From contig NZ_JACCKX010000001.1 in NCBI RefSeq assembly GCF_013423955.1, positions 2,418,001-2,482,000 of the forward strand: DNA of 64,000 nucleotides, read 5' to 3'. Position numbers and translations under genes: made by a program. This stretch comes from Ottowia beijingensis. GTDB taxonomy: Bacteria; Pseudomonadota; Gammaproteobacteria; Burkholderiales; Burkholderiaceae_C. Of the stretch, positions 1 to 64,000 are shown one piece after another; the first letter of the stretch is position 1, and each line of letters opens with the position of its first letter. Below the pieces are notes generated by a model. That model made no database searches and was not told the DNA's origin. It saw only the letters and a list, made by a program, of their open reading frames with translations.

Positions 1-372
1 TGATCGGGCGGCATGGAGATGAAGCATCGATATGTTGGGTCTGTCAATACGGTGCCACACAATGATTTTTGTGCCGGGTGCATAGTACTGCGCCAACCTG
101 CCACGCACGGCCACCTGACCATCCAAGCCCTCGGCCCGCGAATAGGCGTAGCGATCACCGAAAAAGTGCTGGCCTTGCACCTCATAGGTGTAGCGGACCA
201 CTGGCCGCCACAGCGGCGATCCTGTCGTGCCTGTCGACACGCTCACTGCATCGTGCGATACGACCTGCCCCTCGCACGCGCGCCAACGCGAATGGTGATG
301 ACGCCAAAGCGCCAGAAGGCCAGTACCCACTAAGATGAGTTCAACAACGAAGAGCAGCAGCGCGCCTGCCAC
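1..372 (-). CDS. DUF3592-type membrane protein, 3' end outside window
   Basis: About 124 residues are visible and the reading frame runs off the left edge of the window. Right after the proposed GTG start (370-372) there is one strong hydrophobic segment (LLLFVVELILVGTGLLALW). A soluble part follows with the pattern PVVRYTYEVQGQHFFGDRYA and then YYAPGTKIIVWHR. That order (single membrane helix, then a beta-rich VRYxYxVxGxxxxGDR stretch, then a YxPG motif) is how DUF3592 proteins look. The start lies just downstream of the stop of the next minus-strand gene (395), so the two may be co-transcribed. The function of the family is not known. The GTG start is inferred, because no ATG lies in this frame between the upstream stop codon and the membrane helix. 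Confidence 0.6.
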   Translation of the reverse strand, partial: MAGALLLFVVELILVGTGLLALWRHHHSRWRACEGQVVSHDAVSVSTGTTGSPLWRPVVRYTYEVQGQHFFGDRYAYSRAEGLDGQVAVRGRLAQYYAPGTKIIVWHRIDRPNISMLHLHAARS

Positions 373-394
373 AGAGAATCGCGTCTCGAGCAGC

Positions 395-766
395 TCAGTA
401 GCGGCCGGCGGTGGCCATCTCGCGCGCCAGTTCGGCGCGCATCTCACGCAGCACCGGGCCCAGCAGGCCGGCGGCATCGCGTGCCAGCGCCGGGGCGGTT
501 TGCGCCATCTGCTGCTCGATCTGCTTGCGCGTGTTGTCCATCTGTGCCGCATCGGGCGCGCGGCCCTCGGCGGCGGCCTGGGCCGATTGCTCGAAGCCGC
601 CGATCAGGGCGTCGAAGTCGACGCCCGACAGCGCGCGCAGCACCAGCGACTCCATCGCGCCGCCGTCCAGCAGGCGGTCCAGCGCCTCGCCCGGTTCGGC
701 ATGGGCGGGCAGGCTCAGGCCGGCGGTCAGGGCCAGGGCGGTGGCGAAGGCGGTGCAGCGGCGCAT
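395..766 (-). CDS. Small exported protein of unknown function
   Basis: A 123-residue protein. It begins with a clear Sec signal peptide: positive MRR, then a hydrophobic core, then a probable AHA|E cleavage near residue 23. The mature part is short, polar and predicted mostly helical, with many Ala, Gln, Arg and Glu residues and no cysteines. I recognise no catalytic motif. It lies between the cell-wall amidase gene (844-1431) and the DUF3592 gene on the same strand, so a periplasmic role is reasonable but unproven. The codon use is typical of the neighbours, and the signal peptide makes a real gene likely. Confidence 0.65.
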   Translation of the reverse strand: MRRCTAFATALALTAGLSLPAHAEPGEALDRLLDGGAMESLVLRALSGVDFDALIGGFEQSAQAAAEGRAPDAAQMDNTRKQIEQQMAQTAPALARDAAGLLGPVLREMRAELAREMATAGRY

Positions 767-843
767 GGCAGGGGCTTTCAGGCGATGGGGATGTGTGACA
801 GCACAGCCGCTTCAACGCACCAGCCGGCCGCCCGGCCGACACG

Positions 844-1431
844 TCACCGTGCTGGGGCGTGACCGAATGCGCGCTCGATCACTGCCTGGTGCGGATAGGC
901 CGCCCCAGGGTCGACCTTGCGGCGCCGCTCGGGTGCGCACGGCATGCGGCCGCGGTCCAGGTCGGAATGGCGTTGGATGCTGCGACGCGTCACCTGCGGG
1001 TGGCGCTGCGCGATGCCCTGCAGCAGCGCCACCAGGGCGTCGATCTGTGCCGGCGGAAAGGGGTCGCGCCCGTCGCCGTCGTTGATCAGCTCGACGGCGA
1101 TCGACCGGCGGCTGTGCGTGAGCACGTGGTGCGCCACCTGCGATTCAGGCACGCTGGCGCGCGTGCTGCCATCGCGGTCGATCATCCAGTGGATGCCCAG
1201 GCGCGGGTGGGCTCCGATCTGGCGCAGGTTCTCCGCCAGCTCGCCCGCCGGCACCCAGATCGGTTGGCCTTGCGCATTGCAGGTGGGGCCGCCGGTGGAG
1301 TGGATGACCACCATGTCGACCGGCTGCGTGCGCGGCGCGCCGCTGCGGCGCGCGTGGGCGGGCGAGGCCAGGCAGGCCAGCAGCACCAGTACGGCGACTG
1401 CGCACCGCCATCCCTGGGTCATCGTCATCAT
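844..1431 (-). CDS. Exported N-acetylmuramoyl-L-alanine amidase-like protein
   Basis: A protein of 195 residues with an N-terminal signal peptide (hydrophobic VAVLVLLACLASPAHA). It is followed by an Amidase_2/T7-lysozyme-like fold, which in its family cleaves the bond between muramic acid and the stem peptide. Visible motifs are VIHST near residue 55 (first zinc His), GIHWMIDRDG, the HSRRSIAVELIND stretch, and RHSDL ... RMPC near the end (second His and Cys zinc ligands), followed by KVDPG. The start codon is one of two adjacent ATGs (1429-1431 or 1426-1428), which overlap the stop of the upstream membrane-protein gene as ATGATGA. This suggests translational coupling. A periplasmic peptidoglycan-recycling or remodelling role is inferred from family membership. 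Confidence 0.8.
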   Translation of the reverse strand: MMTMTQGWRCAVAVLVLLACLASPAHARRSGAPRTQPVDMVVIHSTGGPTCNAQGQPIWVPAGELAENLRQIGAHPRLGIHWMIDRDGSTRASVPESQVAHHVLTHSRRSIAVELINDGDGRDPFPPAQIDALVALLQGIAQRHPQVTRRSIQRHSDLDRGRMPCAPERRRKVDPGAAYPHQAVIERAFGHAPAR

Positions 1432-1865
1432 CCTGTGAAGTGCTGCAGGCGAGGCCGCAGCCACAGCCCGCACACGCCCAGCGCCGTGGCCATGCCCAGC
1501 AGGCTGACGCCGCCGATCACCCATTCGATGCCTTCGAGGTTCACGCCCTGCCCGCTGCCATCCGGCACCAGCCAGGTGAACGTGGCCAGCAGCAGCGCCC
1601 AGAAGCCCACCAGCAGGGCGGTGATGGGCGATGCCGCCAGCCGGGGCGGCGCCAGCAGCACCAGCAGCGCGTGCAGCACACCGCCCACCAGCCCCAGCAT
1701 CAGGAACGGCTGGACGAAATACGGGCTCACGTTGCCGCGCCCCGACAGCACCAGCGCCGGCAGCAGCGTGCACGCCAGCAGCCAGGCGCCCAGCGCACCG
1801 GCCGCGGTGCGCAGGCGCAGGCGGCGCGGCAGCGCGGCCGGTGGCGCGGCGCCGGTGGGGTTCAT
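1428..1865 (-). CDS. Four-helix inner-membrane protein, unknown function
   Basis: A 145-residue protein with four hydrophobic segments, at about residues 22-40, 50-70, 78-95 and 110-130, joined by short loops. The N-terminus is Arg-rich (LPRRLRLR), which predicts a cytoplasmic start. The ATG at 1863-1865 overlaps the stop of metY as ATGA, and the end overlaps the amidase start. metY, this gene and the amidase gene therefore look like one transcript. I do not recognise the family. No charged or catalytic residues inside the membrane suggest a transporter. Confidence 0.65.
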   Translation of the reverse strand: MNPTGAAPPAALPRRLRLRTAAGALGAWLLACTLLPALVLSGRGNVSPYFVQPFLMLGLVGGVLHALLVLLAPPRLAASPITALLVGFWALLLATFTWLVPDGSGQGVNLEGIEWVIGGVSLLGMATALGVCGLWLRPRLQHFTG

Positions 1866-3193
1866 GCGGTGGCGCGGCCCAGCGCCTGGTCGATGTCCCA
1901 CAGGATGTCGTCGATGTCCTCGATGCCGACGGACAGGCGGATCATGTCGGCGCTGACACCCGCGCGCTGCAGTTCTTCGTCGTTCAACTGTCGATGCGTG
2001 GTGGAGGCGGGGTGGATCACCAGCGTCTTGGCATCGCCGATGTTGGCCAGGTGGCTGAGGAATTCGCAGGCGTCGATGAAGCGCTCGCCCGCCGCGGCGC
2101 CGCCCTGGATGCCGAAGGTGAGGATGCCCGAGGCGCCGGGTTGGCCATCGACCGGCCTGAATTGCTTGCTCGCCAATTCGTAGTAAGGCGAATCGGGCAG
2201 GCCGGGGTAGTTCACCCAGGCCACGCGCGGGTGCTTCTGCAGAAACTCCGCCACGCGGCGCGCGTTGCGGCAGTGCTCGCGCATGCGCAGGTGCAGGGTC
2301 TCGGCGCCCTGCAGCAGCAGCCAGGCCGACAGCGGCGAGAGCACGGCGCCAAACGTGCGGTTGACTTCCATGCGCGCCTTCATGGTGTAGCCGAAGTCGC
2401 CGAAGGTCTCGTAGAACTTCACGCCGTGGTAGGCGCGGCTGGGCTCGACCATCTCGGGGAAGTGGCCGTTGTCCCAGGCGAAGCGGCCGCTTTCGACGAT
2501 GACGCCGCCCATGGTGGTGCCGTGGCCGCCGATGTACTTGGTGGCGCTGTGCACCACGATGTCGGCACCCAGGTCGCACGGGTTGCACAGGTAGGGACTG
2601 GCGACGGTGTTGTCGATGACCAGCGGCAGGCCGTGGGCGTGCGCCACGTCCGCAATGGCGGTGATGTCGAGCACGTTGACCAGCGGGTTGCCGATGGTCT
2701 CGCCATACAGCGCGCGGGTGTTGGGGCGGATGGCGGCGGCGAAGTGCTCGGGCTTCGATGGGTCGACGAAGGTGGTCTCGATGCCCAGCCGCGCAAAGCC
2801 CACGCCCAGTTGCCCCACCGTGCCGCCATACAGCGTGCTGGCGGCCACGATGTGGTCGCCGCTTTTCAGGATGGCCAGCAGCGCCGTCATCTGCGCTGCC
2901 ATGCCGCTGGCGCAGGCCAGCGCCGCGCGGCCGTTTTCCAGCGCGGCCATGCGCTCCTCGAACACGGCCACGGTGGGGTTGCTGATGCGCGAATAGACGT
3001 TGCCGAAGGTCTGCAGGTTGAACAGGCTGGAGGCGTGCTCGGCGCTGTCGAACACGAAGCTGGTGCTCTGGTGGATGGGCGTGGCGCGCGCGCCCGTCAC
3101 CGGATCGGGCACGGCGGCGGCGTGGATGGCGCGGGTGGCGAAGCCGAAGTCGCGGTCGGCGCCGCTGGGTGGGTGATGGGGTTTATCAGTCAA
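1862..3193 (-). CDS. metY: O-acetylhomoserine aminocarboxypropyltransferase (sulfhydrylase)
   Basis: A 443-residue PLP enzyme of the Cys/Met metabolism family. It makes homocysteine (or methionine with methanethiol) from O-acetylhomoserine and sulfide. The PLP lysine is visible in HSATKYIGGHGTTMGG (Lys about 219), and PLP-phosphate contacts are seen in YSRISNPT near residue 70 and ASGMAA near 97. The length and the GGHGTTMGG variant separate it from cystathionine gamma-synthase (about 390 residues) and fit the longer MetY group. It is the first gene of a minus-strand unit with overlapping downstream genes. The window also carries ahcY and metF, so three steps of the homocysteine/methionine cycle lie here, though not in one operon. 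Confidence 0.92.
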   Translation of the reverse strand: MTDKPHHPPSGADRDFGFATRAIHAAAVPDPVTGARATPIHQSTSFVFDSAEHASSLFNLQTFGNVYSRISNPTVAVFEERMAALENGRAALACASGMAAQMTALLAILKSGDHIVAASTLYGGTVGQLGVGFARLGIETTFVDPSKPEHFAAAIRPNTRALYGETIGNPLVNVLDITAIADVAHAHGLPLVIDNTVASPYLCNPCDLGADIVVHSATKYIGGHGTTMGGVIVESGRFAWDNGHFPEMVEPSRAYHGVKFYETFGDFGYTMKARMEVNRTFGAVLSPLSAWLLLQGAETLHLRMREHCRNARRVAEFLQKHPRVAWVNYPGLPDSPYYELASKQFRPVDGQPGASGILTFGIQGGAAAGERFIDACEFLSHLANIGDAKTLVIHPASTTHRQLNDEELQRAGVSADMIRLSVGIEDIDDILWDIDQALGRATA

Positions 3194-3240
3194 ATCGGCC
3201 TCCAGCGCTTGTGTAGAAAGCGCGAGTAGCTATCAAAACA
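3194..3240. repeat. Short interspersed repeat of the AGCTRCTGGCGC / GGCCGATTT family
   Basis: The region immediately upstream of metY holds a diverged copy of a repeat found many times in this window. It has AAATCGGCCTCCAGCGCTTG, a spacer, and then GTAGCTATCAAAA in inverted orientation. Other copies are at about 25005-25053, 27529-27578, 41381-41452, 56588-56636, 57065-57116 and 61955-62016. Diverged relatives lie at 7866-7960, 9665-9765, 23272-23315 and 59117-59215. The core can fold into a hairpin through GCGCC/GGCGC arms. Confidence 0.6.
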
Positions 3241-3376
3241 GGAATTTCAACAGTCTCCATCGAAGGGCCGTGGAGCAGGCCATATCAGCGACAGCCGTGG
3301 CCGGACCTGCGCCGACCACTGGCTGTGTCCCCCTCGCGCAGCAGAGGGGAAGGCGCCCCAGCGACTCAGGGGTGCC

Positions 3377-3997
3377 TCACGTTTTATATTTGATGACGCA
3401 GCCGTAAGGCTTGGTCACGGCCTGCGCAATCTGTCGCTTCGCCGCAATGTCGCCCAGCGCCGCCTTCACGTAGTTGGTGGCCTTTTCGATATCGGACACA
3501 CGCGCTGAAGGAATGCTGTCGATGCCGCCCGCATACACCAGCGTGCCCTGCGGGTCGACGATGTACAGGTGCGGCGTGACCTTGGCGTCGTAGGCGCGGC
3601 CGGTGCTGCCCTCGGGGTCCATCAGCACGGCGGTGGGCGTGCCCTGGCGCTGCTTCACCCAGTCGGCCAGCTTGGGTGGCTCCAGGTAGTCACCGCTCAT
3701 GGTCTCGGTGGAGTTGATGGCCAGCCACACCAGGCCCTGCTCGCGCGCCAGCTTTTGCGTGGCGCCCATGTTGCCGCTCTCGTAGTGCTTGCGCACGAAG
3801 GGGCAGCCGGGGTTGGTCCATTCCAGCACCACGAATTGGCCGCGGAAATCGGCCAGCCGCACCGTCTTGCCACTGGTATCGGGCAGGCTGAAGTCGGGCG
3901 CGGGCTGGCCCACGCGGGCGGCGCGGGCGGGCAGGTGCGCACCCAGCGCAAGCAGGGCGGCGGTGGAAAGCAGGGTGCGGCGGTGCAGGGCGGTCAT
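3377..3997 (-). CDS. Exported thioredoxin-fold redoxin (AhpC/TSA-like)
   Basis: Read from the ATG at 3995-3997 this is 206 residues. A TTG fifteen bases upstream is possible but has a weaker context. The N-terminus HRRTLLSTAALLALGA resembles a twin-arginine or Sec signal ending near ARA. The mature part starts GQPAPDFSLPDTSGKTVRLADFRGQ, as redoxins do. There is one active-site-like cysteine in NPGCPFVRKHY (about Cys65), with Arg four residues on, and a second cysteine close to the C-terminus in YGCVIKY. This two-cysteine arrangement is typical of a periplasmic thioredoxin-family group with no assigned substrate. It sits next to the CoA-binding protein gene on the same strand. Confidence 0.8.
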   Translation of the reverse strand: MTALHRRTLLSTAALLALGAHLPARAARVGQPAPDFSLPDTSGKTVRLADFRGQFVVLEWTNPGCPFVRKHYESGNMGATQKLAREQGLVWLAINSTETMSGDYLEPPKLADWVKQRQGTPTAVLMDPEGSTGRAYDAKVTPHLYIVDPQGTLVYAGGIDSIPSARVSDIEKATNYVKAALGDIAAKRQIAQAVTKPYGCVIKYKT

Positions 3998-4022
3998 GAG
4001 GGGCCTTGTCAATGCGGCGGGA

Positions 4023-4538
4023 TCAGTACGGCAGAACTTGCGGGCGCTTGGCCGAAATCACGCGGGTGTTCACGCCCGCCCAGCCCAGCCCGCCGAACAG
4101 GCGCGCGTGCTCGATCTTCACGCAGCGGTTCTGGATGACGAGCAGGCCGGCGTCCTCGGCCACGCGTGCGGCGTCCTCGTTGACCACGCCAAGCTGCAGC
4201 CACAGGCATTTCGCGCCGATGGCGACGGCGTCCTCGGCCAGCGGCGGAATGTCCTCGGCCTTGCGGAAGCAGTCCACCATGTCGATGCGCCCACCTTCGG
4301 CGCGGATGGCGGCATCGGCCTCGCGCACGCTGGCCCAGGCGCGCTCGCCCAGGATGCTGCCGCCGTCCCGGGCGACCAGCGGGTTCACCGGCACGATGCG
4401 GTAGCCGTGTGCCTGCATGTACTTGGCGGCAAAGAAGCTGGGCCGGTGCCATTGCGGCGACAGGCCGACCACGGCCAGCGTGCGGCACTCGTTCAGCACG
4501 CGGCGCAGGGTGGAGATGGTGTCGGGGGTGCGGGCCAT
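4023..4538 (-). CDS. CoA-binding domain protein (YccU-like)
   Basis: A 171-residue, single-domain Rossmann protein of the CoA_binding_2 family. Visible landmarks are TLAVVGLSPQWHRPS (nucleotide loop, about residues 20-34), the YMQAHGYRIVPVNP strand, LGERAWAS, and IDMVDCFRKAEDIP. Then come the LWLQLGVVNEDAA block, which contains the conserved LQ.GV motif, and NRCVKIEH near the end. These are hallmarks of the family related to the alpha subunit of succinyl-CoA synthetase. The biological role is unknown. The same fold forms the N-terminal domain of the Pat acetyltransferase encoded divergently 400 bp away. Confidence 0.85.
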   Translation of the reverse strand: MARTPDTISTLRRVLNECRTLAVVGLSPQWHRPSFFAAKYMQAHGYRIVPVNPLVARDGGSILGERAWASVREADAAIRAEGGRIDMVDCFRKAEDIPPLAEDAVAIGAKCLWLQLGVVNEDAARVAEDAGLLVIQNRCVKIEHARLFGGLGWAGVNTRVISAKRPQVLPY

Positions 4539-4949
4539 GGTCGCAGTGTACGCAGGCGGGGCTGGGGGCCTGGATCAGACAGATTCTGATGGGGGTATCT
4601 GTTTCTTGCGCCCTATTGACAAGCGATGGAGATAGTCATGGGTGGGAGTATGTGGTTGCGCTGCGCTGTCCCGCAACGCTTTCGCCCTCCCTGTCGGCGC
4701 AGACGCCAGCGTGGCTGGTTCGTTGCTGCGCGCCGGCCGGCGCCGCCCCGCATCCTGCACCGGTCGCGGCGAATTTGACGCATTCTGGCCGTGGCGACGC
4801 GGCATCTGCCGCTGCCGACACGCGCGTGGCGAAGAAAACCGTTAGGCTGGATCAAGACCCCGTTCAAAATAAGGGTTTACGCTTGCCGGGTCGCGCACGC
4901 CGCGCACCCCTTTCAGGCCCCACCGCCGCAACCGCCCGCTTTATTGCCC
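4539..4949. other. 411-bp divergent intergenic region
   Basis: This region lies between the divergently transcribed CoA-binding gene and the Pat gene and must hold promoters for both. I see a TTGACA hexamer at about 4615-4620 and a TTCAAAATAAGG stretch near 4863-4874. Neither has a convincing partner box at the right spacing. No ORF here has a recognisable product, and no repeat of the window's families is present. Confidence 0.4.
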
Positions 4950-7647
4950 ATGGACCAGCACTACCTCACCCCCTGTTCGAGCCCAAGTCCATCGTCCTGT
5001 TCACCGGCTCGCAAGATGCGCCCGAACAGCAGACGCCACAGGCGCGCGCGCTGCTGGCGCACATGGCGGCGCAGCCGTTCAAGGGGCAGGTCACGCCGCT
5101 CGACATCCACACCACCGGCACGCTGGCCGACCTGGCGCAGGCGCGAGCCGACCTGGCCATCATCGCCCTGCCCGAGGACGAGATCCTGCCCGCGCTGGAG
5201 CTGGCCGGGCGCATCAAGGTGAAGGCGGCGGTGGTGCTGTCGGCCGGCATTCCGCAGGCCAAGGCGCTGGAGATGCACCGCGTGGCCAAGCAGCACGGCA
5301 TGTGGCTGCTGGGGCCCAACAGCCAGGGCTTTCAGCGGCCGATGCTGCAGCTCAACGCCAGCTCGGCCGGTGAGCTGGCCACGCAGGGGCAGCTGGCGCT
5401 GGTGTCGCAGTCGGGCGCGCTCACGGCGTCGATCCTGGATTGGGCGCGGCAGAACCGCGTCGGCTTCTCCAACGTCATCGCCCTGGGCGCGCACACGCAG
5501 GTGGGGCTGGCCGGCGTGCTGGACTACCTGGCCAACGACCGCCACACGCAGGGCATCGTGGTCTACATGGAAGGCATTGCCAACGCGCGCCGCTTTACCA
5601 GCGCACTGCGCGCGGCGGCCAACAGCAAGCCGGTGGTGGTGCTGAAGGCCGGCCGCAAGCAGGACGGCAACGTGGCGGCGCAGACGCACTCGGGCGCCAT
5701 CGTCGGCAGCGACGAGGTGTTCGACGCCGTGCTGCGCCGCGCCGGCGCGGTGCGCGTGCGCTCCTTCGTCGAACTGTTCTCGGCCGCCAAGTGCCTGGCT
5801 TCGCGCTACCGCCCGGTGGGCAAGCGCCTGGGCATCATCACCAACGGCGGCGGCCCCGGCGTGCTGGCGGCCGACTACGTGAACGAGCTGGAGCTGCAGC
5901 TGGGCGCGCTGTCCGACGAGTCGCAGCGCACCTGGCCGCGCAGCTGCCCAAGGCGGCGTCGCTGGTCGATCTGATCGATCTGTCTGAAGACGCCACCGCC
6001 GAACACTACAAGGCCGCGCTGGAAGTGGCTGCCAAGGACCGCCAGCTCGACGGCGTGCTGGCCATCTATTCGCCCAAGTTCGGCGGCGACGCCGAGGCCG
6101 TGGCCAACGAGCTGGTGCAGATCCGCCCCAAGATGTCGAAACCGCTGGTGGCCTGCTGGATGGGCGACTCGTCGGCGGCCGTGCAGCCGGCGCGCCAGAA
6201 GCTGGCCGACGCGCAGATCCCCAGCTTCCGCACGCCCGAGGCGGCGGTGGGCGCCTTCGGCAACATCGCCAGCTTCTACCAGAACCAGCAGCTGCTGCAG
6301 CAGACGCCGCCGCCATTGAGCAACCTGGCCACGCCCGACGTGGAAGGCGCGCGCCTGCTGATCGAAAGCGTGCTGACCGAGCGCCGCAAGGTGCTGACCG
6401 AGATGGAATCGAAGGCGCTGCTGTCGGCCTTCCACATCCCCGTCACGCAGACGCTGCTGGCGCGCAATGCCAACGAGGCCATGATGATTGCCACGCAGAT
6501 CGGCTTCCCGGTCGCGCTGAAGATCGACTCGCCCGACATCACCCACAAGAGCGACGTCGGCGGCGTGGCGCTGAACGTGATGAACGCCACCGCCGTGCGC
6601 GACATCTGGCAGGACATGATGGACGCCGTGCGCGCCAAGCAGCCCGAGGCGCGCATCAACGGCGTCACCGTGCAGGCCATGGCGCGCAAGAAGCGCGGGC
6701 GCGAGCTGTACATCGGCGTGGTGACGGACGACCCGTTCGGCCCTGTCATCGCCTTCGGTGCCGGCGGCACCATGATCGAGCTGATGAACGACCATGCCAT
6801 GGAGCTGCCGCCGCTCAACCAGTTTCTGGCGCGGCGGCTCATCGAACGCTCGCGCGTGCACGACACGCTGAAGGCCTGGCGCGGCGCGCCGGCCGTGGAC
6901 ATGGCGGCGCTGGAGCAGGTGCTGCTGCGCGTGTCCGAGATGGTGTGCGAGTTGCCCCAGCTGCGCGAGATGGACATCAACCCCATCATCGTGGACGAGC
7001 AGGGCGCCATCGCCGTCGATGCGCGCATCGTCATCGGCCCGGCGGTGCAGACTTCGCCCGGCCGCGCCGGCAAGTACGGCCACCTGTCGATCCTGCCCTA
7101 CCCGCAGCGCTACGAGCAGGTGTGGCCGCTGCGCGGCGGCGGCGAATACCGCGTGCGCCCCATCCACCCGGACGACGCGCAGATGCTGCAGGACATGATG
7201 AAGCGCCTGTCGCCCGAGTCGCGCTACTTCCGCTTCGTCTCCAACATGGCAGAGCTGCCGCCCAACATGCTGTCGCGCTTCACGCTGATCGACTACGACC
7301 GCGAGATGGCGCTGTGCGCGGTGGTCGAGGAGGAGGTGGAAGGCGCCAACGGCGGCGAGAAGACCACGCGCGAGCGCATCATCGCCGTGTCGCGCTACAT
7401 CACCAACCCCGACCAGAACAGCTGCGAGTTCTCGCTGGTGGTGGACGACGCCTACGCCGGCCAGGGCCTGGGCACGCGCATGATGCTGAGCATTATGGAC
7501 GTGGCGCGCGAAAAAGGCCTGCAGGAAATCATCGGCCTGGTGCTGACGCAGAACAACGGCATGCTGAAGCTGATGCGCAGCCTGGGCTTCGAGGTGAAGG
7601 CGTATCCGGAGGATCCGGATTTCAGGCTGGTGACGCACCCGTTGTGA
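4950..7647 (+). CDS. pat: Pat-type protein lysine acetyltransferase (NDP-forming acyl-CoA synthetase fused to GNAT), frame broken twice
   Basis: Reading through two one-base losses gives about 899 residues, the usual length for the family. One loss is in the C run at 4969-4973, soon after the ATG at 4950. The other is at CC 5931-5932. The order of domains is a CoA-binding Rossmann domain (FEPKSIVLF start), then succinyl-CoA-ligase-like domains with VSQSGALTASILDWA and ITNGGGPGVLAADY, then an ATP-grasp domain (PVALKIDSPDITHKSDVGGV; EMDINPIIVD), and last a C-terminal GNAT domain (YRVRPIHPDDAQ; VVDDAYAGQGLGTRMM is the acetyl-CoA loop). Known relatives (PatZ/YfiQ) acetylate and switch off acetyl-CoA synthetase. 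That fits an organism with a large acetate island 20 kb away. Both frame breaks lie between well-conserved segments. Confidence 0.85.
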
Positions 7648-8005
7648 AGCCCCGCCCGAGGTGCTGACGCGCCTTCCCCGGAGGGGACAGCGCTGGCGGC
7701 CGGGGAGACCCCGGCCACGGCGTTCGCGCATGGCCTGCGCCGAGGCCGTCTGTTCGTCTGGTGGGCCCGCTGCGCCGCCTGCGGGCTCCCTCCCCGCTGG
7801 GGAGGGCTGGGGTGGGGGCCACCCGCATCGCCGTGCCCTGCGGCCCAAAAACACGTGGATGGCCCCGAAATCAGGCGATAGCCATTTGGCGCGGATTGCT
7901 GATACAAAAAAGAAGCTGATTGCGCCCGATGGACGGGGGCTGGCGGCTATTTTTATAATCGAAAAATCTACAAGGCCCCCGCCTTTGTAGGGGCCGCCTG
8001 CCACC
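7648..8005. repeat. Intergenic region with two repeat types
   Basis: The gap after pat holds a G/C-rich element at about 7787-7822 (CTCCCCGCTGGGGAGGG then GGTGGGGG). The same element occurs in uvrA and near paaD. At about 7866-7960 is a second element beginning GCGATAGCCATTTGGCGCGG and running into AAAAAGAAGCTGATTGCGCCC. The second element has a close relative at 59117-59215. Its inner part resembles the AGCTGCTGGCGCCC repeat family. I see no gene in this stretch. Confidence 0.6.
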
Positions 8006-8469
8006 CTACGCCGGCAACACCAGCGCCAGCGTCGACGTGGCCGTCGCCACCACCGCCCGGTCCTCTTCACGCAACAGCCGCGCATGCGTGAAGGCCAGTT
8101 GCCTGCCACGCCGCTCCACCTCACCGACAGCGATGTAGCGCCCTGCGGCGCCGGTCGCAGGAAGGCGGTGTTGAGGTTGACCGTGGCGCACGAGCCACCC
8201 ACCGGCAGGTGCGCCAGCGTGGCGAAGGCCATGGCGAAGTCCAGCATCGCCGTCACCGCGCCGCCCTGCAGCACACCGGTGCCCTGGATGAACAGCGGAT
8301 CGGGCGCGAAGGCCAGCTCCACCGTGCCGGCGGGCAGGTCGGCCGCGCGCAGCTCGGCGCCCAAGGCGCGCGCCATCGGGTTGGCGTCGAACGGGATGGG
8401 CTTTGATCCGCCGTCAATGAAGCGGTGAATCAGCGCCTGGTCGGGGTTGGCAAAGCGCGGCGTGCTCAT
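8006..8469 (-). CDS. PaaI-like hotdog-fold thioesterase, frame broken once
   Basis: About 154 residues when one lost G (minus strand; CCC at 8142-8144 on the plus strand) is restored. The hotdog-fold pattern is clear: NPMARALGAELRAAD, then LQGGAVTAMLDFAMAFA (helix with the GG..A..LD signature of the PaaI family), then ATVNLNTAFLRPAPQGRYI across the frame break, and ATATSTLALVLPA at the end. Family members hydrolyse acyl-CoA thioesters. The ATG at 8467-8469 overlaps the stop of the acyl-CoA dehydrogenase gene as ATGA, so the two are surely one operon in fatty or branched acyl-CoA turnover. The exact substrate cannot be read from sequence. Confidence 0.8.
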
Positions 8470-9626
8470 GATTTCGGAGCGTCGAGCAGGTCGCGGGCGA
8501 CGATTTCCTTCATGATTTCGGACGTGCCGGCATAGATGCGCTCGATGCGCGCGTCGGCGTAGGCGCGGGCGATGGGGTATTCGGCCATGTAGCCGTAGCC
8601 GCCGAACAGCTGAAGGCATTCGTCGGTCACGCGGCCCAGCAGCTCGCTGTGCCACAGCTTGCCGGCGGCGGCGCCCACGGCATCCAGCTCGCCCGCCAGG
8701 TGCTGGGCGATGAGCTGGTCGCAATAGGCGCGGCCGGCCTGCAGGTCGGTGGCCAGCGCGGCCAGCTTGAAGCGCGTGTTCTGGAAGTCGGCCAGGCGCT
8801 GGCGGAAGGCCTTGCGCTCCTGCACGTAATCCACCGTCCACTGCAGCGCCGCCTCGGCGCGGGCCTGGCATTGCACGCTGACCAGCAGGCGCTCCTGGGC
8901 CAGCTTCTGCATCAAATATTTGAAACCCTGGCCCTCGTCGGCCAGCAGGTGGCTGGCGGGCACGCGCACGTTGTCGAAGAACAGCTCGGCCGTGTCCTGC
9001 GCGTGCTGGCCGATCTTGCGCAGGTTGCGCCCGCGGGTGAAGCCGGGCATGTCGCCCTCGACCACCAGCAGCGACACGCCGCGCGCGCCCTGCTCCGGGT
9101 CGGTCTTGCAGGCGACCACGATCACGTCGGCGTTGTGGCCGTTGGTGATGAAGGTCTTCTGGCCGTTCACCACGTAGTGGTCGCCGTCGCGCCGTGCCGT
9201 GGTGCGGATGGCGGCCACGTCGCTGCCGGTGCCGGGTTCGGTCATGGCGATGGCGGCGATGCGATCGCCGCTCACCATGCCGGGCAGGATGGCCTGCTGC
9301 AGTTCGGGCGTGCCGTGCGCGGCCAGGTAGGGCGCGACGATGACCGAGTGCAGCGGAAAGCCCGGCCCCGTGGCGCCGATGCGGCCCAGCTCTTCACTGA
9401 CGATGAAGTCGAACAGCAGGTCGGCGCCGGGGCCGCCCAGGCTTTCGGGCAGCCAGCAGCACAGCAGGCCGTTGTCACCCGCCTGCTTCCACACGCTGCG
9501 CGGCACGCCGTGGGCCTCTTCCCAGGCGGCGTGGTGGGGTGCGATCTCGCGCTCGCAAAAGCGGCGCACCTGGTCGCGGAAGGCGTCGTGGTCGGGGGTG
9601 AAGAGGGGGCGTGGGGCGGGTTTCAT
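8466..9626 (-). CDS. Acyl-CoA dehydrogenase
   Basis: A 386-residue FAD enzyme that oxidises acyl-CoA to the 2-enoyl-CoA. Family landmarks are AMTEPGTGSDVAAIRT (flavin contact, about residue 135), NGQKTFITNG, the QERLLVSVQCQA helix, and QLFGGYGYMAEYPIAR near the C-terminus. YAGTSEIMKEIVAR follows; the Glu in GTSEI sits where many family members contact substrate and FAD. The ATG at 9624-9626 is preferred. A GTG three codons upstream is also possible. The thioesterase gene overlaps its stop codon. Likely substrates are medium or branched chains, but this is inference. Confidence 0.88.
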   Translation of the reverse strand: MKPAPRPLFTPDHDAFRDQVRRFCEREIAPHHAAWEEAHGVPRSVWKQAGDNGLLCCWLPESLGGPGADLLFDFIVSEELGRIGATGPGFPLHSVIVAPYLAAHGTPELQQAILPGMVSGDRIAAIAMTEPGTGSDVAAIRTTARRDGDHYVVNGQKTFITNGHNADVIVVACKTDPEQGARGVSLLVVEGDMPGFTRGRNLRKIGQHAQDTAELFFDNVRVPASHLLADEGQGFKYLMQKLAQERLLVSVQCQARAEAALQWTVDYVQERKAFRQRLADFQNTRFKLAALATDLQAGRAYCDQLIAQHLAGELDAVGAAAGKLWHSELLGRVTDECLQLFGGYGYMAEYPIARAYADARIERIYAGTSEIMKEIVARDLLDAPKS

Positions 9627-9664
9627 GGCTGCCACTGTAGCAAGGTGCAGGCTGGAGGGCGCTT

Positions 9665-9765
9665 CAATAAAATGAGCTGCTTGCGCATGTCATCAAACGA
9701 TTTGATGATTGTTTAGTATTGAAATCGCCGAATAACGGGCGCAAGCAGCTATCAATATTGCGTGA
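9665..9765. repeat. Diverged inverted copy of the AGCTGCTTGCGC repeat
   Basis: The sequence contains GAGCTGCTTGCGC and, about 80 bases on, GCGCAAGCAGCTATCAAT, which is its near-perfect inverted partner. The loop carries a second small palindrome, AAACGATTTGATGATTGTTT. It lies upstream of the acyl-CoA dehydrogenase gene and directly next to the REP-like palindrome at 9791-9864. Confidence 0.5.
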
Positions 9766-9790
9766 TGCGTCACCAGTGTCAGACAGCGTT

Positions 9791-9864
9791 GTGGGAGCGG
9801 GCTTGCCCGCGATGAGGCGTCTCGTCGCAGCCCACGTTGGATCGCGGGCAAGCACGCTCCCACA
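9791..9864. repeat. REP-like long palindrome, copy 1
   Basis: The left arm is GTGGGAGCGGGCTTGCCCGC. The right arm is GCGGGCAAGCACGCTCCCAC. A loop containing GATGAGGCGTCTCGTCGCA lies between them. The second copy, at 38493-38565, shares both arms, the loop and even the flanks (TCAGACAGCGTT on the left). The arm sequence is the one I know best from REP elements of Pseudomonas. It sits between two oppositely oriented transcription units, where such elements usually lie. Confidence 0.8.
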
Positions 9865-9935
9865 CTGCGGATGCGGTCTGCGCGTCATCTGAGTGATCAA
9901 GCAACATTGAATCAATGCCTGCACCGTTCGAAGGA

Positions 9936-10970
9936 TCACGGGTGCTGGCCATCGCCCCGCGCCTGCCGGTACTGCTCCGGCGTCAGACCCGTCCACTGCC
10001 GGAAGGCGCGGATGAAGCTCTTGTCGTTCTGAAAGCCTGCCGCCCGCGCCACGCGCGCCACCGGCTGGCTGGTGCGCAGCAGCAGGTCGATGGCGCGGGC
10101 CTGGCGCACCTCGTCCTTCAGCGCCTGCAAGCTGCTGCCTTCGCTGCGCAGTTGGCGGTGCAGGGTGCGCGGCGACAGCGCCAGCTGCGCGGCCAGCGTC
10201 TCGGCGGTGTGGGCGGCCTGCGGCTGCTGCAGCAACTGGCGCACGCGCCGCGCCAGCCCCACGTCGCGCCGGTACGGCCACACCATGATGGGCAGGGCGC
10301 GGCGCAGCATCTGCTCCAGCGCGGCGGCGTCGCGGCGCAGGGGCAGGGCCAGATCGGCGGCGTCGAACTGCAGTGCCGCAGGCGCGGCGCCAAAGCGCAC
10401 CGGGCCGGGGAACAGGCGCGGGTACACGTCGGCATGCGGCGGCGCGTCGAACGGGAACTGCGCAAGCTGCGGGCTGATGGGCGCATCCACCCACCAGCAG
10501 GCCAGCCCATGCAGGTTGCGCAGCAGCGAGAGCAGGGCGAACTCGCGCAGCGTGCCCAGGTCGCGTCGCTCGTCAATTTCCACCCGCGCATGGCCTTGGC
10601 TGGTCTTTACGGTGAGCGCCACGTCGTCCGTCAGCAGGCCGTGGTGGCGGCACCAGCGCCTGAGCGCCAGGCCCAGCGTGGGCGCCGTGATGCTGGCGCG
10701 CGCCAGCAGCCCGTAGCTGCCCCAGGGCAGGCGGCGGCTGAACCAGCCGGGCGCCTCGTCGTCCAGCTCGTGCATGGCGGCGGCGCACAGGCGCTCGAAC
10801 TGCGCGGCGGTCACGCGGTGCAGCGGGTCATCCAGCGACGATGTCTCAATTTGTGCCTTGGCGAGCGCGCCGTCGGCGCTCCGCCCACGCAGTGTGTAGG
10901 CGTGCGTGATGGCCCGAACGAAGGCGATGGGTGTGTGGGCATGGGTGAGTGGTGCGCGGTGCGACCGCAT
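9936..10970 (-). CDS. AraC-family transcriptional regulator (OruR-like)
   Basis: Reading from the ATG at 10968-10970 gives 344 residues. GTG starts further upstream are possible. An arabinose-binding-like N-terminal domain (TPIAFVRAITHAYTLRG; DDEAPGWFSRRLPWGSYG; SITAPTLGLALRRWCRHHGLL) is followed by a C-terminal AraC double helix-turn-helix. Landmarks of the latter are ETLAAQLALSPRTLHRQL, ARAIDLLLRT, VARAAGFQNDKSFIRAFRQWTGLTPEQYR. This domain order is found in regulators that sit next to fatty or branched-chain acyl-CoA genes in Comamonadaceae. The gene is divergent from the acyl-CoA synthetase gene across a 146-bp region, so it probably controls that gene and perhaps the leucine-degradation genes behind it. 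Confidence 0.88.
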   Translation of the reverse strand: MRSHRAPLTHAHTPIAFVRAITHAYTLRGRSADGALAKAQIETSSLDDPLHRVTAAQFERLCAAAMHELDDEAPGWFSRRLPWGSYGLLARASITAPTLGLALRRWCRHHGLLTDDVALTVKTSQGHARVEIDERRDLGTLREFALLSLLRNLHGLACWWVDAPISPQLAQFPFDAPPHADVYPRLFPGPVRFGAAPAALQFDAADLALPLRRDAAALEQMLRRALPIMVWPYRRDVGLARRVRQLLQQPQAAHTAETLAAQLALSPRTLHRQLRSEGSSLQALKDEVRQARAIDLLLRTSQPVARVARAAGFQNDKSFIRAFRQWTGLTPEQYRQARGDGQHP

Positions 10971-11116
10971 AAGCGCCAGATTAGGCGGCTGTGGCGTGAT
11001 TTGCAACCCCGCTGTCACCTCATGGGAACCCGGCTGACCTATGCTCAGCGCCCATGGGCGCGCTACGATGTGCCGGCAGCGCCCTGCGAAACACGCATTT
11101 CAAGGAGACAAGCGCG

Positions 11117-12829
<1,713 letters not shown>

Positions 12830-12841
12830 ATACCTGAACTT

Positions 12842-12960
12842 GACCGGACGCAGAGGACGCAAAGATTGCGCAGAGAACGCAGAAGGAAACAAGGAAAGAA
12901 GAAAACTTTGGCTGTTTTCTTTGCGTCCTCTGCGTAACTTCTGCGTCCTCTGCGTCCGGT
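12842..12960. repeat. GGACGCAGAGGACGC inverted repeat
   Basis: The space between the acyl-CoA synthetase gene and mccB is filled by an imperfect palindrome. It has CCGGACGCAGAGGACGCAAA on the left and CTGCGTCCTCTGCGTCCGG on the right, with internal copies of CGCAGAG and CTCTGCG and an A-rich centre. Elements of this composition are common intergenic inserts in environmental proteobacteria. It could act as a transcription attenuator between the two genes. Confidence 0.7.
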
Positions 12961-12988
12961 ATTCGAATTCATTAGAGAGCTCCCATCC

Positions 12989-14611
12989 ATGCCCACCATC
13001 GAATCCAAACTCAATCCCCGTTCTGCTGACTTCCAGGCCAACGCCGACGCCATGCGCGCGCTGGTGGACGACCTGAAGGCGCAGGTGCAGAAGGTGGGCG
13101 CCGGCGGCGGCGAGGCCGCGCGCAAGAAGCACATGGACCGCGGCAAGCTGCTGCCCCGCGTGCGCGTGCAGATGCTGCTCGACCCCGGCACGCCCTTCCT
13201 CGAAGTGGCGCCGCTGGCCGCGCTGAACATGTACCCCGACCGCGACGGCAGCGACAGCGCACCGGGCGCCGGCATCGTGGCCGGCATCGGTCGCGTGGCC
13301 GGTGTCGACTGCATGATCGTCTGCAACGACGCCACCGTGAAGGGCGGCACCTACTACCCGATGACGGTGAAGAAGCACCTGCGCGCGCAGGAGATCGCCG
13401 AGCAGAACCGCCTGCCCTGCATCTACCTGGTCGACTCGGGCGGCGCCAACCTGCCGAACCAGGACGAGGTGTTCCCCGACCGCGACCACTTCGGCCGCAT
13501 CTTCTACAACCAGGCGCAGATGAGTGCCCAGGGCATCGCGCAGATCGCCGTGGTGATGGGCAGCTGCACGGCCGGCGGCGCCTACGTGCCGGCCATGAGT
13601 GACGAGAGCATCATCGTCAAGAACCAGGGCACCATCTTCCTGGGCGGCCCGCCGTTGGTGAAGGCCGCCACCGGCGAGGTGGTGAGCGCCGAGGACCTGG
13701 GCGGCGGCGACGTGCACACGCGCCTGTCGGGCGTGGCCGACCACCTGGCCAACAACGACACCCACGCGCTGGCGCTGGCGCGCGAGGCGGTGTCGCGGCT
13801 CAATCACAAGAAGAGCTACAGCGGCGCGCTGCAGGCGCCGGCAGCTCCCAAATATGCAGCGGAAGAGCTGTACGGCGTGATCCCCACCGACACGCGCAAG
13901 CCCTTCGACGTGCGCGAAATCATCGCCCGCATCGTCGATGGCAGCGACTTCCACGAGTTCAAGCAGCGCTTCGGCACCACGCTGGTGTGCGGCTTCGCGC
14001 ATATCGAGGGCATGCCGGTGGGCATCGTCGCCAACAACGGCATCCTGTTCAGCGAGAGCGCGCAGAAAGGCGCGCACTTCATCGAGCTGTGCGGCCAGCG
14101 CAAGATTCCGCTGGTCTTTCTGCAGAACATCACCGGCTTCATGGTCGGCCGCAAGTACGAGAACGAGGGCATCGCCCGCCACGGCGCCAAGATGGTGACG
14201 GCCGTGGCCACGGTCAACGTGCCCAAGTTCACCATCATCATCGGCGGCAGCTTCGGCGCCGGCAACTACGGCATGTGCGGCCGCGCGTACAGCCCGCGCT
14301 TCTTGTGGATGTGGCCCAACGCGCGCATCAGCGTGATGGGCGGCGAGCAGGCCGCCGGCGTGCTGGCCACCGTCAAGCGCGACGGCATTGAGGCCAAGGG
14401 CGGCCAATGGTCGGCTGAGGAAGAAGAAGCCTTCAAGGCCCCCATCCGCCAGCAGTACGAGGACCAGGGCCACCCCTACTACGCCACCGCCCGCCTGTGG
14501 GACGACGGCATCATCGACCCCGCCGACACGCGCCGCATGCTGGGGCTGGGCCTGTCGGCGGCGCAGAACGCGCCCGTGCCGGACGTGAAGTTCGGCGTGT
14601 TCCGCATGTGA
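12989..14611 (+). CDS. mccB: 3-methylcrotonyl-CoA carboxylase, carboxyltransferase (beta) subunit
   Basis: A 540-residue carboxyltransferase of leucine catabolism. It moves CO2 from carboxybiotin to 3-methylcrotonyl-CoA. Recognisable parts are [20 protein letters not shown] and [20 protein letters not shown], which are specific to the methylcrotonyl type. Then come [37 protein letters not shown] and [37 protein letters not shown], which lines the second crotonase half, completes the set. Its biotin-bearing partner mccA is 3.7 kb downstream (18295-20303). Usually the two genes are much closer. Here an ATPase gene, a DinB gene, liuC and DUF4126 lie between them. Confidence 0.93.
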
Positions 14612-14677
14612 GCACGGTCATTACCCAAAATTATTGAAAAAGGTAAATTACCTGAAATCAGTAATTCAAGGTAAACG

Positions 14678-15864
14678 ATGTCTGTCCTGCTCTTTCCTCG
14701 CCCCGACTACGCCGACGCGCTGGCCGACCAGTTGCTGGCCCCTCGGGGCTGCACACCAGCGTGCGCTCGGGCGTCTTCCTGTCCAACATCCGGCGCGTGG
14801 GCAAAAGCACCTTCCTGCGCAACGAACTGGTGCCCGAACTGCGCCAGCGCGGCGCCATCGTCATCTACGTCGATCTGTGGGCCGACGTGAACCGCGCGCC
14901 GCTGGACCTGGTGCTGGAGGCGGTGCGCGCGCAATTGCGCACGCTGCAGGGGGCAGGGCACGGTTTGCTCAAGCGCGTCAAGGGCGCGTCGCTCGGCGCG
15001 GCGGGCCTGTCCTTCAGCTTTCAGCTCGACACCCTGGGCCTGCCCGGCGGCGTCACCCTGGCGCAGGCGATACACGAGCTGGTGCAGAAAGCCGAAACCG
15101 ATGTGGTGCTGATCGTGGACGAAGTGCAGCAAGCCGCCGGCACGGCAGGCACTGCGCTGATGGCCGCCCTCAAGGCCGCGCGCGACGCGGTCAATGGCGA
15201 CCCTGGGGCGCGCGGCCACTTCCTGTTCATCGGCACCGGCTCGCACCGCTCGCTGATGAACGACATGGCCACCAAGCCCTCGCACCCCTTCAAGGGCGCG
15301 GTGACGGCGCCCTTCGAGCCGCTGCAGCAAGACTATGTGGCGTGGAAGCTCGATCAACTGGCCGCCGATGGCGTGCGCCTGCCTTCGCCCGAAGCCGCAT
15401 GGCGCGGCTTTCAAGCGCTGGGGCACCGGCCGGAAGAGCTGGAGCGGGCGCTGGGCCAGTTTCAGGCCGCCCCGCAGGGCAGCGATGCCGAGTTCGAGCT
15501 GATCTGCGCCACCCTGGCCTATGCCGCCGCCGACATCGAGTTTGCCCGCGCCGGCGAAATCGGCGGCGAGCTGGGCGAGCTGGTGTTCACCCGCATCGCC
15601 GACGGCCCGGAAGAAGGCACGCGCGAGCTCTACGGCCAGGCCGCGCTGGCCGACTACGGCGCGGCCCTGGGGCTGCCGGTGGAGGTCAAGCAGGTTCAAA
15701 CCACGGTGGACGGGCTGGTGGCCGCCAACCTGATCGCCCGCATCGGCCACGGCCGCTTCATCATCTCCGACCCCTATGTGCGCAGTATCTGGCGGCAGCG
15801 CAAGGCGACCACGGCAGCGCTGCGCGCCGGCCGGCCGGTGCCCGCCCATGGGGACGGATTGTGA
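14678..15864 (+). CDS. P-loop ATPase of unknown function, frame broken once
   Basis: About 395 residues once a G is restored in the run 14745-14748. The N-terminus MSVLLFPRPDYADALADQLL leads into a Walker A-like loop SNIRRVGKSTFLRNEL. Further on are IVIYVDLWAD, the hydrophobic strand VVLIVDEVQQA (Walker B) and FLFIGTGSHRSLMND (sensor 1-like). The C-terminal part looks like a winged helix (QTTVDGLVAANLI.RIG.GRFIISDP). Similar proteins are scattered bacterial AAA-type ATPases, sometimes linked to mobile or defence loci. The 60 bases before it are strikingly A/T-rich (TTATTGAAAAAGGTAAATTACC) with repeated TTACC/GGTAA units, unlike the surroundings. This suggests the gene is an insertion in the leucine cluster. 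Confidence 0.65.
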
Positions 15865-15913
15865 AGATGCAACGCCCGATGACCTGCCGGTCCGCCATTC
15901 AACGAGCCCTGCC

Positions 15914-16426
15914 ATGAACCCCCGCACCCACTTCGCCACCCTGGCGCGCTACAACGCTTGGGCCACACGACGTCTGCTGGATGGCGTGGCGGCGCTCGGC
16001 GAGGACGACTATCGGCGCGACGTCGGTCTGTTCTTCAAGAGCGTTCACGGCACGTTGAATCATTTGCTGTTGGGCGAGCATGGGGTGTGGTTCGAGCGTT
16101 TCGCTGGACGGGCGTCGCCCCGGGTGGACCTGGGCGCTGAAGTCGAGCCCAATCGCACGCGCCTTGCCGAGCGGTTGCTGGAAGGCGCCGCGCGCTGGCA
16201 ACCGCTGATCGAAAGCTGGCCGGCCGAGCGCTTCGGCGGCACGCTCGACTACGCCACCACCAAAGGCGTGCCGTTGTCACTGCCCTTCGCCGCCACGCTG
16301 GCACACGTCTTCAACCACGGCACGCACCACCGCGGCCAGGTGACGGCAGCGCTCACCCTGCTGGGCCAGGCGTGCCCCGTCATCGATCTGGTCTACATGC
16401 TCCAAGAGGAACAAGCCAAGCCATGA
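15914..16426 (+). CDS. DinB-family protein
   Basis: A 170-residue four-helix protein of the DinB/YfiT metal-binding superfamily. Features are HFATLARYNAWATRRLLDGV at the start, then VHGTLNHLLLGEHGVWFERF (first His ligand) and HVFNHGTHHRGQVTAAL, with the two remaining His ligands at about residues 135-139. Family members include thiol-dependent S-transferases, but most have no known activity. The stop overlaps the enoyl-CoA hydratase ATG as ATGA. The protein is therefore probably made from the same mRNA as the leucine-degradation enzymes. Confidence 0.85.
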   Translation: MNPRTHFATLARYNAWATRRLLDGVAALGEDDYRRDVGLFFKSVHGTLNHLLLGEHGVWFERFAGRASPRVDLGAEVEPNRTRLAERLLEGAARWQPLIESWPAERFGGTLDYATTKGVPLSLPFAATLAHVFNHGTHHRGQVTAALTLLGQACPVIDLVYMLQEEQAKP

Positions 16427-17211
16427 CCCAAGCCATTCGCATCTCCGCCCAGGGCGGCATCGCCACCGTCGTGCTGTCGCGCCCCGACGTGCGCAACGCC
16501 TTCAACGACGAGGTGATCGCCGAACTGTCGCAGGCCTTCATTCAACTGGGCGACGACCCGCAGGTGCGCGCCATCGTGCTGATGGCCGAAGGCCCGGCCT
16601 TCTGCGCCGGGGCCGACCTGAACTGGATGCGCCGCATGGCCGACTACTCGCGCGAGGAGAACGAGCAGGACGCCGAGAAACTCGCCTTCATGCTGCGCAC
16701 CATCTACGAATGCCCCAAGCCGACGATTGCCCGCGTGCAGGGCGACGTGTACGCCGGCGGCATGGGCCTGGTGGCGTGCTGCGACATGGCGGTGAGCGTC
16801 GATACGGCGAACTACTGCCTCAGCGAAGTCAAGCTGGGCCTGATCCCCGCCACCATCGGCCCCTACGTCATCCGCGCCATGGGGCCGCGCGCGTCGCACC
16901 GCTACTTCCTCACCGCCGAACGCTTCAGCGCGGCCGAGGCGCGGCGCATCGGCTTCGTGCACGAGGTGGTGCCGGCCGATCAGCTCGACGCCACCGTCAG
17001 CACCTGGGTGCAGGCGCTGCTGGCCGCCAGCCCCAACGCCATCAAGGAGTGCAAGAAGCTGGTGCAGTACGTGGCCGACCGCGACATCACGCGGCTCTTG
17101 ATCGACCACACGGTGAAGGCCATTGCCGACATCCGCGCCAGCGACGAAGGCAAGGAAGGCGTGCAGAGCTTCCTGAACAAGCGCAAGCCGGCGTGGGTGG
17201 TGAACTCATGA
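16423..17211 (+). CDS. liuC: Enoyl-CoA hydratase, probable methylglutaconyl-CoA hydratase
   Basis: A 262-residue crotonase. ALVLMAEGPAFCAGADLNWMRRMADYS-like region (oxyanion hole and CAGADL, about residue 62) and the VQGDVYAGGMGLVACCDMAV block (about 110-128) are visible. SEVKLGLIPATIGPYVIRAMG follows, where the Glu and downstream residues form the active site. C-terminal FLNKRKPAW is usual. The ADLNWM variant and the setting between mccB and mccA support hydration of 3-methylglutaconyl-CoA to HMG-CoA, the step before HMG-CoA lyase (21197-22105). The substrate is inferred from context. Confidence 0.85.
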   Translation: MTQAIRISAQGGIATVVLSRPDVRNAFNDEVIAELSQAFIQLGDDPQVRAIVLMAEGPAFCAGADLNWMRRMADYSREENEQDAEKLAFMLRTIYECPKPTIARVQGDVYAGGMGLVACCDMAVSVDTANYCLSEVKLGLIPATIGPYVIRAMGPRASHRYFLTAERFSAAEARRIGFVHEVVPADQLDATVSTWVQALLAASPNAIKECKKLVQYVADRDITRLLIDHTVKAIADIRASDEGKEGVQSFLNKRKPAWVVNS

Positions 17212-17242
17212 TTCCGGTTGATTCCATCGTCCGATCGGTCCC

Positions 17243-17312
17243 CGTAGGCTGGGTTGAGCGCAGCGAAACCCAGCAGTAACTGCTGGGTTTCCTGCGTCAA
17301 CCCAGCCTACGG
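17243..17312. repeat. GTAGGCTGGGTTGAG palindrome
   Basis: A nearly perfect hairpin with CGTAGGCTGGGTTGAGCGCA and GAAACCCAGCAG on the left, a TAA loop, then CTGCTGGGTTTC and CAACCCAGCCTACG on the right. It lies just after liuC. This kind of GTAGGCTGGGTTGAG element occurs widely between genes in many proteobacteria. The remaining 190 bp up to the DUF4126 gene show no other clear feature except a short AGCTATGAATAACG stretch and a high-GC run. Confidence 0.8.
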
Positions 17313-17504
17313 ATGTTTTTCGCCTTTTGCGCAGATGGGGAAAGCGCAGGCAGCTATGAATAACGTAGCTATCGTCGTCCGTTTGCCGGTGCCGTCATGC
17401 GCCGTGGCGGCAGCGCCCACGTCAGCCTTCGCGCCGGCGCCCGCGTTGTGCGTGCGCGGGCAGGCGCGTGTGGCCTGCCGCTCACTCTGACAGGCGGTAC
17501 GGCA

Positions 17505-18266
17505 ATGGAAGACCTTATCCAGCAACTGGTGCAATGGCTGCACACCATGGGCATCCACCCCAGCCACGAGACGGCCGCGGCCGTTGGCGATGCGGTGGGT
17601 CAGGCCGGCGCGGCCGTGGGCGGCGCCGTGGCGCCGGTGGTGGCCAAGATGGACATGCCGGCACTCATCGCGCTGGCGGCGGCGCTGGGCTGGGCCAGCG
17701 GCTTCCGGCTGTATGCGGTGGTGTTCCTGACGGGCGCCATGGGCTACGCGGGCTGGATTCCGCTGCCCGAGGGGCTGAAGCTCTTGATGCATCCTGCGGT
17801 GCTGACGGCCAGCGGCTTCATGCTGCTGGTGGAGTTCTTCGCCGACAAGATTCCGTGGATCGACAGCCTGTGGGACACGGTGCACAGCGTCATCCGCATT
17901 CCGGCCGGCGCACTGCTGGCGGCGGGCGTGTTCGGCGCCGACTCGGCCACCACGGGCCTGGTGGCAGGCATCCTGGGCGGCTCGCTGGCGGCCACTGCGT
18001 TCGCCACCAAGGCCACCACGCGCGCGGCCATCAACACCAGCCCCGAGCCGGTCAGCAACTGGCTGGCCTCGTTTTTCGAGGACGGCCTGGCCGTGGTCGT
18101 GATGTGGCTGGCCACCCAATACCCGGTCACCTTCGGCATCGTGCTGGCGGTGATGCTGGTGCTGTCCGTGCTGCTGCTGATCGTGCTGTGGAAGTTTCTG
18201 AAGCTGGTGGTGCGCAAGCTGCGCGATTTCTTCGGCAGCGGCGCACCGGCGCCCAGCAGTGCCTAG
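17505..18266 (+). CDS. DUF4126 membrane protein
   Basis: A 253-residue integral membrane protein. After an amphipathic N-terminus it has about five to six hydrophobic segments (around residues 50-66, 70-85, 100-118, 135-160, 200-232). The characteristic stretch is AAALGWASGFRLYAVVFLTG, followed by EFFADKIPWIDSLWD and TRAAINTSPEPVSNWLASFFED, which are landmarks of the DUF4126 family. No function is known. It lies within the leucine-degradation gene order between liuC and mccA, 28 bp before the mccA start. I see no reason from sequence to link it to that pathway. Confidence 0.8.
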   Translation: MEDLIQQLVQWLHTMGIHPSHETAAAVGDAVGQAGAAVGGAVAPVVAKMDMPALIALAAALGWASGFRLYAVVFLTGAMGYAGWIPLPEGLKLLMHPAVLTASGFMLLVEFFADKIPWIDSLWDTVHSVIRIPAGALLAAGVFGADSATTGLVAGILGGSLAATAFATKATTRAAINTSPEPVSNWLASFFEDGLAVVVMWLATQYPVTFGIVLAVMLVLSVLLLIVLWKFLKLVVRKLRDFFGSGAPAPSSA

Positions 18267-18294
18267 ATCGATTCGAGTTAACGAGGGGACGACG

Positions 18295-20303
18295 ATGTTC
18301 AAAAAATCCTGATCGCCAATCGCGGCGAAATCGCCTGCCGCGTGGCAGCCACCGCGCGCCGCCTGGGCGTGAAGACCGTGGCCGTGTATTCCGACGCCGA
18401 CGCGCACGCCAAGCACGTGATGGCCTGCGACGAGGCCGTGCATGTGGGCGGCAGCACCCCCAAGGAGAGCTACCTGCAGTGGCAACGCATCATCGATGCG
18501 GCCAAGGCGACGGGTGCCGAAGCCATTCACCCCGGCTATGGCTTCCTGAGCGAGAACGAGGACTTCGCCCAGGCCTGCGTCGATGCGGGCCTGGTCTTCA
18601 TCGGCCCGCCCGCCAGCGCCATCAACGCCATGGGGCTGAAGGCCGAATCCAAGCGCCTGATGGAGGCCGCCGGCGTGCCGCTGGTGCCGGGCTACCACGG
18701 TGCCGACCAGGACCCGGCGCTGCTGCAAAGGGAAGCCGATCGGATCGGCTATCCGGTGCTCATCAAGGCCAGCGCGGGCGGCGGCGGCAAGGGCATGCGC
18801 GCAGTCGAGAAGGCCGAGGATTTCGCCGCCGCGCTGGAAAGCTGCAAGCGCGAAGCCATCAACAGCTTCGGCGACGACGCCGTGCTGGTCGAGAAATACG
18901 TGCAGCGCCCGCGCCACATCGAGATCCAGGTGTTCGGCGACGCGCAGGGCAACTATGTCTACCTGTTCGAGCGCGACTGCTCGGTGCAGCGTCGCCATCA
19001 GAAGGTGCTGGAAGAGGCGCCCGCGCCCGGCATGACGGAAGAGCTGCGCGAGCGCATGGGCCAGGCGGCGGTGGCGGCGGCGCGCGCGGTGAACTACGTG
19101 GGCGCCGGCACGGTGGAGTTCATCGTCGAGCAGCCGGGCGGCTATGACAAGCCCGAGGACATGAAGTTCTACTTCATGGAGATGAACACGCGCCTGCAGG
19201 TGGAGCACCCGGTCACCGAGGCCATCACCGGCCAGGATCTGGTGGAGTGGCAACTGCTGGTGGCCAGCGGCGAGCCGCTTCCGCTCGCGCAGGACGAGCT
19301 GCTGATCGACGGCCACGCCATCGAGGCCCGCATCTGCGCAGAGAACCCCGACAACAATTTCCTGCCGGCCACCGGCACCCTGCAGGTGTACCGCAAGCCA
19401 GCGGCAGCCAACTTCGAGTTCGACGCCGTGCGCATCGACGACGGCGTGCGCGAGGGCGATGCCATCAGCCCCTTCTACGACCCGATGATCGCCAAGCTCA
19501 TCGTCTGGGGCGCCACGCGCGAGGAGGCGCTGGGCAAGCTCGACGCGGCGCTGGCCGAGGTGGCCATCGTCGGCGTGCACTCCAACGTGCAGTTCCTGCG
19601 CCGCGTGCTGGCCGCCGATTCGTTCGCCCAGGCCCGGCTGGACACGGCGCTGATCGATCGCGAGCGCGCGCACCTGTTCAATCAGGACCCGATCGGCGTC
19701 GAGCTGGCCGTGGCCGCCGCCGTGGCGCAGACGGTGCTGGCCGAGCGCGACGCCGAAAGCCACGACCCGTTCAGCCGCGTGGACGGCTTTCGCTCGCACG
19801 GCGTGGCCTCGCGCCGCATCGACCTGGAATACCGCGGCAAGCCGGTGGTGGCCAAGCTGCGCTACCTCGACGACGGCCTGCAGCTCAAGGTGGACGACGG
19901 CGAGCGCGCGCCGATCGACTTCACGCGCCAGAGCGACGGCCGCATCGACCTGCGCTACGGCCGCCGCCGCCAGGTGGTGCGCGTGTTCCGCCTCGGCGAG
20001 GTGAGCCACATTTTCGGCACCGACGGCGCCACCAGCATCACCGAGCTGGACGTGCTGGCCCACGCCATCGAAGGCAGCGAGGGCGGGCGCCTGACGGCGC
20101 CGATGCCGGGCAAGGTGGTGTCGATCGCCGTCAACGCCGGCGACAGGGTGGCCAAGGGCCAGCCGCTGGCGGTGATGGAGGCGATGAAGATGGAGCACAC
20201 CATCGCGGCGCCTCAGGACGGCGTGGTCGAGGAGGTGCTGTACGCCCCAGGCGACCAGGTCGCCGAAGGCGCCGAGCTGCTGCGCCTGCAGGTGGCGAAC
20301 TGA
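18295..20303 (+). CDS. mccA: 3-methylcrotonyl-CoA carboxylase, biotin-containing (alpha) subunit, frame broken near start
   Basis: About 669 residues once an A is added to the run 18301-18306. Without it the gene would stop after MFKKS. The intact start would read MFKKILIANRGEIACRV. Domains are biotin carboxylase (IHPGYGFLSENEDFA; ASAGGGGKGMR, the ATP loop at about residue 160; EMNTRLQVEHPVTE; ARICAENP), a linker, and a C-terminal biotinyl domain with EAMKMEH (biotin lysine about residue 635). The enzyme uses ATP and bicarbonate to carboxylate biotin for MccB. An A-rich run directly after the start codon could in principle slip during transcription. The many similar breaks elsewhere make a sequence error more likely. 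Confidence 0.92.
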
Positions 20304-20403
20304 GCAGCCAGCCTGGAGGGCGTCGCGTGCGCCAGGGAAGGTGAGAGGATGTGTGTCCTCTCCTTGGCTTGCCCGCTGCCGCGCAGGCCGTGCCGGCGTG
20401 GCC

Positions 20404-20964
20404 CTACAGCACCGCGAAGAGCTTTTCCTTGAACTCGGGCAGGCGTTTCACGCCAGTGCGGTTGGTGGCCATGGTGTCTTCCCACCGCTGGAACACCTGC
20501 CGTAACTCGGCACTGGTTTTGCAATCCCGGATGGCTTCCATCAGCGTGAGCTGCGAATAGAGCGGGAAGATGGTGGTCAGAGTGTTGATCATGAAGTTGC
20601 GCGCCATCTCCAGCTCCTGGGGCTGCGCTCGCTGGCCGGCGGCAGGCCGAGGTCGCTCCGGGCCGGTCCGCTTGCCGGCGCCGTGGGGGCGTCGGCCGCG
20701 GCTGGCTGGGCGGGCTTGATCGCCGAGGCGACCGGTGCCCGGCACACCTCGATGAAACCCTCGTCGATCAGCGATTGCAGCATCGAGGTCACGTCCTTGC
20801 CCGTGCAGTAGTGTGAGAGATCTTCTCCGGTCCTCGATCCGTCGATGAGCAGCAGCAGCCGTCGTTCCAGCAGGGACAGTCGTGTGTTCGAGTCTCGATC
20901 ACTGACTTGCCGGCGGGCGTTTTGGCAAAGGTGAGCGAAAGCAGCTGGGGGCGATACTGTTCAT
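20404..20964 (-). pseudogene. Conserved hypothetical protein gene with three frame breaks
   Basis: Read together the pieces make about 187 residues, from MNSIAPQLLSLTFAKTP through SLLERRLLLLIDGSRTGEDL and TSMLQSLIDEGFIEV, then a Pro/Ala-rich linker, to MINTLTTIFPLYSQLTLMEA and KRLPEFKEKLFAVL. The frame breaks at the G run 20947-20951, near the GTGTGT at 20882-20887, and at GGGG 20619-20622. The middle part resembles a small winged-helix-like domain with a linker and a helical C-terminal domain. I know similar proteins only as hypothetical ones in Comamonadaceae. Two breaks are homopolymer losses. The third involves an AC/GT dinucleotide repeat, so true decay is possible here. Confidence 0.6.
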
Positions 20965-21196
20965 GGTAGTGAATAGGTAGGATTCACTGCGCGTCAACGT
21001 CGGAGAATAGGTAAACGCACATGCTGGCGCAAGACGGCTGCTTTTTCAACAGGGAAAGCGCGCATCCATGCAGGGTGGCTCCAGGCATCAGGCCGGGTGC
21101 CCGAAGCCGCCTCCTTAACACTCGGACATTCGCAGCCTGCCGGCTTGTGCCATGGGGCTAAACTGATTCCTCGGCTTTTCCTTGAAGGTTCATGTC

Positions 21197-22105
21197 ATGG
21201 CTATTCCCGCCCGCGTTCGAATCATCGATGTCGGCCCCCGCGACGGTCTGCAGAACGAGAAGCAGCCCGTGCCCGCGGCCGTCAAGATCGAACTGGTGCA
21301 CCGCCTGCAGGATGCGGGGCTGAAGGAGATCGAGGTCACCAGCTTCGTCAGCCCCAAGTGGGTGCCGCAGATGGCCGACGCGGCCGAGGTGCTGGCGGGC
21401 ATCCAGCGCCGGCCGGACGTGCGCTACAGCGTGCTGACGCCGAACATGAAGGGCTTCGAGGGCGCGGTGGCTGCGGGCGTCGACGAGATCGTGGTCTTCG
21501 GCGCCGCCAGCGAAGCCTTCAGCCAGAAGAACATCAACTGCAGCATCGCCGAGAGCATCGAGCGCTTCGCGCCCGTCGTCGAAGCGGCGCTGGCCAAGGG
21601 CATTGCCGTGCGCGGCGCCATGAGTTGCACCGTCGGCTGCCCGTACGAAGGCGACATCGCGCCCGAGAAGGTGGCCTACCTGGCCGGCCTGATGAAGGGC
21701 ATCGGCGTGCAGCGCGTGGACGTGGCCGACACCATCGGCGTCGGCACGCCGCGCCAGGTGCAGGCGGCCATCACGGCGACGCTGCAACACTTCGGCGTCG
21801 ACGCCGTGTGCGGCCACTTCCACGACACCTACGGTCAGGCGCTGGCCAACACGCTGGCGGCGCTGGAGCTGGGCGTGTGGAACTTCCAGTCCTCCGTCGC
21901 CGGCCTGGGCGGCTGCCCTTACGCCAAGGGCGCCACCGGCAACGTGGCGACGGAAGACGTGGTCTACATGCTGCACGGCATGGGCATCGACATCGGCATC
22001 GACCTCGACAAGCTGATCGACGCCGGCCAGTACATCAGCGACTTCCTTGGCCGCAAGTCGGGCTCGCGCGTGGCCACGGCCATCGTGAACAAGCGCGCGG
22101 GCTGA
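21197..22105 (+). CDS. hmgL: Hydroxymethylglutaryl-CoA lyase
   Basis: A 302-residue TIM-barrel lyase of the HMGL-like family. It cleaves HMG-CoA to acetoacetate and acetyl-CoA, the last step of leucine degradation. Visible are VRIIDVGPRDGLQNEK (metal Asp and catalytic Arg at the start of the barrel), EVTSFVSPKWVPQMADA, GCPYEGDI, VADTIGVGTP, CGHFHDTYGQALAN (two metal His) and the family signature SVAGLGGCPYAKGATGN with its catalytic Cys near residue 238. The start ATG follows an AAGG at 21185-21188. It is separated from mccA by the inverted hypothetical gene. Confidence 0.93.
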   Translation: MAIPARVRIIDVGPRDGLQNEKQPVPAAVKIELVHRLQDAGLKEIEVTSFVSPKWVPQMADAAEVLAGIQRRPDVRYSVLTPNMKGFEGAVAAGVDEIVVFGAASEAFSQKNINCSIAESIERFAPVVEAALAKGIAVRGAMSCTVGCPYEGDIAPEKVAYLAGLMKGIGVQRVDVADTIGVGTPRQVQAAITATLQHFGVDAVCGHFHDTYGQALANTLAALELGVWNFQSSVAGLGGCPYAKGATGNVATEDVVYMLHGMGIDIGIDLDKLIDAGQYISDFLGRKSGSRVATAIVNKRAG

Positions 22106-22112
22106 TCGCACC

Positions 22113-22754
22113 ATGGACTGGCACGTCTGGCTGGCCTACTTCGTCGCCTCGTGGGTGATCGCGGTGTCGCCCGGCTCGGGCGCGGTGCTGGCCATGAGCC
22201 ATGGCCTGGCCTACGGCGTGCGCGGCGCGTCGGCCACGGTGCTGGGCTTGCAGATCGGGCTGGCCTTCATCCTGCTGGTCGCGGGGGCGGGCGTGGGAGC
22301 GGTGCTGGTGGCCTCGGCCGGCGCGTTCATGGTGGTCAAGCTGCTGGGCGCGGCGTACCTGCTGTGGCTCGGCTTCAAGCAGTGGCGCGCGCCGGTCACG
22401 CTGGACGATGGCGGGGCGCAGGCCGGGCCGCCGGTGATGCGCCTGCGCCAGCGCGTCCTCACCGGGGCGCTGACCAATGCCACCAACCCCAAGGGCATCG
22501 TCTTCATGGTGGCGGTGCTGCCGCAGTTCATCGACCCGAAGCGGCCGCTGCTGCTGCAACTGCTGATCCTGCTGGTGACCACGCTGGCGGTGGACACGGT
22601 GGTGATGCACGGCTACGCGCTGCTGGCGTCGCGCCTGCGCGCGCTGCTGCGCTCGGCGCGGGCGCGGCGCACGCAGAACCGCGTGTTCGGCGGCGTGCTG
22701 ATGGGCATGGGCGCCAGCCTGCTGATGGTGGATCGCGCAGTGAAGGCGGGATAG
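22113..22754 (+). CDS. LysE-family amino-acid exporter
   Basis: A 213-residue inner-membrane protein with about six hydrophobic helices. The LysE/RhtB signature SPGSGAVLAMSHGLAYGVR is at residues 17-35. It is followed by LLGAAYLLWLGFKQWR and ALTNATNPKGIVFMVAVLPQFI, where the N..NPK motif is conserved. Such proteins export amino acids or their analogues. It starts 7 bp after hmgL and precedes the ybaK-like gene by 3 bp, so all three are likely co-transcribed. The substrate cannot be predicted. Confidence 0.88.
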   Translation: MDWHVWLAYFVASWVIAVSPGSGAVLAMSHGLAYGVRGASATVLGLQIGLAFILLVAGAGVGAVLVASAGAFMVVKLLGAAYLLWLGFKQWRAPVTLDDGGAQAGPPVMRLRQRVLTGALTNATNPKGIVFMVAVLPQFIDPKRPLLLQLLILLVTTLAVDTVVMHGYALLASRLRALLRSARARRTQNRVFGGVLMGMGASLLMVDRAVKAG

Positions 22755-22757
22755 AAC

Positions 22758-23267
22758 ATGACGGATGAAGACTTGAAGCGCCAGCCCGAGGGCGTGCAGC
22801 GCGTGGCCGCAGCGCTGAAGGCAGCCGGCCACGCGCACATGCCCCGCATGCTGGACGACGCGGCGCGTACCGCGCAACAGGCCGCCGACGCGCTGGGCAT
22901 CGACGTGGGGCAGATCGCCAAGAGCATCATCTTCCGCCGCAAGGCCGATGACGCGGCGGTGCTGGTCATCACCAGCGGCGACCGGCGCGTGGACGAGAAG
23001 AAGGTCGAGGCGCTGGTGTGCGCCGACTGCGGCGGCAAGCTGGGCCGCGCCGATGCCGAGTTCGTGAAGGCGAAGACCGGGTTCTCCATCGGCGGCGTGT
23101 CGCCGGTGGCGCATGCCGACTTGCCGGTGACGCTGATCGACCGCGAGCTGTTCCGCTTCAGCGAGATCTGGGCCGCCGCCGGGCACCCGCACGGTGTGTT
23201 CAAGCTGACGCCGGCCGATCTGGAGCACCTGACCGGCGCGCCGGTGGCGGATGTGGTGGCCTTGTGA
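22758..23267 (+). CDS. YbaK/EbsC-type aminoacyl-tRNA deacylase
   Basis: A 169-residue single-domain protein of the YbaK/ProX editing family, which removes wrongly attached amino acids from tRNA. The conserved lysine lies in GQIAKSIIFRRK (about residue 57). VLVITSGDRRVDEKKV, KTGFSIGGVSPVAHAD (the glycine-rich substrate loop with GG.SP) and IWAAAGHPHGVFKLTPADL follow. The setting is a run of short housekeeping genes. Family members differ in the amino acid they remove, so I do not assign one. Confidence 0.85.
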   Translation: MTDEDLKRQPEGVQRVAAALKAAGHAHMPRMLDDAARTAQQAADALGIDVGQIAKSIIFRRKADDAAVLVITSGDRRVDEKKVEALVCADCGGKLGRADAEFVKAKTGFSIGGVSPVAHADLPVTLIDRELFRFSEIWAAAGHPHGVFKLTPADLEHLTGAPVADVVAL

Positions 23268-23271
23268 GTGC

Positions 23272-23315
23272 TCATGATTTGATAGCTGGCAGCGCTCTCC
23301 CCTACAGCGCTGGAG
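23272..23315. repeat. Short repeat copy between ybaK-like and DUF72 genes
   Basis: The sequence TTTGATAGCTGGCAGCGCTC, a short spacer and then CAGCGCTGGAGCC is a variant of the repeat family seen at 25005-25053 and elsewhere. It fills most of the 97-bp gap in front of the DUF72 gene. Confidence 0.5.
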
Positions 23316-23364
23316 CCCTTTTTGTTCATGATTCCGAAGCCATCGTGGCATCGGTTGGGCAGTC

Positions 23365-24108
23365 ATGGAACTGCACATCGGCACCGCAGGCTGGCAGGTG
23401 ACGGCGGCGCAGCGCGATGCCTTCCCCACCGAAGGCACGCACCTGCATCGCTACGCCGCGCGCCTGGGCGCGGCCGAGATCAACAGCTCGTTCTACCGGC
23501 CGCACGCCACCGCCACCTACGCCAGGTGGCGCGCGCAGACGCCGCCGGGCTTTCGCTTTGCCGTCAAGCTGCCCAGGGCCATCACGCACCAGGCACGGTT
23601 GCGCGAGGCAGGCGAGGCGCTGCACACCTTTCTGGACCAGGTCGCCGGCCTGTCCGACCGGCTCGGCTGCCTGCTGGTGCAGCTGCCGCCCAGCCTGCGG
23701 TTCGACGCGGTCGTCGCCGACGGCTTCCTGCGCGCCTTGCGCCGCCGCCATGCGGGCGACGTGGTGCTGGAGCCGCGCCACGCCAGCTGGTTCGATGAGC
23801 AAGCCGACGCCCTGCTGGTGCAGCACCACGTGGCGCGCGTGCTGGCCGATCCGCAGCTGCACCCGCGTGGCGCCGCGCCGGGTGGCTGGCCGGGGCTGGT
23901 GTACCTGCGGCTGCACGGCACGCCACGCGTGTACACCAGCGCCTACGAACCCGGCTGGCTGCACCGGCTGGCCGAACGCATCGTGCAGGCGCGGCGCGAG
24001 ACGGCCGCGCTGTGGTGCATCTTCGACAACACCGCCGAAGGCCATGCGCTGCGCGACGCGATGGCCTTGCAGCAGGCCGTCGACGCACGGCAGGAGATGA
24101 CTTCGTGA
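23365..24108 (+). CDS. DUF72 family protein (YecE-like)
   Basis: A 247-residue TIM-barrel-like protein. It begins MELHIGTAGWQVTAAQ and has AAEINSSFYRPHATATYARW, FRFAVKLPRAITHQARL, LLVQLPPSLRFD, VVLEPRHASWFDEQ and YLRLHGTPRVYTSAY. A final IFDNTAEGHALRDAMAL segment corresponds to the usual F.N...G.A..NA motif. These are all standard DUF72 landmarks. The function is unknown. Its last codons overlap the DUF1289 gene as GTGA. Confidence 0.9.
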   Translation: MELHIGTAGWQVTAAQRDAFPTEGTHLHRYAARLGAAEINSSFYRPHATATYARWRAQTPPGFRFAVKLPRAITHQARLREAGEALHTFLDQVAGLSDRLGCLLVQLPPSLRFDAVVADGFLRALRRRHAGDVVLEPRHASWFDEQADALLVQHHVARVLADPQLHPRGAAPGGWPGLVYLRLHGTPRVYTSAYEPGWLHRLAERIVQARRETAALWCIFDNTAEGHALRDAMALQQAVDARQEMTS

Positions 24109-24341
24109 GCCGGCTCGACACCCTGGTGGCCGACGCGGCGCAGGCCCGCGCCGCGGGCGAGCCGCTGCCTTCGCCCTGCGTGCAGATTTGCCGCATCGAC
24201 GCGCGCACCGGCTGGTGCGAAGGGTGCTGGCGCCGGCTGGAAGAAATCGGCGGCTGGATGACGATGGACGAGGATGCCCGCTGGGCCGTGTGGCAGCGCA
24301 TTGCGCAGCGCCGCGCCACCGCCCCGCCAACGCGACCATGA
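24105..24341 (+). CDS. DUF1289 small cysteine-rich protein
   Basis: A 78-residue protein from a GTG start that overlaps the DUF72 stop. It contains the DUF1289 cysteine pattern SPCVQICRIDARTGWCEGCW followed by R..EI.GW at about residues 25-50. Four cysteines arranged CxxxC...CxxC may bind a metal or cluster. Its end overlaps the next ATG as ATGA. It forms a tightly packed unit with DUF72 and the DsbA-like gene. Confidence 0.85.
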   Translation: MSRLDTLVADAAQARAAGEPLPSPCVQICRIDARTGWCEGCWRRLEEIGGWMTMDEDARWAVWQRIAQRRATAPPTRP

Positions 24342-24969
24342 AACACATCGACTGTTATCTCGACTTCATATCGCCCTACGCTTATCTGGCGTTCGAGCGG
24401 TTGCCGCGCGCGCTGGAAGGGCTGAGCTACCAGGTCAGCTACCGGCCGATCCTGTTCGCCGGGCTGCTGCAGCACCACGGCCAGCTCGGGCCGGCCGAGA
24501 TTGCGCCCAAGCGCGACTGGACCTACCGCCAGGTGCTGTGGCTGGCGCGCGAGCACGGCATTGCGATGGATCTGCCGGCCGCACACCCTTCAACCCGCTG
24601 GCGCTGCTGCGCCTGGCCTGGGCCTGCGCGCGGCAGGGTGCGCCCAACCGCTACGTGTGCGAGACGATCTTCCGCCACGCGTGGCAGGGCGGCGCGGCGG
24701 CCGACGATGCGGCGCGCCTGCAGGCGCTGACCGCGCAGCTGGTTCCCACGCGCGACCCGGCCGGTGCCGAGGTGAAGCAGGCTCTGCGCGCCGCCACCGA
24801 CGCGGCGCTGGCCGCGGGCGTGTTCGGCGTGCCCACCTTCGCGGTGGATGGCCGCCTGTTCTGGGGCCTGGACGCGCTGCCCATGCTGCGCGCGCAGATC
24901 GAGGGCGATGTGCGCGTCGATGCCGTGTGGGCCGCCGCTGCAAGCGTGGCGCAAGGCGTGCGGCGCTGA
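24338..24969 (+). CDS. DsbA-family oxidoreductase, 2-hydroxychromene-2-carboxylate isomerase-like, frame broken once
   Basis: About 210 residues when a C is restored at 24586-24588. The start HIDCYLDFISPYAYLAFERL carries the D.ISPY..L motif of the HCCA isomerase/GST-kappa branch, in which Ser replaces the DsbA cysteines. RPILFAGLLQHHG and RDWTYRQVLWLAREHGIAM precede the break. FNPLALLRLAW, the FGVPTFAVDGRLFWGLDALPM block (cis-Pro of the thioredoxin fold) and a helical tail come after. Characterised relatives act on glutathione adducts or naphthalene intermediates. There are no such pathway genes nearby, so the substrate stays open. Confidence 0.8.
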
Positions 24970-25004
24970 ATGGAGGACTGTGGCCATCGCTGGTTTGCTT
25001 TTGT

Positions 25005-25053
25005 TTTGATAGCTGCTGGCGCTTGATGGACAAGCGCTGCAGGCCGATTTCAT
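25005..25053. repeat. Repeat copy TTTGATAGCTGCTGGCGC...GGCCGATTT
   Basis: A near-consensus member: TTTGATAGCTGCTGGCGCTT, a short GATGGACAAGC centre, then GCTGCAGGCCGATTT. It lies immediately upstream of the first DUF294 gene (ATG at 25060). Its right end is only about 7 bases before that start, where the Shine-Dalgarno sequence should be. Confidence 0.75.
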
Positions 25054-25059
25054 TCAAAA

Positions 25060-26877
25060 ATGCCCAACGCCTTCAACTTCGCCGCATCGCCCTTCGACAG
25101 CCTGACGCAGCAGGAGCAGCGCCTGGTGCGCAACCACGTGGACGTGGTGTACTTCCGCGCCGGCGAGGTGATCCTCGACGTCGGCACCGCGCCCACGCAC
25201 CTGTTCGTCGTCATCAAGGGCTACGTCGCCCAGTTCGATGGCGAGGAGCAGGCCGCCACCTACGGGCCCGACGACTGCTTTGACGGCCGCGGCCTGGTGG
25301 CCGGCAAGTCCAGCAGCCGCTTCGTCGCCGCCGAGGAGGTGGTGGCCTACGCGCTGGCGCACGCCACGGTGCAGGAGCTGATCGCCGCCAACGCCACGTT
25401 CGGGGCGCTGCTGTTCTCCGACATCGGCGCCAAGCTCAGCGCGGCCGGCCAGCGGCAGAGCGGCAACGAGCTGCAGGCGCTGAACATGGCGCGCGTCGAC
25501 CAGGCCTTCGTGCGGCCGGCGCACATGGTGGATGCGGCCACCGACATCGTCTCGGTGGTCAAGGTGTTCCAGCACGAGCGCACCACCAACGTGCTGGTGC
25601 AGGACGCCGCCACGCAGCCGCCGCGCCTGGGCATCTTCACCACCAATGCGCTGCAGCGCGCCATCCTGTCGGGCCGGCCGCTGGAGCAGATTCCGGTGGG
25701 CGAACTCAGCAACTGGTCGCTCATCAGCGTGCGCCCGTCCGACCAGGTGGGTGATGCGCTGGCCATCATGCTGCGCCACCACATCCACCGCGTGGTGGTG
25801 GCCGAAGGCGAACAGGTGCATGGCGTGCTGGAGGCGCTGGACGTGTTCAGCTTCCTCTCCAACCATTCGATGTTGATCACGCTGCGCATCAACGACGCGG
25901 ACAGCATCGACGAACTGGCCGAGGCGGCGGGGCAGGTCACCGGCATGATCGGCCGCCAGTTCCGCGGCGGCACGCGCGCGGGGCTGATCGCCAAGATGGT
26001 GCAGGACTTGAACGCACGCCTGTTCGACCGCGCCTGGCAGATCATCGCGCCGCCCGAGCTGGTGGCCAACGCGTGCCTGTTCGTCATGGGCAGCGAAGGG
26101 CGGGGCGAACAGCTGCTGAAGACCGACCAGGACAACGGCCTGATTCTGCGCGACGGCTACACGCCACCGGACGACCTGGCGGCCATCTGCCAGCGCTTTT
26201 CCGACACGCTGGCGCGCTTCGGCTACCCGCCGTGCCCGGGCGGCATCATGCTCAGCAACCCGGCCTGGCGCATGAGCGAGGCCGATTTCGCGCAGACCGC
26301 GCGCCGCTGGCTGGCCCTGCCCGAGCCCGACAGCCTGATGAACCTGGCCATCTTCATGGACGCGCACGCCGTCAGCGGCGACGCGCATCTGCTGGAAGGC
26401 GTGCGCGGCAGCCTGATGCAGATGGCCACCGACAACGACGCGCTGCTGGCGCGCTTTGCCAGCGCCATCGATCTGTTCAGCAGCAGCCAAGGCTGGTGGA
26501 ACCGGCTGCTGGGCGACGCGGCGCAGCAGATGAACCTGAAGAAGGAAGGCATCTTCCCGCTGGTGCACGGCGTGCGCAGCCTGGCGCTGGCAGCGCGCGT
26601 CACCGCCACCAGCACGGCCGAACGCATCGAGGCGCTGGTGCAGCGCGGCGACCTGAGCGCCCAGATGGGCCGCGAGCTGACCGAGAGCCTGCACTTCTTC
26701 ATGACGCTGCGGCTGCAGGCCGGCCTGGCCGAGCTCGACCGCCAGCAGCCGGTGAGCGGCGCGATGGACGTGAAGACGCTCAACACCTTCGAGCGCGACC
26801 TGCTGAAGGACACGCTGGACGTGGTGAAGCGCTTCAAGGTGCAGCTGCGGCACCGCTTCAAACTGGGTGCCTTGTGA
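25060..26877 (+). CDS. cNMP-binding/CBS/DUF294 nucleotidyltransferase-like protein, paralog 1
   Basis: A 605-residue multidomain regulator. Residues 1-125 form a cyclic-nucleotide-binding-like beta roll (FRAGEVILDVGTAPTHLFVVIKGYV). Residues 150-275 are a CBS pair (TTNVLVQDA; HHIHRVVVAEGEQVHGVLEALDV). The central domain (about 300-440) has the GlnD-like nucleotidyltransferase motif VMGSEGRGEQLLKTDQDNGL, with GS...E..L.TDQDN including the metal aspartates. The C-terminal DUF294_C helices end with ERDLLKDTLDVVKRFKVQLR. Proteins of this build are always found with acetate or solute:sodium symporters and DnaQ-like exonucleases, but the nucleotide substrate and target are unknown. The stop overlaps the exonuclease start (GTGA). 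A second paralog is at 38751-40596. Confidence 0.88.
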   Translation: MPNAFNFAASPFDSLTQQEQRLVRNHVDVVYFRAGEVILDVGTAPTHLFVVIKGYVAQFDGEEQAATYGPDDCFDGRGLVAGKSSSRFVAAEEVVAYALAHATVQELIAANATFGALLFSDIGAKLSAAGQRQSGNELQALNMARVDQAFVRPAHMVDAATDIVSVVKVFQHERTTNVLVQDAATQPPRLGIFTTNALQRAILSGRPLEQIPVGELSNWSLISVRPSDQVGDALAIMLRHHIHRVVVAEGEQVHGVLEALDVFSFLSNHSMLITLRINDADSIDELAEAAGQVTGMIGRQFRGGTRAGLIAKMVQDLNARLFDRAWQIIAPPELVANACLFVMGSEGRGEQLLKTDQDNGLILRDGYTPPDDLAAICQRFSDTLARFGYPPCPGGIMLSNPAWRMSEADFAQTARRWLALPEPDSLMNLAIFMDAHAVSGDAHLLEGVRGSLMQMATDNDALLARFASAIDLFSSSQGWWNRLLGDAAQQMNLKKEGIFPLVHGVRSLALAARVTATSTAERIEALVQRGDLSAQMGRELTESLHFFMTLRLQAGLAELDRQQPVSGAMDVKTLNTFERDLLKDTLDVVKRFKVQLRHRFKLGAL

Positions 26878-27518
26878 GCGGGTTGATCGACAGGCTGCGC
26901 CGCGGTTGGCAGCAGCGGCAACTGCGCGATTCCGAGTGGCGCTTTCTGGTCGACGCGCCGCCGCCCGGCGAATGGGTGGCGCTGGACTGCGAGACCACCG
27001 GCCTGAACCCGCGCAGCGACGAGATCATCGCCATCGGCGCCGTGCGCATCGTGGGCAACCGCGTGCTGACCAGCGAGCGGCTGGAGCTGCTGGTGCGGCC
27101 CGAGCACGGCGTGTCGGCCGAGAGCATCCGCGTGCACCGCCTGCGCGAGCAGGACGTGCAGGACGGCGTGCCGGCCGAGGAGGCCATGCGCCGCCTGCTG
27201 CACTTCATCGGCGCGCGGCCGCTGGTGGGCTACTACCTCGAGTTCGACGTGGCGATGATCAACCGCACGCTCAAGCGCACGCTGGGGCTGACGCTGCCGC
27301 AGGAGAAGATCGAGGTGTCGCGCCTGTACTACGACCACGTGTTCCAGCAGCTGCCGCCGCACAAGCAGCAGGAGAACACCGAGATCGACCTGCGCTTTGC
27401 CACCATCATGGATGCCCTGGGCCTGCCCACGCGCGAGGCCCACGATGCGCTGAACGACGCGGTGATGGCGGCGCTGGCCTTCATCAAGCTGCGGGTGTTG
27501 CGGGGTGAGGCGGGTTGA
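26874..27518 (+). CDS. DnaQ-like 3'-5' exonuclease (DEDDh)
   Basis: A 214-residue exonuclease domain protein from a GTG start overlapping the DUF294 stop. Exo I is [17 protein letters not shown] (D..E), Exo II is LVGYYLEFDVAMINRTL (D) and Exo III is HDALNDAVMAALAF (H....D). The four acidic residues plus His are complete, so it should be active. It is longer at the N-terminus (LIDRLRRGWQQRQLR) than polymerase III epsilon domains and has no polymerase-binding tail. It is coupled to the DUF294 gene and probably works with it in the acetate island. It may trim DNA or RNA, or hydrolyse a small nucleotide made or bound by its partner. Confidence 0.88.
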   Translation: MSGLIDRLRRGWQQRQLRDSEWRFLVDAPPPGEWVALDCETTGLNPRSDEIIAIGAVRIVGNRVLTSERLELLVRPEHGVSAESIRVHRLREQDVQDGVPAEEAMRRLLHFIGARPLVGYYLEFDVAMINRTLKRTLGLTLPQEKIEVSRLYYDHVFQQLPPHKQQENTEIDLRFATIMDALGLPTREAHDALNDAVMAALAFIKLRVLRGEAG

Positions 27519-27528
27519 TTCGGTTGCT

Positions 27529-27578
27529 ATGTTGTTAATAGCTGCTTGCGCTTGCTGGGCGGGCGCTAGAGCTTGAAA
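27529..27578. repeat. Repeat copy, AATAGCTGCTTGCGCTTG variant
   Basis: A further copy (GCTATGTTGTTAATAGCTGC, then TTGCGCTTGC and GCGGGCGCTAGAGCTTGAAA). It sits between the exonuclease stop and the terminator at 27587-27615. Confidence 0.6.
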
Positions 27579-27586
27579 TGACCATG

Positions 27587-27615
27587 AAAAAGCCGGACCC
27601 GAAGGTCCGGCTTTT
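27587..27615. terminator. Bidirectional rho-independent terminator
   Basis: AAAAAGCCGGACC, then a CGAA-type loop, then GGTCCGGCTTTT. A nine-base G/C-rich stem is flanked by A and T runs, so it can act on both strands. It separates the plus-strand DUF294-exonuclease pair (ending 27518) from the minus-strand symporter gene (ending 27646). Confidence 0.9.
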
Positions 27616-27645
27616 GCTTGCAGCGGCGGCCGAAGCCGCACGGCA

Positions 27646-29376
27646 TCAGTGGGCCGATGCCTTGGCGGCACCCAGGCCGGTTTCCGAGCGCACCTGCTGC
27701 GCCGGGAAGGCAGCGCGCTCCTGCTGCGCGTTCCTGCTCTTGTCGAGCACCGAGAACAGCCACACGCCGAAGAAGCCGATGGCCATGGAGAACAGCGCCG
27801 GCGAGGTGTAGGGGAACAGCGCCGAGCCCTTGGGGTTGCCCAGCGTGGCTTCCCACACCGAAGGCGACACGATGGTCAGCGCCACCGACGAAATCAGCCC
27901 CATGAAGCCGCCGATCACCGCGCCCTTGGTGGTGCAGTCCTTCCACAGCACCGACAGCAGCAGCACCGGGAAGTTGGCCGACGCCGCCACGGCGAACGCC
28001 AGCGACACCATGAAGGCGATGTTCTGGCGCTCGAACACGATGCCCAGCAGCACCGCGATGATGCCCAGCGCCAGCGTGGTGATGCGCGACACCTTCAGCT
28101 CGGCGGCCGAATCGGCCTTGCCCTTCTTGAACACCGTGGCGTACAGGTCGTGCGACACGGCCGAGGCGCCCGACAGCGTCAGCCCCGCCACCACCGCCAG
28201 GATGGTGGCGAAGGCCACGGCCGAGATGAAGCCGTAGAACACGTCGCCGCCCACGCTCTTGGCCACCAGCACCGCCGCCATGTTGGCCGTGCCGGCGCCG
28301 CCGTGGATGATGCCCTTGGAGGTGTCGGCGAATTCGGGGTTCGTCAGCACCAGGGTGATGGCGCCAAAGCCGATGATGAAGATCAGGATGTAGAAGTAGC
28401 CGATCCAGGTGGTGGCCCAGAACACCGACTTGCGCGCCTCCTTGGCGTTGGGCACGGTGAAGAAGCGCATCAGGATGTGCGGCAGGCCCAGCGTGCCGAA
28501 CATCAGCGCCATGCCGAAGCTGATGGCCGAGATCGGGTCCTTGATGAAGCCGCCCGGGCCCATGATGGCCAGGCCCGCCCGGGCCGCCGCCGTGGGGTCG
28601 GCGCCGCCGTTGGCCGCGATCTCGGTGCGCACGCGCACGCCGTCGGCGAACAGTGCCTCGGGGCTGAAGCCGTACTTGGCCATTACCATGAAGCCCATGA
28701 AGGTCACGCCCGACAGCAGCAGCACCGCCTTGATGATCTGCACCCAGGTGGTGGCCGTCATGCCGCCGAACAGCACGTACACCATCATCAGCACGCCGAC
28801 CAGCACCACGGCAATCCAGTAGTCCAGGCCGAACAGCAGCTTGATGAGCTGGCCCGCGCCGACCATCTGCGCAATCAGGTAGAACGCCACCACCACCAGC
28901 GTGCCGCTGGCCGCGAAGGCGCGCAGCGGCGCCTGCTGGAAGCGGTAGCCGGCCACGTCGGCAAAGGTGAACTTGCCCAGGTTGCGCAGGCGCTCGGCCA
29001 GCAGGAAGGTGAGGATGGGCCAGCCCACCAGGAAGCCGATGGAGTAGATCAGGCCGTCGTAGCCGTTGGCCATCACGGCCGCCGAGATGCCCAGGAACGA
29101 CGCCGCCGACATGTAGTCGCCCGCGATCGCCAGGCCGTTCTGGAAGCCGGTGATGCCGCCGCCCGCGGTATAGAAGTCGGCCGCCGACTTGGTGCGGCCC
29201 GCGGCCCACTTGGTGATGCCCAGCGTGGCCACCACGAAGGCCGTGAACATGATGATGGCGATCCAGTTGGTCGCCTGTTTGGCCGTGCTGCCGACGTCGC
29301 CGCCGGCGGCCTGCGCGATGCCCGCGGTGGTCAGGCCCAGCAGTGCCGCGATGAGGGTGTTGCGGGCGCGGCTCAT
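27646..29376 (-). CDS. actP: Cation/acetate symporter ActP
   Basis: A 576-residue sodium:solute symporter with about 13-14 membrane helices and a hydrophobic N-terminal segment. Landmarks of the ActP branch are [30 protein letters not shown]-like text (seen as [16 protein letters not shown] and [17 protein letters not shown]), [18 protein letters not shown] and [36 protein letters not shown] and [20 protein letters not shown] follow. It takes up acetate and other short acids. The start overlaps the stop of the DUF485 gene (ATGA), the standard order DUF485-actP. It ends against a shared terminator. Confidence 0.93.
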
Positions 29377-29681
29377 TTGGTGGCTTCCTCGATGATTTCG
29401 CGCGTGAGGCGGTCGAACTCGCCGTTGGCACGGCGCACGTACAGGCCGGTGATGACGATGGAGAACACGATCACCGCCATGCCGATGGGGATGCCGATGG
29501 TGGTCACGCCGGCGCCCATGGGCTTGGCGAGGAATTCCTTGTCGAAGGCAATCAGGCCGATGTAGCCGTAATAGACGACCAGCATCAGGATCGCCAGCGT
29601 CCAGCCGTAGCGGCTGCGCGTGCGCTTGAGTTGCTGGTACTTGGGGTTGCGCTGGATGCGCTCGACCATGGGGTCGCTCAT
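29373..29681 (-). CDS. DUF485 membrane protein
   Basis: A 102-residue protein with two transmembrane helices (around residues 26-45 and 60-82). The family motif is [20 protein letters not shown] at the N-terminal side of helix 1, and it continues with [22 protein letters not shown]485 proteins nearly always precede actP and are thought to assist the symporter. This one shares a four-base overlap with it. Upstream is the divergent DUF4212 gene, with a 284-bp regulatory region between them. Confidence 0.9.
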
Positions 29682-29965
29682 ATTTGTCTCCTCGTGTCAC
29701 ACCGGCTGGTGCCGATGCGGCCGCGATTCTGGGGAGAGGCTCTGACCAGCTCCTTACGTCAGGCGCGGTGCCTGCGGGCGTGTCGGCTATCGGGAACCTG
29801 TAAGTTCCATGTGCATGGAGCGTGCATTTCATGCAGCGGTCGAGGCACAGATTTCTAGGTGATTGCCCTTGGTTCCGATAGTCAGCGCCATCGCTGTAAG
29901 TTTTCAGAAAGTCAGTGAAAACTAGAGTTCACATCTGTTACCAAAATCTGAAGGAGACAACCCAC
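29682..29965. promoter_or_regulatory. Divergent control region between DUF485-actP and DUF4212-symporter
   Basis: A 284-bp spacer between two divergent transporter units. I see small inverted repeats (CATGTGCATGG, and TGCATGGAGCGTGCATTTCATGCA around 29811-29835), but no convincing sigma-70 or sigma-54 promoter pair. An AAGGAGA Shine-Dalgarno sequence at 29951-29957 serves the DUF4212 start. The region is A/T-richer than the neighbouring genes and is the natural target for the response circuit encoded at 32866-36034. Confidence 0.45.
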
Positions 29966-30232
29966 ATGGCAGAACGCAATGACAGTCAGGCCAGTGAGTA
30001 CTGGAGTGCCACGCTCAGGTTGCTGATCGGCATCCTGGTGATCTGGTTCGTGGTGCCGTTTCTGGGCGGCATCGTGTTCGCGGACTTGCTCAACAACATC
30101 AAGCTGGGCGGCTACCCGCTCGGCTTCTGGATCGCTCACCAGGGCGCCATCTACCTGTTCATCGTGCTGATCTTCTTCTACATCTGGAAGATGGGCGAGA
30201 TCGACCGTCGCTTCAACGTCGACGAGAAGTAA
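29966..30232 (+). CDS. DUF4212 small membrane subunit of a solute:sodium symporter
   Basis: An 88-residue protein with two hydrophobic segments (about residues 18-40 and 58-75). It has the DUF4212 pattern YWSATLRLLIGILVIWFVVPF, then GYPLGFWIAHQGAIYLFIVL and a charged tail ending RRFNVDEK. It is the usual small partner of VC_2705-type symporters, which start 25 bp downstream here. The role of DUF4212 (assembly or gating) is not established. A good Shine-Dalgarno sequence (AAGGAGA) precedes the ATG by 8 bases. Confidence 0.9.
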   Translation: MAERNDSQASEYWSATLRLLIGILVIWFVVPFLGGIVFADLLNNIKLGGYPLGFWIAHQGAIYLFIVLIFFYIWKMGEIDRRFNVDEK

Positions 30233-30257
30233 GAACCACCGAAGAGGACGGACGATC

Positions 30258-32068
30258 ATGGATCTGACCACCACCACCTACATCGTTGTCGGCTTGAGCT
30301 TCGCGCTCTACATCGGCATCGCCATCTGGGCGCGCGCCGGCTCGACCAGCGAGTTCTACGTCGCCGGCGGCGGCGTGCACCCCGTCACCAACGGCATGGC
30401 CACGGCGGCCGACTGGATGTCGGCTGCTTCCTTCATCTCCATGGCCGGCCTGATCGCCGGCATGGGCTACGGCGGCGGCCTGTTCCTGATGGGCTGGACC
30501 GGTGGCTACGTGCTGCTGGCCATGCTGCTGGCCCCGTATCTGCGCAAGTTCGGCAAGTTCACGGTGCCGCAGTTCATCGGCGACCGCTTCTACAGCAAGA
30601 CCGCCGCCACCATCGCCGTGGTCTGCCTGCTGACGGCCTCCATCACCTACATCATCGGCCAGATGACGGGCGTGGGCGTGGCCTTCTCGCGCTTCCTGGA
30701 GGTGTCCAACGCCACCGGCATCTACGTCGGCATGGCGCTGGTGTTCGTCTACGCCGTGTTCGGCGGCATGAAGGGCATCACCTACACGCAGGTGGCGCAG
30801 TACATCGTGCTGATCCTGGCCTACACGGTGCCGGCGGTGTTCATCTCGCTGCAACTCACCGGCAACCCGATTCCGCAGCTGGGCCTGGGCTCCAACCTGG
30901 TGGGAACCGACGTGTCGCTGCTGAGCAAGCTCGACCAGATCGTGTCCGACCTCGGCTTCGCCGAATACACCACATCCGTGCCGGGCAGCAAGCTCAACAT
31001 GTTCGTCTACACGCTGTCGCTGATGATCGGCACCGCCGGCCTGCCGCACGTGATCATGCGCTTCTTCACCGTGCCGTCGGTCAAGGACGCGCGCGTGTCC
31101 GCCGGCTGGGCGCTGATCTTCATCGCCGCGCTGTACACCGTGGCCCCCGCCGTGGGCGCCATGGCGCAGACCAACCTGATGCGCACCATCACGCCGGGCG
31201 TGGTGATGCAGAACGCCGACCCCTACGCACCGGAGGCGTCCATCCGCTACGACGAGCGTCCCGACTGGATGAAGCGCTGGGAAACCACCGGCCTGCTGAA
31301 GTTCGAGGATAAGAACGGCGACGGCCGCATCCAGTACTACAACGACAAGACCACCAACCCCGAGATGAAGGCCAAGTTCGACGCTGCCGGCTGGAAAGGC
31401 AACGAGCTGAACGTCAACGCCGACATCATGGTGATGGCCAACCCCGAGATCGCGCTGCTGCCCAACTGGGTGATCGCGCTGGTGGCGGCGGGCGGCCTGG
31501 CGGCGGCGCTGTCGACCGCGGCGGGGCTGCTGATGGCGATTTCGGCGGCGGTGTCGCACGACCTGATCAAGGGGTGTTCGTGCCCGACATCAGCGAGAAG
31601 AACGAACTGCTGGCCGGCAAGATATCCATGGCCGTGGCCATCGTCATCGCGGGCTGGCTGGGCTTGAACCCGCCAGGCTTCGCGGCGGGAACGGTGGCAC
31701 TGGCCTTCGGCATCGCAGCCAGCTCGCTGTTCCCGGCCATCATGATGGGCATCTTCAGCAAGGGCATGAACAAGGAAGGCGCCATCGCCGGCATGCTGGC
31801 GGGCCTGTTCGTGACGCTGGTGTACGTGTTCGCGCACAAGGGCCTGTTCTTTGTTCGCGGCACCGAGTTCACCGGCCTGATCGGTGGCCCCAACAGCTTC
31901 TTCGGCATCACGCCGGAGGCTTTCGGTGCCGTGGGCGCGGCGGTCAACTTCATCGTGGCGTTCATCGTCTCGAAGATGACCGCGCCGACGCCGCAGCACA
32001 TCCGTGACCTGGTCGAGGCGGTGCGCGTGCCGCGCGGCTCCAAGGCCATCACCGGCGCCGCACACTGA
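30258..32068 (+). CDS. Sodium:solute symporter, VC_2705 subfamily, frame broken once
   Basis: About 603 residues with a lost G in the run 31571-31574. Typical parts are the SEFYVAGGGVHPVTNGMATA loop, DWMSAASFISMAGLIAGMGY, FGKFTVPQFIGDRFYS, FGGMKGITYTQVAQYIVL and GTAGLPHVIMRFFTVPSVKDAR. A long polar loop near residue 315 (YAPEASIRYDERPDWMKRWE) is characteristic of VC_2705 symporters, and AISAAVSHDLIKG lies at the frame break. With DUF4212 it forms a second acetate or short-acid uptake system next to actP. A strong terminator follows the stop codon. Confidence 0.88.
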
Positions 32069-32078
32069 TGAGTCGCAT

Positions 32079-32126
32079 GCCGCCGGCACGCGGGCCCGAA
32101 TGGCCAGCGTGCCGGCGGCTGTTTTT
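32079..32126 (+). terminator. Rho-independent terminator after the DUF4212-symporter unit
   Basis: The stem GCCGCCGGCACGC (32079-32091) pairs with GCGTGCCGGCGGC (32107-32119), and TGTTTTT follows. The 13-base G/C stem starts 10 bases after the symporter stop codon. It isolates the transporter unit from the following sensor genes. Confidence 0.92.
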
Positions 32127-32149
32127 CTGAGCGAAGGTATCGTGTCGTC

Positions 32150-32503
32150 ATGGCTGTCAGTCTTGCGCTGAACTGGATTCTTTTTCTGGGGCTGTTCCCC
32201 ATCGCCTTCTACTGGCTGCGGCGCGCGTGGCGCATCCTCATCAAGCGCGACTTCTCCGAGGTCGCCCTCAAGTACGGCGAGGCGCCGCCCAACGCGGCCC
32301 GCTTCGCACCCTACGACGGCGTGCTGCACCTGCTGGCGGGCGCCACCTGCGTGTACGTGATCCTGGCCGTGGTGCTGACGGCGATGCCCTACAGCACCTG
32401 GACGGCCATCGCCGGCTCGACGATCTGGATCAAGCTCATGCTCGGCTTCGCGTTGTCGCGCCATGCCCATGCCAAGGCCAAGGCAGTTTCCCAGGGGCGC
32501 TGA
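32150..32503 (+). CDS. Small membrane protein of unknown function
   Basis: A 117-residue protein with two to three hydrophobic segments (about residues 3-20, 58-76 and perhaps 85-98) and a basic, Ala/Lys-rich tail. The stretch YWLRRAWRILIKRDFSEVAL between the first two helices is strongly basic, so that loop is probably cytoplasmic. It follows the terminator and opens the sensor region. I do not recognise the family. The reading frame has the high third-position GC of its neighbours, so it is likely real. Confidence 0.6.
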   Translation: MAVSLALNWILFLGLFPIAFYWLRRAWRILIKRDFSEVALKYGEAPPNAARFAPYDGVLHLLAGATCVYVILAVVLTAMPYSTWTAIAGSTIWIKLMLGFALSRHAHAKAKAVSQGR

Positions 32504-32598
32504 CGGCGCCGTTGATCCTCACCGCGCTCGGCGCCGCGCGACCGGGTTAGCGCCCCTGATGCCCGCGGCCGCGCGCAGGCGGGCGGGAGCAGGGTGAC

Positions 32599-32862
32599 AT
32601 GCGCGAGTCCAGGCGCTCGGGACGCTTGCTGGGCCTGTTCGCCGCGGGCTGGCTGCTGCTGAACTTCCCGCTCTTCAGCATCTGGGACCGTGACGAACTG
32701 GTGCATGGCTGGCCGCTGCTGCCGACCGCCGCCTTCGTGATCTGGCTGCTGCTGATCGTGGCGCTGGCCGTGCTGATGGAAACCGGCGGCACGGCAGCCA
32801 CCCCCGCCGGGCGACGACGCCGAGCAGCGCGGGCTGCCGCCGGACTGAGACACCCGGGCTGA
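32599..32862 (+). CDS. Small two-helix membrane protein preceding the sensor kinase
   Basis: An 87-residue protein with two hydrophobic helices (GRLLGLFAAGWLLLNFPLF and TAAFVIWLLLIVALAVLME). It ends four bases before the kinase ATG. Small proteins of this shape often precede symporter-like sensor kinases and may assist membrane insertion or sensing. That assignment is inferred from position. Its Arg-rich tail (about the last 20 residues) looks out of frame. A one-base change near 32801-32811 would give a tail ending GLPPD with a stop at 32848, so the C-terminus as written may be wrong. Confidence 0.6.
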   Translation: MRESRRSGRLLGLFAAGWLLLNFPLFSIWDRDELVHGWPLLPTAAFVIWLLLIVALAVLMETGGTAATPAGRRRRAARAAAGLRHPG

Positions 32863-32865
32863 GCC

Positions 32866-35656
<2,791 letters not shown>

Positions 35657-35660
<4 letters not shown>

Positions 35661-36034
35661 CACCCAAGAAACTGCTGGTGGCCGATGACGAACCCAACAT
35701 CGTCATCTCGCTGGAATACCTGATGAAGCGCGAGGGCTACGACGTGCTGGTGGCCACCGACGGCAACCAGGCGCTGGAGGCGATCCAGCGCGAGCAGCCC
35801 GCGCTGGTCCTGCTCGACGTGATGATGCCCGGCAAGACCGGCTTCGAGGTCTGCCAGGCGGTGCGTGCCGATCCGGCGCTGGACGGGGTGCGCATCCTCA
35901 TGCTCACGGCCAAGGGGCGCGAAACCGATGTCAGCAAGGGCCTGGCGCTGGGCGCCAACGCCTACATGACCAAGCCCTTCTCCACCCGCGAGCTGGTGCA
36001 GAAGGTGGCCGAGCTGCTGGAGGCCGCGCCTTGA
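35657..36034 (+). CDS. Single-domain response regulator (receiver only)
   Basis: 125 residues, all receiver domain. It has the acidic pair LLVADDEPN (Asp10, Asp11), the phospho-Asp54 in LVLLDVMMPGKTGFEV, the Thr/Ala of LTAKGRE and the Lys in AYMTKPFSTREL. There is no DNA-binding or enzyme domain. This differs from CrbR/CbrB, the usual partners of such kinases, which have DNA-binding output domains. Its gene overlaps both the kinase (ATGA) and the next gene (TTGA). The signal may therefore be passed to the exonuclease fusion protein encoded immediately downstream, or to an unlinked regulator. Confidence 0.92.
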
Positions 36035-38200
36035 GAAACCAGCGCCTGCTGATTCGGCCGCTGGTGCTGGTGGCGCTGGCGCTGGCGGTGCTGCTGGCCG
36101 TGGCAGTTGGCCTGGTCTACTTCACGCTGGACGCGCCGGGCCGCGCGCAGTTCGCCCGGTTGCTGGCGCCGCGCGCCGCGCTGCTGGTACTGGCCTGGGC
36201 GCTGGGCGTGGTGGCGGCCATGGCGGCGCTGCAGCGCTGGTGGGTGCCGCGCGTCAGCGCGCTGCCCGAGCTGGCCGAGCAGACGCGCGCCCTCGTCAAC
36301 GCCAGTGCGCCCCTGCAGCTGAAAGCGCGTGCGCAGGCCGACCAGCAGCCGCTGGCCGACGCGGTGAATGCACTGGCTGCGCAGCGCGATGCGTTGCGCG
36401 CCGACGTGGCGGCCGAGGTGGCGCGCGCCAGCGCCAGCGTGCGGCTGGAACGCAACCGCCTGGCGGCGCTGATGTCGGAGCTGACGCAGAGCGTGGTGGT
36501 GTGCAACCGCGATGGCCGCATCCTGCTCTACAACCAGCGTGCGCGCCGGCAGTTCCGCGTCCTGTCCGACGCGCCGCAGCTGGCCGACGGCGCCGAGCTG
36601 ATCGGCATCGGCCGCTCGATCTACGCCGTGTTCGACAAGAAGCTGGTGGCGCACGCGCTCGACAGCATCGGCCAGCGGCTGGCGCGCGGCGCCGCGCAGC
36701 CCTCGGCGCAGTTCGTGACGGCGACGCGCGGCGGGCAATTGCTGCGCGTGCAGGTGGCGCCGGTGACCGACACCGACGGCGGCGACGGCGCGCCAGGCAC
36801 GGCCGCCCTGGGCGGCTTCGTGCTGATGCTGGACAACATCACGCGCAGCTTCGAGGAAGAGACCGCGCGCGGCCAGCTGCTGCACGGCCTGACCGAGGGC
36901 AGCCGTGCCTCGCTCGCCAGCCTGCAGGCGGCGGTGGAGATGCTGGGTTACGACGACCTGGAGCCCGCCATGCGCGAGCGTTTCTTGGGCGTGCTGCGCG
37001 ACGAGGTGCGCACCCTGGCGGGCCGGGTGGACGAGGTGGCGCGCCAGTCGGCCGACAGCCTGCGCACGCGCTGGCCGCTGGAGGAGATGCAGGGGCCGAA
37101 TTTCTGGCGGTGGCGGCGCGCCAGGTGGGCGCGCAGTGCGGCGTGCCGGTGACGGCGGCGCCGGCCGATGCGCGGCTGTGGCTCAAGCTGGACAGCTTCT
37201 CGATGCTGCAGGCGCTGACCTACCTGGGCCAGCGCCTGGTGGACGAGTTCGCCGTGCGCGCGCTGACGCTGCGGCTGGCCGCGGCGGGCGCGCGGGCGCA
37301 GCTCGACCTGGTGTGGACCGGCCACGCCATGAGCACCGAGACCGTGATGAGCTGGGAGATGGACGCCATGCGCATCGGCGCCGAGACGCACCCGCTCTCG
37401 GTGCGGGACGTGGTGGAGCGGCACGACGCCGAGATGTGGTTCGAGCGCGACCGCGCGGCGCACCAGGCATTCTTCCGCTTCCTGCTGCCTCTGGCCAGCA
37501 GCGGCGACGAGGCCGCCGAGGGCCTGGCCGAGGTCGAAAGCCGGCCCGAGTTCTTCGACTTCGACCTGTTCGCGCAGGCCGACACCGACACGGCGCTGGA
37601 TGAGCGCCCGCTGGGCGAGCTGGTCTACACCGTCTTCGACACCGAGACCACGGGCCTCAACCCTCGGGCGGCGACGAGATCATCCAGATCGGCGCGGCGC
37701 GCGTGGTCAATGGCCGGCTGCTGCGGCAGGAGTCGTTCGAGCAGCTGGTTGATCCGGGGCGCGACATCCCGGCCGCGGGCATTCCCATCCATGGCATCAC
37801 GCCCGACATGGTGGTGGGCCAGCCGCGCATCGACGAGGTGCTGCCGGCCTTCCACCAGTTCGCGCAGGACACCGTGCTGGTGGCGCACAACGCGGCGTTC
37901 GACATGAAGTTCCTCCAGCTGCTGGAGCCGCGCACCGGCCTGCGCTTTCAACAGCCGGTGCTGGACACGCTGCTGCTGTCGGCCGTGGTGCACCCCAACC
38001 AGGAGTCGCACCGGCTGGAGGCCATCGCCGAGCGCTTCGGCATCACCGTGCTCGGCCGGCACACGGCGCTGGGCGACGCGGTGGTGACGGCCGAGGTGCT
38101 GCTCAAGCTGATTCCGCTGCTGAAAGACATGGGCATCGTCACCCTGGCGCAGGCGCGCGCGGCGGCGCAGCAGTCGTATTACGCGCGGTTGAAGTATTGA
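36031..38200 (+). CDS. Membrane-anchored PAS/kinase-like protein fused to DnaQ-type exonuclease, frame broken twice
   Basis: About 723 residues from a TTG start overlapping the response-regulator stop, after restoring one G (run 37092-37095) and one C (37661-37663). Two N-terminal transmembrane helices (residues 8-32 and 44-65) are followed by a HAMP-like and coiled region. Next is a PAS domain ([28 protein letters not shown]), then a region that resembles dimerisation and ATPase folds of kinases but lacks a clear phospho-His ([20 protein letters not shown]). A C-terminal DEDDh exonuclease completes the protein: Exo [12 protein letters not shown], Exo [14 protein letters not shown], Exo [18 protein letters not shown]. 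The catalytic residues are complete. A nuclease controlled by a membrane sensor module next to an acetate kinase/regulator pair is unusual and unexplained. Confidence 0.85.
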
Positions 38201-38373
38201 TAACGTTTTGCGTTCAAGACGATGCCCAATGACCGATGACCGCGGCTGGCACCGCATGACCAAGGACGAACGACGTCTTGGTCATTGGAGCGCAGCGAAG
38301 TCATTTGTCATTCGCCATGGTTGCTTGATGAGCAACCGGTCTCATTCCGTTTCCACCTCAAGACGTTAGCCAT

Positions 38374-38450
38374 CGTCATCCCGGCGAAAGCCGGGATCCA
38401 TGCGCTCGGCGCGCGCGTCGTCTGGATTCCGGCTTTCGCCGGAATGACGA
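38374..38450. repeat. CGGCGAAAGCCGG double-hairpin repeat
   Basis: CGTCATCCCGGCGAAAGCCG, GGATCC, a GC-rich loop, then GGATTCCGGCTTTCGCCGG and AATGACG. Each half is itself a hairpin and the halves are inverted to each other. This is a very widespread intergenic element type in proteobacteria. Only one copy is present in this window. Confidence 0.8.
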
Positions 38451-38492
38451 GCTTCATGTCGTTTCGATCGGGAAATGGAATCAGACAGCGTT

Positions 38493-38565
38493 GTGGGAGC
38501 GGGCTTGCCCGCGATGAGGCGTCTCGTCGCAATCAAGGCTTGATCGCGGGCAAGCCCGCTCCCAC
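38493..38565. repeat. REP-like long palindrome, copy 2
   Basis: GTGGGAGCGGGCTTGCCCGC, loop with GATGAGGCGTCTCGTCGCA, then GCGGGCAAGCCCGCTCCCAC. It is almost identical to the copy at 9791-9864, including the TCAGACAGCGTT flank and a similar right flank ending TGATGGTCAAGC versus GAGTGATCAAGC. The arms are perfect here. Confidence 0.85.
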
Positions 38566-38750
38566 ACAGCCGGTGCGATCCGCGCCTCGTCTGAGGCTTC
38601 TTGATGGTCAAGCATGATTGAAAGCAAATCCGCATGAGGCTGGGTGGGCGGATGTTTCCTGCTCTATGCTTGTAGGGAGTATGTGTGTGCAATGACCGTC
38701 AATAGGGCGCCGGCAGGTAGGTGCCTGGGGAGTATATGGGTGAAGCGGGC

Positions 38751-40596
38751 TCAGCCGCGTCCGCCGTAGTAGCGCTGCCCCAGCACCGCCTGCATCTGCT
38801 GCACCACGCCGAACGCGTCCTTCAGCGTGCCGCGCTCGAAGCTGGACAGCTCGTCCAGCCGCAGAAAGTTGTCGGGCGCCTGGCCGGCGGCGATCTGGCG
38901 CGTCTGGTGCGCGATGCGCAGCGCGCTGATGAACTCCAGCGCATCACCCAGGTCGCGCGCGGCCTGCGCGCTGACTTCGCCGCTCTGGGCCGAGGCGGCC
39001 AGCCGGTCCTGCGTGTTCACCGCATCCAGCCCGCCGGCCAGCGCGTAGTTGCGCGCCAGGTCGACGATGGGCACGATGCCGTTGTGCTTCAGGTCGATGG
39101 TGCCGCGGTGCTCGCCGCCGCGCGTGACGGCGATCTGCCCGAACAGGCCCAGCGGCGGCCGGTGCTTGAGCGCGTTAACCACCATGTGCGCCAGGAACAG
39201 GCTGTTGCCCTTGGTGCGCTGCAGCATGTCGCGCCGCAGGCCGTGCAGCAGCTCGGCGTGGCCGTGCACGGCGCGCAGGTCGAAGAACACGCAGGTCAGC
39301 ATCAGCGCCATGGGCTCGGGCTGATCGGTCCATTCGGCGAAATAGGCGTTCCAGCGGCTGCGCGGCTGGCGCCACTGGTCGGTCATGGCCATCATCTCGC
39401 CCGGGCAGTGCACGTAGCCGCAGGCGTCCAGTCCGTCGCAGACGAACTTGGAGAAGGCGCGGAAATACTCGCCATGCTGCGCCGGCCGGTAGTCGTCGGA
39501 CAGCACCAGGCAGTTGTCCTGGTCGGAGCGCGCCGTCTGCTCCATGCGCGCCTGCGAGCCGGCGGCCACCCAGCAGTAGTCCACCGGCGCCGGGCCCAGC
39601 TGTTGCTCGGCCAGCTGGATCAGGCGCACTGTGAAGGCGTCGGTGACCGAGGTCATGATGATGCCGGTGCTGTAGGCGCTGGTCTCGGCCTTGGCCAGGC
39701 TGCTCTGCAGGTCCTTCACGCGCAGGCTGCAGGCCACCAGGCCGGCCAGGTCGGGCTGGCGGTAGATGTCGCCGGTGAGGTACACCGCCGAGGTGCTTTG
39801 CTGCTGATTCAGGTCGGTGGCGGTCACCATGCCGGCCACGCGGGTGCCGTCGAGCACCGGCACGTGGTGGATGTTCTGCCGCGCCATCAGCACCATGGCC
39901 TCGAAGATGGACTGGTGCTTCTGCAGCGTCAGCGGCGCCAGCGTGGCGATGTCGGCCACCGGCCGCGCCGGGTCGACGCCGGCGGCCAGCACGCGCGTGC
40001 GCAGGTCGCGGTCGGTCACCAGGCCGAACAGCTGGTCGCCCTGCGTCAGCAGGATGGACGACACGCGCTCGTCGGCCATGCGGCGCGCGGCGTCGAGGAT
40101 GCTGTCGGCACGGTCGATCTGCACCGGCGCGCGCCTGATCAGGCTGCTGATCGGCGCCGTCATCACGTTGCCCGACGGCGCGGGGCGTTGGGCGCCGCTG
40201 CATTGGCGCTGCGCGGCAGCGTCGGCAACAGCATCGCCAGTACTGGCTGCGCCTGCGCCGCCTGCACCAGCGCCGCACTGTCGATGAACAGCACCTGGCT
40301 GGGCGCGACGGCCACCGCGTGCAGGGGTGGCCGGCATCGGTGGGATGCGCGCCGGCGCCGAACAGCTCGCCCGGCTGCAGCGGCCAGCGCCAGCCGGCCT
40401 CAGGGTCGGTCAGCGCCACGCTGCCGGCCAGCAGCCAGCCCAGGCGCTCGGGCAGCTCGCTTTCGGCCAGCACGATGTCGTCGGCTTGAAAGGCCTGCAC
40501 CTGCGCCTGGCTGGCCAGCGCCTGGCGCGTGCCGTCGGGCAGGGCGCCGAACACGCGGTGCGTCGTCATCAGGGCTTGTATTTCGGAAGCTTGCAT
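38751..40596 (-). CDS. cNMP-binding/CBS/DUF294 nucleotidyltransferase-like protein, paralog 2, frame broken twice
   Basis: About 615 residues from the ATG at 40594-40596, with lost bases at GGGG 40324-40327 and GGGG 40182-40185 (plus strand). The order is as in paralog 1: an N-terminal cNMP-like roll (FQADDIVLAESELPERLGWL; GELFGAG), a CBS pair (RVSSILLTQGDQLFGLVTDR; IHHVPVLDGTRVAGMVTATD), the nucleotidyltransferase motif GSQARMEQTARSDQDNCLVL with its metal aspartates, and DUF294_C helices ending FERGTLKDAFGVVQQ. It is divergent from uvrA across 87 bp and convergent with the exonuclease fusion gene. Two such proteins flanking one island suggest non-redundant partners for the two exonucleases. 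Confidence 0.85.
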
Positions 40597-40683
40597 CACA
40601 GATACTCTGGTTGAAGACCGAGCCGCACAGGGGCTGACAATGCCTGGCCCATTGTGGCAGAGCCCCCGCCATCCGAGCCCCGA

Positions 40684-43600
40684 ATGAACCCCAAGCCCAC
40701 CGACACCGGCCTGATCCGCATCCGCGGCGCGCGCCAGCACAACCTGAAGAACCTGGACCTCGACCTCCGCACCGGCGAGATGACGGTGGTCACAGGCGCC
40801 AGCGGCTCAGGCAAGTCCAGCCTGGTGTTCGACACGCTGTACGCCGAGGGGCAGCGCCGCTACGTCGAGACCTTCAGCGCCTACGCGCGCCAGTTCCTCG
40901 ACCGCATGGACAAGCCGGCGGTGGACAAGGTGGAGGGCGTGCCGCCGGCGATTGCCATCGACCAGACCAACCCGGTGCGCTCGTCGCGCTCGACGGTCGG
41001 CACGATGACGGAGCTGAACGACCACCTGAAGCTGCTGTTTGCGCGTGCGGGCCAGTTGTTCGACCGCGAGACAGCGCTGCCGGTGCGGCACGACAACGCG
41101 GATTCGATCTATGCGGAGATGCTGGCGCGCGCCGCCGCGGCCGGCGATCCCCGGCTTGTCGTCACCTTCGCCGTCGAACTGCCGGCCGGCACCAGCGCCG
41201 ACGAAGTGCAGCAATGGCTGTCCGCCAGCGGCTTCACGCGCGTGCAGGCGGAGCGCGAGCGCGAAGGAAAGAAAGTTCTGGACGTGGTGGCCGATCGCTT
41301 TCGCATCGCCGGCGCCGAGCGCGCGCGGGTAATCGAGGCGATCGAGGTCGCGCTCAAGCGTGGCGGCGGTCGCATGGGGGTATATTCGCTACCAAATCAG
41401 GAGCTATTGGCGCCCGATGGACGGGCGCCGGAGGCCGATTTGGCTCATAACCCGGCGTCGGTGCTGTGGAAGTTCTCCACCGGCCTGCACTGCCCCGAGA
41501 GCAATATCCGCTACGCCGACCCGATCCCGTCGATGTTCTCGTTCAACTCGGCCGTGGGCGCGTGCGACAGCTGCCGCGGGTTCGGGCGGGTGATCGGGGT
41601 TGACTGGGGCCTGGTGATTCCCGACGAGCGCCTGACGCTGCGCGCGGGCGCCGTCAAACCCATCCAGACACCGGCCTGGCGCGAGGCGCAGGACGACCTG
41701 ATGCGCCACGCCGAGGCCGCCGGCATCCCGCGCGACACGCCGTGGAACAAGCTCACGCCCGAGCAGAAGCACTGGGTGATCGAAGGCACGCCCAACTTCA
41801 AGGAAGGCAACTGGAACAAGCAGTGGTACGGCATCCGCCGCTTCTTCCAGTACCTGGAGAGCAAGGCGTACAAGATGCACATCCGCGTGCTGCTGTCGAA
41901 GTACCGCAGCTACACCACCTGCCCGGCGTGCGGCGGTGCGCGGCTGGAGCTGGAAAGCCTGCTGTGGCGCGTGGGCAGCAAGGCGGATGCCGATGCGGTG
42001 CTGCCGCCTTCGCAACGCTTCATGCCGGTGGGCGTGGGCTGGTCGCGCGCGCAGCTGGAAAGCCTGCCGGGCCTGAGCCTGCACGACCTGATGCTGCTGC
42101 CGTTGGAGCGGCTTCGGCGTTTCTTCGACGCGCTGGACGCCTCAACGCCCTCCCCGCTGGGGGAGGGTTGGGGTGGGGGCAAACCTCGCTTACCGTGGAC
42201 GCACGCAGCCCCTCACCCCAGCCCTCTCCCCAGAGGGGCGAGGGAGCCACAACCGAATCCGACGAGGCTGACGTCGCGTTCTTTCCCCCTCTCCCGCTGG
42301 CGGGAGAGGGCAGGGTGAGGGCGCGCGCAGCGCCGACGCCCAGGCCCTCAAGCTGATCCTCGACGAGATCGGCACGCGCCTGAAATACCTGTGCGAAGTC
42401 GGCATCGGCTACCTCACGCTCGACCGCCAGAGCCGCACCCTCAGCGGCGGCGAGGTGCAGCGCATCAACCTGACCACGGCACTCGGCACCTCGCTGGTCA
42501 ACACGCTGTTCGTGCTGGACGAGCCCAGCATCGGCCTGCACCCGCGCGACATGGACCGCATCACCCAGGCCATGCAGCGGCTCAAGAATGCCGGCAACAC
42601 GCTGGTGGTGGTGGAGCACGACCCCGCCGTGATGCTGGCTGCCGACCGCGTGCTCGACTTCGGCCCCGGTCCCGGCGCGCAGGGCGGGCGCATCGTGTTC
42701 GACGGCACGCCCGATGAACTGCGCAGTGCCGACACGCTGACCGGCGCCTACCTGGGCGGGCGCAAGTCCATCGGCCTCGGCTTCTCGCGGCTGGTGGCGG
42801 CCAACACGCCGCGCCTGATCCTCGAAGGCGCGACCGAGCACAACCTGAAGCACGTCAGCGTCGAATTTCCGCTGCAGCGTCTGGTCACCGTGACGGGCGT
42901 CAGCGGCTCGGGCAAGTCCACGCTGATCCAGGACGTGCTGGCGCCCGCGCTGCTGCGGCATTTCGGCAAGGCCACCGAATCACCCGGCGCGCACGACCGC
43001 CTGCTGGGCGCCGAACAACTGGCCGACGTGGTGTTCGTCGACCAGTCGCCCATCGGCAAGACGGCGCGCTCCAACCCTGTCAGCTACGTCGGTGCGTGGG
43101 ATGCGATCCGCTCCTGTTCGCCGCCGCGCCGCTCGCCCGGCAGCGCAGCTACACGGCGGCCAAGTTCAGCTTCAACAGCGGTGACGGGCGCTGCCCGACG
43201 TGCGGCGGCTCGGGCTTCGAGCATGTCGAGATGCAGTTCCTGAGCGACGTGTACCTGCGCTGCCCCGACTGCGACGGCAAGCGCTACCGGCCCGAAATTC
43301 TGGAGGTCACCATCGAGCGCCCTTTAAGAAAACTGGGGTCGGATTCCGATTTTCAGGGCGCAGCGGATCGCTTGTCCGCCGCCGCTGATGGGAAATCGGA
43401 ATCCGACCCCAATTTTCTGGCCCGCCGCACGCGGGCGCTCAACGTCGCCGACGTGCTCGACCTGACGGTCGCCGAGGCCGCGCAGTTGTTCGCGCAAGAC
43501 CGCGACGTGATCCGCGCCTTGCAGCCCATCGTCGATGTCGGCCTCGACTACGTGAAGCTCGGCCAGCCCGTGCCCACGCTCAGCGGCGGCGAGGCGCAGC

Positions 43601-46600
43601 GCCTGAAGCTCGCCGGCTTCCTGGCCGAGGCGGCCAAGAGTACAACCGCCAGCCGCCAACCCACCGCGAAGAAGGGCACGCTGTTCCTGTTCGACGAGCC
43701 GACCACCGGCCTGCACTTCGACGACATCGCCAAGCTGATGCGCGCGCTGCGCAAGCTGCTCGACGCTGGGCACTCGCTGGTGGTGATCGAGCACAACCTG
43801 GACGTGATGCGCGCCAGCGACTGGCTGATCGACCTCGGCCCCGAAGGCGGCGACGCCGGTGGCCAGGTGGTGGCGCAGGGCACACCCGACGACCTCGCGC
43901 AGCACCCCACGTCGCACACCGGCGCGGCGCTGCGCGCCTATGCGCAGGCGCTGGGCGAGGGCGGGCACGCGGTGCAGGAAGCGAAGGCGCTCTATAAAGC
44001 GGAGCTGCCCGCGCCGACTGCACCAGCGCCCAAGGCCGAAAACATTGAAATCGTCCATGCCCGCGAACACAACCTGAAGAACCTCAGCGTCGACATCCCG
44101 CGCGGCAAGTTCAACGTCATCACCGGCGTCAGCGGCTCGGGCAAGAGCACGCTGGCCTTCGACATCCTGTTCAACGAAGGGCAGCGGCGCTATCTCGAAT
44201 CGCTCAACGCCTACGCGCGCTCCATCGTGCAGCCGGCGGGCCGGCCGGAGGTGGACGCGGTCTACGGCATTCCGCCCACGGTGGCCATCGAGCAGCGCCT
44301 GTCGCGCGGCGGGCGCAAGTCCACGGTGGGCACGACGACGGAGGTGTGGCACTTCCTGCGCCTGCTCTACGTCAAGCTGGGCGTGCAGCACTGCGTGCAC
44401 GACGGCGCTGCCGTGCAGCCGCAGACGCCCGAGCGCATTGCGGCGCAGATCCTCACGCGCTTCCGTGGCCAGACCATCGGCCTGCTGGCGCCTCTGGTGG
44501 TGGGCCGCAAGGGCGTCTACACCGAACTGGCCGACTGGGCGCGCCCGCGCGGCTTCACGCACCTGCGCGTCGATGGCGAATTCCTGCCGACGACGAACTT
44601 CCCGCGCATCGACCGCTTCAAGGAACACACCATCGAGTTGCCGGTGATGAGCCTGCAGGTGACACCCGGCAACGAGGTGCAGCTGCGCGAATCGCTGGCG
44701 CGTGCGCTGGAGCACGGCAAGGGCGTGGTGCACGTGCTGCACGACATCGCCGGGCTGCGCAACGCGATGGAGACTGGCCAGCCCACGGCACGCATCGGCC
44801 AGGTGGCAGTGTTCTCGACCAAGCGCGCCTGCCCGGTGTGCGCCACCAGCTATGCCGAGCTGGACCCGCGCCTGTTCTCGTACAACAGCAAGCACGGCTG
44901 GTGCCCCGACTGCGTGGGCACGGGCGTGAAGCTGACGCGCGAGCAGCGCAAGGCGCTGGACGACTCGGTGCTGGCCGACGATCAGAAGGGCCGTGAGCAG
45001 ACTTTCGCCGAACCCGAGGTGGAGGACGTGGGCGATGCGGTATGCCCCACCTGCCAGGGCACGCGGCTGAATCCGGTGGCGCGCGCGGTGCTGCTCTTCG
45101 CTTCTCCCCGCTGGGGAGGCAGGGAGGGGGCCACCCGGTTTACAAGACGCGCCGCCGGCCCTCACACCCACCCTCTCCCCAGAGGGGCGAGGGAGCAAGA
45201 CAGTGACGCACCTCACCGCAGTGGAGTGCTCACGAATTTGCCACCTCTCCCGCCTGCGGGAGAGAGCTGCCCGGACCCGATCCGGGGGCAGGGGTGAGGG
45301 TGGCGTTTCCATCACCCAACTCGCCCATCTGAGCGTGCGCGACCTGCGCGCCTGGTTCGACGGCTTGGCGCTGGAAGGCCGTGACGCCGACATCGCGCGC
45401 GACCTGATCCCCGAGATCAAGGGCCGCCTCGACTTCCTCGAACAGGTCGGCCTGGGCTACCTCACGCTGGATCGCGGCGCGCCCACGCTCAGCGGCGGCG
45501 AGGCGCAGCGCATCCGCCTGGCGGCGCAACTGGGCAGCAACCTGCAGGGCGTGTGCTACGTGCTCGACGAGCCGACCATCGGACTGCATGCACGCGACAA
45601 CCGCATCCTGCTCGATGCGCTGCACACGCTGAGCGACAAGGGCAACACCTTGGTGGTGGTCGAGCACGACGAGGACACCATCCGCCGCGCCGAGCACCTG
45701 ATCGACATCGGCCCCGGCGCCGGCGTGCGCGGCGGCCGGCTGGTGGCCGAGGGCACGGCGGCTGACCTGGAGGCCGCGGCGGATTCGGCCACCGGGCGCT
45801 ATCTGCGCGACGCCATGCGGCATCCGATGCAACCTCGCCGCGTGGTCTTACCCCCTCTCCCGCAGGCGGGAGAGGGTGGGGGTGAGGGCCAGCGCGCCAA
45901 GTCAAGGAAGGCGGTCAGCCAAGCGGCCCAGCCCCTCACCCCAGCCCTCTCCCCAGAGGGGCGAGGGAGCCTCCGCCGATGCGCCGGCGAGCTGGCTGCA
46001 CCTGTTGGGCGCCCACCTGCACAACCTGCGCGACGTCGACGTGGCGGTGCCGCTCAAGCGCCTGGTCGCGGTGACGGGCGTCAGCGGCTCGGGCAAGTCC
46101 ACGCTGGCGCGCGACGTGCTGCTGACCAACGTGGCAGCCTGGGTGGGCCAGCGCGCCACCAAGGCGGGGCGCGAGGCCATGGACGCCGGCAAGGCGCCCG
46201 CATTGGTCGGCTGCACCGGCCTGCGCGGCTTCGAGAGTATCGACCGCGTGCTCGAAGTCGACCAGACGCCCATCGGCAAGACGCCGCGCAGCTGCCCCGC
46301 CACCTACATCGGCTTCTGGGACACGGTGCGCAAGCTGTTCGCCGACACGCTGGAGGCCAAGGCGCGCGGCTACGGCCCCGGGCGCTTCAGCTTCAACACC
46401 AGCGACGGCCGCTGCCCATCGTGCGAAGGGCAGGGCGTGCGCACCATTGCCATGAGCTTTCTGCCCGACGTGAAGGTGCCGTGCGAGGTCTGCCATGGCG
46501 CGCGCTTCAACCCGGAGACGCTGGCCGTCACCTGGCGCGGCAAGAACATCGGCGACGTGCTGCAGATGGAAGTCGATGAAGCAGTTGAATTCTTCGCCAG

Positions 46601-47102
46601 CATGCCCGCCATCGCGCACCCGCTGCAACTGCTCAAGGACGTGGGCCTGGGCTACCTCACGCTCGGCCAGCCGTCGCCCACGCTGAGCGGCGGCGAGGCG
46701 CAGCGCATCAAGCTCGTCACGGAGCTCAGCAAGGTGCGCGACGACGTCGGCCGCCGCGGCCAGAAGGCGCCGCACACCCTGTACGTGCTCGACGAACCTA
46801 CGGTGGGCCTGCACATGCAGGACGTGGAAAAGCTCATCCGCGTGCTGCACCGCCTGCTCGATGGCGGCCAGAGCGTGGTCGTCATCGAGCACGACCTCGA
46901 CCTGATCGCCGAGGCCGACTGGATCATCGACCTGGGCCCTGAAGGCGGCGATGGCGGCGGCCAGCTGGTGGCCGCCGGCACGCCCGAGGACGTGGTGCGC
47001 GCGGGTACGCACACCGGGCAGGCGCTGGCGCCGGTGCTGTCGAGGGTGACTTCTGCGCGACTGACGGTGTCTGGCGCATGGGGCGCCGATCGGGTTCAAT
47101 AG
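40684..47102 (+). CDS. uvrA: Double-length UvrA-like ATPase (two UvrA units in tandem), several frame breaks and internal repeats
   Basis: The unit is about 2,140 codons, more than twice a normal UvrA (about 940). There are four ATP-binding cassettes: Walker A GASGSGKSSLV (near 40798), GVSGSGKSTLIQ (near 42898), GVSGSGKSTLAFD (near 44128) and GVSGSGKSTLARD (near 46078). Each is matched by an LSGGE signature (near 42438, 43579, 45490, 46684). Zinc pairs CPTC/CPDC and CPVC/CPDC are visible, as is CPSC/CEVC. Unit 1 runs to about 44035 and unit 2 from 44040. UvrA recognises damaged DNA. Double-length relatives exist in several betaproteobacteria and are probably not the main repair UvrA. The frame breaks at CC 43113-43114 and within three G/C-rich insert blocks (42147-42325, 45105-45300, 45846-45975). 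Other inserts (41381-41452, 43329-43417) keep the frame. Confidence 0.85.
41381..41452. repeat. Translated repeat inside uvrA (AGCTATTGGCGCCCG family)
   Basis: Inside unit 1, the sequence TATATTCGCTACCAAATCAG, then GAGCTATTGGCGCCCGATGG, then ACGGGCGCCGGAGGCCGATT is a full copy of the intergenic repeat family. It stays in frame and encodes YSLPNQELLAPDGRAPEADL. It sits in the variable insert before the PASVLWKFSTGLHCPESN block of UvrA. Confidence 0.75.
42147..42325. repeat. G/C-rich repeat block 1 in uvrA
   Basis: Contains CCTCCCCGCTGGGGGAGGG-like and CCCTCACCCCAGCCCTCTCC / CAGAGGGGCGAGGGAG hairpins and a CCCCTCTCCCGCTGGCGGGA hairpin. It lies between FFDALDA and ADAQALKLILDEI. The reading frame differs by one step on the two sides. 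Related blocks are at 7787-7822, 45105-45300, 45846-45975 and 61015-61115. Confidence 0.75.
43329..43417. repeat. In-frame palindromic insert in uvrA (GGGGTCGGATTCCGATTTT arms)
   Basis: AAAACTGGGGTCGGATTCCG and ATTTT are mirrored by AAATCGGAATCCGACCCCAA and TTTT about 45 bases later, with a GC-rich centre containing its own GCGGAT/GTCCGC stem. The reading frame passes through it (KLGSDSDFQGAADRL ... GKSESDPNFL). Such GGGGTCGGATTCC arms resemble mobile short palindromes often carried near IS200-like transposases. No transposase is present here. Confidence 0.8.
45105..45300. repeat. G/C-rich repeat block 2 in uvrA
   Basis: Lies between RLNPVARAV and SITQLAHLSVRDLRAWF of the second UvrA unit. 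It holds CTCCCCGCTGGGGAGGCAGG, CACCCACCCTCTCCCCAGAG GGGCGAGGGAG, and CCACCTCTCCCGCCTGCGGG AGAGAG hairpins. The frame changes across it by the same step as in block 1. Confidence 0.75.
45846..45975. repeat. G/C-rich repeat block 3 in uvrA
   Basis: CCCCCTCTCCCGCAGGCGGG AGAGGG followed by CCCCTCACCCCAGCCCTCTC CCCAGAGGGGCGAGGG. It is placed between YLRDAMRHPMQPRR and ASWLHLLGAHLHNLRDVDV, the junction between the third and fourth ATPase cassettes. The frame again shifts by the same step. Confidence 0.75.
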
Positions 47103-47126
47103 TGGCCTCGACAGGAGACAAACACC

Positions 47127-48092
47127 ATGCATCGTCGTCAACTCATTGCCCTCATGTCCGCCACGCTGTGCAGCGCGTGAGCCTTGCCCGCATCGGCGCA
47201 GGCCTTTCCCAACAAGCCGATCAAGCTGGTCATCGCCTTCCCGGCGGGCGGGCCCACCGACATCACCATGCGCGCGCTGGCCGAGGGCGCAAGCAAGGTG
47301 CTGGGCCAGCCGGTGATCGTCGACAACAAGCCGGGCGCCGGTGGCTCGCTGCCAGCGCAGGCCCTGCAGTCGGCCCCCGCCGATGGCTACACGCTGGCAC
47401 AGATTCCACAGAGCATCTTCCGCCTGCCGTACACCACGAAGATGACCTGGGATCCGGTCAAGGACATCAGCTACGTCATCAACGTCACCGGCTACGCGTT
47501 TGGCGTGGTCGTGCCCACGGCTTCGCCACTCAAGAGCTGGGGTGACTTCGTTGCGTACGCCAAGGCCAACCCCGGCAAGCTGAGCTATGGCTCCGCCGGC
47601 AACCTGACCAGCCCGCATCTGACGATGGAGCACGTGGCGCAGAAGGCTGATATCAAGCTACTGCACGTGCCCTACAAGGGCAGCGCCGACCTGATGCAGG
47701 CCCTGCTGGGCGGGCACCTGATGGCCGCGAGCGACTCCACCGGCTTCGCGCCGCAAGTCGAGGCGGGCAAGTTGCGCGTGCTCAACACCTGGGGCGACAA
47801 ACGCCTGGCCAAGTTCTCGGACGCACCGACCCTGAAGGAACTGGGCTACGACATCGTGCAGAACTCGCCGTTCGGCATTGGCGCGCCCAAGAACACGCCC
47901 GAAGCCGTGGTCAAGCGCCTTCACGACGCCTTCAAGACGGCGATGGAGCAACCCGCCTACGTCGATGCGCTGCACCGCTACGACATGGTGCCGATCTACA
48001 TGTCGTCAGCGCAATACCGCCAGTTCGCGCAGGACACCTTCGCACGCGAGAAGACGCTGATCGAACAACTCGGTTTGGCCAAACCTCAGTGA
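47127..48092 (+). CDS. Bug/TctC-family periplasmic binding protein with in-frame TGA in the signal peptide
   Basis: Reading from the ATG at 47127 gives a signal peptide interrupted after codon 17 by an in-frame TGA (47178-47180). The sequence on both sides makes sense as one signal peptide (MHRRQLIALMSATLCSA, stop, ALPASAQA). The mature protein of about 300 residues is complete: FPNKPIKLVIAFPAGGPTDI, the NKPGAGGSLPAQAL loop, SYGSAGNLTSPHLTMEH, VPYKGSADLMQALLGGHL and APKNTPEAVVKRLHDAFK. These are all typical of Bug proteins, which bind carboxylates. A TTG at 47184 could start a shorter form without a full signal. No tctAB transporter genes are adjacent, as is common for Bug orphans. Confidence 0.8.
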
Positions 48093-48888
48093 GGGCTGTT
48101 GGCGGAGTGATCAGCCAGCAGGCGCTGCGCCACTTCGGCAAATCCGCGCCGCGCTCGCCTGCTGTCACGTAGCGCGGCTTGAAGCGCAACTGTTCCTCGA
48201 AGCGCCGGATGTTGGCCACGCCGACGCTGTGCGGGAAGTGCTCGAACATGCGCTGATCGTTGGTGGAGTCGCCCACGTACACCCAGCGGTCGATGTCGGC
48301 CGGCAGATCGATGCCCAGCAACTCGCGCGCGATCCAGCACGCGCCCTGCCACTTGTCGTGCTCACCGATCCAGCCGTTGATGTGGATGCTGCTGACGGTG
48401 GCGTTCAGCCCTTCGTCCTGCATCACCGCCACGACCTGCTCGATCTGCGCTTCGGACAGGTGGGTGAACTCGCTGTGGTCGATGGCGATGTCGGTTTCCC
48501 GTCCGGCAGAGTCTCGCGCCAGCATCGTGCCGGGCACCTCCTGCAGCACGCGAGCCGCCGCGCGCTGCAGGCGGGCAAAGTTGGTTGCCCGTCGATGTTC
48601 GTCCTGTTGATATATTTTCGATAGCTTGCCGCGCTGATTCAGCAAGGCTACAGCGCCGTTTTCAGCCACAATGGCCCGCAGCGGCCAGCTCAGCGCGAAG
48701 GGTTCGCTCCAGCCGACAGGTCGCCCCGTCACGGCGATTACCGTCAGTCCCGCCGCGCTCAGTCCATGCAGTGCGGCCAAGGCATCGGGCGTGATGGCGC
48801 CGTCGCTGGTGAGCGTGTCGTCGATGTCGGTGAACACGCCAAGGACCTGCGACCAGGCTCCCGGTGCGAGTTGATGGAGCGGGATCAA
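48086..48888 (-). CDS. HAD-family (IIB) phosphatase, sugar-phosphatase-like, frame broken near end
   Basis: About 267 residues when one base is restored near 48144-48145. Class IIB HAD motifs are FTDIDDTLTSDGAI (motif I, catalytic Asp pair), VIAVTGRPVGW (motif II Thr) and DKWQGACWIARELLGI (motif III Lys). The final motif is VYVGDSTNDQRMFEHFPHSV (motif IV, GDS.ND). Between them is a cap domain (EQVVAVMQDEGLNATVSSIH). The corrected tail ends ADHSANSPH. Close relatives are mannosyl-3-phosphoglycerate and sucrose phosphatases. It follows the GT2 glycosyltransferase gene on the same strand, so a sugar or glycan phosphate is the likely substrate. Confidence 0.8.
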
Positions 48889-48936
48889 CGAGTGCGTCCG
48901 TGGCAGGGCAGCATGGGCCGAAGGCTGAAGGCGCGC

Positions 48937-49932
48937 TCAGGCCTTGGGCGGCGAAAAGCGATCGTCGTCCAGCTCTGCAAGATCGTTGCTGAGCGGCTCG
49001 GTCGGCACATGCTCCACGTCGTGGTGCAGGAACGCGATGATGAACTGGATGCCGATGATCAGCGGCAGCGCGGCCAGCATCACCGTACCGCTGGTGGCCG
49101 GCGCGCCGGTCGACAGGCTGCGCAGCCAGTGCCAGCCGCCGAACAGCACGCCCAGCACGCACAGCGCCACGCCCAGCAGGCTGTACAGGCTGCCCAGGTT
49201 GAAGTCACGCAGCAGATAAAGGTAGACATAGCGCTTGAAGAAGCGGTTGATGTGCTTGAGCATGAACTCGGGCAACACCTTGGATACCTTCAGGCTCGAC
49301 TCCTCGTCCGCATACACCGCGTCCATGGGCACGTCGTGCACCACGGCGCGAATGGTGTTGAGGTGGTAGAGCATGTCGGTCTCGAAGAAGTACCGTTGCT
49401 CGAGCTTGTGCAAGGGCAGTTCGCGCAACACGGCGGTGTGGATGGCCGTGTAGCCGTTGGTCGGGTCCATGATCGACCAGTAACCCGTGCTGAGCTTGTT
49501 GATGAACGACAGCGCCGCGTTGCCGAACAGCCGGATCGGCGGCATGCCCTTGAGCGATTCCGGTCGATAGAAGCGATTGCCCTTGGTGTAGTCCGCCTTG
49601 CCGCGCTCGATCGGTCGTGTGAAGTGTGGAATCAGCGCCGGGTCCATCTGCCCGTCGCCATCCACCTTGACGACGATGTCCATGCCCTCTTCCAGCGCCG
49701 CGCGGTAGCCCATGCGCACAGCACCGCCGACGCCCTGGTTTTCTTCGTGGAAGATCACGCGCACGCGCGGGTCAGTGCAGTGCTGCTGAACGAAGAGGCC
49801 GCTCTGCTGCGGGCACTTGTCGTCCACGACATAGATGCGCTGCACCTGCAGTGGTATACGCGCGATCACGTCGAGCACCTGGGCGCGGACCTTGTAGCTG
49901 GGGATGGTGACGGCGATGCGTGTCATTTTCAA
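48937..49932 (-). CDS. Family 2 glycosyltransferase, polyprenyl-phosphate type
   Basis: 331 residues. The GT-A domain begins RIAVTIPSYKVRAQVLDVIA and carries RIYVVDDKCPQQSG, ENQGVGGAVRMGYRAALEEG, VKVDGDGQMDPALIPHFTRP (the DGD metal site near residue 95) and DPTNGYTAIHTAVL. Two transmembrane helices near the C-terminus (about residues 248-268 and 285-305) anchor it. This arrangement is seen in enzymes that load undecaprenyl phosphate with a sugar. The EamA/ArnE-like gene directly upstream (2-bp gap) could flip the product, and the large membrane glycosyltransferase at 51270-53268 could use it. Confidence 0.88.
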   Translation of the reverse strand: MKMTRIAVTIPSYKVRAQVLDVIARIPLQVQRIYVVDDKCPQQSGLFVQQHCTDPRVRVIFHEENQGVGGAVRMGYRAALEEGMDIVVKVDGDGQMDPALIPHFTRPIERGKADYTKGNRFYRPESLKGMPPIRLFGNAALSFINKLSTGYWSIMDPTNGYTAIHTAVLRELPLHKLEQRYFFETDMLYHLNTIRAVVHDVPMDAVYADEESSLKVSKVLPEFMLKHINRFFKRYVYLYLLRDFNLGSLYSLLGVALCVLGVLFGGWHWLRSLSTGAPATSGTVMLAALPLIIGIQFIIAFLHHDVEHVPTEPLSNDLAELDDDRFSPPKA

Positions 49933-49934
49933 GC

Positions 49935-50282
49935 CTAGCTGCCGAGAGAAGCCAGGACCACGCCGGCCATGATCAGGGCGCCTCCAGCTACGGTATGCCA
50001 GTGCAGGGGCTCACCCAGGAATAGCCAAGCCAGCAAGGGAACGATCAGGAAGGCCAGACTCATGAAAGGATAGGCAAGGGCCAGCGGCGCTTGACGCAGG
50101 ATCCACACCCACCCCAGCGTTGTAATGCCATAAAGGCCGACAGCCAACAAAAACCAGCCATTCAACAGCAAACCTGCAGGCGAAAAGGAACTGATAGAGA
50201 GGGCTGCCTTTCTGAACAGAAGCTGACCAATCGACATTCCCGCCACACAGACGACCATGTAAAGGTAGAGGGCGTAATTCAT
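49935..50282 (-). CDS. EamA/ArnE-like four-helix membrane protein, probable lipid-linked sugar flippase subunit
   Basis: A 115-residue protein with four transmembrane helices. The pattern is GMSIGQLLFRKAALS in helix 1 to loop, GLYGITTLGWVWILRQAPLALAYP-like (seen as LGWVWILRQAPLALAYPF) in helices 2-3, and EPLHWHTVAGGALIMAGVVL in helix 4. The G.....RK and R..PL..AYP motifs match the small-multidrug/EamA half-size proteins of the ArnE/ArnF type, which move undecaprenyl-phosphate-aminoarabinose. Its position between the GT2 and the methyltransferase supports a glycolipid role over drug export. Confidence 0.75.
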   Translation of the reverse strand: MNYALYLYMVVCVAGMSIGQLLFRKAALSISSFSPAGLLLNGWFLLAVGLYGITTLGWVWILRQAPLALAYPFMSLAFLIVPLLAWLFLGEPLHWHTVAGGALIMAGVVLASLGS

Positions 50283-50304
50283 GTGAACGCCAATGATTCT
50301 TTGC

Positions 50305-51184
50305 TCAGCGACCTGGTTCCTGCTTTCTCAGCAGCCAGACGCGGATATCTGGTCGTGACATCCTGATCAATGGGAGCAGCATTCTTATACAGAAGGCCAT
50401 TATGATCGATTGGATCTTTGAGGTGCTTCCCGCGTAATGGATGCGTTCCGTGAGGCCCGTTTTTCTATGCTGGGTAGTGCAGTGAGCGCCTCGACTTCAA
50501 AGCCTGTGGAGGTCGCAAGCCTAGTTATGGATTGTGTATCGAAGTAATATAAGTGAGGTGACGGAAGACCCACTTGCCACATTCTCTCAAACGGTGCAGA
50601 TTGACCCAGGCGCGCCATCAATTTGGAAAGCCGATAGATTATTCCTTGGCTGTCCGGGGCATTGACGACCACGTGCCCATGCTGAGATAGGTGGTCGTGG
50701 CAACTTCTCAACGTTGACTGAACGTCTGGAATATGCTCCAGAACATCATTGAAAATGATGATATCAAAAACATCCGCATCGTTGAGTACATCGGGGAAAA
50801 AACCTTGTCTCACGCGCAAGCCCTTGGCGCTGGTCGCGCTGGCAATCGCCTTGTCTGGCTCGATGCCTTCAACATCATATCTTTTCTGTGCTTGCTCCAT
50901 GAACCAGCCATGAGCACATCCGACCTCCAGCAGTAAGGGGCGTGTCTGAAGCTCCGATGGATATTGATGGTCAAGCCAATTCAGCAGTGTCGCAAAATTG
51001 GCCTGACGAAGTTTTTGAGTGCCGTGAGCCGCGCCGATTCATCCATTGCATCGATTTCATTTATTTTCGGCGTCAGAGAGGATTTTTCGAATTTGCAATG
51101 GTTGCATACGAAATGCCATTCGAAAAGACCAGGTCTCATCGCTGCGCCACAAGCAGCGCATTGGGTTATGGTCGATGTTGTCAT
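50305..51184 (-). CDS. Class I SAM methyltransferase with N-terminal zinc ribbon, frame broken twice
   Basis: About 293 residues, with breaks at the T run 51012-51016 and the T run 50460-50464 (plus strand). The N-terminus has a zinc-ribbon pair (CAACGAAM ... FVCNHCKFEKS). After the first break comes the SAM loop LLEVGCAHGWFMEQAQKR, then VEGIEPD, then FDIIIFNDVLEHIPDV and HLSQHGHVVVNAPD. The corrected C-terminus reads EKTGLTERIHYAGSTSK and ends in a helical tail. This layout is like the small-molecule methyltransferases found in polysaccharide clusters. Base composition is clearly lower in GC than the flanking genes, as is common for surface-glycan genes acquired by transfer. Confidence 0.78.
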
Positions 51185-51269
51185 TTTGGGGCTTATTGAG
51201 CAGGAGTTGCTTTGTTGTCGCCGTGATGCGAAGGGCGCTATTGTTCGTGACTGATGGGGGTACGGCTGC

Positions 51270-53268
51270 TTATCTTGGGGAGGGTGAAGGTGTATATGAA
51301 GGCTGGCGGCCTGTGTCGGGGAGTACCAGTGCGCGCCAGCGATCAGTGACTTCCGGTTTCACCATTTCGCCGCCGCCCCATGTGACGACGGTCCCCACCG
51401 GACAGACGTACGCGATTCTGAGGTCTCCCGGCCCTGCGGGGCGGAGATCCTGTGTGGCGTGGATCACGTATTCATGCATCTTGCCATCTCCGACCACATT
51501 CAGTTGGGGCGATGCCAGCATCCGATTTTCCTGGGGTGCGGTAAAGCCGACCTCCGCGTAACGGCACTTCTTTCCATCCGGTGGCCGGACCGCGAAGCGC
51601 AAGCGCCACAGGGCGTTGTCGCTCACCGCACGCCGGGAGGTGACTTCAGCAGAAGGTGTCATGGGAAATACCAGCGCGCCCGGCCGCTCGAGCAGTCGCC
51701 ATGAGGTTGCATCGACGCGGGAGATGTTCGTGGTGGCGATGCCGGCGGTGGCATCAACCCTGGCCAGGAGTGTGGTCGGCATGTCTTGCGGAAGCGGGTC
51801 CATCGACACGCGTTCGATACGGCGAGGGTGCGCCAGCAGAAGAGCGGCCGACAGGATCAGGACCAGGGCCAACACCTTGCTCGAAATGGCGGGGCCATGC
51901 ATGCCGCGTGCGACCAGGCGCCACTGCACGCCAGCGTCATCGCGCACCTTTTCCGCCCCGAGAAAGCGGCTCATCAGCGCCCAGCTGACGCCGGTCAACA
52001 CGCACAGCCAAGGCTCAAACAAGCCTGTGCTGTAACGACTGTTGTAAAGCACCGGCAGGAACTGTGCGAGCAGGCCCAGCATCCCCAGTAACAGCAGACC
52101 CGCTGCGATGGCGCGACGTCTTCCCATGGCGACCGGGTCTTCGCCGTTGGACATGGCTGCTGGCGCAAACTGCTGAAAAAACGCTTCCTGCCTTGACGTA
52201 ACCACAGTCCTCCCGTGACCAGAATGGCGCTAGCGATGCTGAACAGCTCGAACACGCGTATGCCACGCAACTCATTGCCCGAGACCGCGAGTGCGACGGG
52301 ATGATGGAACAGCCACCACCATGCTTTGCGCGCAAAAAACACCAGACGATCCGACCATGTGTAGCTGCTCAATGTTTCCATCGCAATATTGCGCAGGAAG
52401 CGGTCAGTTGCTAAGTGGAGGTGGTCGCCATGGGTGCCAGGGGCTAACCCGGCCAGCGCATTGACGTCGTAGTCAAGGCCGTAATAGGCGGGTTCGGTGC
52501 CCTGGCTGATGGGATTCAATCCCAGATACAGGCTAGTGCCAGACCCCGTCGCGATACCCCACAGTCCGAAGAGCACTCCGTTCTTCACAACCACGATGAG
52601 CGCCGGAACGAGGCCGAGCGCAATCATCAACGCCAGCTGCTGCGCTACGCCGTGCGCCGCGGTCGAACGCATTGAGGGCCACCAGGCGATGACCAGGCAC
52701 ATCACCAGCATCGCAGGTGCCATCAGCTGAAGCGCGGGTCGCCCGAGCAGCGTCATGGAAAGCCCGAAGGCACCCAGCGCGATCCAGCGGTGAGGCTGGG
52801 GCGTTCCCAGGATCAATCGGGCGCTGGCGAGAAACAGTGCGGACACGCCGGCGACATAGAACGGTTCCGTCCACTCGGCCACAAAGTATTCCCGCAACTC
52901 GGGATGGAGCGCGAACAAGGCTGCCGTCAGCAATGCCGCGCGCGTACCGCCCAGCAGATCGGCGGTGCGCCACAACATGGCTGCGGAAGCCAGAAACAGC
53001 GCCACGTTGGTAGCCGTATCGCATCCTGATCGAACTGCCACAAGGCCGGCCAGATGTAGGCCAGCGGCGCCATGCGGTAGCTTTCGGGGTCCAGAAAGAA
53101 GGCAAGCCCTTCGGTGGTGAGGCGCTGGGCTGCGGGCAAGTAGGTATATACCGCGTCATGGGGCGTCGGTCGGCCCCAGATTTCCGCCAAGCGAATGGCC
53201 GCCAGCACCAGCACCGGAACAAGCCATGCCATGTGCCAGCGGCGATCACGTGCATACGTCGTATTCAT
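51270..53268 (-). CDS. Large membrane glycosyltransferase-like protein (GT-C/PMT-like), frame broken twice
   Basis: About 666 residues after correcting breaks near 53013-53020 and at the A run 52176-52181. There are about ten hydrophobic segments and a C-terminal soluble domain of roughly 200 residues. The first periplasmic loop begins with RPTPHDAVYTYLPAAQRLTTEG, an acidic residue after helix 1 as in GT-C enzymes. RGTRAALLTAALFALHPELREYFVAEWTEPFYVAG-like text follows (seen as FALHPELREYFVAEWTEPFY). I cannot name the substrate. Context (GT2, flippase-like protein, methyltransferase) suggests transfer of a lipid-linked sugar to a surface molecule. The ATG lies 2 bp after the prfC stop. Confidence 0.65.
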
Positions 53269-53270
53269 GG

Positions 53271-54894
<1,624 letters not shown>

Positions 54895-54988
54895 GGCAGA
54901 AAACTCCGGGCGCGCAGTGCAGCCCGGGCGGGCGGCGCGCAAACGGTGAATTATCGCCCGCTCAACGCCCGAAAATGCACGCCGCCGC

Positions 54989-54994
54989 TATAAT
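54989..54994 (+). promoter_or_regulatory. Probable -10 box (TATAAT) of the ahcY transcript
   Basis: TATAAT at 54989-54994 lies ten bases ahead of the first riboswitch base, so transcription would begin near 55001-55004. No good -35 hexamer is found at 16-18 bases upstream. Confidence 0.6.
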
Positions 54995-55004
54995 CGCGGC
55001 CTTT

Positions 55005-55085
55005 CCGAGGAGCGTTGCAGCGCCTGCACAGTGCAGCCAGGCGTGAGGCTCGGAAGCCGATTTCTTCGCAACGACGCTCACCCAC
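55005..55085 (+). ncRNA. S-adenosylhomocysteine (SAH) riboswitch
   Basis: The sequence shows the family's conserved blocks in order: CCGAGGAGCGTTGC (55005-55018), a variable hairpin, GGCGTGAGGCTCGG (P1 partner CTCGG), then GCAACGACGCTCACCC (55068-55083). That last block pairs with GAGCGTTGC to form the pseudoknot. SAH riboswitches switch on genes for SAH recycling when SAH builds up. It is 70 bp upstream of ahcY, the standard target in betaproteobacteria, and should also govern tlyA and metF downstream. Confidence 0.92.
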
Positions 55086-55152
55086 TGATCGCGTGTGGTG
55101 AGTTTTTCATCCCGTCAGTGGTTTTTCAAATGCATCGCCTTTGGAGCAAACC

Positions 55153-56587
<1,435 letters not shown>

Positions 56588-56588
<1 letters not shown>

Positions 56589-56636
56589 GTTGATAGCTGC
56601 CTGCGCTTGGTGCGCGGGCGCTGGATGCCGATTTGC
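56588..56636. repeat. Repeat copy between ahcY and tlyA
   Basis: GTTGATAGCTGCCTGCGCTT, GGTGCGCGGGCGCTGGATGC, CGATTTGCC. It begins at the last base of the ahcY stop codon and ends about ten bases before the tlyA GTG start, filling the whole gap. It removes any recognisable Shine-Dalgarno sequence. Confidence 0.75.
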
Positions 56637-56646
56637 CTTGTAATCC

Positions 56647-57444
56647 GTGCGTGCCGACCAGTGGCTCGTCGAACGCGGCCTGGCCGCCAGCCGCAGCCAG
56701 GCGCAGCGCCTGATCGCGGCCGGTGCGCGCTGGCTGTCGCCCAGTGGCTGGAAGACGCTGGCCAAGAGCGACGAGCTGCCGCCGCACGCCGAGGTCGAGT
56801 TGCTCGACGCCGCCGAAGCGCGCTACGTCTCGCGCGGCGGGCTCAAACTGGAGGGCGCGCTGCGTGCCACCGGGCTTCAAGTCACCGGCTGGCATGGCCT
56901 TGACGTGGGCCAGTCCACCGGCGGCTTCACCGACTGCCTGCTGCAGCACGGCGCGGCCAGCGTGGTGGGCGTGGACGTGGGCCACGGCCAGCTGCACCCG
57001 CGCCTGCGTGGCGATGCGCGGGTGCGGGTGCTGGAAGGCGTCAACGCACGGCATCTGGTCGCTTCTCAATTGATAGCTGCTGGCGCAGGTGGGACGGGCG
57101 CTGAAGGCCGATTTGGCTCGGATTTCGACCTGATCGTCGGCGACCTGTCCTTCATCTCGCTCACGCTGGTGCTGCCGGCGCTGGCGCCCTTGCTCAAGCC
57201 CGGCGGGCATCTGCTGCTGCTGGTCAAGCCGCAGTTCGAGTTGCAGCCGGCCGACATCGGCAAGGGCGGCATCGTGCGCGATGCGGCGCGGTACGCCCAG
57301 GTCGAGCAACGCCTGCGCGCGGCGTGTGCCGAGGCGGGCCTCGCCGTGCGGCACTGGCTGCCCAGCCCCATTGCCGGTGGCGACGGCAACCGCGAGTTCT
57401 TCATTCATGCCGCTGCGGCGGCCATTTCAGTGACCCAGACATGA
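56647..57444 (+). CDS. tlyA: TlyA-family rRNA 2'-O-methyltransferase, with a translated repeat
   Basis: 265 residues from a GTG start. An S4 RNA-binding domain (MRADQWLVERGLAASRSQAQ, RLIAAGARW) is followed by an FtsJ/TlyA methyltransferase domain (YVSRGGLKLEGALRATGL, then LDVGQSTGGFTDCLLQHGA, the SAM loop near residue 92, then DLIVGDLSFISLTLVLPAL and LVKPQFELQP). Family members methylate 16S and 23S rRNA cytidines. Residues about 140-157 (SQLIAAGAGGTGAEGRFG) are encoded by a copy of the intergenic repeat at 57065-57116, in a loop between two strands. It lies between ahcY and metF on the SAH-riboswitch transcript, which makes sense for a SAM-consuming enzyme. Confidence 0.85.
   Translation: MRADQWLVERGLAASRSQAQRLIAAGARWLSPSGWKTLAKSDELPPHAEVELLDAAEARYVSRGGLKLEGALRATGLQVTGWHGLDVGQSTGGFTDCLLQHGAASVVGVDVGHGQLHPRLRGDARVRVLEGVNARHLVASQLIAAGAGGTGAEGRFGSDFDLIVGDLSFISLTLVLPALAPLLKPGGHLLLLVKPQFELQPADIGKGGIVRDAARYAQVEQRLRAACAEAGLAVRHWLPSPIAGGDGNREFFIHAAAAAISVTQT
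57065..57116. repeat. Translated repeat inside tlyA
   Basis: TCAATTGATAGCTGCTGGCG, CAGGTGGGACGGGCGCTGAA, GGCCGATTTGG matches the consensus of the repeat at 25005-25053 almost base for base. It keeps the reading frame open and lies between RHLVA and SDFDLIVGDL. Confidence 0.85.
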
Positions 57445-58274
57445 GTTTCCCGATCAGCCTTGAATTCTTTCCGCCCAAGACGCCCGAAGGCGCCGAAAAG
57501 CTGCGCGTGGTGCGCAGCAAGCTGTATGCGCTGGCGCCCGACTTCTGCTCCGTCACCTTCGGCGCCGGCGGCTCGACGCAGGAGGGCACGCTGGACACCG
57601 TGCGCGAGATCGTCGGCGAAGGCCAGCACGGCGTGCCGCACCTGTCGTGCATCGGCCAGACGCAGGCGTCGATCCGCCAGCGCCTGGCGACCTACCAGGC
57701 CGCGGGCGTCAAGCGCATCGTGGCGCTGCGCGGCGACCTGCCCAGCGGCTATGGCAGCGGCGGCGAGTTCCGCTACGCCAGCGACCTGGTGGCCTTCATC
57801 CGCGCCGAAACGGGCGAGCACTTCAAGCTGGCCGTCGCCGCCTACCCCGAGTACCACCCGCAGGCCCGCTCGCCCGAGGCCGACATCGACGCCTTCGCCG
57901 CCAAGGTGCGCGCCGGGGCCGATGTGGGCATCACGCAGTACTTCTTCAACGCCGACGCCTACTTCCGCTATGTGGACGAGCTGCGCCGCCGCGGCGTCGA
58001 CACGCCCATCGTGCCGGGCATCATGCCCATCACCAATTCCACGCAGCTGCTGCGCTTTTCCGACGCCTGCGGCGCCGAGGTGCCGCGCTGGATTCGCCTG
58101 CGCCTGCAGGCCTTCGGCGACGACGCGGCGGCCATCAAGGATTTCGGCGCCGACGTGGTGGCCGCGCTGTGCGAGCGCCTGCGCGCCGGCGGCGCGCCCA
58201 GCCTGCACTTCTACACGCTGAACCAGTCGGTGGCCACGCTGGAGGTGTGCCGGCGGCTCGGGCGCTGCGATTGA
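57441..58274 (+). CDS. metF: 5,10-methylenetetrahydrofolate reductase
   Basis: 277 residues. It makes the methyl donor 5-methyl-THF for methionine synthesis. SLEFFPPKTPEGAEKL is at the start (catalytic Glu in EFFPP). SVTFGAGGSTQEGTLDTV, HLSCIGQTQASIRQRL, RIVALRGDLPSGYGSGGEFR, AAYPEYHPQA, DVGITQYFFNADAYFRYVDE, GIMPITNSTQLLRFSD and LHFYTLNQS near the end are all family landmarks. The ATG overlaps the end of tlyA by four bases. ahcY, tlyA and metF form one methyl-cycle operon under the SAH riboswitch. Confidence 0.95.
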   Translation: MSFPISLEFFPPKTPEGAEKLRVVRSKLYALAPDFCSVTFGAGGSTQEGTLDTVREIVGEGQHGVPHLSCIGQTQASIRQRLATYQAAGVKRIVALRGDLPSGYGSGGEFRYASDLVAFIRAETGEHFKLAVAAYPEYHPQARSPEADIDAFAAKVRAGADVGITQYFFNADAYFRYVDELRRRGVDTPIVPGIMPITNSTQLLRFSDACGAEVPRWIRLRLQAFGDDAAAIKDFGADVVAALCERLRAGGAPSLHFYTLNQSVATLEVCRRLGRCD

Positions 58275-58300
58275 GCTTTATACGAAGATGGTTTGAATAA

Positions 58301-58345
58301 AGCGGCGTTTTCTGGACTTTCGTGTCTAAAAGACGCCGCTGCGAC
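58301..58345 (+). terminator. Possible terminator after metF
   Basis: GCGGCGTTTT at 58302-58311 and AAAAGACGCCGC at about 58327-58338 can form a stem. The T-run is inside the stem, not after it, so termination efficiency is uncertain. Confidence 0.4.
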
Positions 58346-58392
58346 AGCTTGAAACATGCGCTGGGCCGGCTGCGCCGGTAAAATCCGCCCCC

Positions 58393-59066
58393 ATGTTACG
58401 GGACACCTCTCCCGGCGCCCGCTTGCGCGGCGTGCCGGTTTCGGGAAGTGCACACCGTCTGCCGGCAGCCCGCTTGTTGTGTGTGGGCATGCTGTGGCTG
58501 GCAGCAGGGCCCTGGCGGCCCAGACGGTGAGCCTGAACGCTTCCACATCATCCGCTCTCTCCGAGCCTTGCTCTTCGGCCAAGGCCGTGCACGACATGCG
58601 TTGCCCCAACTACACCGGCTTCAGGGCGCGGTTGGGCGGCGATGCGGGCGCGCGCGAAGCCGCGTCGGGCGATGGCGCGCAAGGCCTGGTCGAACCGCAG
58701 CGCCCGGCCCTGGGCCTGCGTGGCGGGCGCGACCTGGGGCGTGGCATGGCCTCGTGGTACGGGCCGGGCTTCCACGGCCGCCTGACGGCCAACGGCGAGA
58801 AGTTCGACATGCACGAGCTGACCGCCGCGCACAAGACCCTGCCCTTCGGCACCCGCGTGCTGGTGCACAACCCGCGCACCGGCAAGGAAGTGGTGGTGCG
58901 CATTAACGACCGCGGCCCGTTCATCAAGGGCCGCGTGATCGACCTGAGCAAGGCCGCCGCCAAGGCCCTGGGCATGAAGGGCCGCGGCCACGACGCCGTG
59001 GTGCTGCGCGAAGTGCGCCCGGCGCGCGCAGGCGGCGAGCTGGTGGCGGCAGGCGGCGATACCTGA
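58393..59066 (+). CDS. rlpA: RlpA-like septal ring lytic transglycosylase/double-psi barrel protein, frame broken once
   Basis: About 224 residues when a G is added at 58507-58509. The N-terminus ([18 protein letters not shown]) is a signal peptide. The double-psi beta-barrel follows at residues 115-205: [19 protein letters not shown], then [39 protein letters not shown] and AAAKALGM. The aspartate in NDRGPF is the catalytic-type residue of the family. RlpA cleaves naked glycan strands at division septa in some bacteria. It is in the periplasm. There is no SPOR domain, so this is a short form. Confidence 0.85.
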
Positions 59067-59116
59067 CGGCTCCGGTGCCCTGCCGCGCAGCCCTGGCACG
59101 CCGCACAGTGCCAGAA

Positions 59117-59215
59117 CAAGCGATAGCCATTTGGCGCGGCTTCGCGGTATCAAAAAGAAGCTGCTGGCGCCCGTTGACAGGGCGCCAGCGCCTTTTTCAG
59201 CATCAGAAAAATTTG
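59117..59215. repeat. GCGATAGCCATTTGGCGCGG repeat, second copy
   Basis: AGCGATAGCCATTTGGCGCG, then GTATCAAAAAGAAGCTGCTG, then GCGCCCGTTGACAGGGCGCC and a T-rich end. It resembles the element at 7866-7960 over about 90 bases. The inner GGCGCCC...GGGCGCC hairpin followed by AGCGCCTTTTT could act as a terminator between rlpA and the convergent paaE. Confidence 0.7.
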
Positions 59216-59292
59216 AGAGGTTCCCCCTCTTGCAGAAGGGGTGTGCTCCTCTTTTCGGCCGCCGCCGTGGGCTGCGCCGCGGCGCGATCAGA

Positions 59293-60395
59293 TCAGCGCT
59301 CGTCGTAGCTCACCGTCAGCCTGTCGGTGGTCGGCCGCGCCTGGCAGCTCAGCACGAAGCCTTGCGCCATCTCGGCTTCTTCCAGCGTGAAGTTCTTGTC
59401 CATGCTCACGCTGCCATCCAGCACCTTGGCGCGGCAGGTGCAGCACACACCGGCCTTGCAGGAATAGGGCAGATCGAGCCCCGCCGACAGCGCCACGTCC
59501 AGCACGTGCTGGTCGCGCCGCATGCTCAGCTCGTGCTGCTTGCCGTCGATGACCACGGTCAGATCCACCTGGCCAGCCGGTGCTTCCGGGTCGGCCTGCT
59601 CGACGGCGGCGCGGCGCGCGGCGGTGCTCAGCGCCTCCAGCGTGGGTGAGGTGAAACGCTCGCTGTAGATGCGGTCTTCGGGCACGCCGGCAGCCTTCAG
59701 CGCCGTCTGAACCTGCTCGATCATGGCCTCGGGACCGCACACGAACACCTCGTCCATGCTCTGGCGGGCAGCAGCGTGTCGATCAGCTGCTGCACCTTGG
59801 CGGCGTCGATGCGGCCTTCCAGCATGGGCACTTCCTGCGCCTGGCGCGACAGGATGTGGATCAGCGTCAGGCGGTTCTTATACTTGTCCTTCAGGTCCTG
59901 CAGCGCCTCGTTGAACATCACGCTGCTCATGCGGCGGTTGCCGTACACCAGGGTGAACTTGGCGCTGTCCGACTCTTCCATGGTGCTGGCGATGATGCTC
60001 AGGATGGGCGTGATGCCCGAGCCGGCCGCAAAGCCCACGCGGTGCAGCGCGCGCGGCTTCTTGATGGTGAAGCGGCCATCGGGCGGCATCACGGCCAGCT
60101 TGTCGCCGGCTTTCAATTGCGTGGCGGCCCAGTTCGAGAACACGCCGCCTTCCATGGGGCGGATGCCCACTTCCAGCTCCTTCGCCTGGCTGTAGCGGCT
60201 GCGCGTGCTGCAGATCGAGTAGTTGCGCCGCACGTCCTGCCCGTCGATGGTGGTGCGCAGGGTGAGGAACTGGCCGGGCTGGAAACTGAACGACTCCTGC
60301 AAATCATCCGGCACCGCAAAGGTGATGGCGACCGAGCCGGCGGCCTCGGGGCTGACGCGGGCGACGGTGAGATCGTGGAAGCGAGGAACAGACAT
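59293..60395 (-). CDS. paaE: 1,2-phenylacetyl-CoA epoxidase, reductase subunit PaaE, frame broken once
   Basis: About 367 residues after adding one base near 59763-59768. The FAD/NAD(P) reductase module has SFQPGQFLTLRTTIDGQDVR, RNYSICSTRSRYSQAKEL, GGVFSNWAATQL and VGFAAGSGITPILSIIAST. EVFVCGPEAMIEQV comes after the break. The C-terminal plant-type ferredoxin domain follows, with four cluster cysteines in YSCKAGVCCTCRAKVLDG and, further on, VLSCQA. PaaE feeds electrons from NADPH to the PaaAC oxygenase. It is the last gene of the paaABCDE unit and ends against rlpA. Confidence 0.92.
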
Positions 60396-60511
60396 GGGGT
60401 GAGCGCTCCTGGGAATCTTCTGGGATGTGAACGAGGTGGATGCCAAGCGAGGTTCGCCCGGCCGCTGCGCGCGTCCCTTGGGGGAAGGCGCGCCGCGACT
60501 CAGGGTGGGCG

Positions 60512-61068
60512 TCAGAGCCTCTTGAAGTAATCGAACGGCTCCATGCAGTCGAGGCAGCGGTACAGCGCCTTGCAGGCGGTGGAGCCGAAATGCGAGGTTT
60601 CGGTGGTGTTGACCGAGCCGCACTGCGGGCAGGCCACTTCGACCTTGGCGGCGGCGTGCGGCGCGAACCGCAGCGCGGCCTCGCCCGGCGCCTGGGTGCC
60701 GCACTGGGGCGGCGCGATGCCGTAGGCGCGCAGCTTCTCGCGCGCCTCGGGCGTCATCCAGTCGGTGGTCAGGCGGGGGCGAGCTGGGTGACGACGCGGC
60801 CTTCGACGCCCGCGCCCTTCAGCACGGCGCCGATGTCGTCGGCGATCTGGTCCATGGCGGGGCAGCCGCTGTAGGTGGGAGTGATGACCACCTCGACGCG
60901 GCCGTCGGCGCCGCGGCGCAGGTCGCGCAGGATGCCCATCTCGCGCAGGGTGACGACGGGGATCTCGGGGTCGGTCAGCTGGTCGAGCGCGCGCCAGAGC
61001 GGCGCGAGCTCCGGCTCCCTCTCCCGCGGGGCGGGAGAGGGTTGGGGTGAGGGTGATGTGTCGCGCAT
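60512..61068 (-). CDS. paaD: Phenylacetyl-CoA epoxidase maturation protein PaaD, frame broken once, start altered by repeat
   Basis: About 185 residues from the ATG at 61066-61068, with a lost G at the run 60775-60779. The MIP18/DUF59-type domain starts APLWRALDQLTDPEIPVVTL and continues REMGILRDLR and TPTYSGCPAMDQIADDIG. After the break come TTDWMTPEAREKLRAYGIAP, a zinc-ribbon VACPQCGSVNTTETSHFGS, and CKALYRCLDCMEPFDYFK. PaaD is needed to build the iron centre of the epoxidase or its partner cluster. The first 17 residues (MRDTSPSPQPSPAPRERE) come from a G/C-rich repeat. A GTG at 61141-61143 overlapping the paaC stop is an equally plausible start. Confidence 0.85.
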
Positions 61069-61115
61069 GGCAGGCCGCCCCTCACCCCCACCCTCTCCCC
61101 AGAGGGGCGAGGAGT
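61015..61115. repeat. G/C-rich repeat block at the paaC/paaD junction
   Basis: CCCTCTCCCGCGGGGCGGGA GAGGG and CCCCTCACCCCCACCCTCTC CCCAGAGGGGCGAGG hairpins, the same family as in uvrA. The block separates the paaC stop (61140) from the conserved part of paaD and supplies part of the paaD coding sequence. Confidence 0.8.
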
Positions 61116-61139
61116 AACAGCCAAAATGCGACCGTACGA

Positions 61140-62023
61140 TCACCACGTCGCTCCCGGATGCGCGCGTGCCAGGCTCTGCATCTCGCCCAGCAGGTAGCTC
61201 AGGTATTCCGAATGCACGCCGCGCTTGCCTTCGGGAACATAGCGCTTCACATCGGCCGGGCGCTTCAGCGTGGCTTCGGCGATGGCTTCGTCGACCATCT
61301 GGTGCCACGCGGCGCGCAGGCTGGGCACGTCAACGCCGGAGCCCGATGCATTCGCCTCGGACTCCAGCGCGCTGGCGGTCCAGAACTCTTCGGTGAAGGG
61401 CAGCAGGTAATCCAGCGCGGCCTGCGCGCGGCGCTGCGACTCCTCGGTGCCGTCGCCCAGGCGCAACAACCAGTCGCGCGAATGGCGCAGGTGGTAGCGC
61501 ACTTCCTTCAGGCTCTTGGCGGCGATGGCGGCCAGATGCTCGTCGGTGGACTGCTGCAGCCGTTCCCACACCTGCACCATCAGCGCGCTGTAGAGGAAGT
61601 TGCGCACGATGCTCACCGACCAGTCGCGCGCGCCGCCGGCGGCGGGCACCAGGCCGGTGTGGTGCGGCAGCTCCAGCAGCACGTAGTTGCGGAAGTCGCT
61701 GTCGCCACGGAAGTAGGCCAGCGTGTCTTCGGTGATCGCGCCAGCGGGCCAGGTGGCGCCGCGCGGCGCGCGCACGTCGCCGTTCAGCCGCTCGGCGGCA
61801 TATTGGTACAGCAGGCGCGCCTGGCCGATCAAATCGAGGCTGTTGTTGGCCATGGCCAGGTCTTCTTCCAGCACCGGCGCGTGGCCGCACCATTCGGCGT
61901 TGCGCTGGCCCAGCACCACGGCGTTGTCGGCCAGGTGCAACAGGTAGTCGATGGGCGCTTGCTTTTTGTAGCTGCTGGCGCTGTTCTGGCGGGCGCCAGG
62001 GCCGTATCCGATTCTGCGTGCAT
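61140..62023 (-). CDS. paaC: Phenylacetyl-CoA epoxidase structural subunit PaaC, frame broken once, repeat-encoded N-terminus
   Basis: About 294 residues with a lost base at the T run 61963-61967. The helical PaaA/PaaC fold is clear: YLLHLADNAVVLGQRNAEWC, then EEDLAMANNSLDLIGQARLL, DFRNYVLLELPHHT and LKEVRYHLRHSRDWLLRLGD. GVHSEYLSYLLGEMQSLARAHP is at the end. PaaC is the catalytically silent partner of PaaA. Its first 20 or so residues ([20 protein letters not shown]) are encoded by a copy of the AGCTGCTGGCGC repeat in reverse. This makes the protein longer than the usual ~250. The start overlaps the paaB stop as TGATG. Confidence 0.9.
61955..62016. repeat. Translated repeat at the 5' end of paaC
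   Basis: GCGCTTGCTTTTTGTAGCTG, CTGGCGCTGTTCTGGCGGGC, GCCAGGGCCGTATCCGATTC. It matches the interspersed repeat family in order and spacing (AGCTGCTGGCGC core, GGGCGCC arm, CCGATT end). Confidence 0.75.
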
Positions 62024-62325
62024 CACATGTGCCCCACTTCTTCAGGAATTTCGTAGAACGTGGGGTGGCGGTAGATCTTGTCGCTGGCCGGCTCGAACAG
62101 CTGGTCCTTCTCGCTCGGGTCGCTGGCGGCGATCAGGTGCGAGGGCACGACCCAGATCGACACGCCTTCCTGCCGGCGCGTGTAGACGTCGCGCGCCATC
62201 TGCAGCGCGTGCTGCGCATCGCTGGCGTGCAGGCTGCCGCAGTGCTTGTGCTCCAGGCCTTGCTTGGATCGAACAAAGACTTCCCAAAGCGGCCAGTCTT
62301 TCAGGGCGGGTTGTGCGGTGCTCAT
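62023..62325 (-). CDS. paaB: Phenylacetyl-CoA epoxidase subunit PaaB
   Basis: 100 residues. [20 protein letters not shown] is the hallmark near the N-terminus. [30 protein letters not shown] and [20 protein letters not shown] at the C-terminus complete a typical PaaB. It is a small structural subunit that helps hold the PaaAC oxygenase together and is needed for activity. It lies between paaA (25 bp gap) and paaC (overlap). Confidence 0.95.
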
Positions 62326-62349
62326 CGTGTGTTCTCCGGGGTGTTTGTC

Positions 62350-63370
62350 TTACGCGGCTTTCAGCGCGCGTTGTCTCTGCTTCTCGGCATGGGCCAGCGC
62401 CGCGTCGCGCACCCAGGCGCCGTCGTCGTGCGCCTTCACGCGCGTGGCCAGGCGCTCGCGGTTCATGGGGCCGTGGCCGTTCACGGTCTGCCAGAACTCG
62501 TCCCAGTCGATTTCGCCGTGGTCGTAGTGGCCGCGTTCTTCGTTCCACTTCAGCTCGGGGTCGGGCAGCGTCACGCCCAGCACGGCGGCCTGCGGCACGG
62601 TGGCGTCGATGAACTTCTGGCGCAAATCGTCGTTGCTGATGCGCTTGATGCCCCAGCGCATGCCGTCGCTGGAGTGCATGCTGTCCTTGTCGGACGGGCC
62701 GAACATCGCCAGGCACTTCCACCAGGTGCGGTTCACGGCGTCCTGCACCATGTCGCGCTGGGCCTGGCTGCCTTTCATCATCACCAGCAGGGCCTCGTAG
62801 CCCTGGCGCTGGTGGAAGGATTCTTCCTTGCACACGCGCACCATGGCGCGCGTAGGGGCCGTAGCTGCAGCGGCACAGCGGGATCTGGTTCATGATCGCC
62901 GCGCCGTCGACCAGCCAGCCGATCACGCCCACGTCGGCCCAGTTCAGCGTGGGGTAGTTGAAGATGGAGCTGTACTTGGCGCGGCCGGAGTGCAGGGCAT
63001 TCAGCATGTCGTCGCGGCTGGTGCCCAGCGTTTCGGCGGCGCTGTACAGGTACAGGCCGTGGCCGCCCTCGTCCTGCACCTTGGCGATCAGGATGGCCTT
63101 GCGCTTCAGGCTGGGCGCGCGGCTGATCCAGTTGCCCTCGGGCAGCATGCCGACGATTTCGGAATGCGCGTGCTGGCTGATCTGGCGCACCAGGGTCTTG
63201 CGGTAGGCCTCGGGCATCCAGTCGCGCGGCTCGATGCGGCCATCGGCGGCGATGCGCGCCTCGAACTGCGCCATCAGCGCGGCGTCGTTCTCGGAAGCGG
63301 GCTTGGGCACGGCCTTGAGGCCGGCCTTGGCGTCGGCGTCGTCGGGCACGGAAAAGGATTGGGTGTACAC
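62350..63370 (-). CDS. paaA: Phenylacetyl-CoA epoxidase catalytic subunit PaaA, frame broken once
   Basis: About 340 residues from a GTG start with an AGGAGA seven bases upstream. A two-base loss in the CGCGCG stretch 62846-62852 breaks the frame in the middle of [20 protein letters not shown]. PaaA holds the diiron centre. Its ligands lie in the helices around [39 protein letters not shown] and [19 protein letters not shown] (E...H pairs). Later landmarks are [14 protein letters not shown] and [14 protein letters not shown]. The enzyme epoxidises the ring of phenylacetyl-CoA. It is the first gene of paaABCDE. Confidence 0.94.
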
Positions 63371-63448
63371 GCGGATGTCTCCTGTCGTGGGTGGTTGGCG
63401 CGCGGCCAACACCGCACGCCATGAAATGCGCGAAACCGGAGTATAGAG

Positions 63449-63476
63449 AATTAGCCGACCGAGCGGTCGGTTAATT
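63449..63476 (-). promoter_or_regulatory. PaaR-type (TetR) operator upstream of paaA
   Basis: A nearly perfect 28-bp palindrome, AATTAGCCGACCGAGCGGTC GGTTAATT. The centre CCGACCGNNCGGTCGG is the operator type used by TetR-family PaaR repressors, which release DNA when phenylacetyl-CoA accumulates. On the minus strand a TATACT -10-like box (63440-63445) follows closely, so the repressor would block RNA polymerase. A paaR gene is not in the window. Confidence 0.8.
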
Positions 63477-63508
63477 GGTCGGCCGGGGTTGAGGGTTTTC
63501 CCGCGCCG

Positions 63509-64000
63509 TCAACCAGCGTCGCCGGCTTCCACCGACCAGGCATGCCCGCGCCCACGGCCGTCGCCCAGGGCTTGCAGCACGAGAGGCAGCGCCGCGTCCA
63601 GCGTGCCCTTCAGGCTGTGCGGCGGGTTGATGACGAACATGCCGCTGGCCGACAGCCCGGCGCCGCCGGGTGCAGCGCCCACGTTGAGCGTGGCGTGCAG
63701 CCAGGTGCGCCCGGCCTGTTGTGCCAGCGTCTTGAGCCGGCGCGGCAGGCCATGCGCCTCGGGGCGCCCGATGATGGGGTACCAGACGAGGTACACGCCG
63801 GTGGCAAAGCGCTTCAGCGCATCCTGCACGGCCGCGGCCACCTTGGCGTAGTCGCTCTTGATTTCGTAGCTGGGGTCGATCAGCACCAGCGCCCGGCGCG
63901 AGCCGCCAGCGGCCGGTGGTGGTGGCAGCAGTGCCTTCAGGCCATCGAAGCCGTCCTGCCGCGCCATCGTCACCTGGCGGCCAGCCTCCAGTTGCTCGAT
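63509..64000 (-). CDS. rlmJ: 23S rRNA (adenine-2030-N6) methyltransferase RlmJ, 5' part outside window
   Basis: The C-terminal 160 or so residues are visible and the gene continues past the right edge. Conserved RlmJ pieces are IEQLEAGRQVTMARQDGFDG and the catalytic LVLIDPSYEIKSDYAKVAAA. DALKRFATGVYLVWYPIIGR and GLSASGMFVINPPHSLKGTL follow. The DPSYE here replaces the more common DPPYE/DPPFE. The same Asp-Pro-x-Tyr/Phe pattern is kept, so it is probably active. The enzyme methylates A2030 in 23S rRNA and was once called ComJ for its link to use of external DNA as food. Confidence 0.92.
   Translation of the reverse strand: MEQLEAGRQVTMARQDGFDGLKALLPPPPAAGGSRRALVLIDPSYEIKSDYAKVAAAVQDALKRFATGVYLVWYPIIGRPEAHGLPRRLKTLAQQAGRTWLHATLNVGAAPGGAGLSASGMFVINPPHSLKGTLDAALPLVLQALGDGRGRGHAWSVEAGDAG

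What the first reader, a model, noticed from the sequence alone, without database searches (positions are those of the whole stretch)
25060..40596. Island pairing two nucleotidyltransferase-like proteins and two DEDDh exonucleases with acetate transport and sensing
Within 15.5 kb lie two cNMP/CBS/DUF294 proteins with intact GlnD-type nucleotidyltransferase motifs (GSEGRGEQ...TDQDN and GSQARMEQ...SDQDN) and two DnaQ-type exonucleases with complete DEDDh residues, one stand-alone and one fused to a membrane/PAS module. With them are ActP plus DUF485, a DUF4212 plus symporter pair, a symporter-linked histidine kinase and a receiver-only regulator. One DUF294-exonuclease pair overlaps as GTGA. Related sets exist in other proteobacteria, but to my knowledge no biochemical role for the nucleotidyltransferase/exonuclease pairing is known. 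One hypothesis is that the DUF294 proteins make or attach a nucleotide signal in response to acetate or membrane state and the exonucleases remove it. The alternative is that they only help regulate transporter mRNA or protein.
Basis: partly seen in the sequence, partly recalled or inferred. Interest (0 to 1): 0.75.

Follow-up and report, generated by a model that had tools for sequence, protein, structure and literature searches.

The report
Symporter-linked nucleotide writer and eraser enzymes
Next to bacterial uptake pumps for acetate-like acids sits a conserved pair of enzymes that probably attach and remove a nucleotide tag, and in many bacteria the remover is built into a dead sensor kinase that appears to be switched by a small signalling protein, an unusual kind of signal output.

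Summary
The island is real. Both strong DUF294 matches of this genome lie in it, each beside a DEDDh exonuclease. The fused exonuclease and several neighbours are frame-broken in this assembly but intact in relatives. The pairing is not chance: 71 of 77 full DUF294 genes from 149 other genomes of the phylum have such an exonuclease within 5 kb, against 0 of 20 GlnD-like control loci. Seven of 80 genomes of one family encode exonuclease and DUF294 as one polypeptide. The simple pair is in print as an operon of the CrbS/CrbR (MxtR/ErdR) regulon: in Pseudomonas putida the exonuclease mutant, like the actP-I mutant, is impaired on pyruvate; the DUF294 mutant is not. What I did not find in print is the second set: the exonuclease is the output domain of a degenerate histidine kinase (acidic residue in place of the phospho-histidine in 89 of 102), with a receiver-only regulator directly upstream in 73 of 96. 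Best reading: DUF294 nucleotidylates a transport protein, the exonuclease removes the tag, and phospho-receiver binding to the pseudokinase controls removal. The chemistry is unproven, and 16 of 54 fusions have no DUF294 within 5 kb.

The parts
25060..26877 (+). DUF294-A: cNMP-binding, CBS, GlnD/GlnE-type nucleotidyltransferase, helical DUF294_C domain; proposed nucleotide writer
   Evidence: Pfam; motif GSEGRGEQ...TDQDN plus third Asp434; NTase part of the model near DrrA and GlnE
26874..27518 (+). Exonuclease A, stand-alone DEDDh 3'-5' exonuclease; proposed eraser of DUF294-A; overlaps DUF294-A by GTGA
   Evidence: RNase_T E 2.9e-24; NCBIfam PRK09145 293.7 bits; overlap read
27646..29376 (-). 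ActP-type cation/acetate symporter (likely start at 29376, overlapping the DUF485 stop)
   Evidence: SSF E 4.4e-113; NCBIfam PRK09395.1 925 bits; start codon
29373..29681 (-). DUF485 small membrane protein
   Evidence: Pfam
29915..30232 (+). DUF4212 small symporter subunit
   Evidence: Pfam; TIGR03647
30258..32068 (+). VC_2705-family sodium/solute symporter, frame broken near 31571-31583
   Evidence: TIGR03648 637 bits
32150..32503 (+). 117-aa hydrophobic protein of no named family, found with the DUF4212-symporter and the fused exonuclease in some relatives
   Evidence: no Pfam or NCBIfam match; relatives
32866..35660 (+). SLC5-type sensor histidine kinase without receiver domain, frame broken near 33813
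   Evidence: HisKA and HATPase_c; relative L137 has SSF plus HisKA/HATPase_c and matches PDB 10ed, titled histidine kinase, at E 1.5e-71 over its membrane part
35657..36034 (+). Receiver-only response regulator, 125 aa; ATGA overlap with the kinase, TTGA overlap with the next gene
   Evidence: Response_reg E 1.4e-27; overlaps read
36031..38200 (+). Membrane/PAS/pseudo-histidine-kinase/DEDDh exonuclease fusion; two frame breaks in this assembly
38751..40596 (-). DUF294-B: second nucleotidyltransferase, frame broken near 40260-40320

Best explanation
Two related writer/eraser modules attached to sodium/solute symporters. Shown by linkage and fusion: DUF294 and a DEDDh exonuclease form one conserved unit, sometimes one polypeptide, often beside a symporter. 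Shown by sequence and fold: in the second module the exonuclease is the C-terminal domain of a membrane protein with a PAS domain and a degenerate histidine kinase core without the phospho-histidine, overlapping the gene of a receiver-only regulator, which overlaps that of an SLC5-type sensor kinase. Inferred: DUF294, informed by CBS and (where present) cNMP domains, nucleotidylates a protein of the transport system and lowers uptake; the exonuclease acts as a phosphodiesterase that removes the nucleotide and restores uptake. Inferred: the sensor kinase phosphorylates the receiver, which docks on the pseudokinase, as DivK does on DivL, and sets the eraser's activity. The output of this two-component system would then be a nuclease-fold enzyme, not a transcription factor.
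For: Exonuclease within 5 kb of 71 of 77 full DUF294 genes, 49 within 1 kb and all 49 on the same strand; symporter within 5 kb of 47 of 77; 0 of 20 GlnD-like control loci with any of these. Single polypeptides with exonuclease and DUF294 in 7 of 80 genomes, 4 genus codes. G, S, R, D, Q, D of the NTase motif in 153 of 153 DUF294 genes (151 distinct), third acid D in 149. DUF294-A model: Foldseek rank 1 DrrA, ranks 2 and 6 the two GlnE regions, TM-score by query length 0.35-0.39. Fusion: DEDDh in 103 of 103 (102 distinct), and in 29 of 29 from the surveys that did not use these motifs as bait; best PDB sequence match of its core is DivL; the model has PAS, helical hairpin, catalytic-like domain and exonuclease. 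The receiver is present for 16 of 17 DUF294 genes with fused exonuclease and 1 of 54 with stand-alone (the one, L099, also holds a divergent fusion); directly upstream of the fusion in 73 of 96; 76 receivers end within 6 residues of the domain and keep the DD, D and K residues. Sensors with their own receiver: 0 of 7 with the fusion. Four genomes with the fusion but no adjacent receiver lack the sensor anywhere, 0 of 4. [quoted passage not shown]
Against: I found no biochemistry for any of these proteins. No DEDDh enzyme that removes a nucleotide from a protein is known to me (recalled). The fusion has no adjacent receiver in 23 of 96, so the receiver is not obligatory. 23 of 50 stand-alone exonucleases have Glu at the second-motif Asp, and 2 of 50 have lost other catalytic residues. 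30 of 77 DUF294 genes have no symporter within 5 kb, so the target may not be a transporter everywhere. A same-genus genome (G164, L023) keeps sensor, receiver and pseudokinase but has lost most of the fused exonuclease domain, and has no second strong DUF294. By sequence alone the NTase part of DUF294-A matches no nucleotidyltransferase in the PDB. The correlation of DUF294 and exonuclease distances was not corrected for species history. The P. putida exonuclease is described as a separate gene, so its genetics do not test the pseudokinase form.
Confidence: 0.4

Rival explanations
1. RNA-level control: the DUF294 enzyme adds nucleotides to RNA 3' ends and the exonuclease trims or degrades transporter or central-carbon mRNAs.
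For: Exonuclease domain is closest to DNA/RNA 3'-5' exonucleases such as PolC, DnaQ, RNase T; the published authors proposed mRNA decay.
Against: NTase part of the DUF294-A model is nearest to protein AMP transferases; loss of the exonuclease resembles loss of the transporter, not gain.
Confidence: 0.25
2. Nucleotide messenger: DUF294 makes a small nucleotide signal and the exonuclease destroys it.
For: DEDDh enzymes can degrade very short oligonucleotides (recalled); CBS and cNMP domains sense nucleotides (family knowledge; domains).
Against: Nearest folds are protein-modifying. I looked only for families found in the window, so an unseen effector gene is not excluded.
Confidence: 0.12
3. The receiver does not act on the pseudokinase-exonuclease but serves as phosphate sink or feeds an unlinked transcription factor; gene linkage reflects shared regulation.
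For: The fusion exists without a nearby receiver in 23 of 96; other targets of the receiver were not tested.
Against: Receiver presence tracks the fusion rather than DUF294 or symporters, 16 of 17 against 1 of 54; gene overlaps in the window; the core resembles DivL, a receiver-regulated pseudokinase (role recalled and from the abstract).
Confidence: 0.2
4. Coincidence or genome-region artefact.
For: The assembly has several frame breaks.
Against: The arrangement recurs across the surveyed DUF294 loci and the named fusion loci; control loci 0 of 20.
Confidence: 0.01

Closest known systems
P. putida PP_0354/PP_0353 and P. aeruginosa PA3233/PA3232 with PA3234 (ActP homologue) and PA3235
   Same: CBS/DUF294-type protein plus RNase_T-family exonuclease as an operon in P. 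putida, homologues next to actP-yjcH in P. aeruginosa, under MxtR/ErdR (CrbS/CrbR) control (PMC9927547 sections 7-8; PMC9765439 passages). Which of PA3232 and PA3233 is which is recalled
   Different: Separate exonuclease gene; no pseudokinase fusion or receiver-only regulator is described in what I read
CrbS/CrbR and RpuS/RpuR SLC5/STAC two-component systems
   Same: SLC5-type transporter domain fused to a histidine kinase; linked to acetate or pyruvate use (PMC5715377, PMC9100948 passages)
   Different: Sensor here has no receiver domain, and the partner is a 125-aa receiver without DNA-binding domain, instead of a LuxR-type regulator
DivL/DivK
   Same: Degenerate histidine kinase without the phospho-histidine, partner of a response regulator; best PDB sequence match of the core
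   Different: Here an exonuclease domain is fused at the C terminus, and Glu/Asp stands where the DivL chain has Tyr (alignment; counts)
GlnE and GlnD nucleotidyltransferases
   Same: NTase motif and helical domain; GlnE among the best structural matches
   Different: No HD domain (GlnD) or second NTase domain (GlnE) found; cNMP and CBS input domains; separate or fused DEDDh partner

Membership tests
DUF294 nucleotidyltransferase (PF03445/PF10335) | GS..R.E....DQD motif, third acid and DUF294_C domain | tested here: met
   for both window genes; motif G, S, R, D, Q, D in 153 of 153 genes (151 distinct), E in 148, third acid D in 149
GlnD | HD uridylyl-removing domain and ACT domains (recalled) | tested here: not met
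   No HD or ACT domain at E<=0.001 (DUF294-A) or E<=1 (DUF294-B without its broken N-terminal part)
DEDDh exonuclease | Asp, Glu, Asp, His, Asp active-site residues | tested here: met
   Window exonuclease A; 103 of 103 fused relatives (74 found with DEDDh peptide patterns, the other 29 not); 23 of 50 stand-alone relatives have Glu at the second-motif Asp
DEDDh exonuclease | Nuclease activity on nucleic acid | not testable with these tools
   Needs purified protein
CrbS/CrbR | SLC5-type domain fused to a histidine kinase | tested here: met
   (intact relative L137; window frame is broken; L094 gave no SSF match at E<=1)
CrbS/CrbR | STAC linker domain | not tested
   No STAC model was looked for by name
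CrbS/CrbR | Hybrid kinase with its own receiver | tested here: not met
   No receiver in the window kinase C-terminal part or in L137 and L094
CrbS/CrbR | LuxR-family DNA-binding regulator as partner | tested here: not met
   Adjacent regulator is receiver-only, 125 aa; an unlinked CrbR was not searched for
DivL-like pseudo-histidine kinase | Kinase core without phospho-acceptor His | tested here: met
   Glu 80, Asp 9, His 1, gap 4, other 8 of 102 distinct; DivL best match
DivL-like pseudo-histidine kinase | Binds a receiver-only regulator | not testable with these tools
   Only gene linkage, 73 of 96
MNT-HEPN toxin-antitoxin | HEPN RNase motif in the helical domain | not tested
   PMC3710099 (passage) lists GlnD/GlnE/DUF294_C as lacking it

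The most novel reading that the evidence does not exclude
A two-component system whose phosphorylated receiver directly switches a nuclease-fold enzyme through a dead histidine kinase, and that enzyme erases a nucleotide tag written by a DUF294 transferase on the solute-uptake machinery: reversible nucleotidylation of transport with a DEDDh eraser.
Probability: 0.26. Interest if true: 0.87.

Novelty: new variant of a known kind. Interest (0 to 1): 0.62.

Why it matters
[quoted passage not shown] NtrC-type for CbrB, recalled). Here a widespread variant has no DNA-binding partner beside it and is instead tied to a pseudokinase with a nuclease domain. If the model holds it gives a function to DUF294, found as 77 full-length genes in 54 of 149 other genomes of the phylum, a new chemistry for DEDDh enzymes, and a direct post-translational control of organic-acid uptake. 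One double mutant in a laboratory strain would separate the main models.

Tried and rejected
Chance neighbourhood: rejected by the survey and the control loci. Defence system: PADLOC matches only generic DEDDh, PDC-S48 and exonuclease-effector models, and none for the two DUF294 proteins. Ordinary CrbS/CrbR: rejected for this set by the missing receiver in the kinase and the receiver-only partner. Pfam search of the fusion gave no HisKA or HATPase_c at E<=1; the profile against the PDB did find kinases. Real pseudogenes as cause of the broken frames: less likely than assembly indels, since four neighbouring genes are broken, but the same-genus genome G164 shows that the fused exonuclease can truly be lost. 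Papers that match the string 'DUF294' inside 'DUF2946' are unrelated. Library searches for a pseudokinase-exonuclease or receiver-exonuclease system gave nothing relevant in the listings. Distance correlation between DUF294 and exonuclease (r 0.69 for 63 stand-alone, 0.60 for 74 fused; best of 999 permutations 0.14 and 0.13) is reported but not relied on, as species history was not removed and two duplicate loci were in the set; the partner label changes 17 times on the DUF294 tree and 6 times on the exonuclease tree (shuffles: at least 43).
Full report
What is there. Reading the window gives eleven genes between 25060 and 40596: DUF294-A and exonuclease A, overlapping as GTGA; DUF485 and ActP on the other strand, overlapping by four bases if ActP starts at 29376; DUF4212, a VC_2705-family symporter and an unnamed 117-aa protein; an SLC5-type sensor kinase, a 125-aa receiver-only regulator and a membrane/PAS/exonuclease protein, overlapping as ATGA and TTGA; and DUF294-B on the minus strand. 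Four genes are frame-broken here (symporter, sensor kinase, fusion, DUF294-B), most likely from assembly indels in a genome scored 89% complete with 5.2% contamination. The genome has four PF03445 matches; the two strong ones are both in the island. It has five RNase_T matches, two in the island.

Is the pairing more than chance? PF03445 was searched in 150 genomes of the window's phylum, its own included. The listing has 79 rows above 110 bits: two from the window's own genome and 77 from 54 others (my count). These 77 genes lie in 73 stretches, all fetched. With profiles built from the window's proteins, a related exonuclease lies within 5 kb of 71 of 77, within 1 kb of 49 and then always on the same strand; a sodium/solute symporter within 5 kb of 47; DUF485 of 22; DUF4212 of 23. 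Of the six without exonuclease, two (L043, L123) have the downstream side of DUF294 nearly cut off by a contig end, and L089 has the membrane part of the fusion without a recognised exonuclease. As controls I took 20 of the weak PF03445 matches (25-37 bits, frames of about 900-1100 aa), which I take to be GlnD without having checked; none has any of these neighbours. From the density of RNase_T in the window's genome about 1% would be expected (my arithmetic). In one family of the phylum, 7 of 80 genomes (4 genus codes; among them G012, which led me there) carry exonuclease and DUF294 domains in one frame; in G220 the frame ends just before the end of the match. For G012 Pfam shows RNase_T, two CBS, DUF294 and DUF294_C. 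This is the strongest sign that both act on one thing.

Two kinds of eraser. Of the 71, 17 are fused to the membrane/PAS protein and 54 are not; the 54 include the G012 fusion to DUF294 and some loci with divergent forms (L037, L039, L044, L084, L099) with low scores for the membrane part. In 103 single-frame fusion proteins (102 distinct) the DEDDh residues are complete in 103. 74 of these came from a scan that used two of the motifs as bait, but the other 29 did not, and they too are complete, 29 of 29. In 50 stand-alone relatives, the first-motif Asp and Glu, the His and the last Asp are kept in 48 each, but the second-motif Asp is Asp in 26 and Glu in 23, an unexplained change that may mark an altered substrate.

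The fusion contains a dead histidine kinase. The profile of 14 fusions matches DEDDh exonucleases and also histidine kinases in the PDB; for the segment between PAS and exonuclease the best match is DivL (E 1.9e-7), aligned so that the DivL Tyr faces a Glu. That column is Glu in 80, Asp in 9, a gap in 4 and His in 1 of 102. The AlphaFold model of the Tepidicella xavieri protein (mean pLDDT 82, pTM 0.38, so domain placement is uncertain) shows PAS, a two-helix hairpin, a catalytic-like domain and the exonuclease. Foldseek finds WalK-type and other sensor kinases and the kinase-regulator pair ThkA/TrrA for the first part and PolC/DnaQ for the second.

The receiver goes with the fusion. A matching receiver occurs in the stretch for 16 of 17 DUF294 genes with fused exonuclease (L101 lacks it) and 1 of 54 with the other kind; that one is L099, which holds a divergent fusion. 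Where at least 1 kb upstream is held, it lies directly upstream of the fusion in 73 of 96 (50 of 69 named and 23 of 28 unnamed before one duplicate was removed). The 76 receivers found this way end within six residues of the domain and keep Asp, Asp, Asp and Lys; their N-terminal side was checked only in the window. An SLC5-type sensor lies within 5 kb of 39 of 54 fusions and DUF294 within 5 kb of 38 of 54. Among DUF294-anchored loci, seven SLC5-type sensors have their own receiver and none of these has the fusion. Eleven show no receiver: seven have the fusion, two have a divergent relative of it (L084, L099), and two run to the end of the fetched stretch (L073, L075). Four genomes with the fusion but without an adjacent receiver have no SLC5-type sensor anywhere (0 of 4 at E<=1e-20) and only background receivers (35-47% identity); two genomes with the sensor have the receiver at 76% and 61%. 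One of the four is only 74% complete. So sensor and receiver appear to come and go together as an input cassette to the fusion. Gene order differs, for example sensor-receiver-fusion in L137 and receiver-fusion-sensor in L094, while receiver and fusion stay adjacent.

Results against. The fusion lacks DUF294 within 5 kb in 16 of 54, so a DUF294 product cannot be its only substrate unless the gene lies elsewhere, which I did not test. The receiver is missing beside 23 of 96. The symporter is missing within 5 kb of 30 of 77 DUF294 genes.

The two modules in the window. In the same-genus genome G164 the fetched island lacks DUF4212, the second symporter, the 117-aa protein, most of the fused exonuclease domain and DUF294-B, while DUF294-A, exonuclease A, ActP, DUF485, sensor, receiver and the pseudokinase remain. 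G164 has one strong DUF294 in the whole genome; it has one DUF4212 match, more distant and 2.4 Mb away (63 bits). In other genomes DUF4212, symporter, 117-aa protein, fusion and DUF294 occur as a set without sensor and receiver (L028, L035, L036; L169 is the same locus as L035). This supports DUF294-B plus fused exonuclease plus the second symporter as one unit, and DUF294-A plus exonuclease A plus ActP as the other.

What DUF294 probably does. The motif G, S, R, D, Q, D is in 153 of 153 genes (151 distinct) and the third Asp in 149. The DUF294-A model (mean pLDDT 86, pTM 0.63) has as Foldseek rank 1 DrrA and as ranks 2 and 6 the two regions of GlnE, with TM-scores by query length of 0.35-0.39. 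These are protein AMP transferases or removers (recalled). Apart from a second GlnE chain, the other matches among the 50 shown look like cNMP- and CBS-domain proteins by title. A sequence search of the PDB found CBS and cyclic-nucleotide-binding relatives and a few chance-level rows, but no nucleotidyltransferase by name. This favours a protein target over RNA, but only by fold.

Published work. [quoted passage not shown] the authors suggest mRNA decay. They cite transposon data by Rand et al. (not seen) in which actP-I and PP_0353 matter at 5 mM acetate. PMC5715377 (passages): Pflu5625, with cAMP-binding, CBS and nucleotidyltransferase domains, is in the CrbS/R regulon and its mutant had no phenotype. 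PMC9765439 (passages): PA3232-PA3235 rise about 16-fold on propionate, PA3233-PA3235 fall twofold after propionate addition, and a PA3234 mutant grows normally on propionate. PMC9100948 (passages): both SLC5/STAC systems of Sinorhizobium fredii have LuxR-type regulators. PMC9430884 (abstract and outline): DivL is called a pseudo-histidine kinase, and a single-domain receiver, Osp, binds the CckA transmitter. PMC3710099 (passages): DUF294_C belongs to the helical domains of this superfamily. I found no paper on the pseudokinase-exonuclease fusion or on fused exonuclease-DUF294 (open-access library only).

How it most likely works. If DUF294 writes an inhibitory tag and the exonuclease removes it, then losing the eraser leaves the transporter off, like losing the transporter, and losing the writer does nothing visible. 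That is the published pattern. The model predicts that deleting the writer rescues the eraser mutant. The pseudokinase form would add control of the eraser by an SLC5-type sensor through the receiver. Shown: linkage, fusion, residues, folds. Inferred: substrate, direction, receiver docking.

Verdict. The simple pair is known; the pseudokinase-exonuclease output with a receiver-only regulator is a new variant, not described in what I could search. By judgement: about 0.95 that DUF294 and exonuclease work together, about 0.55 that the receiver acts on the pseudokinase, about 0.4 for the whole writer/eraser explanation (0.42 before I counted the fusions without a nearby DUF294; the novel case likewise went from 0.28 to 0.26).

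Noticed in passing
window 38492-38566 and 38373-38450: Two palindromic intergenic repeats between the fused exonuclease and DUF294-B. A query built on the first (with an approximated spacer) matches 40 places in this genome, the number scored of 207 candidates, at 87-93% identity on the better strand.
   Followed up: partly
window 31571-31583, 33813, 37095-37104, 37664-37667, 40260-40320: Frame breaks in neighbouring genes that are intact in relatives, suggesting indel errors in the assembly.
   Followed up: partly
L051, L078, L079, L082, L162, L164, L165, L166: Loci with two DUF294 genes, sometimes divergent with one exonuclease each (L078, L079, L082), sometimes a short DUF294 in tandem with a long one.
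   Followed up: no
L152, L156 and 14 other loci listed: Pseudokinase-exonuclease fusions without a DUF294 within 5 kb, in L152 and L156 still with sensor and receiver.
   Followed up: no
L030:13527-14627 and L075:6829-7524: Stand-alone exonucleases of this family that have lost first-motif acidic residues while still next to DUF294.
   Followed up: no
stand-alone exonuclease relatives: 23 of 50 have Glu in place of the second-motif Asp, mostly in the context H...[IL]E..F.
   Followed up: partly
window 32150-32503: A 117-aa hydrophobic protein of no named family that accompanies the DUF4212-symporter and the fused exonuclease in several genomes.
   Followed up: partly
window 40654-42318 and 43096-45297: A UvrA-like gene (identified by eye, no family search) next to DUF294-B; its first frame ends in low-complexity sequence near 42200. 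The same-genus genome has the same gene directly after the truncated fusion (L023).
   Followed up: no
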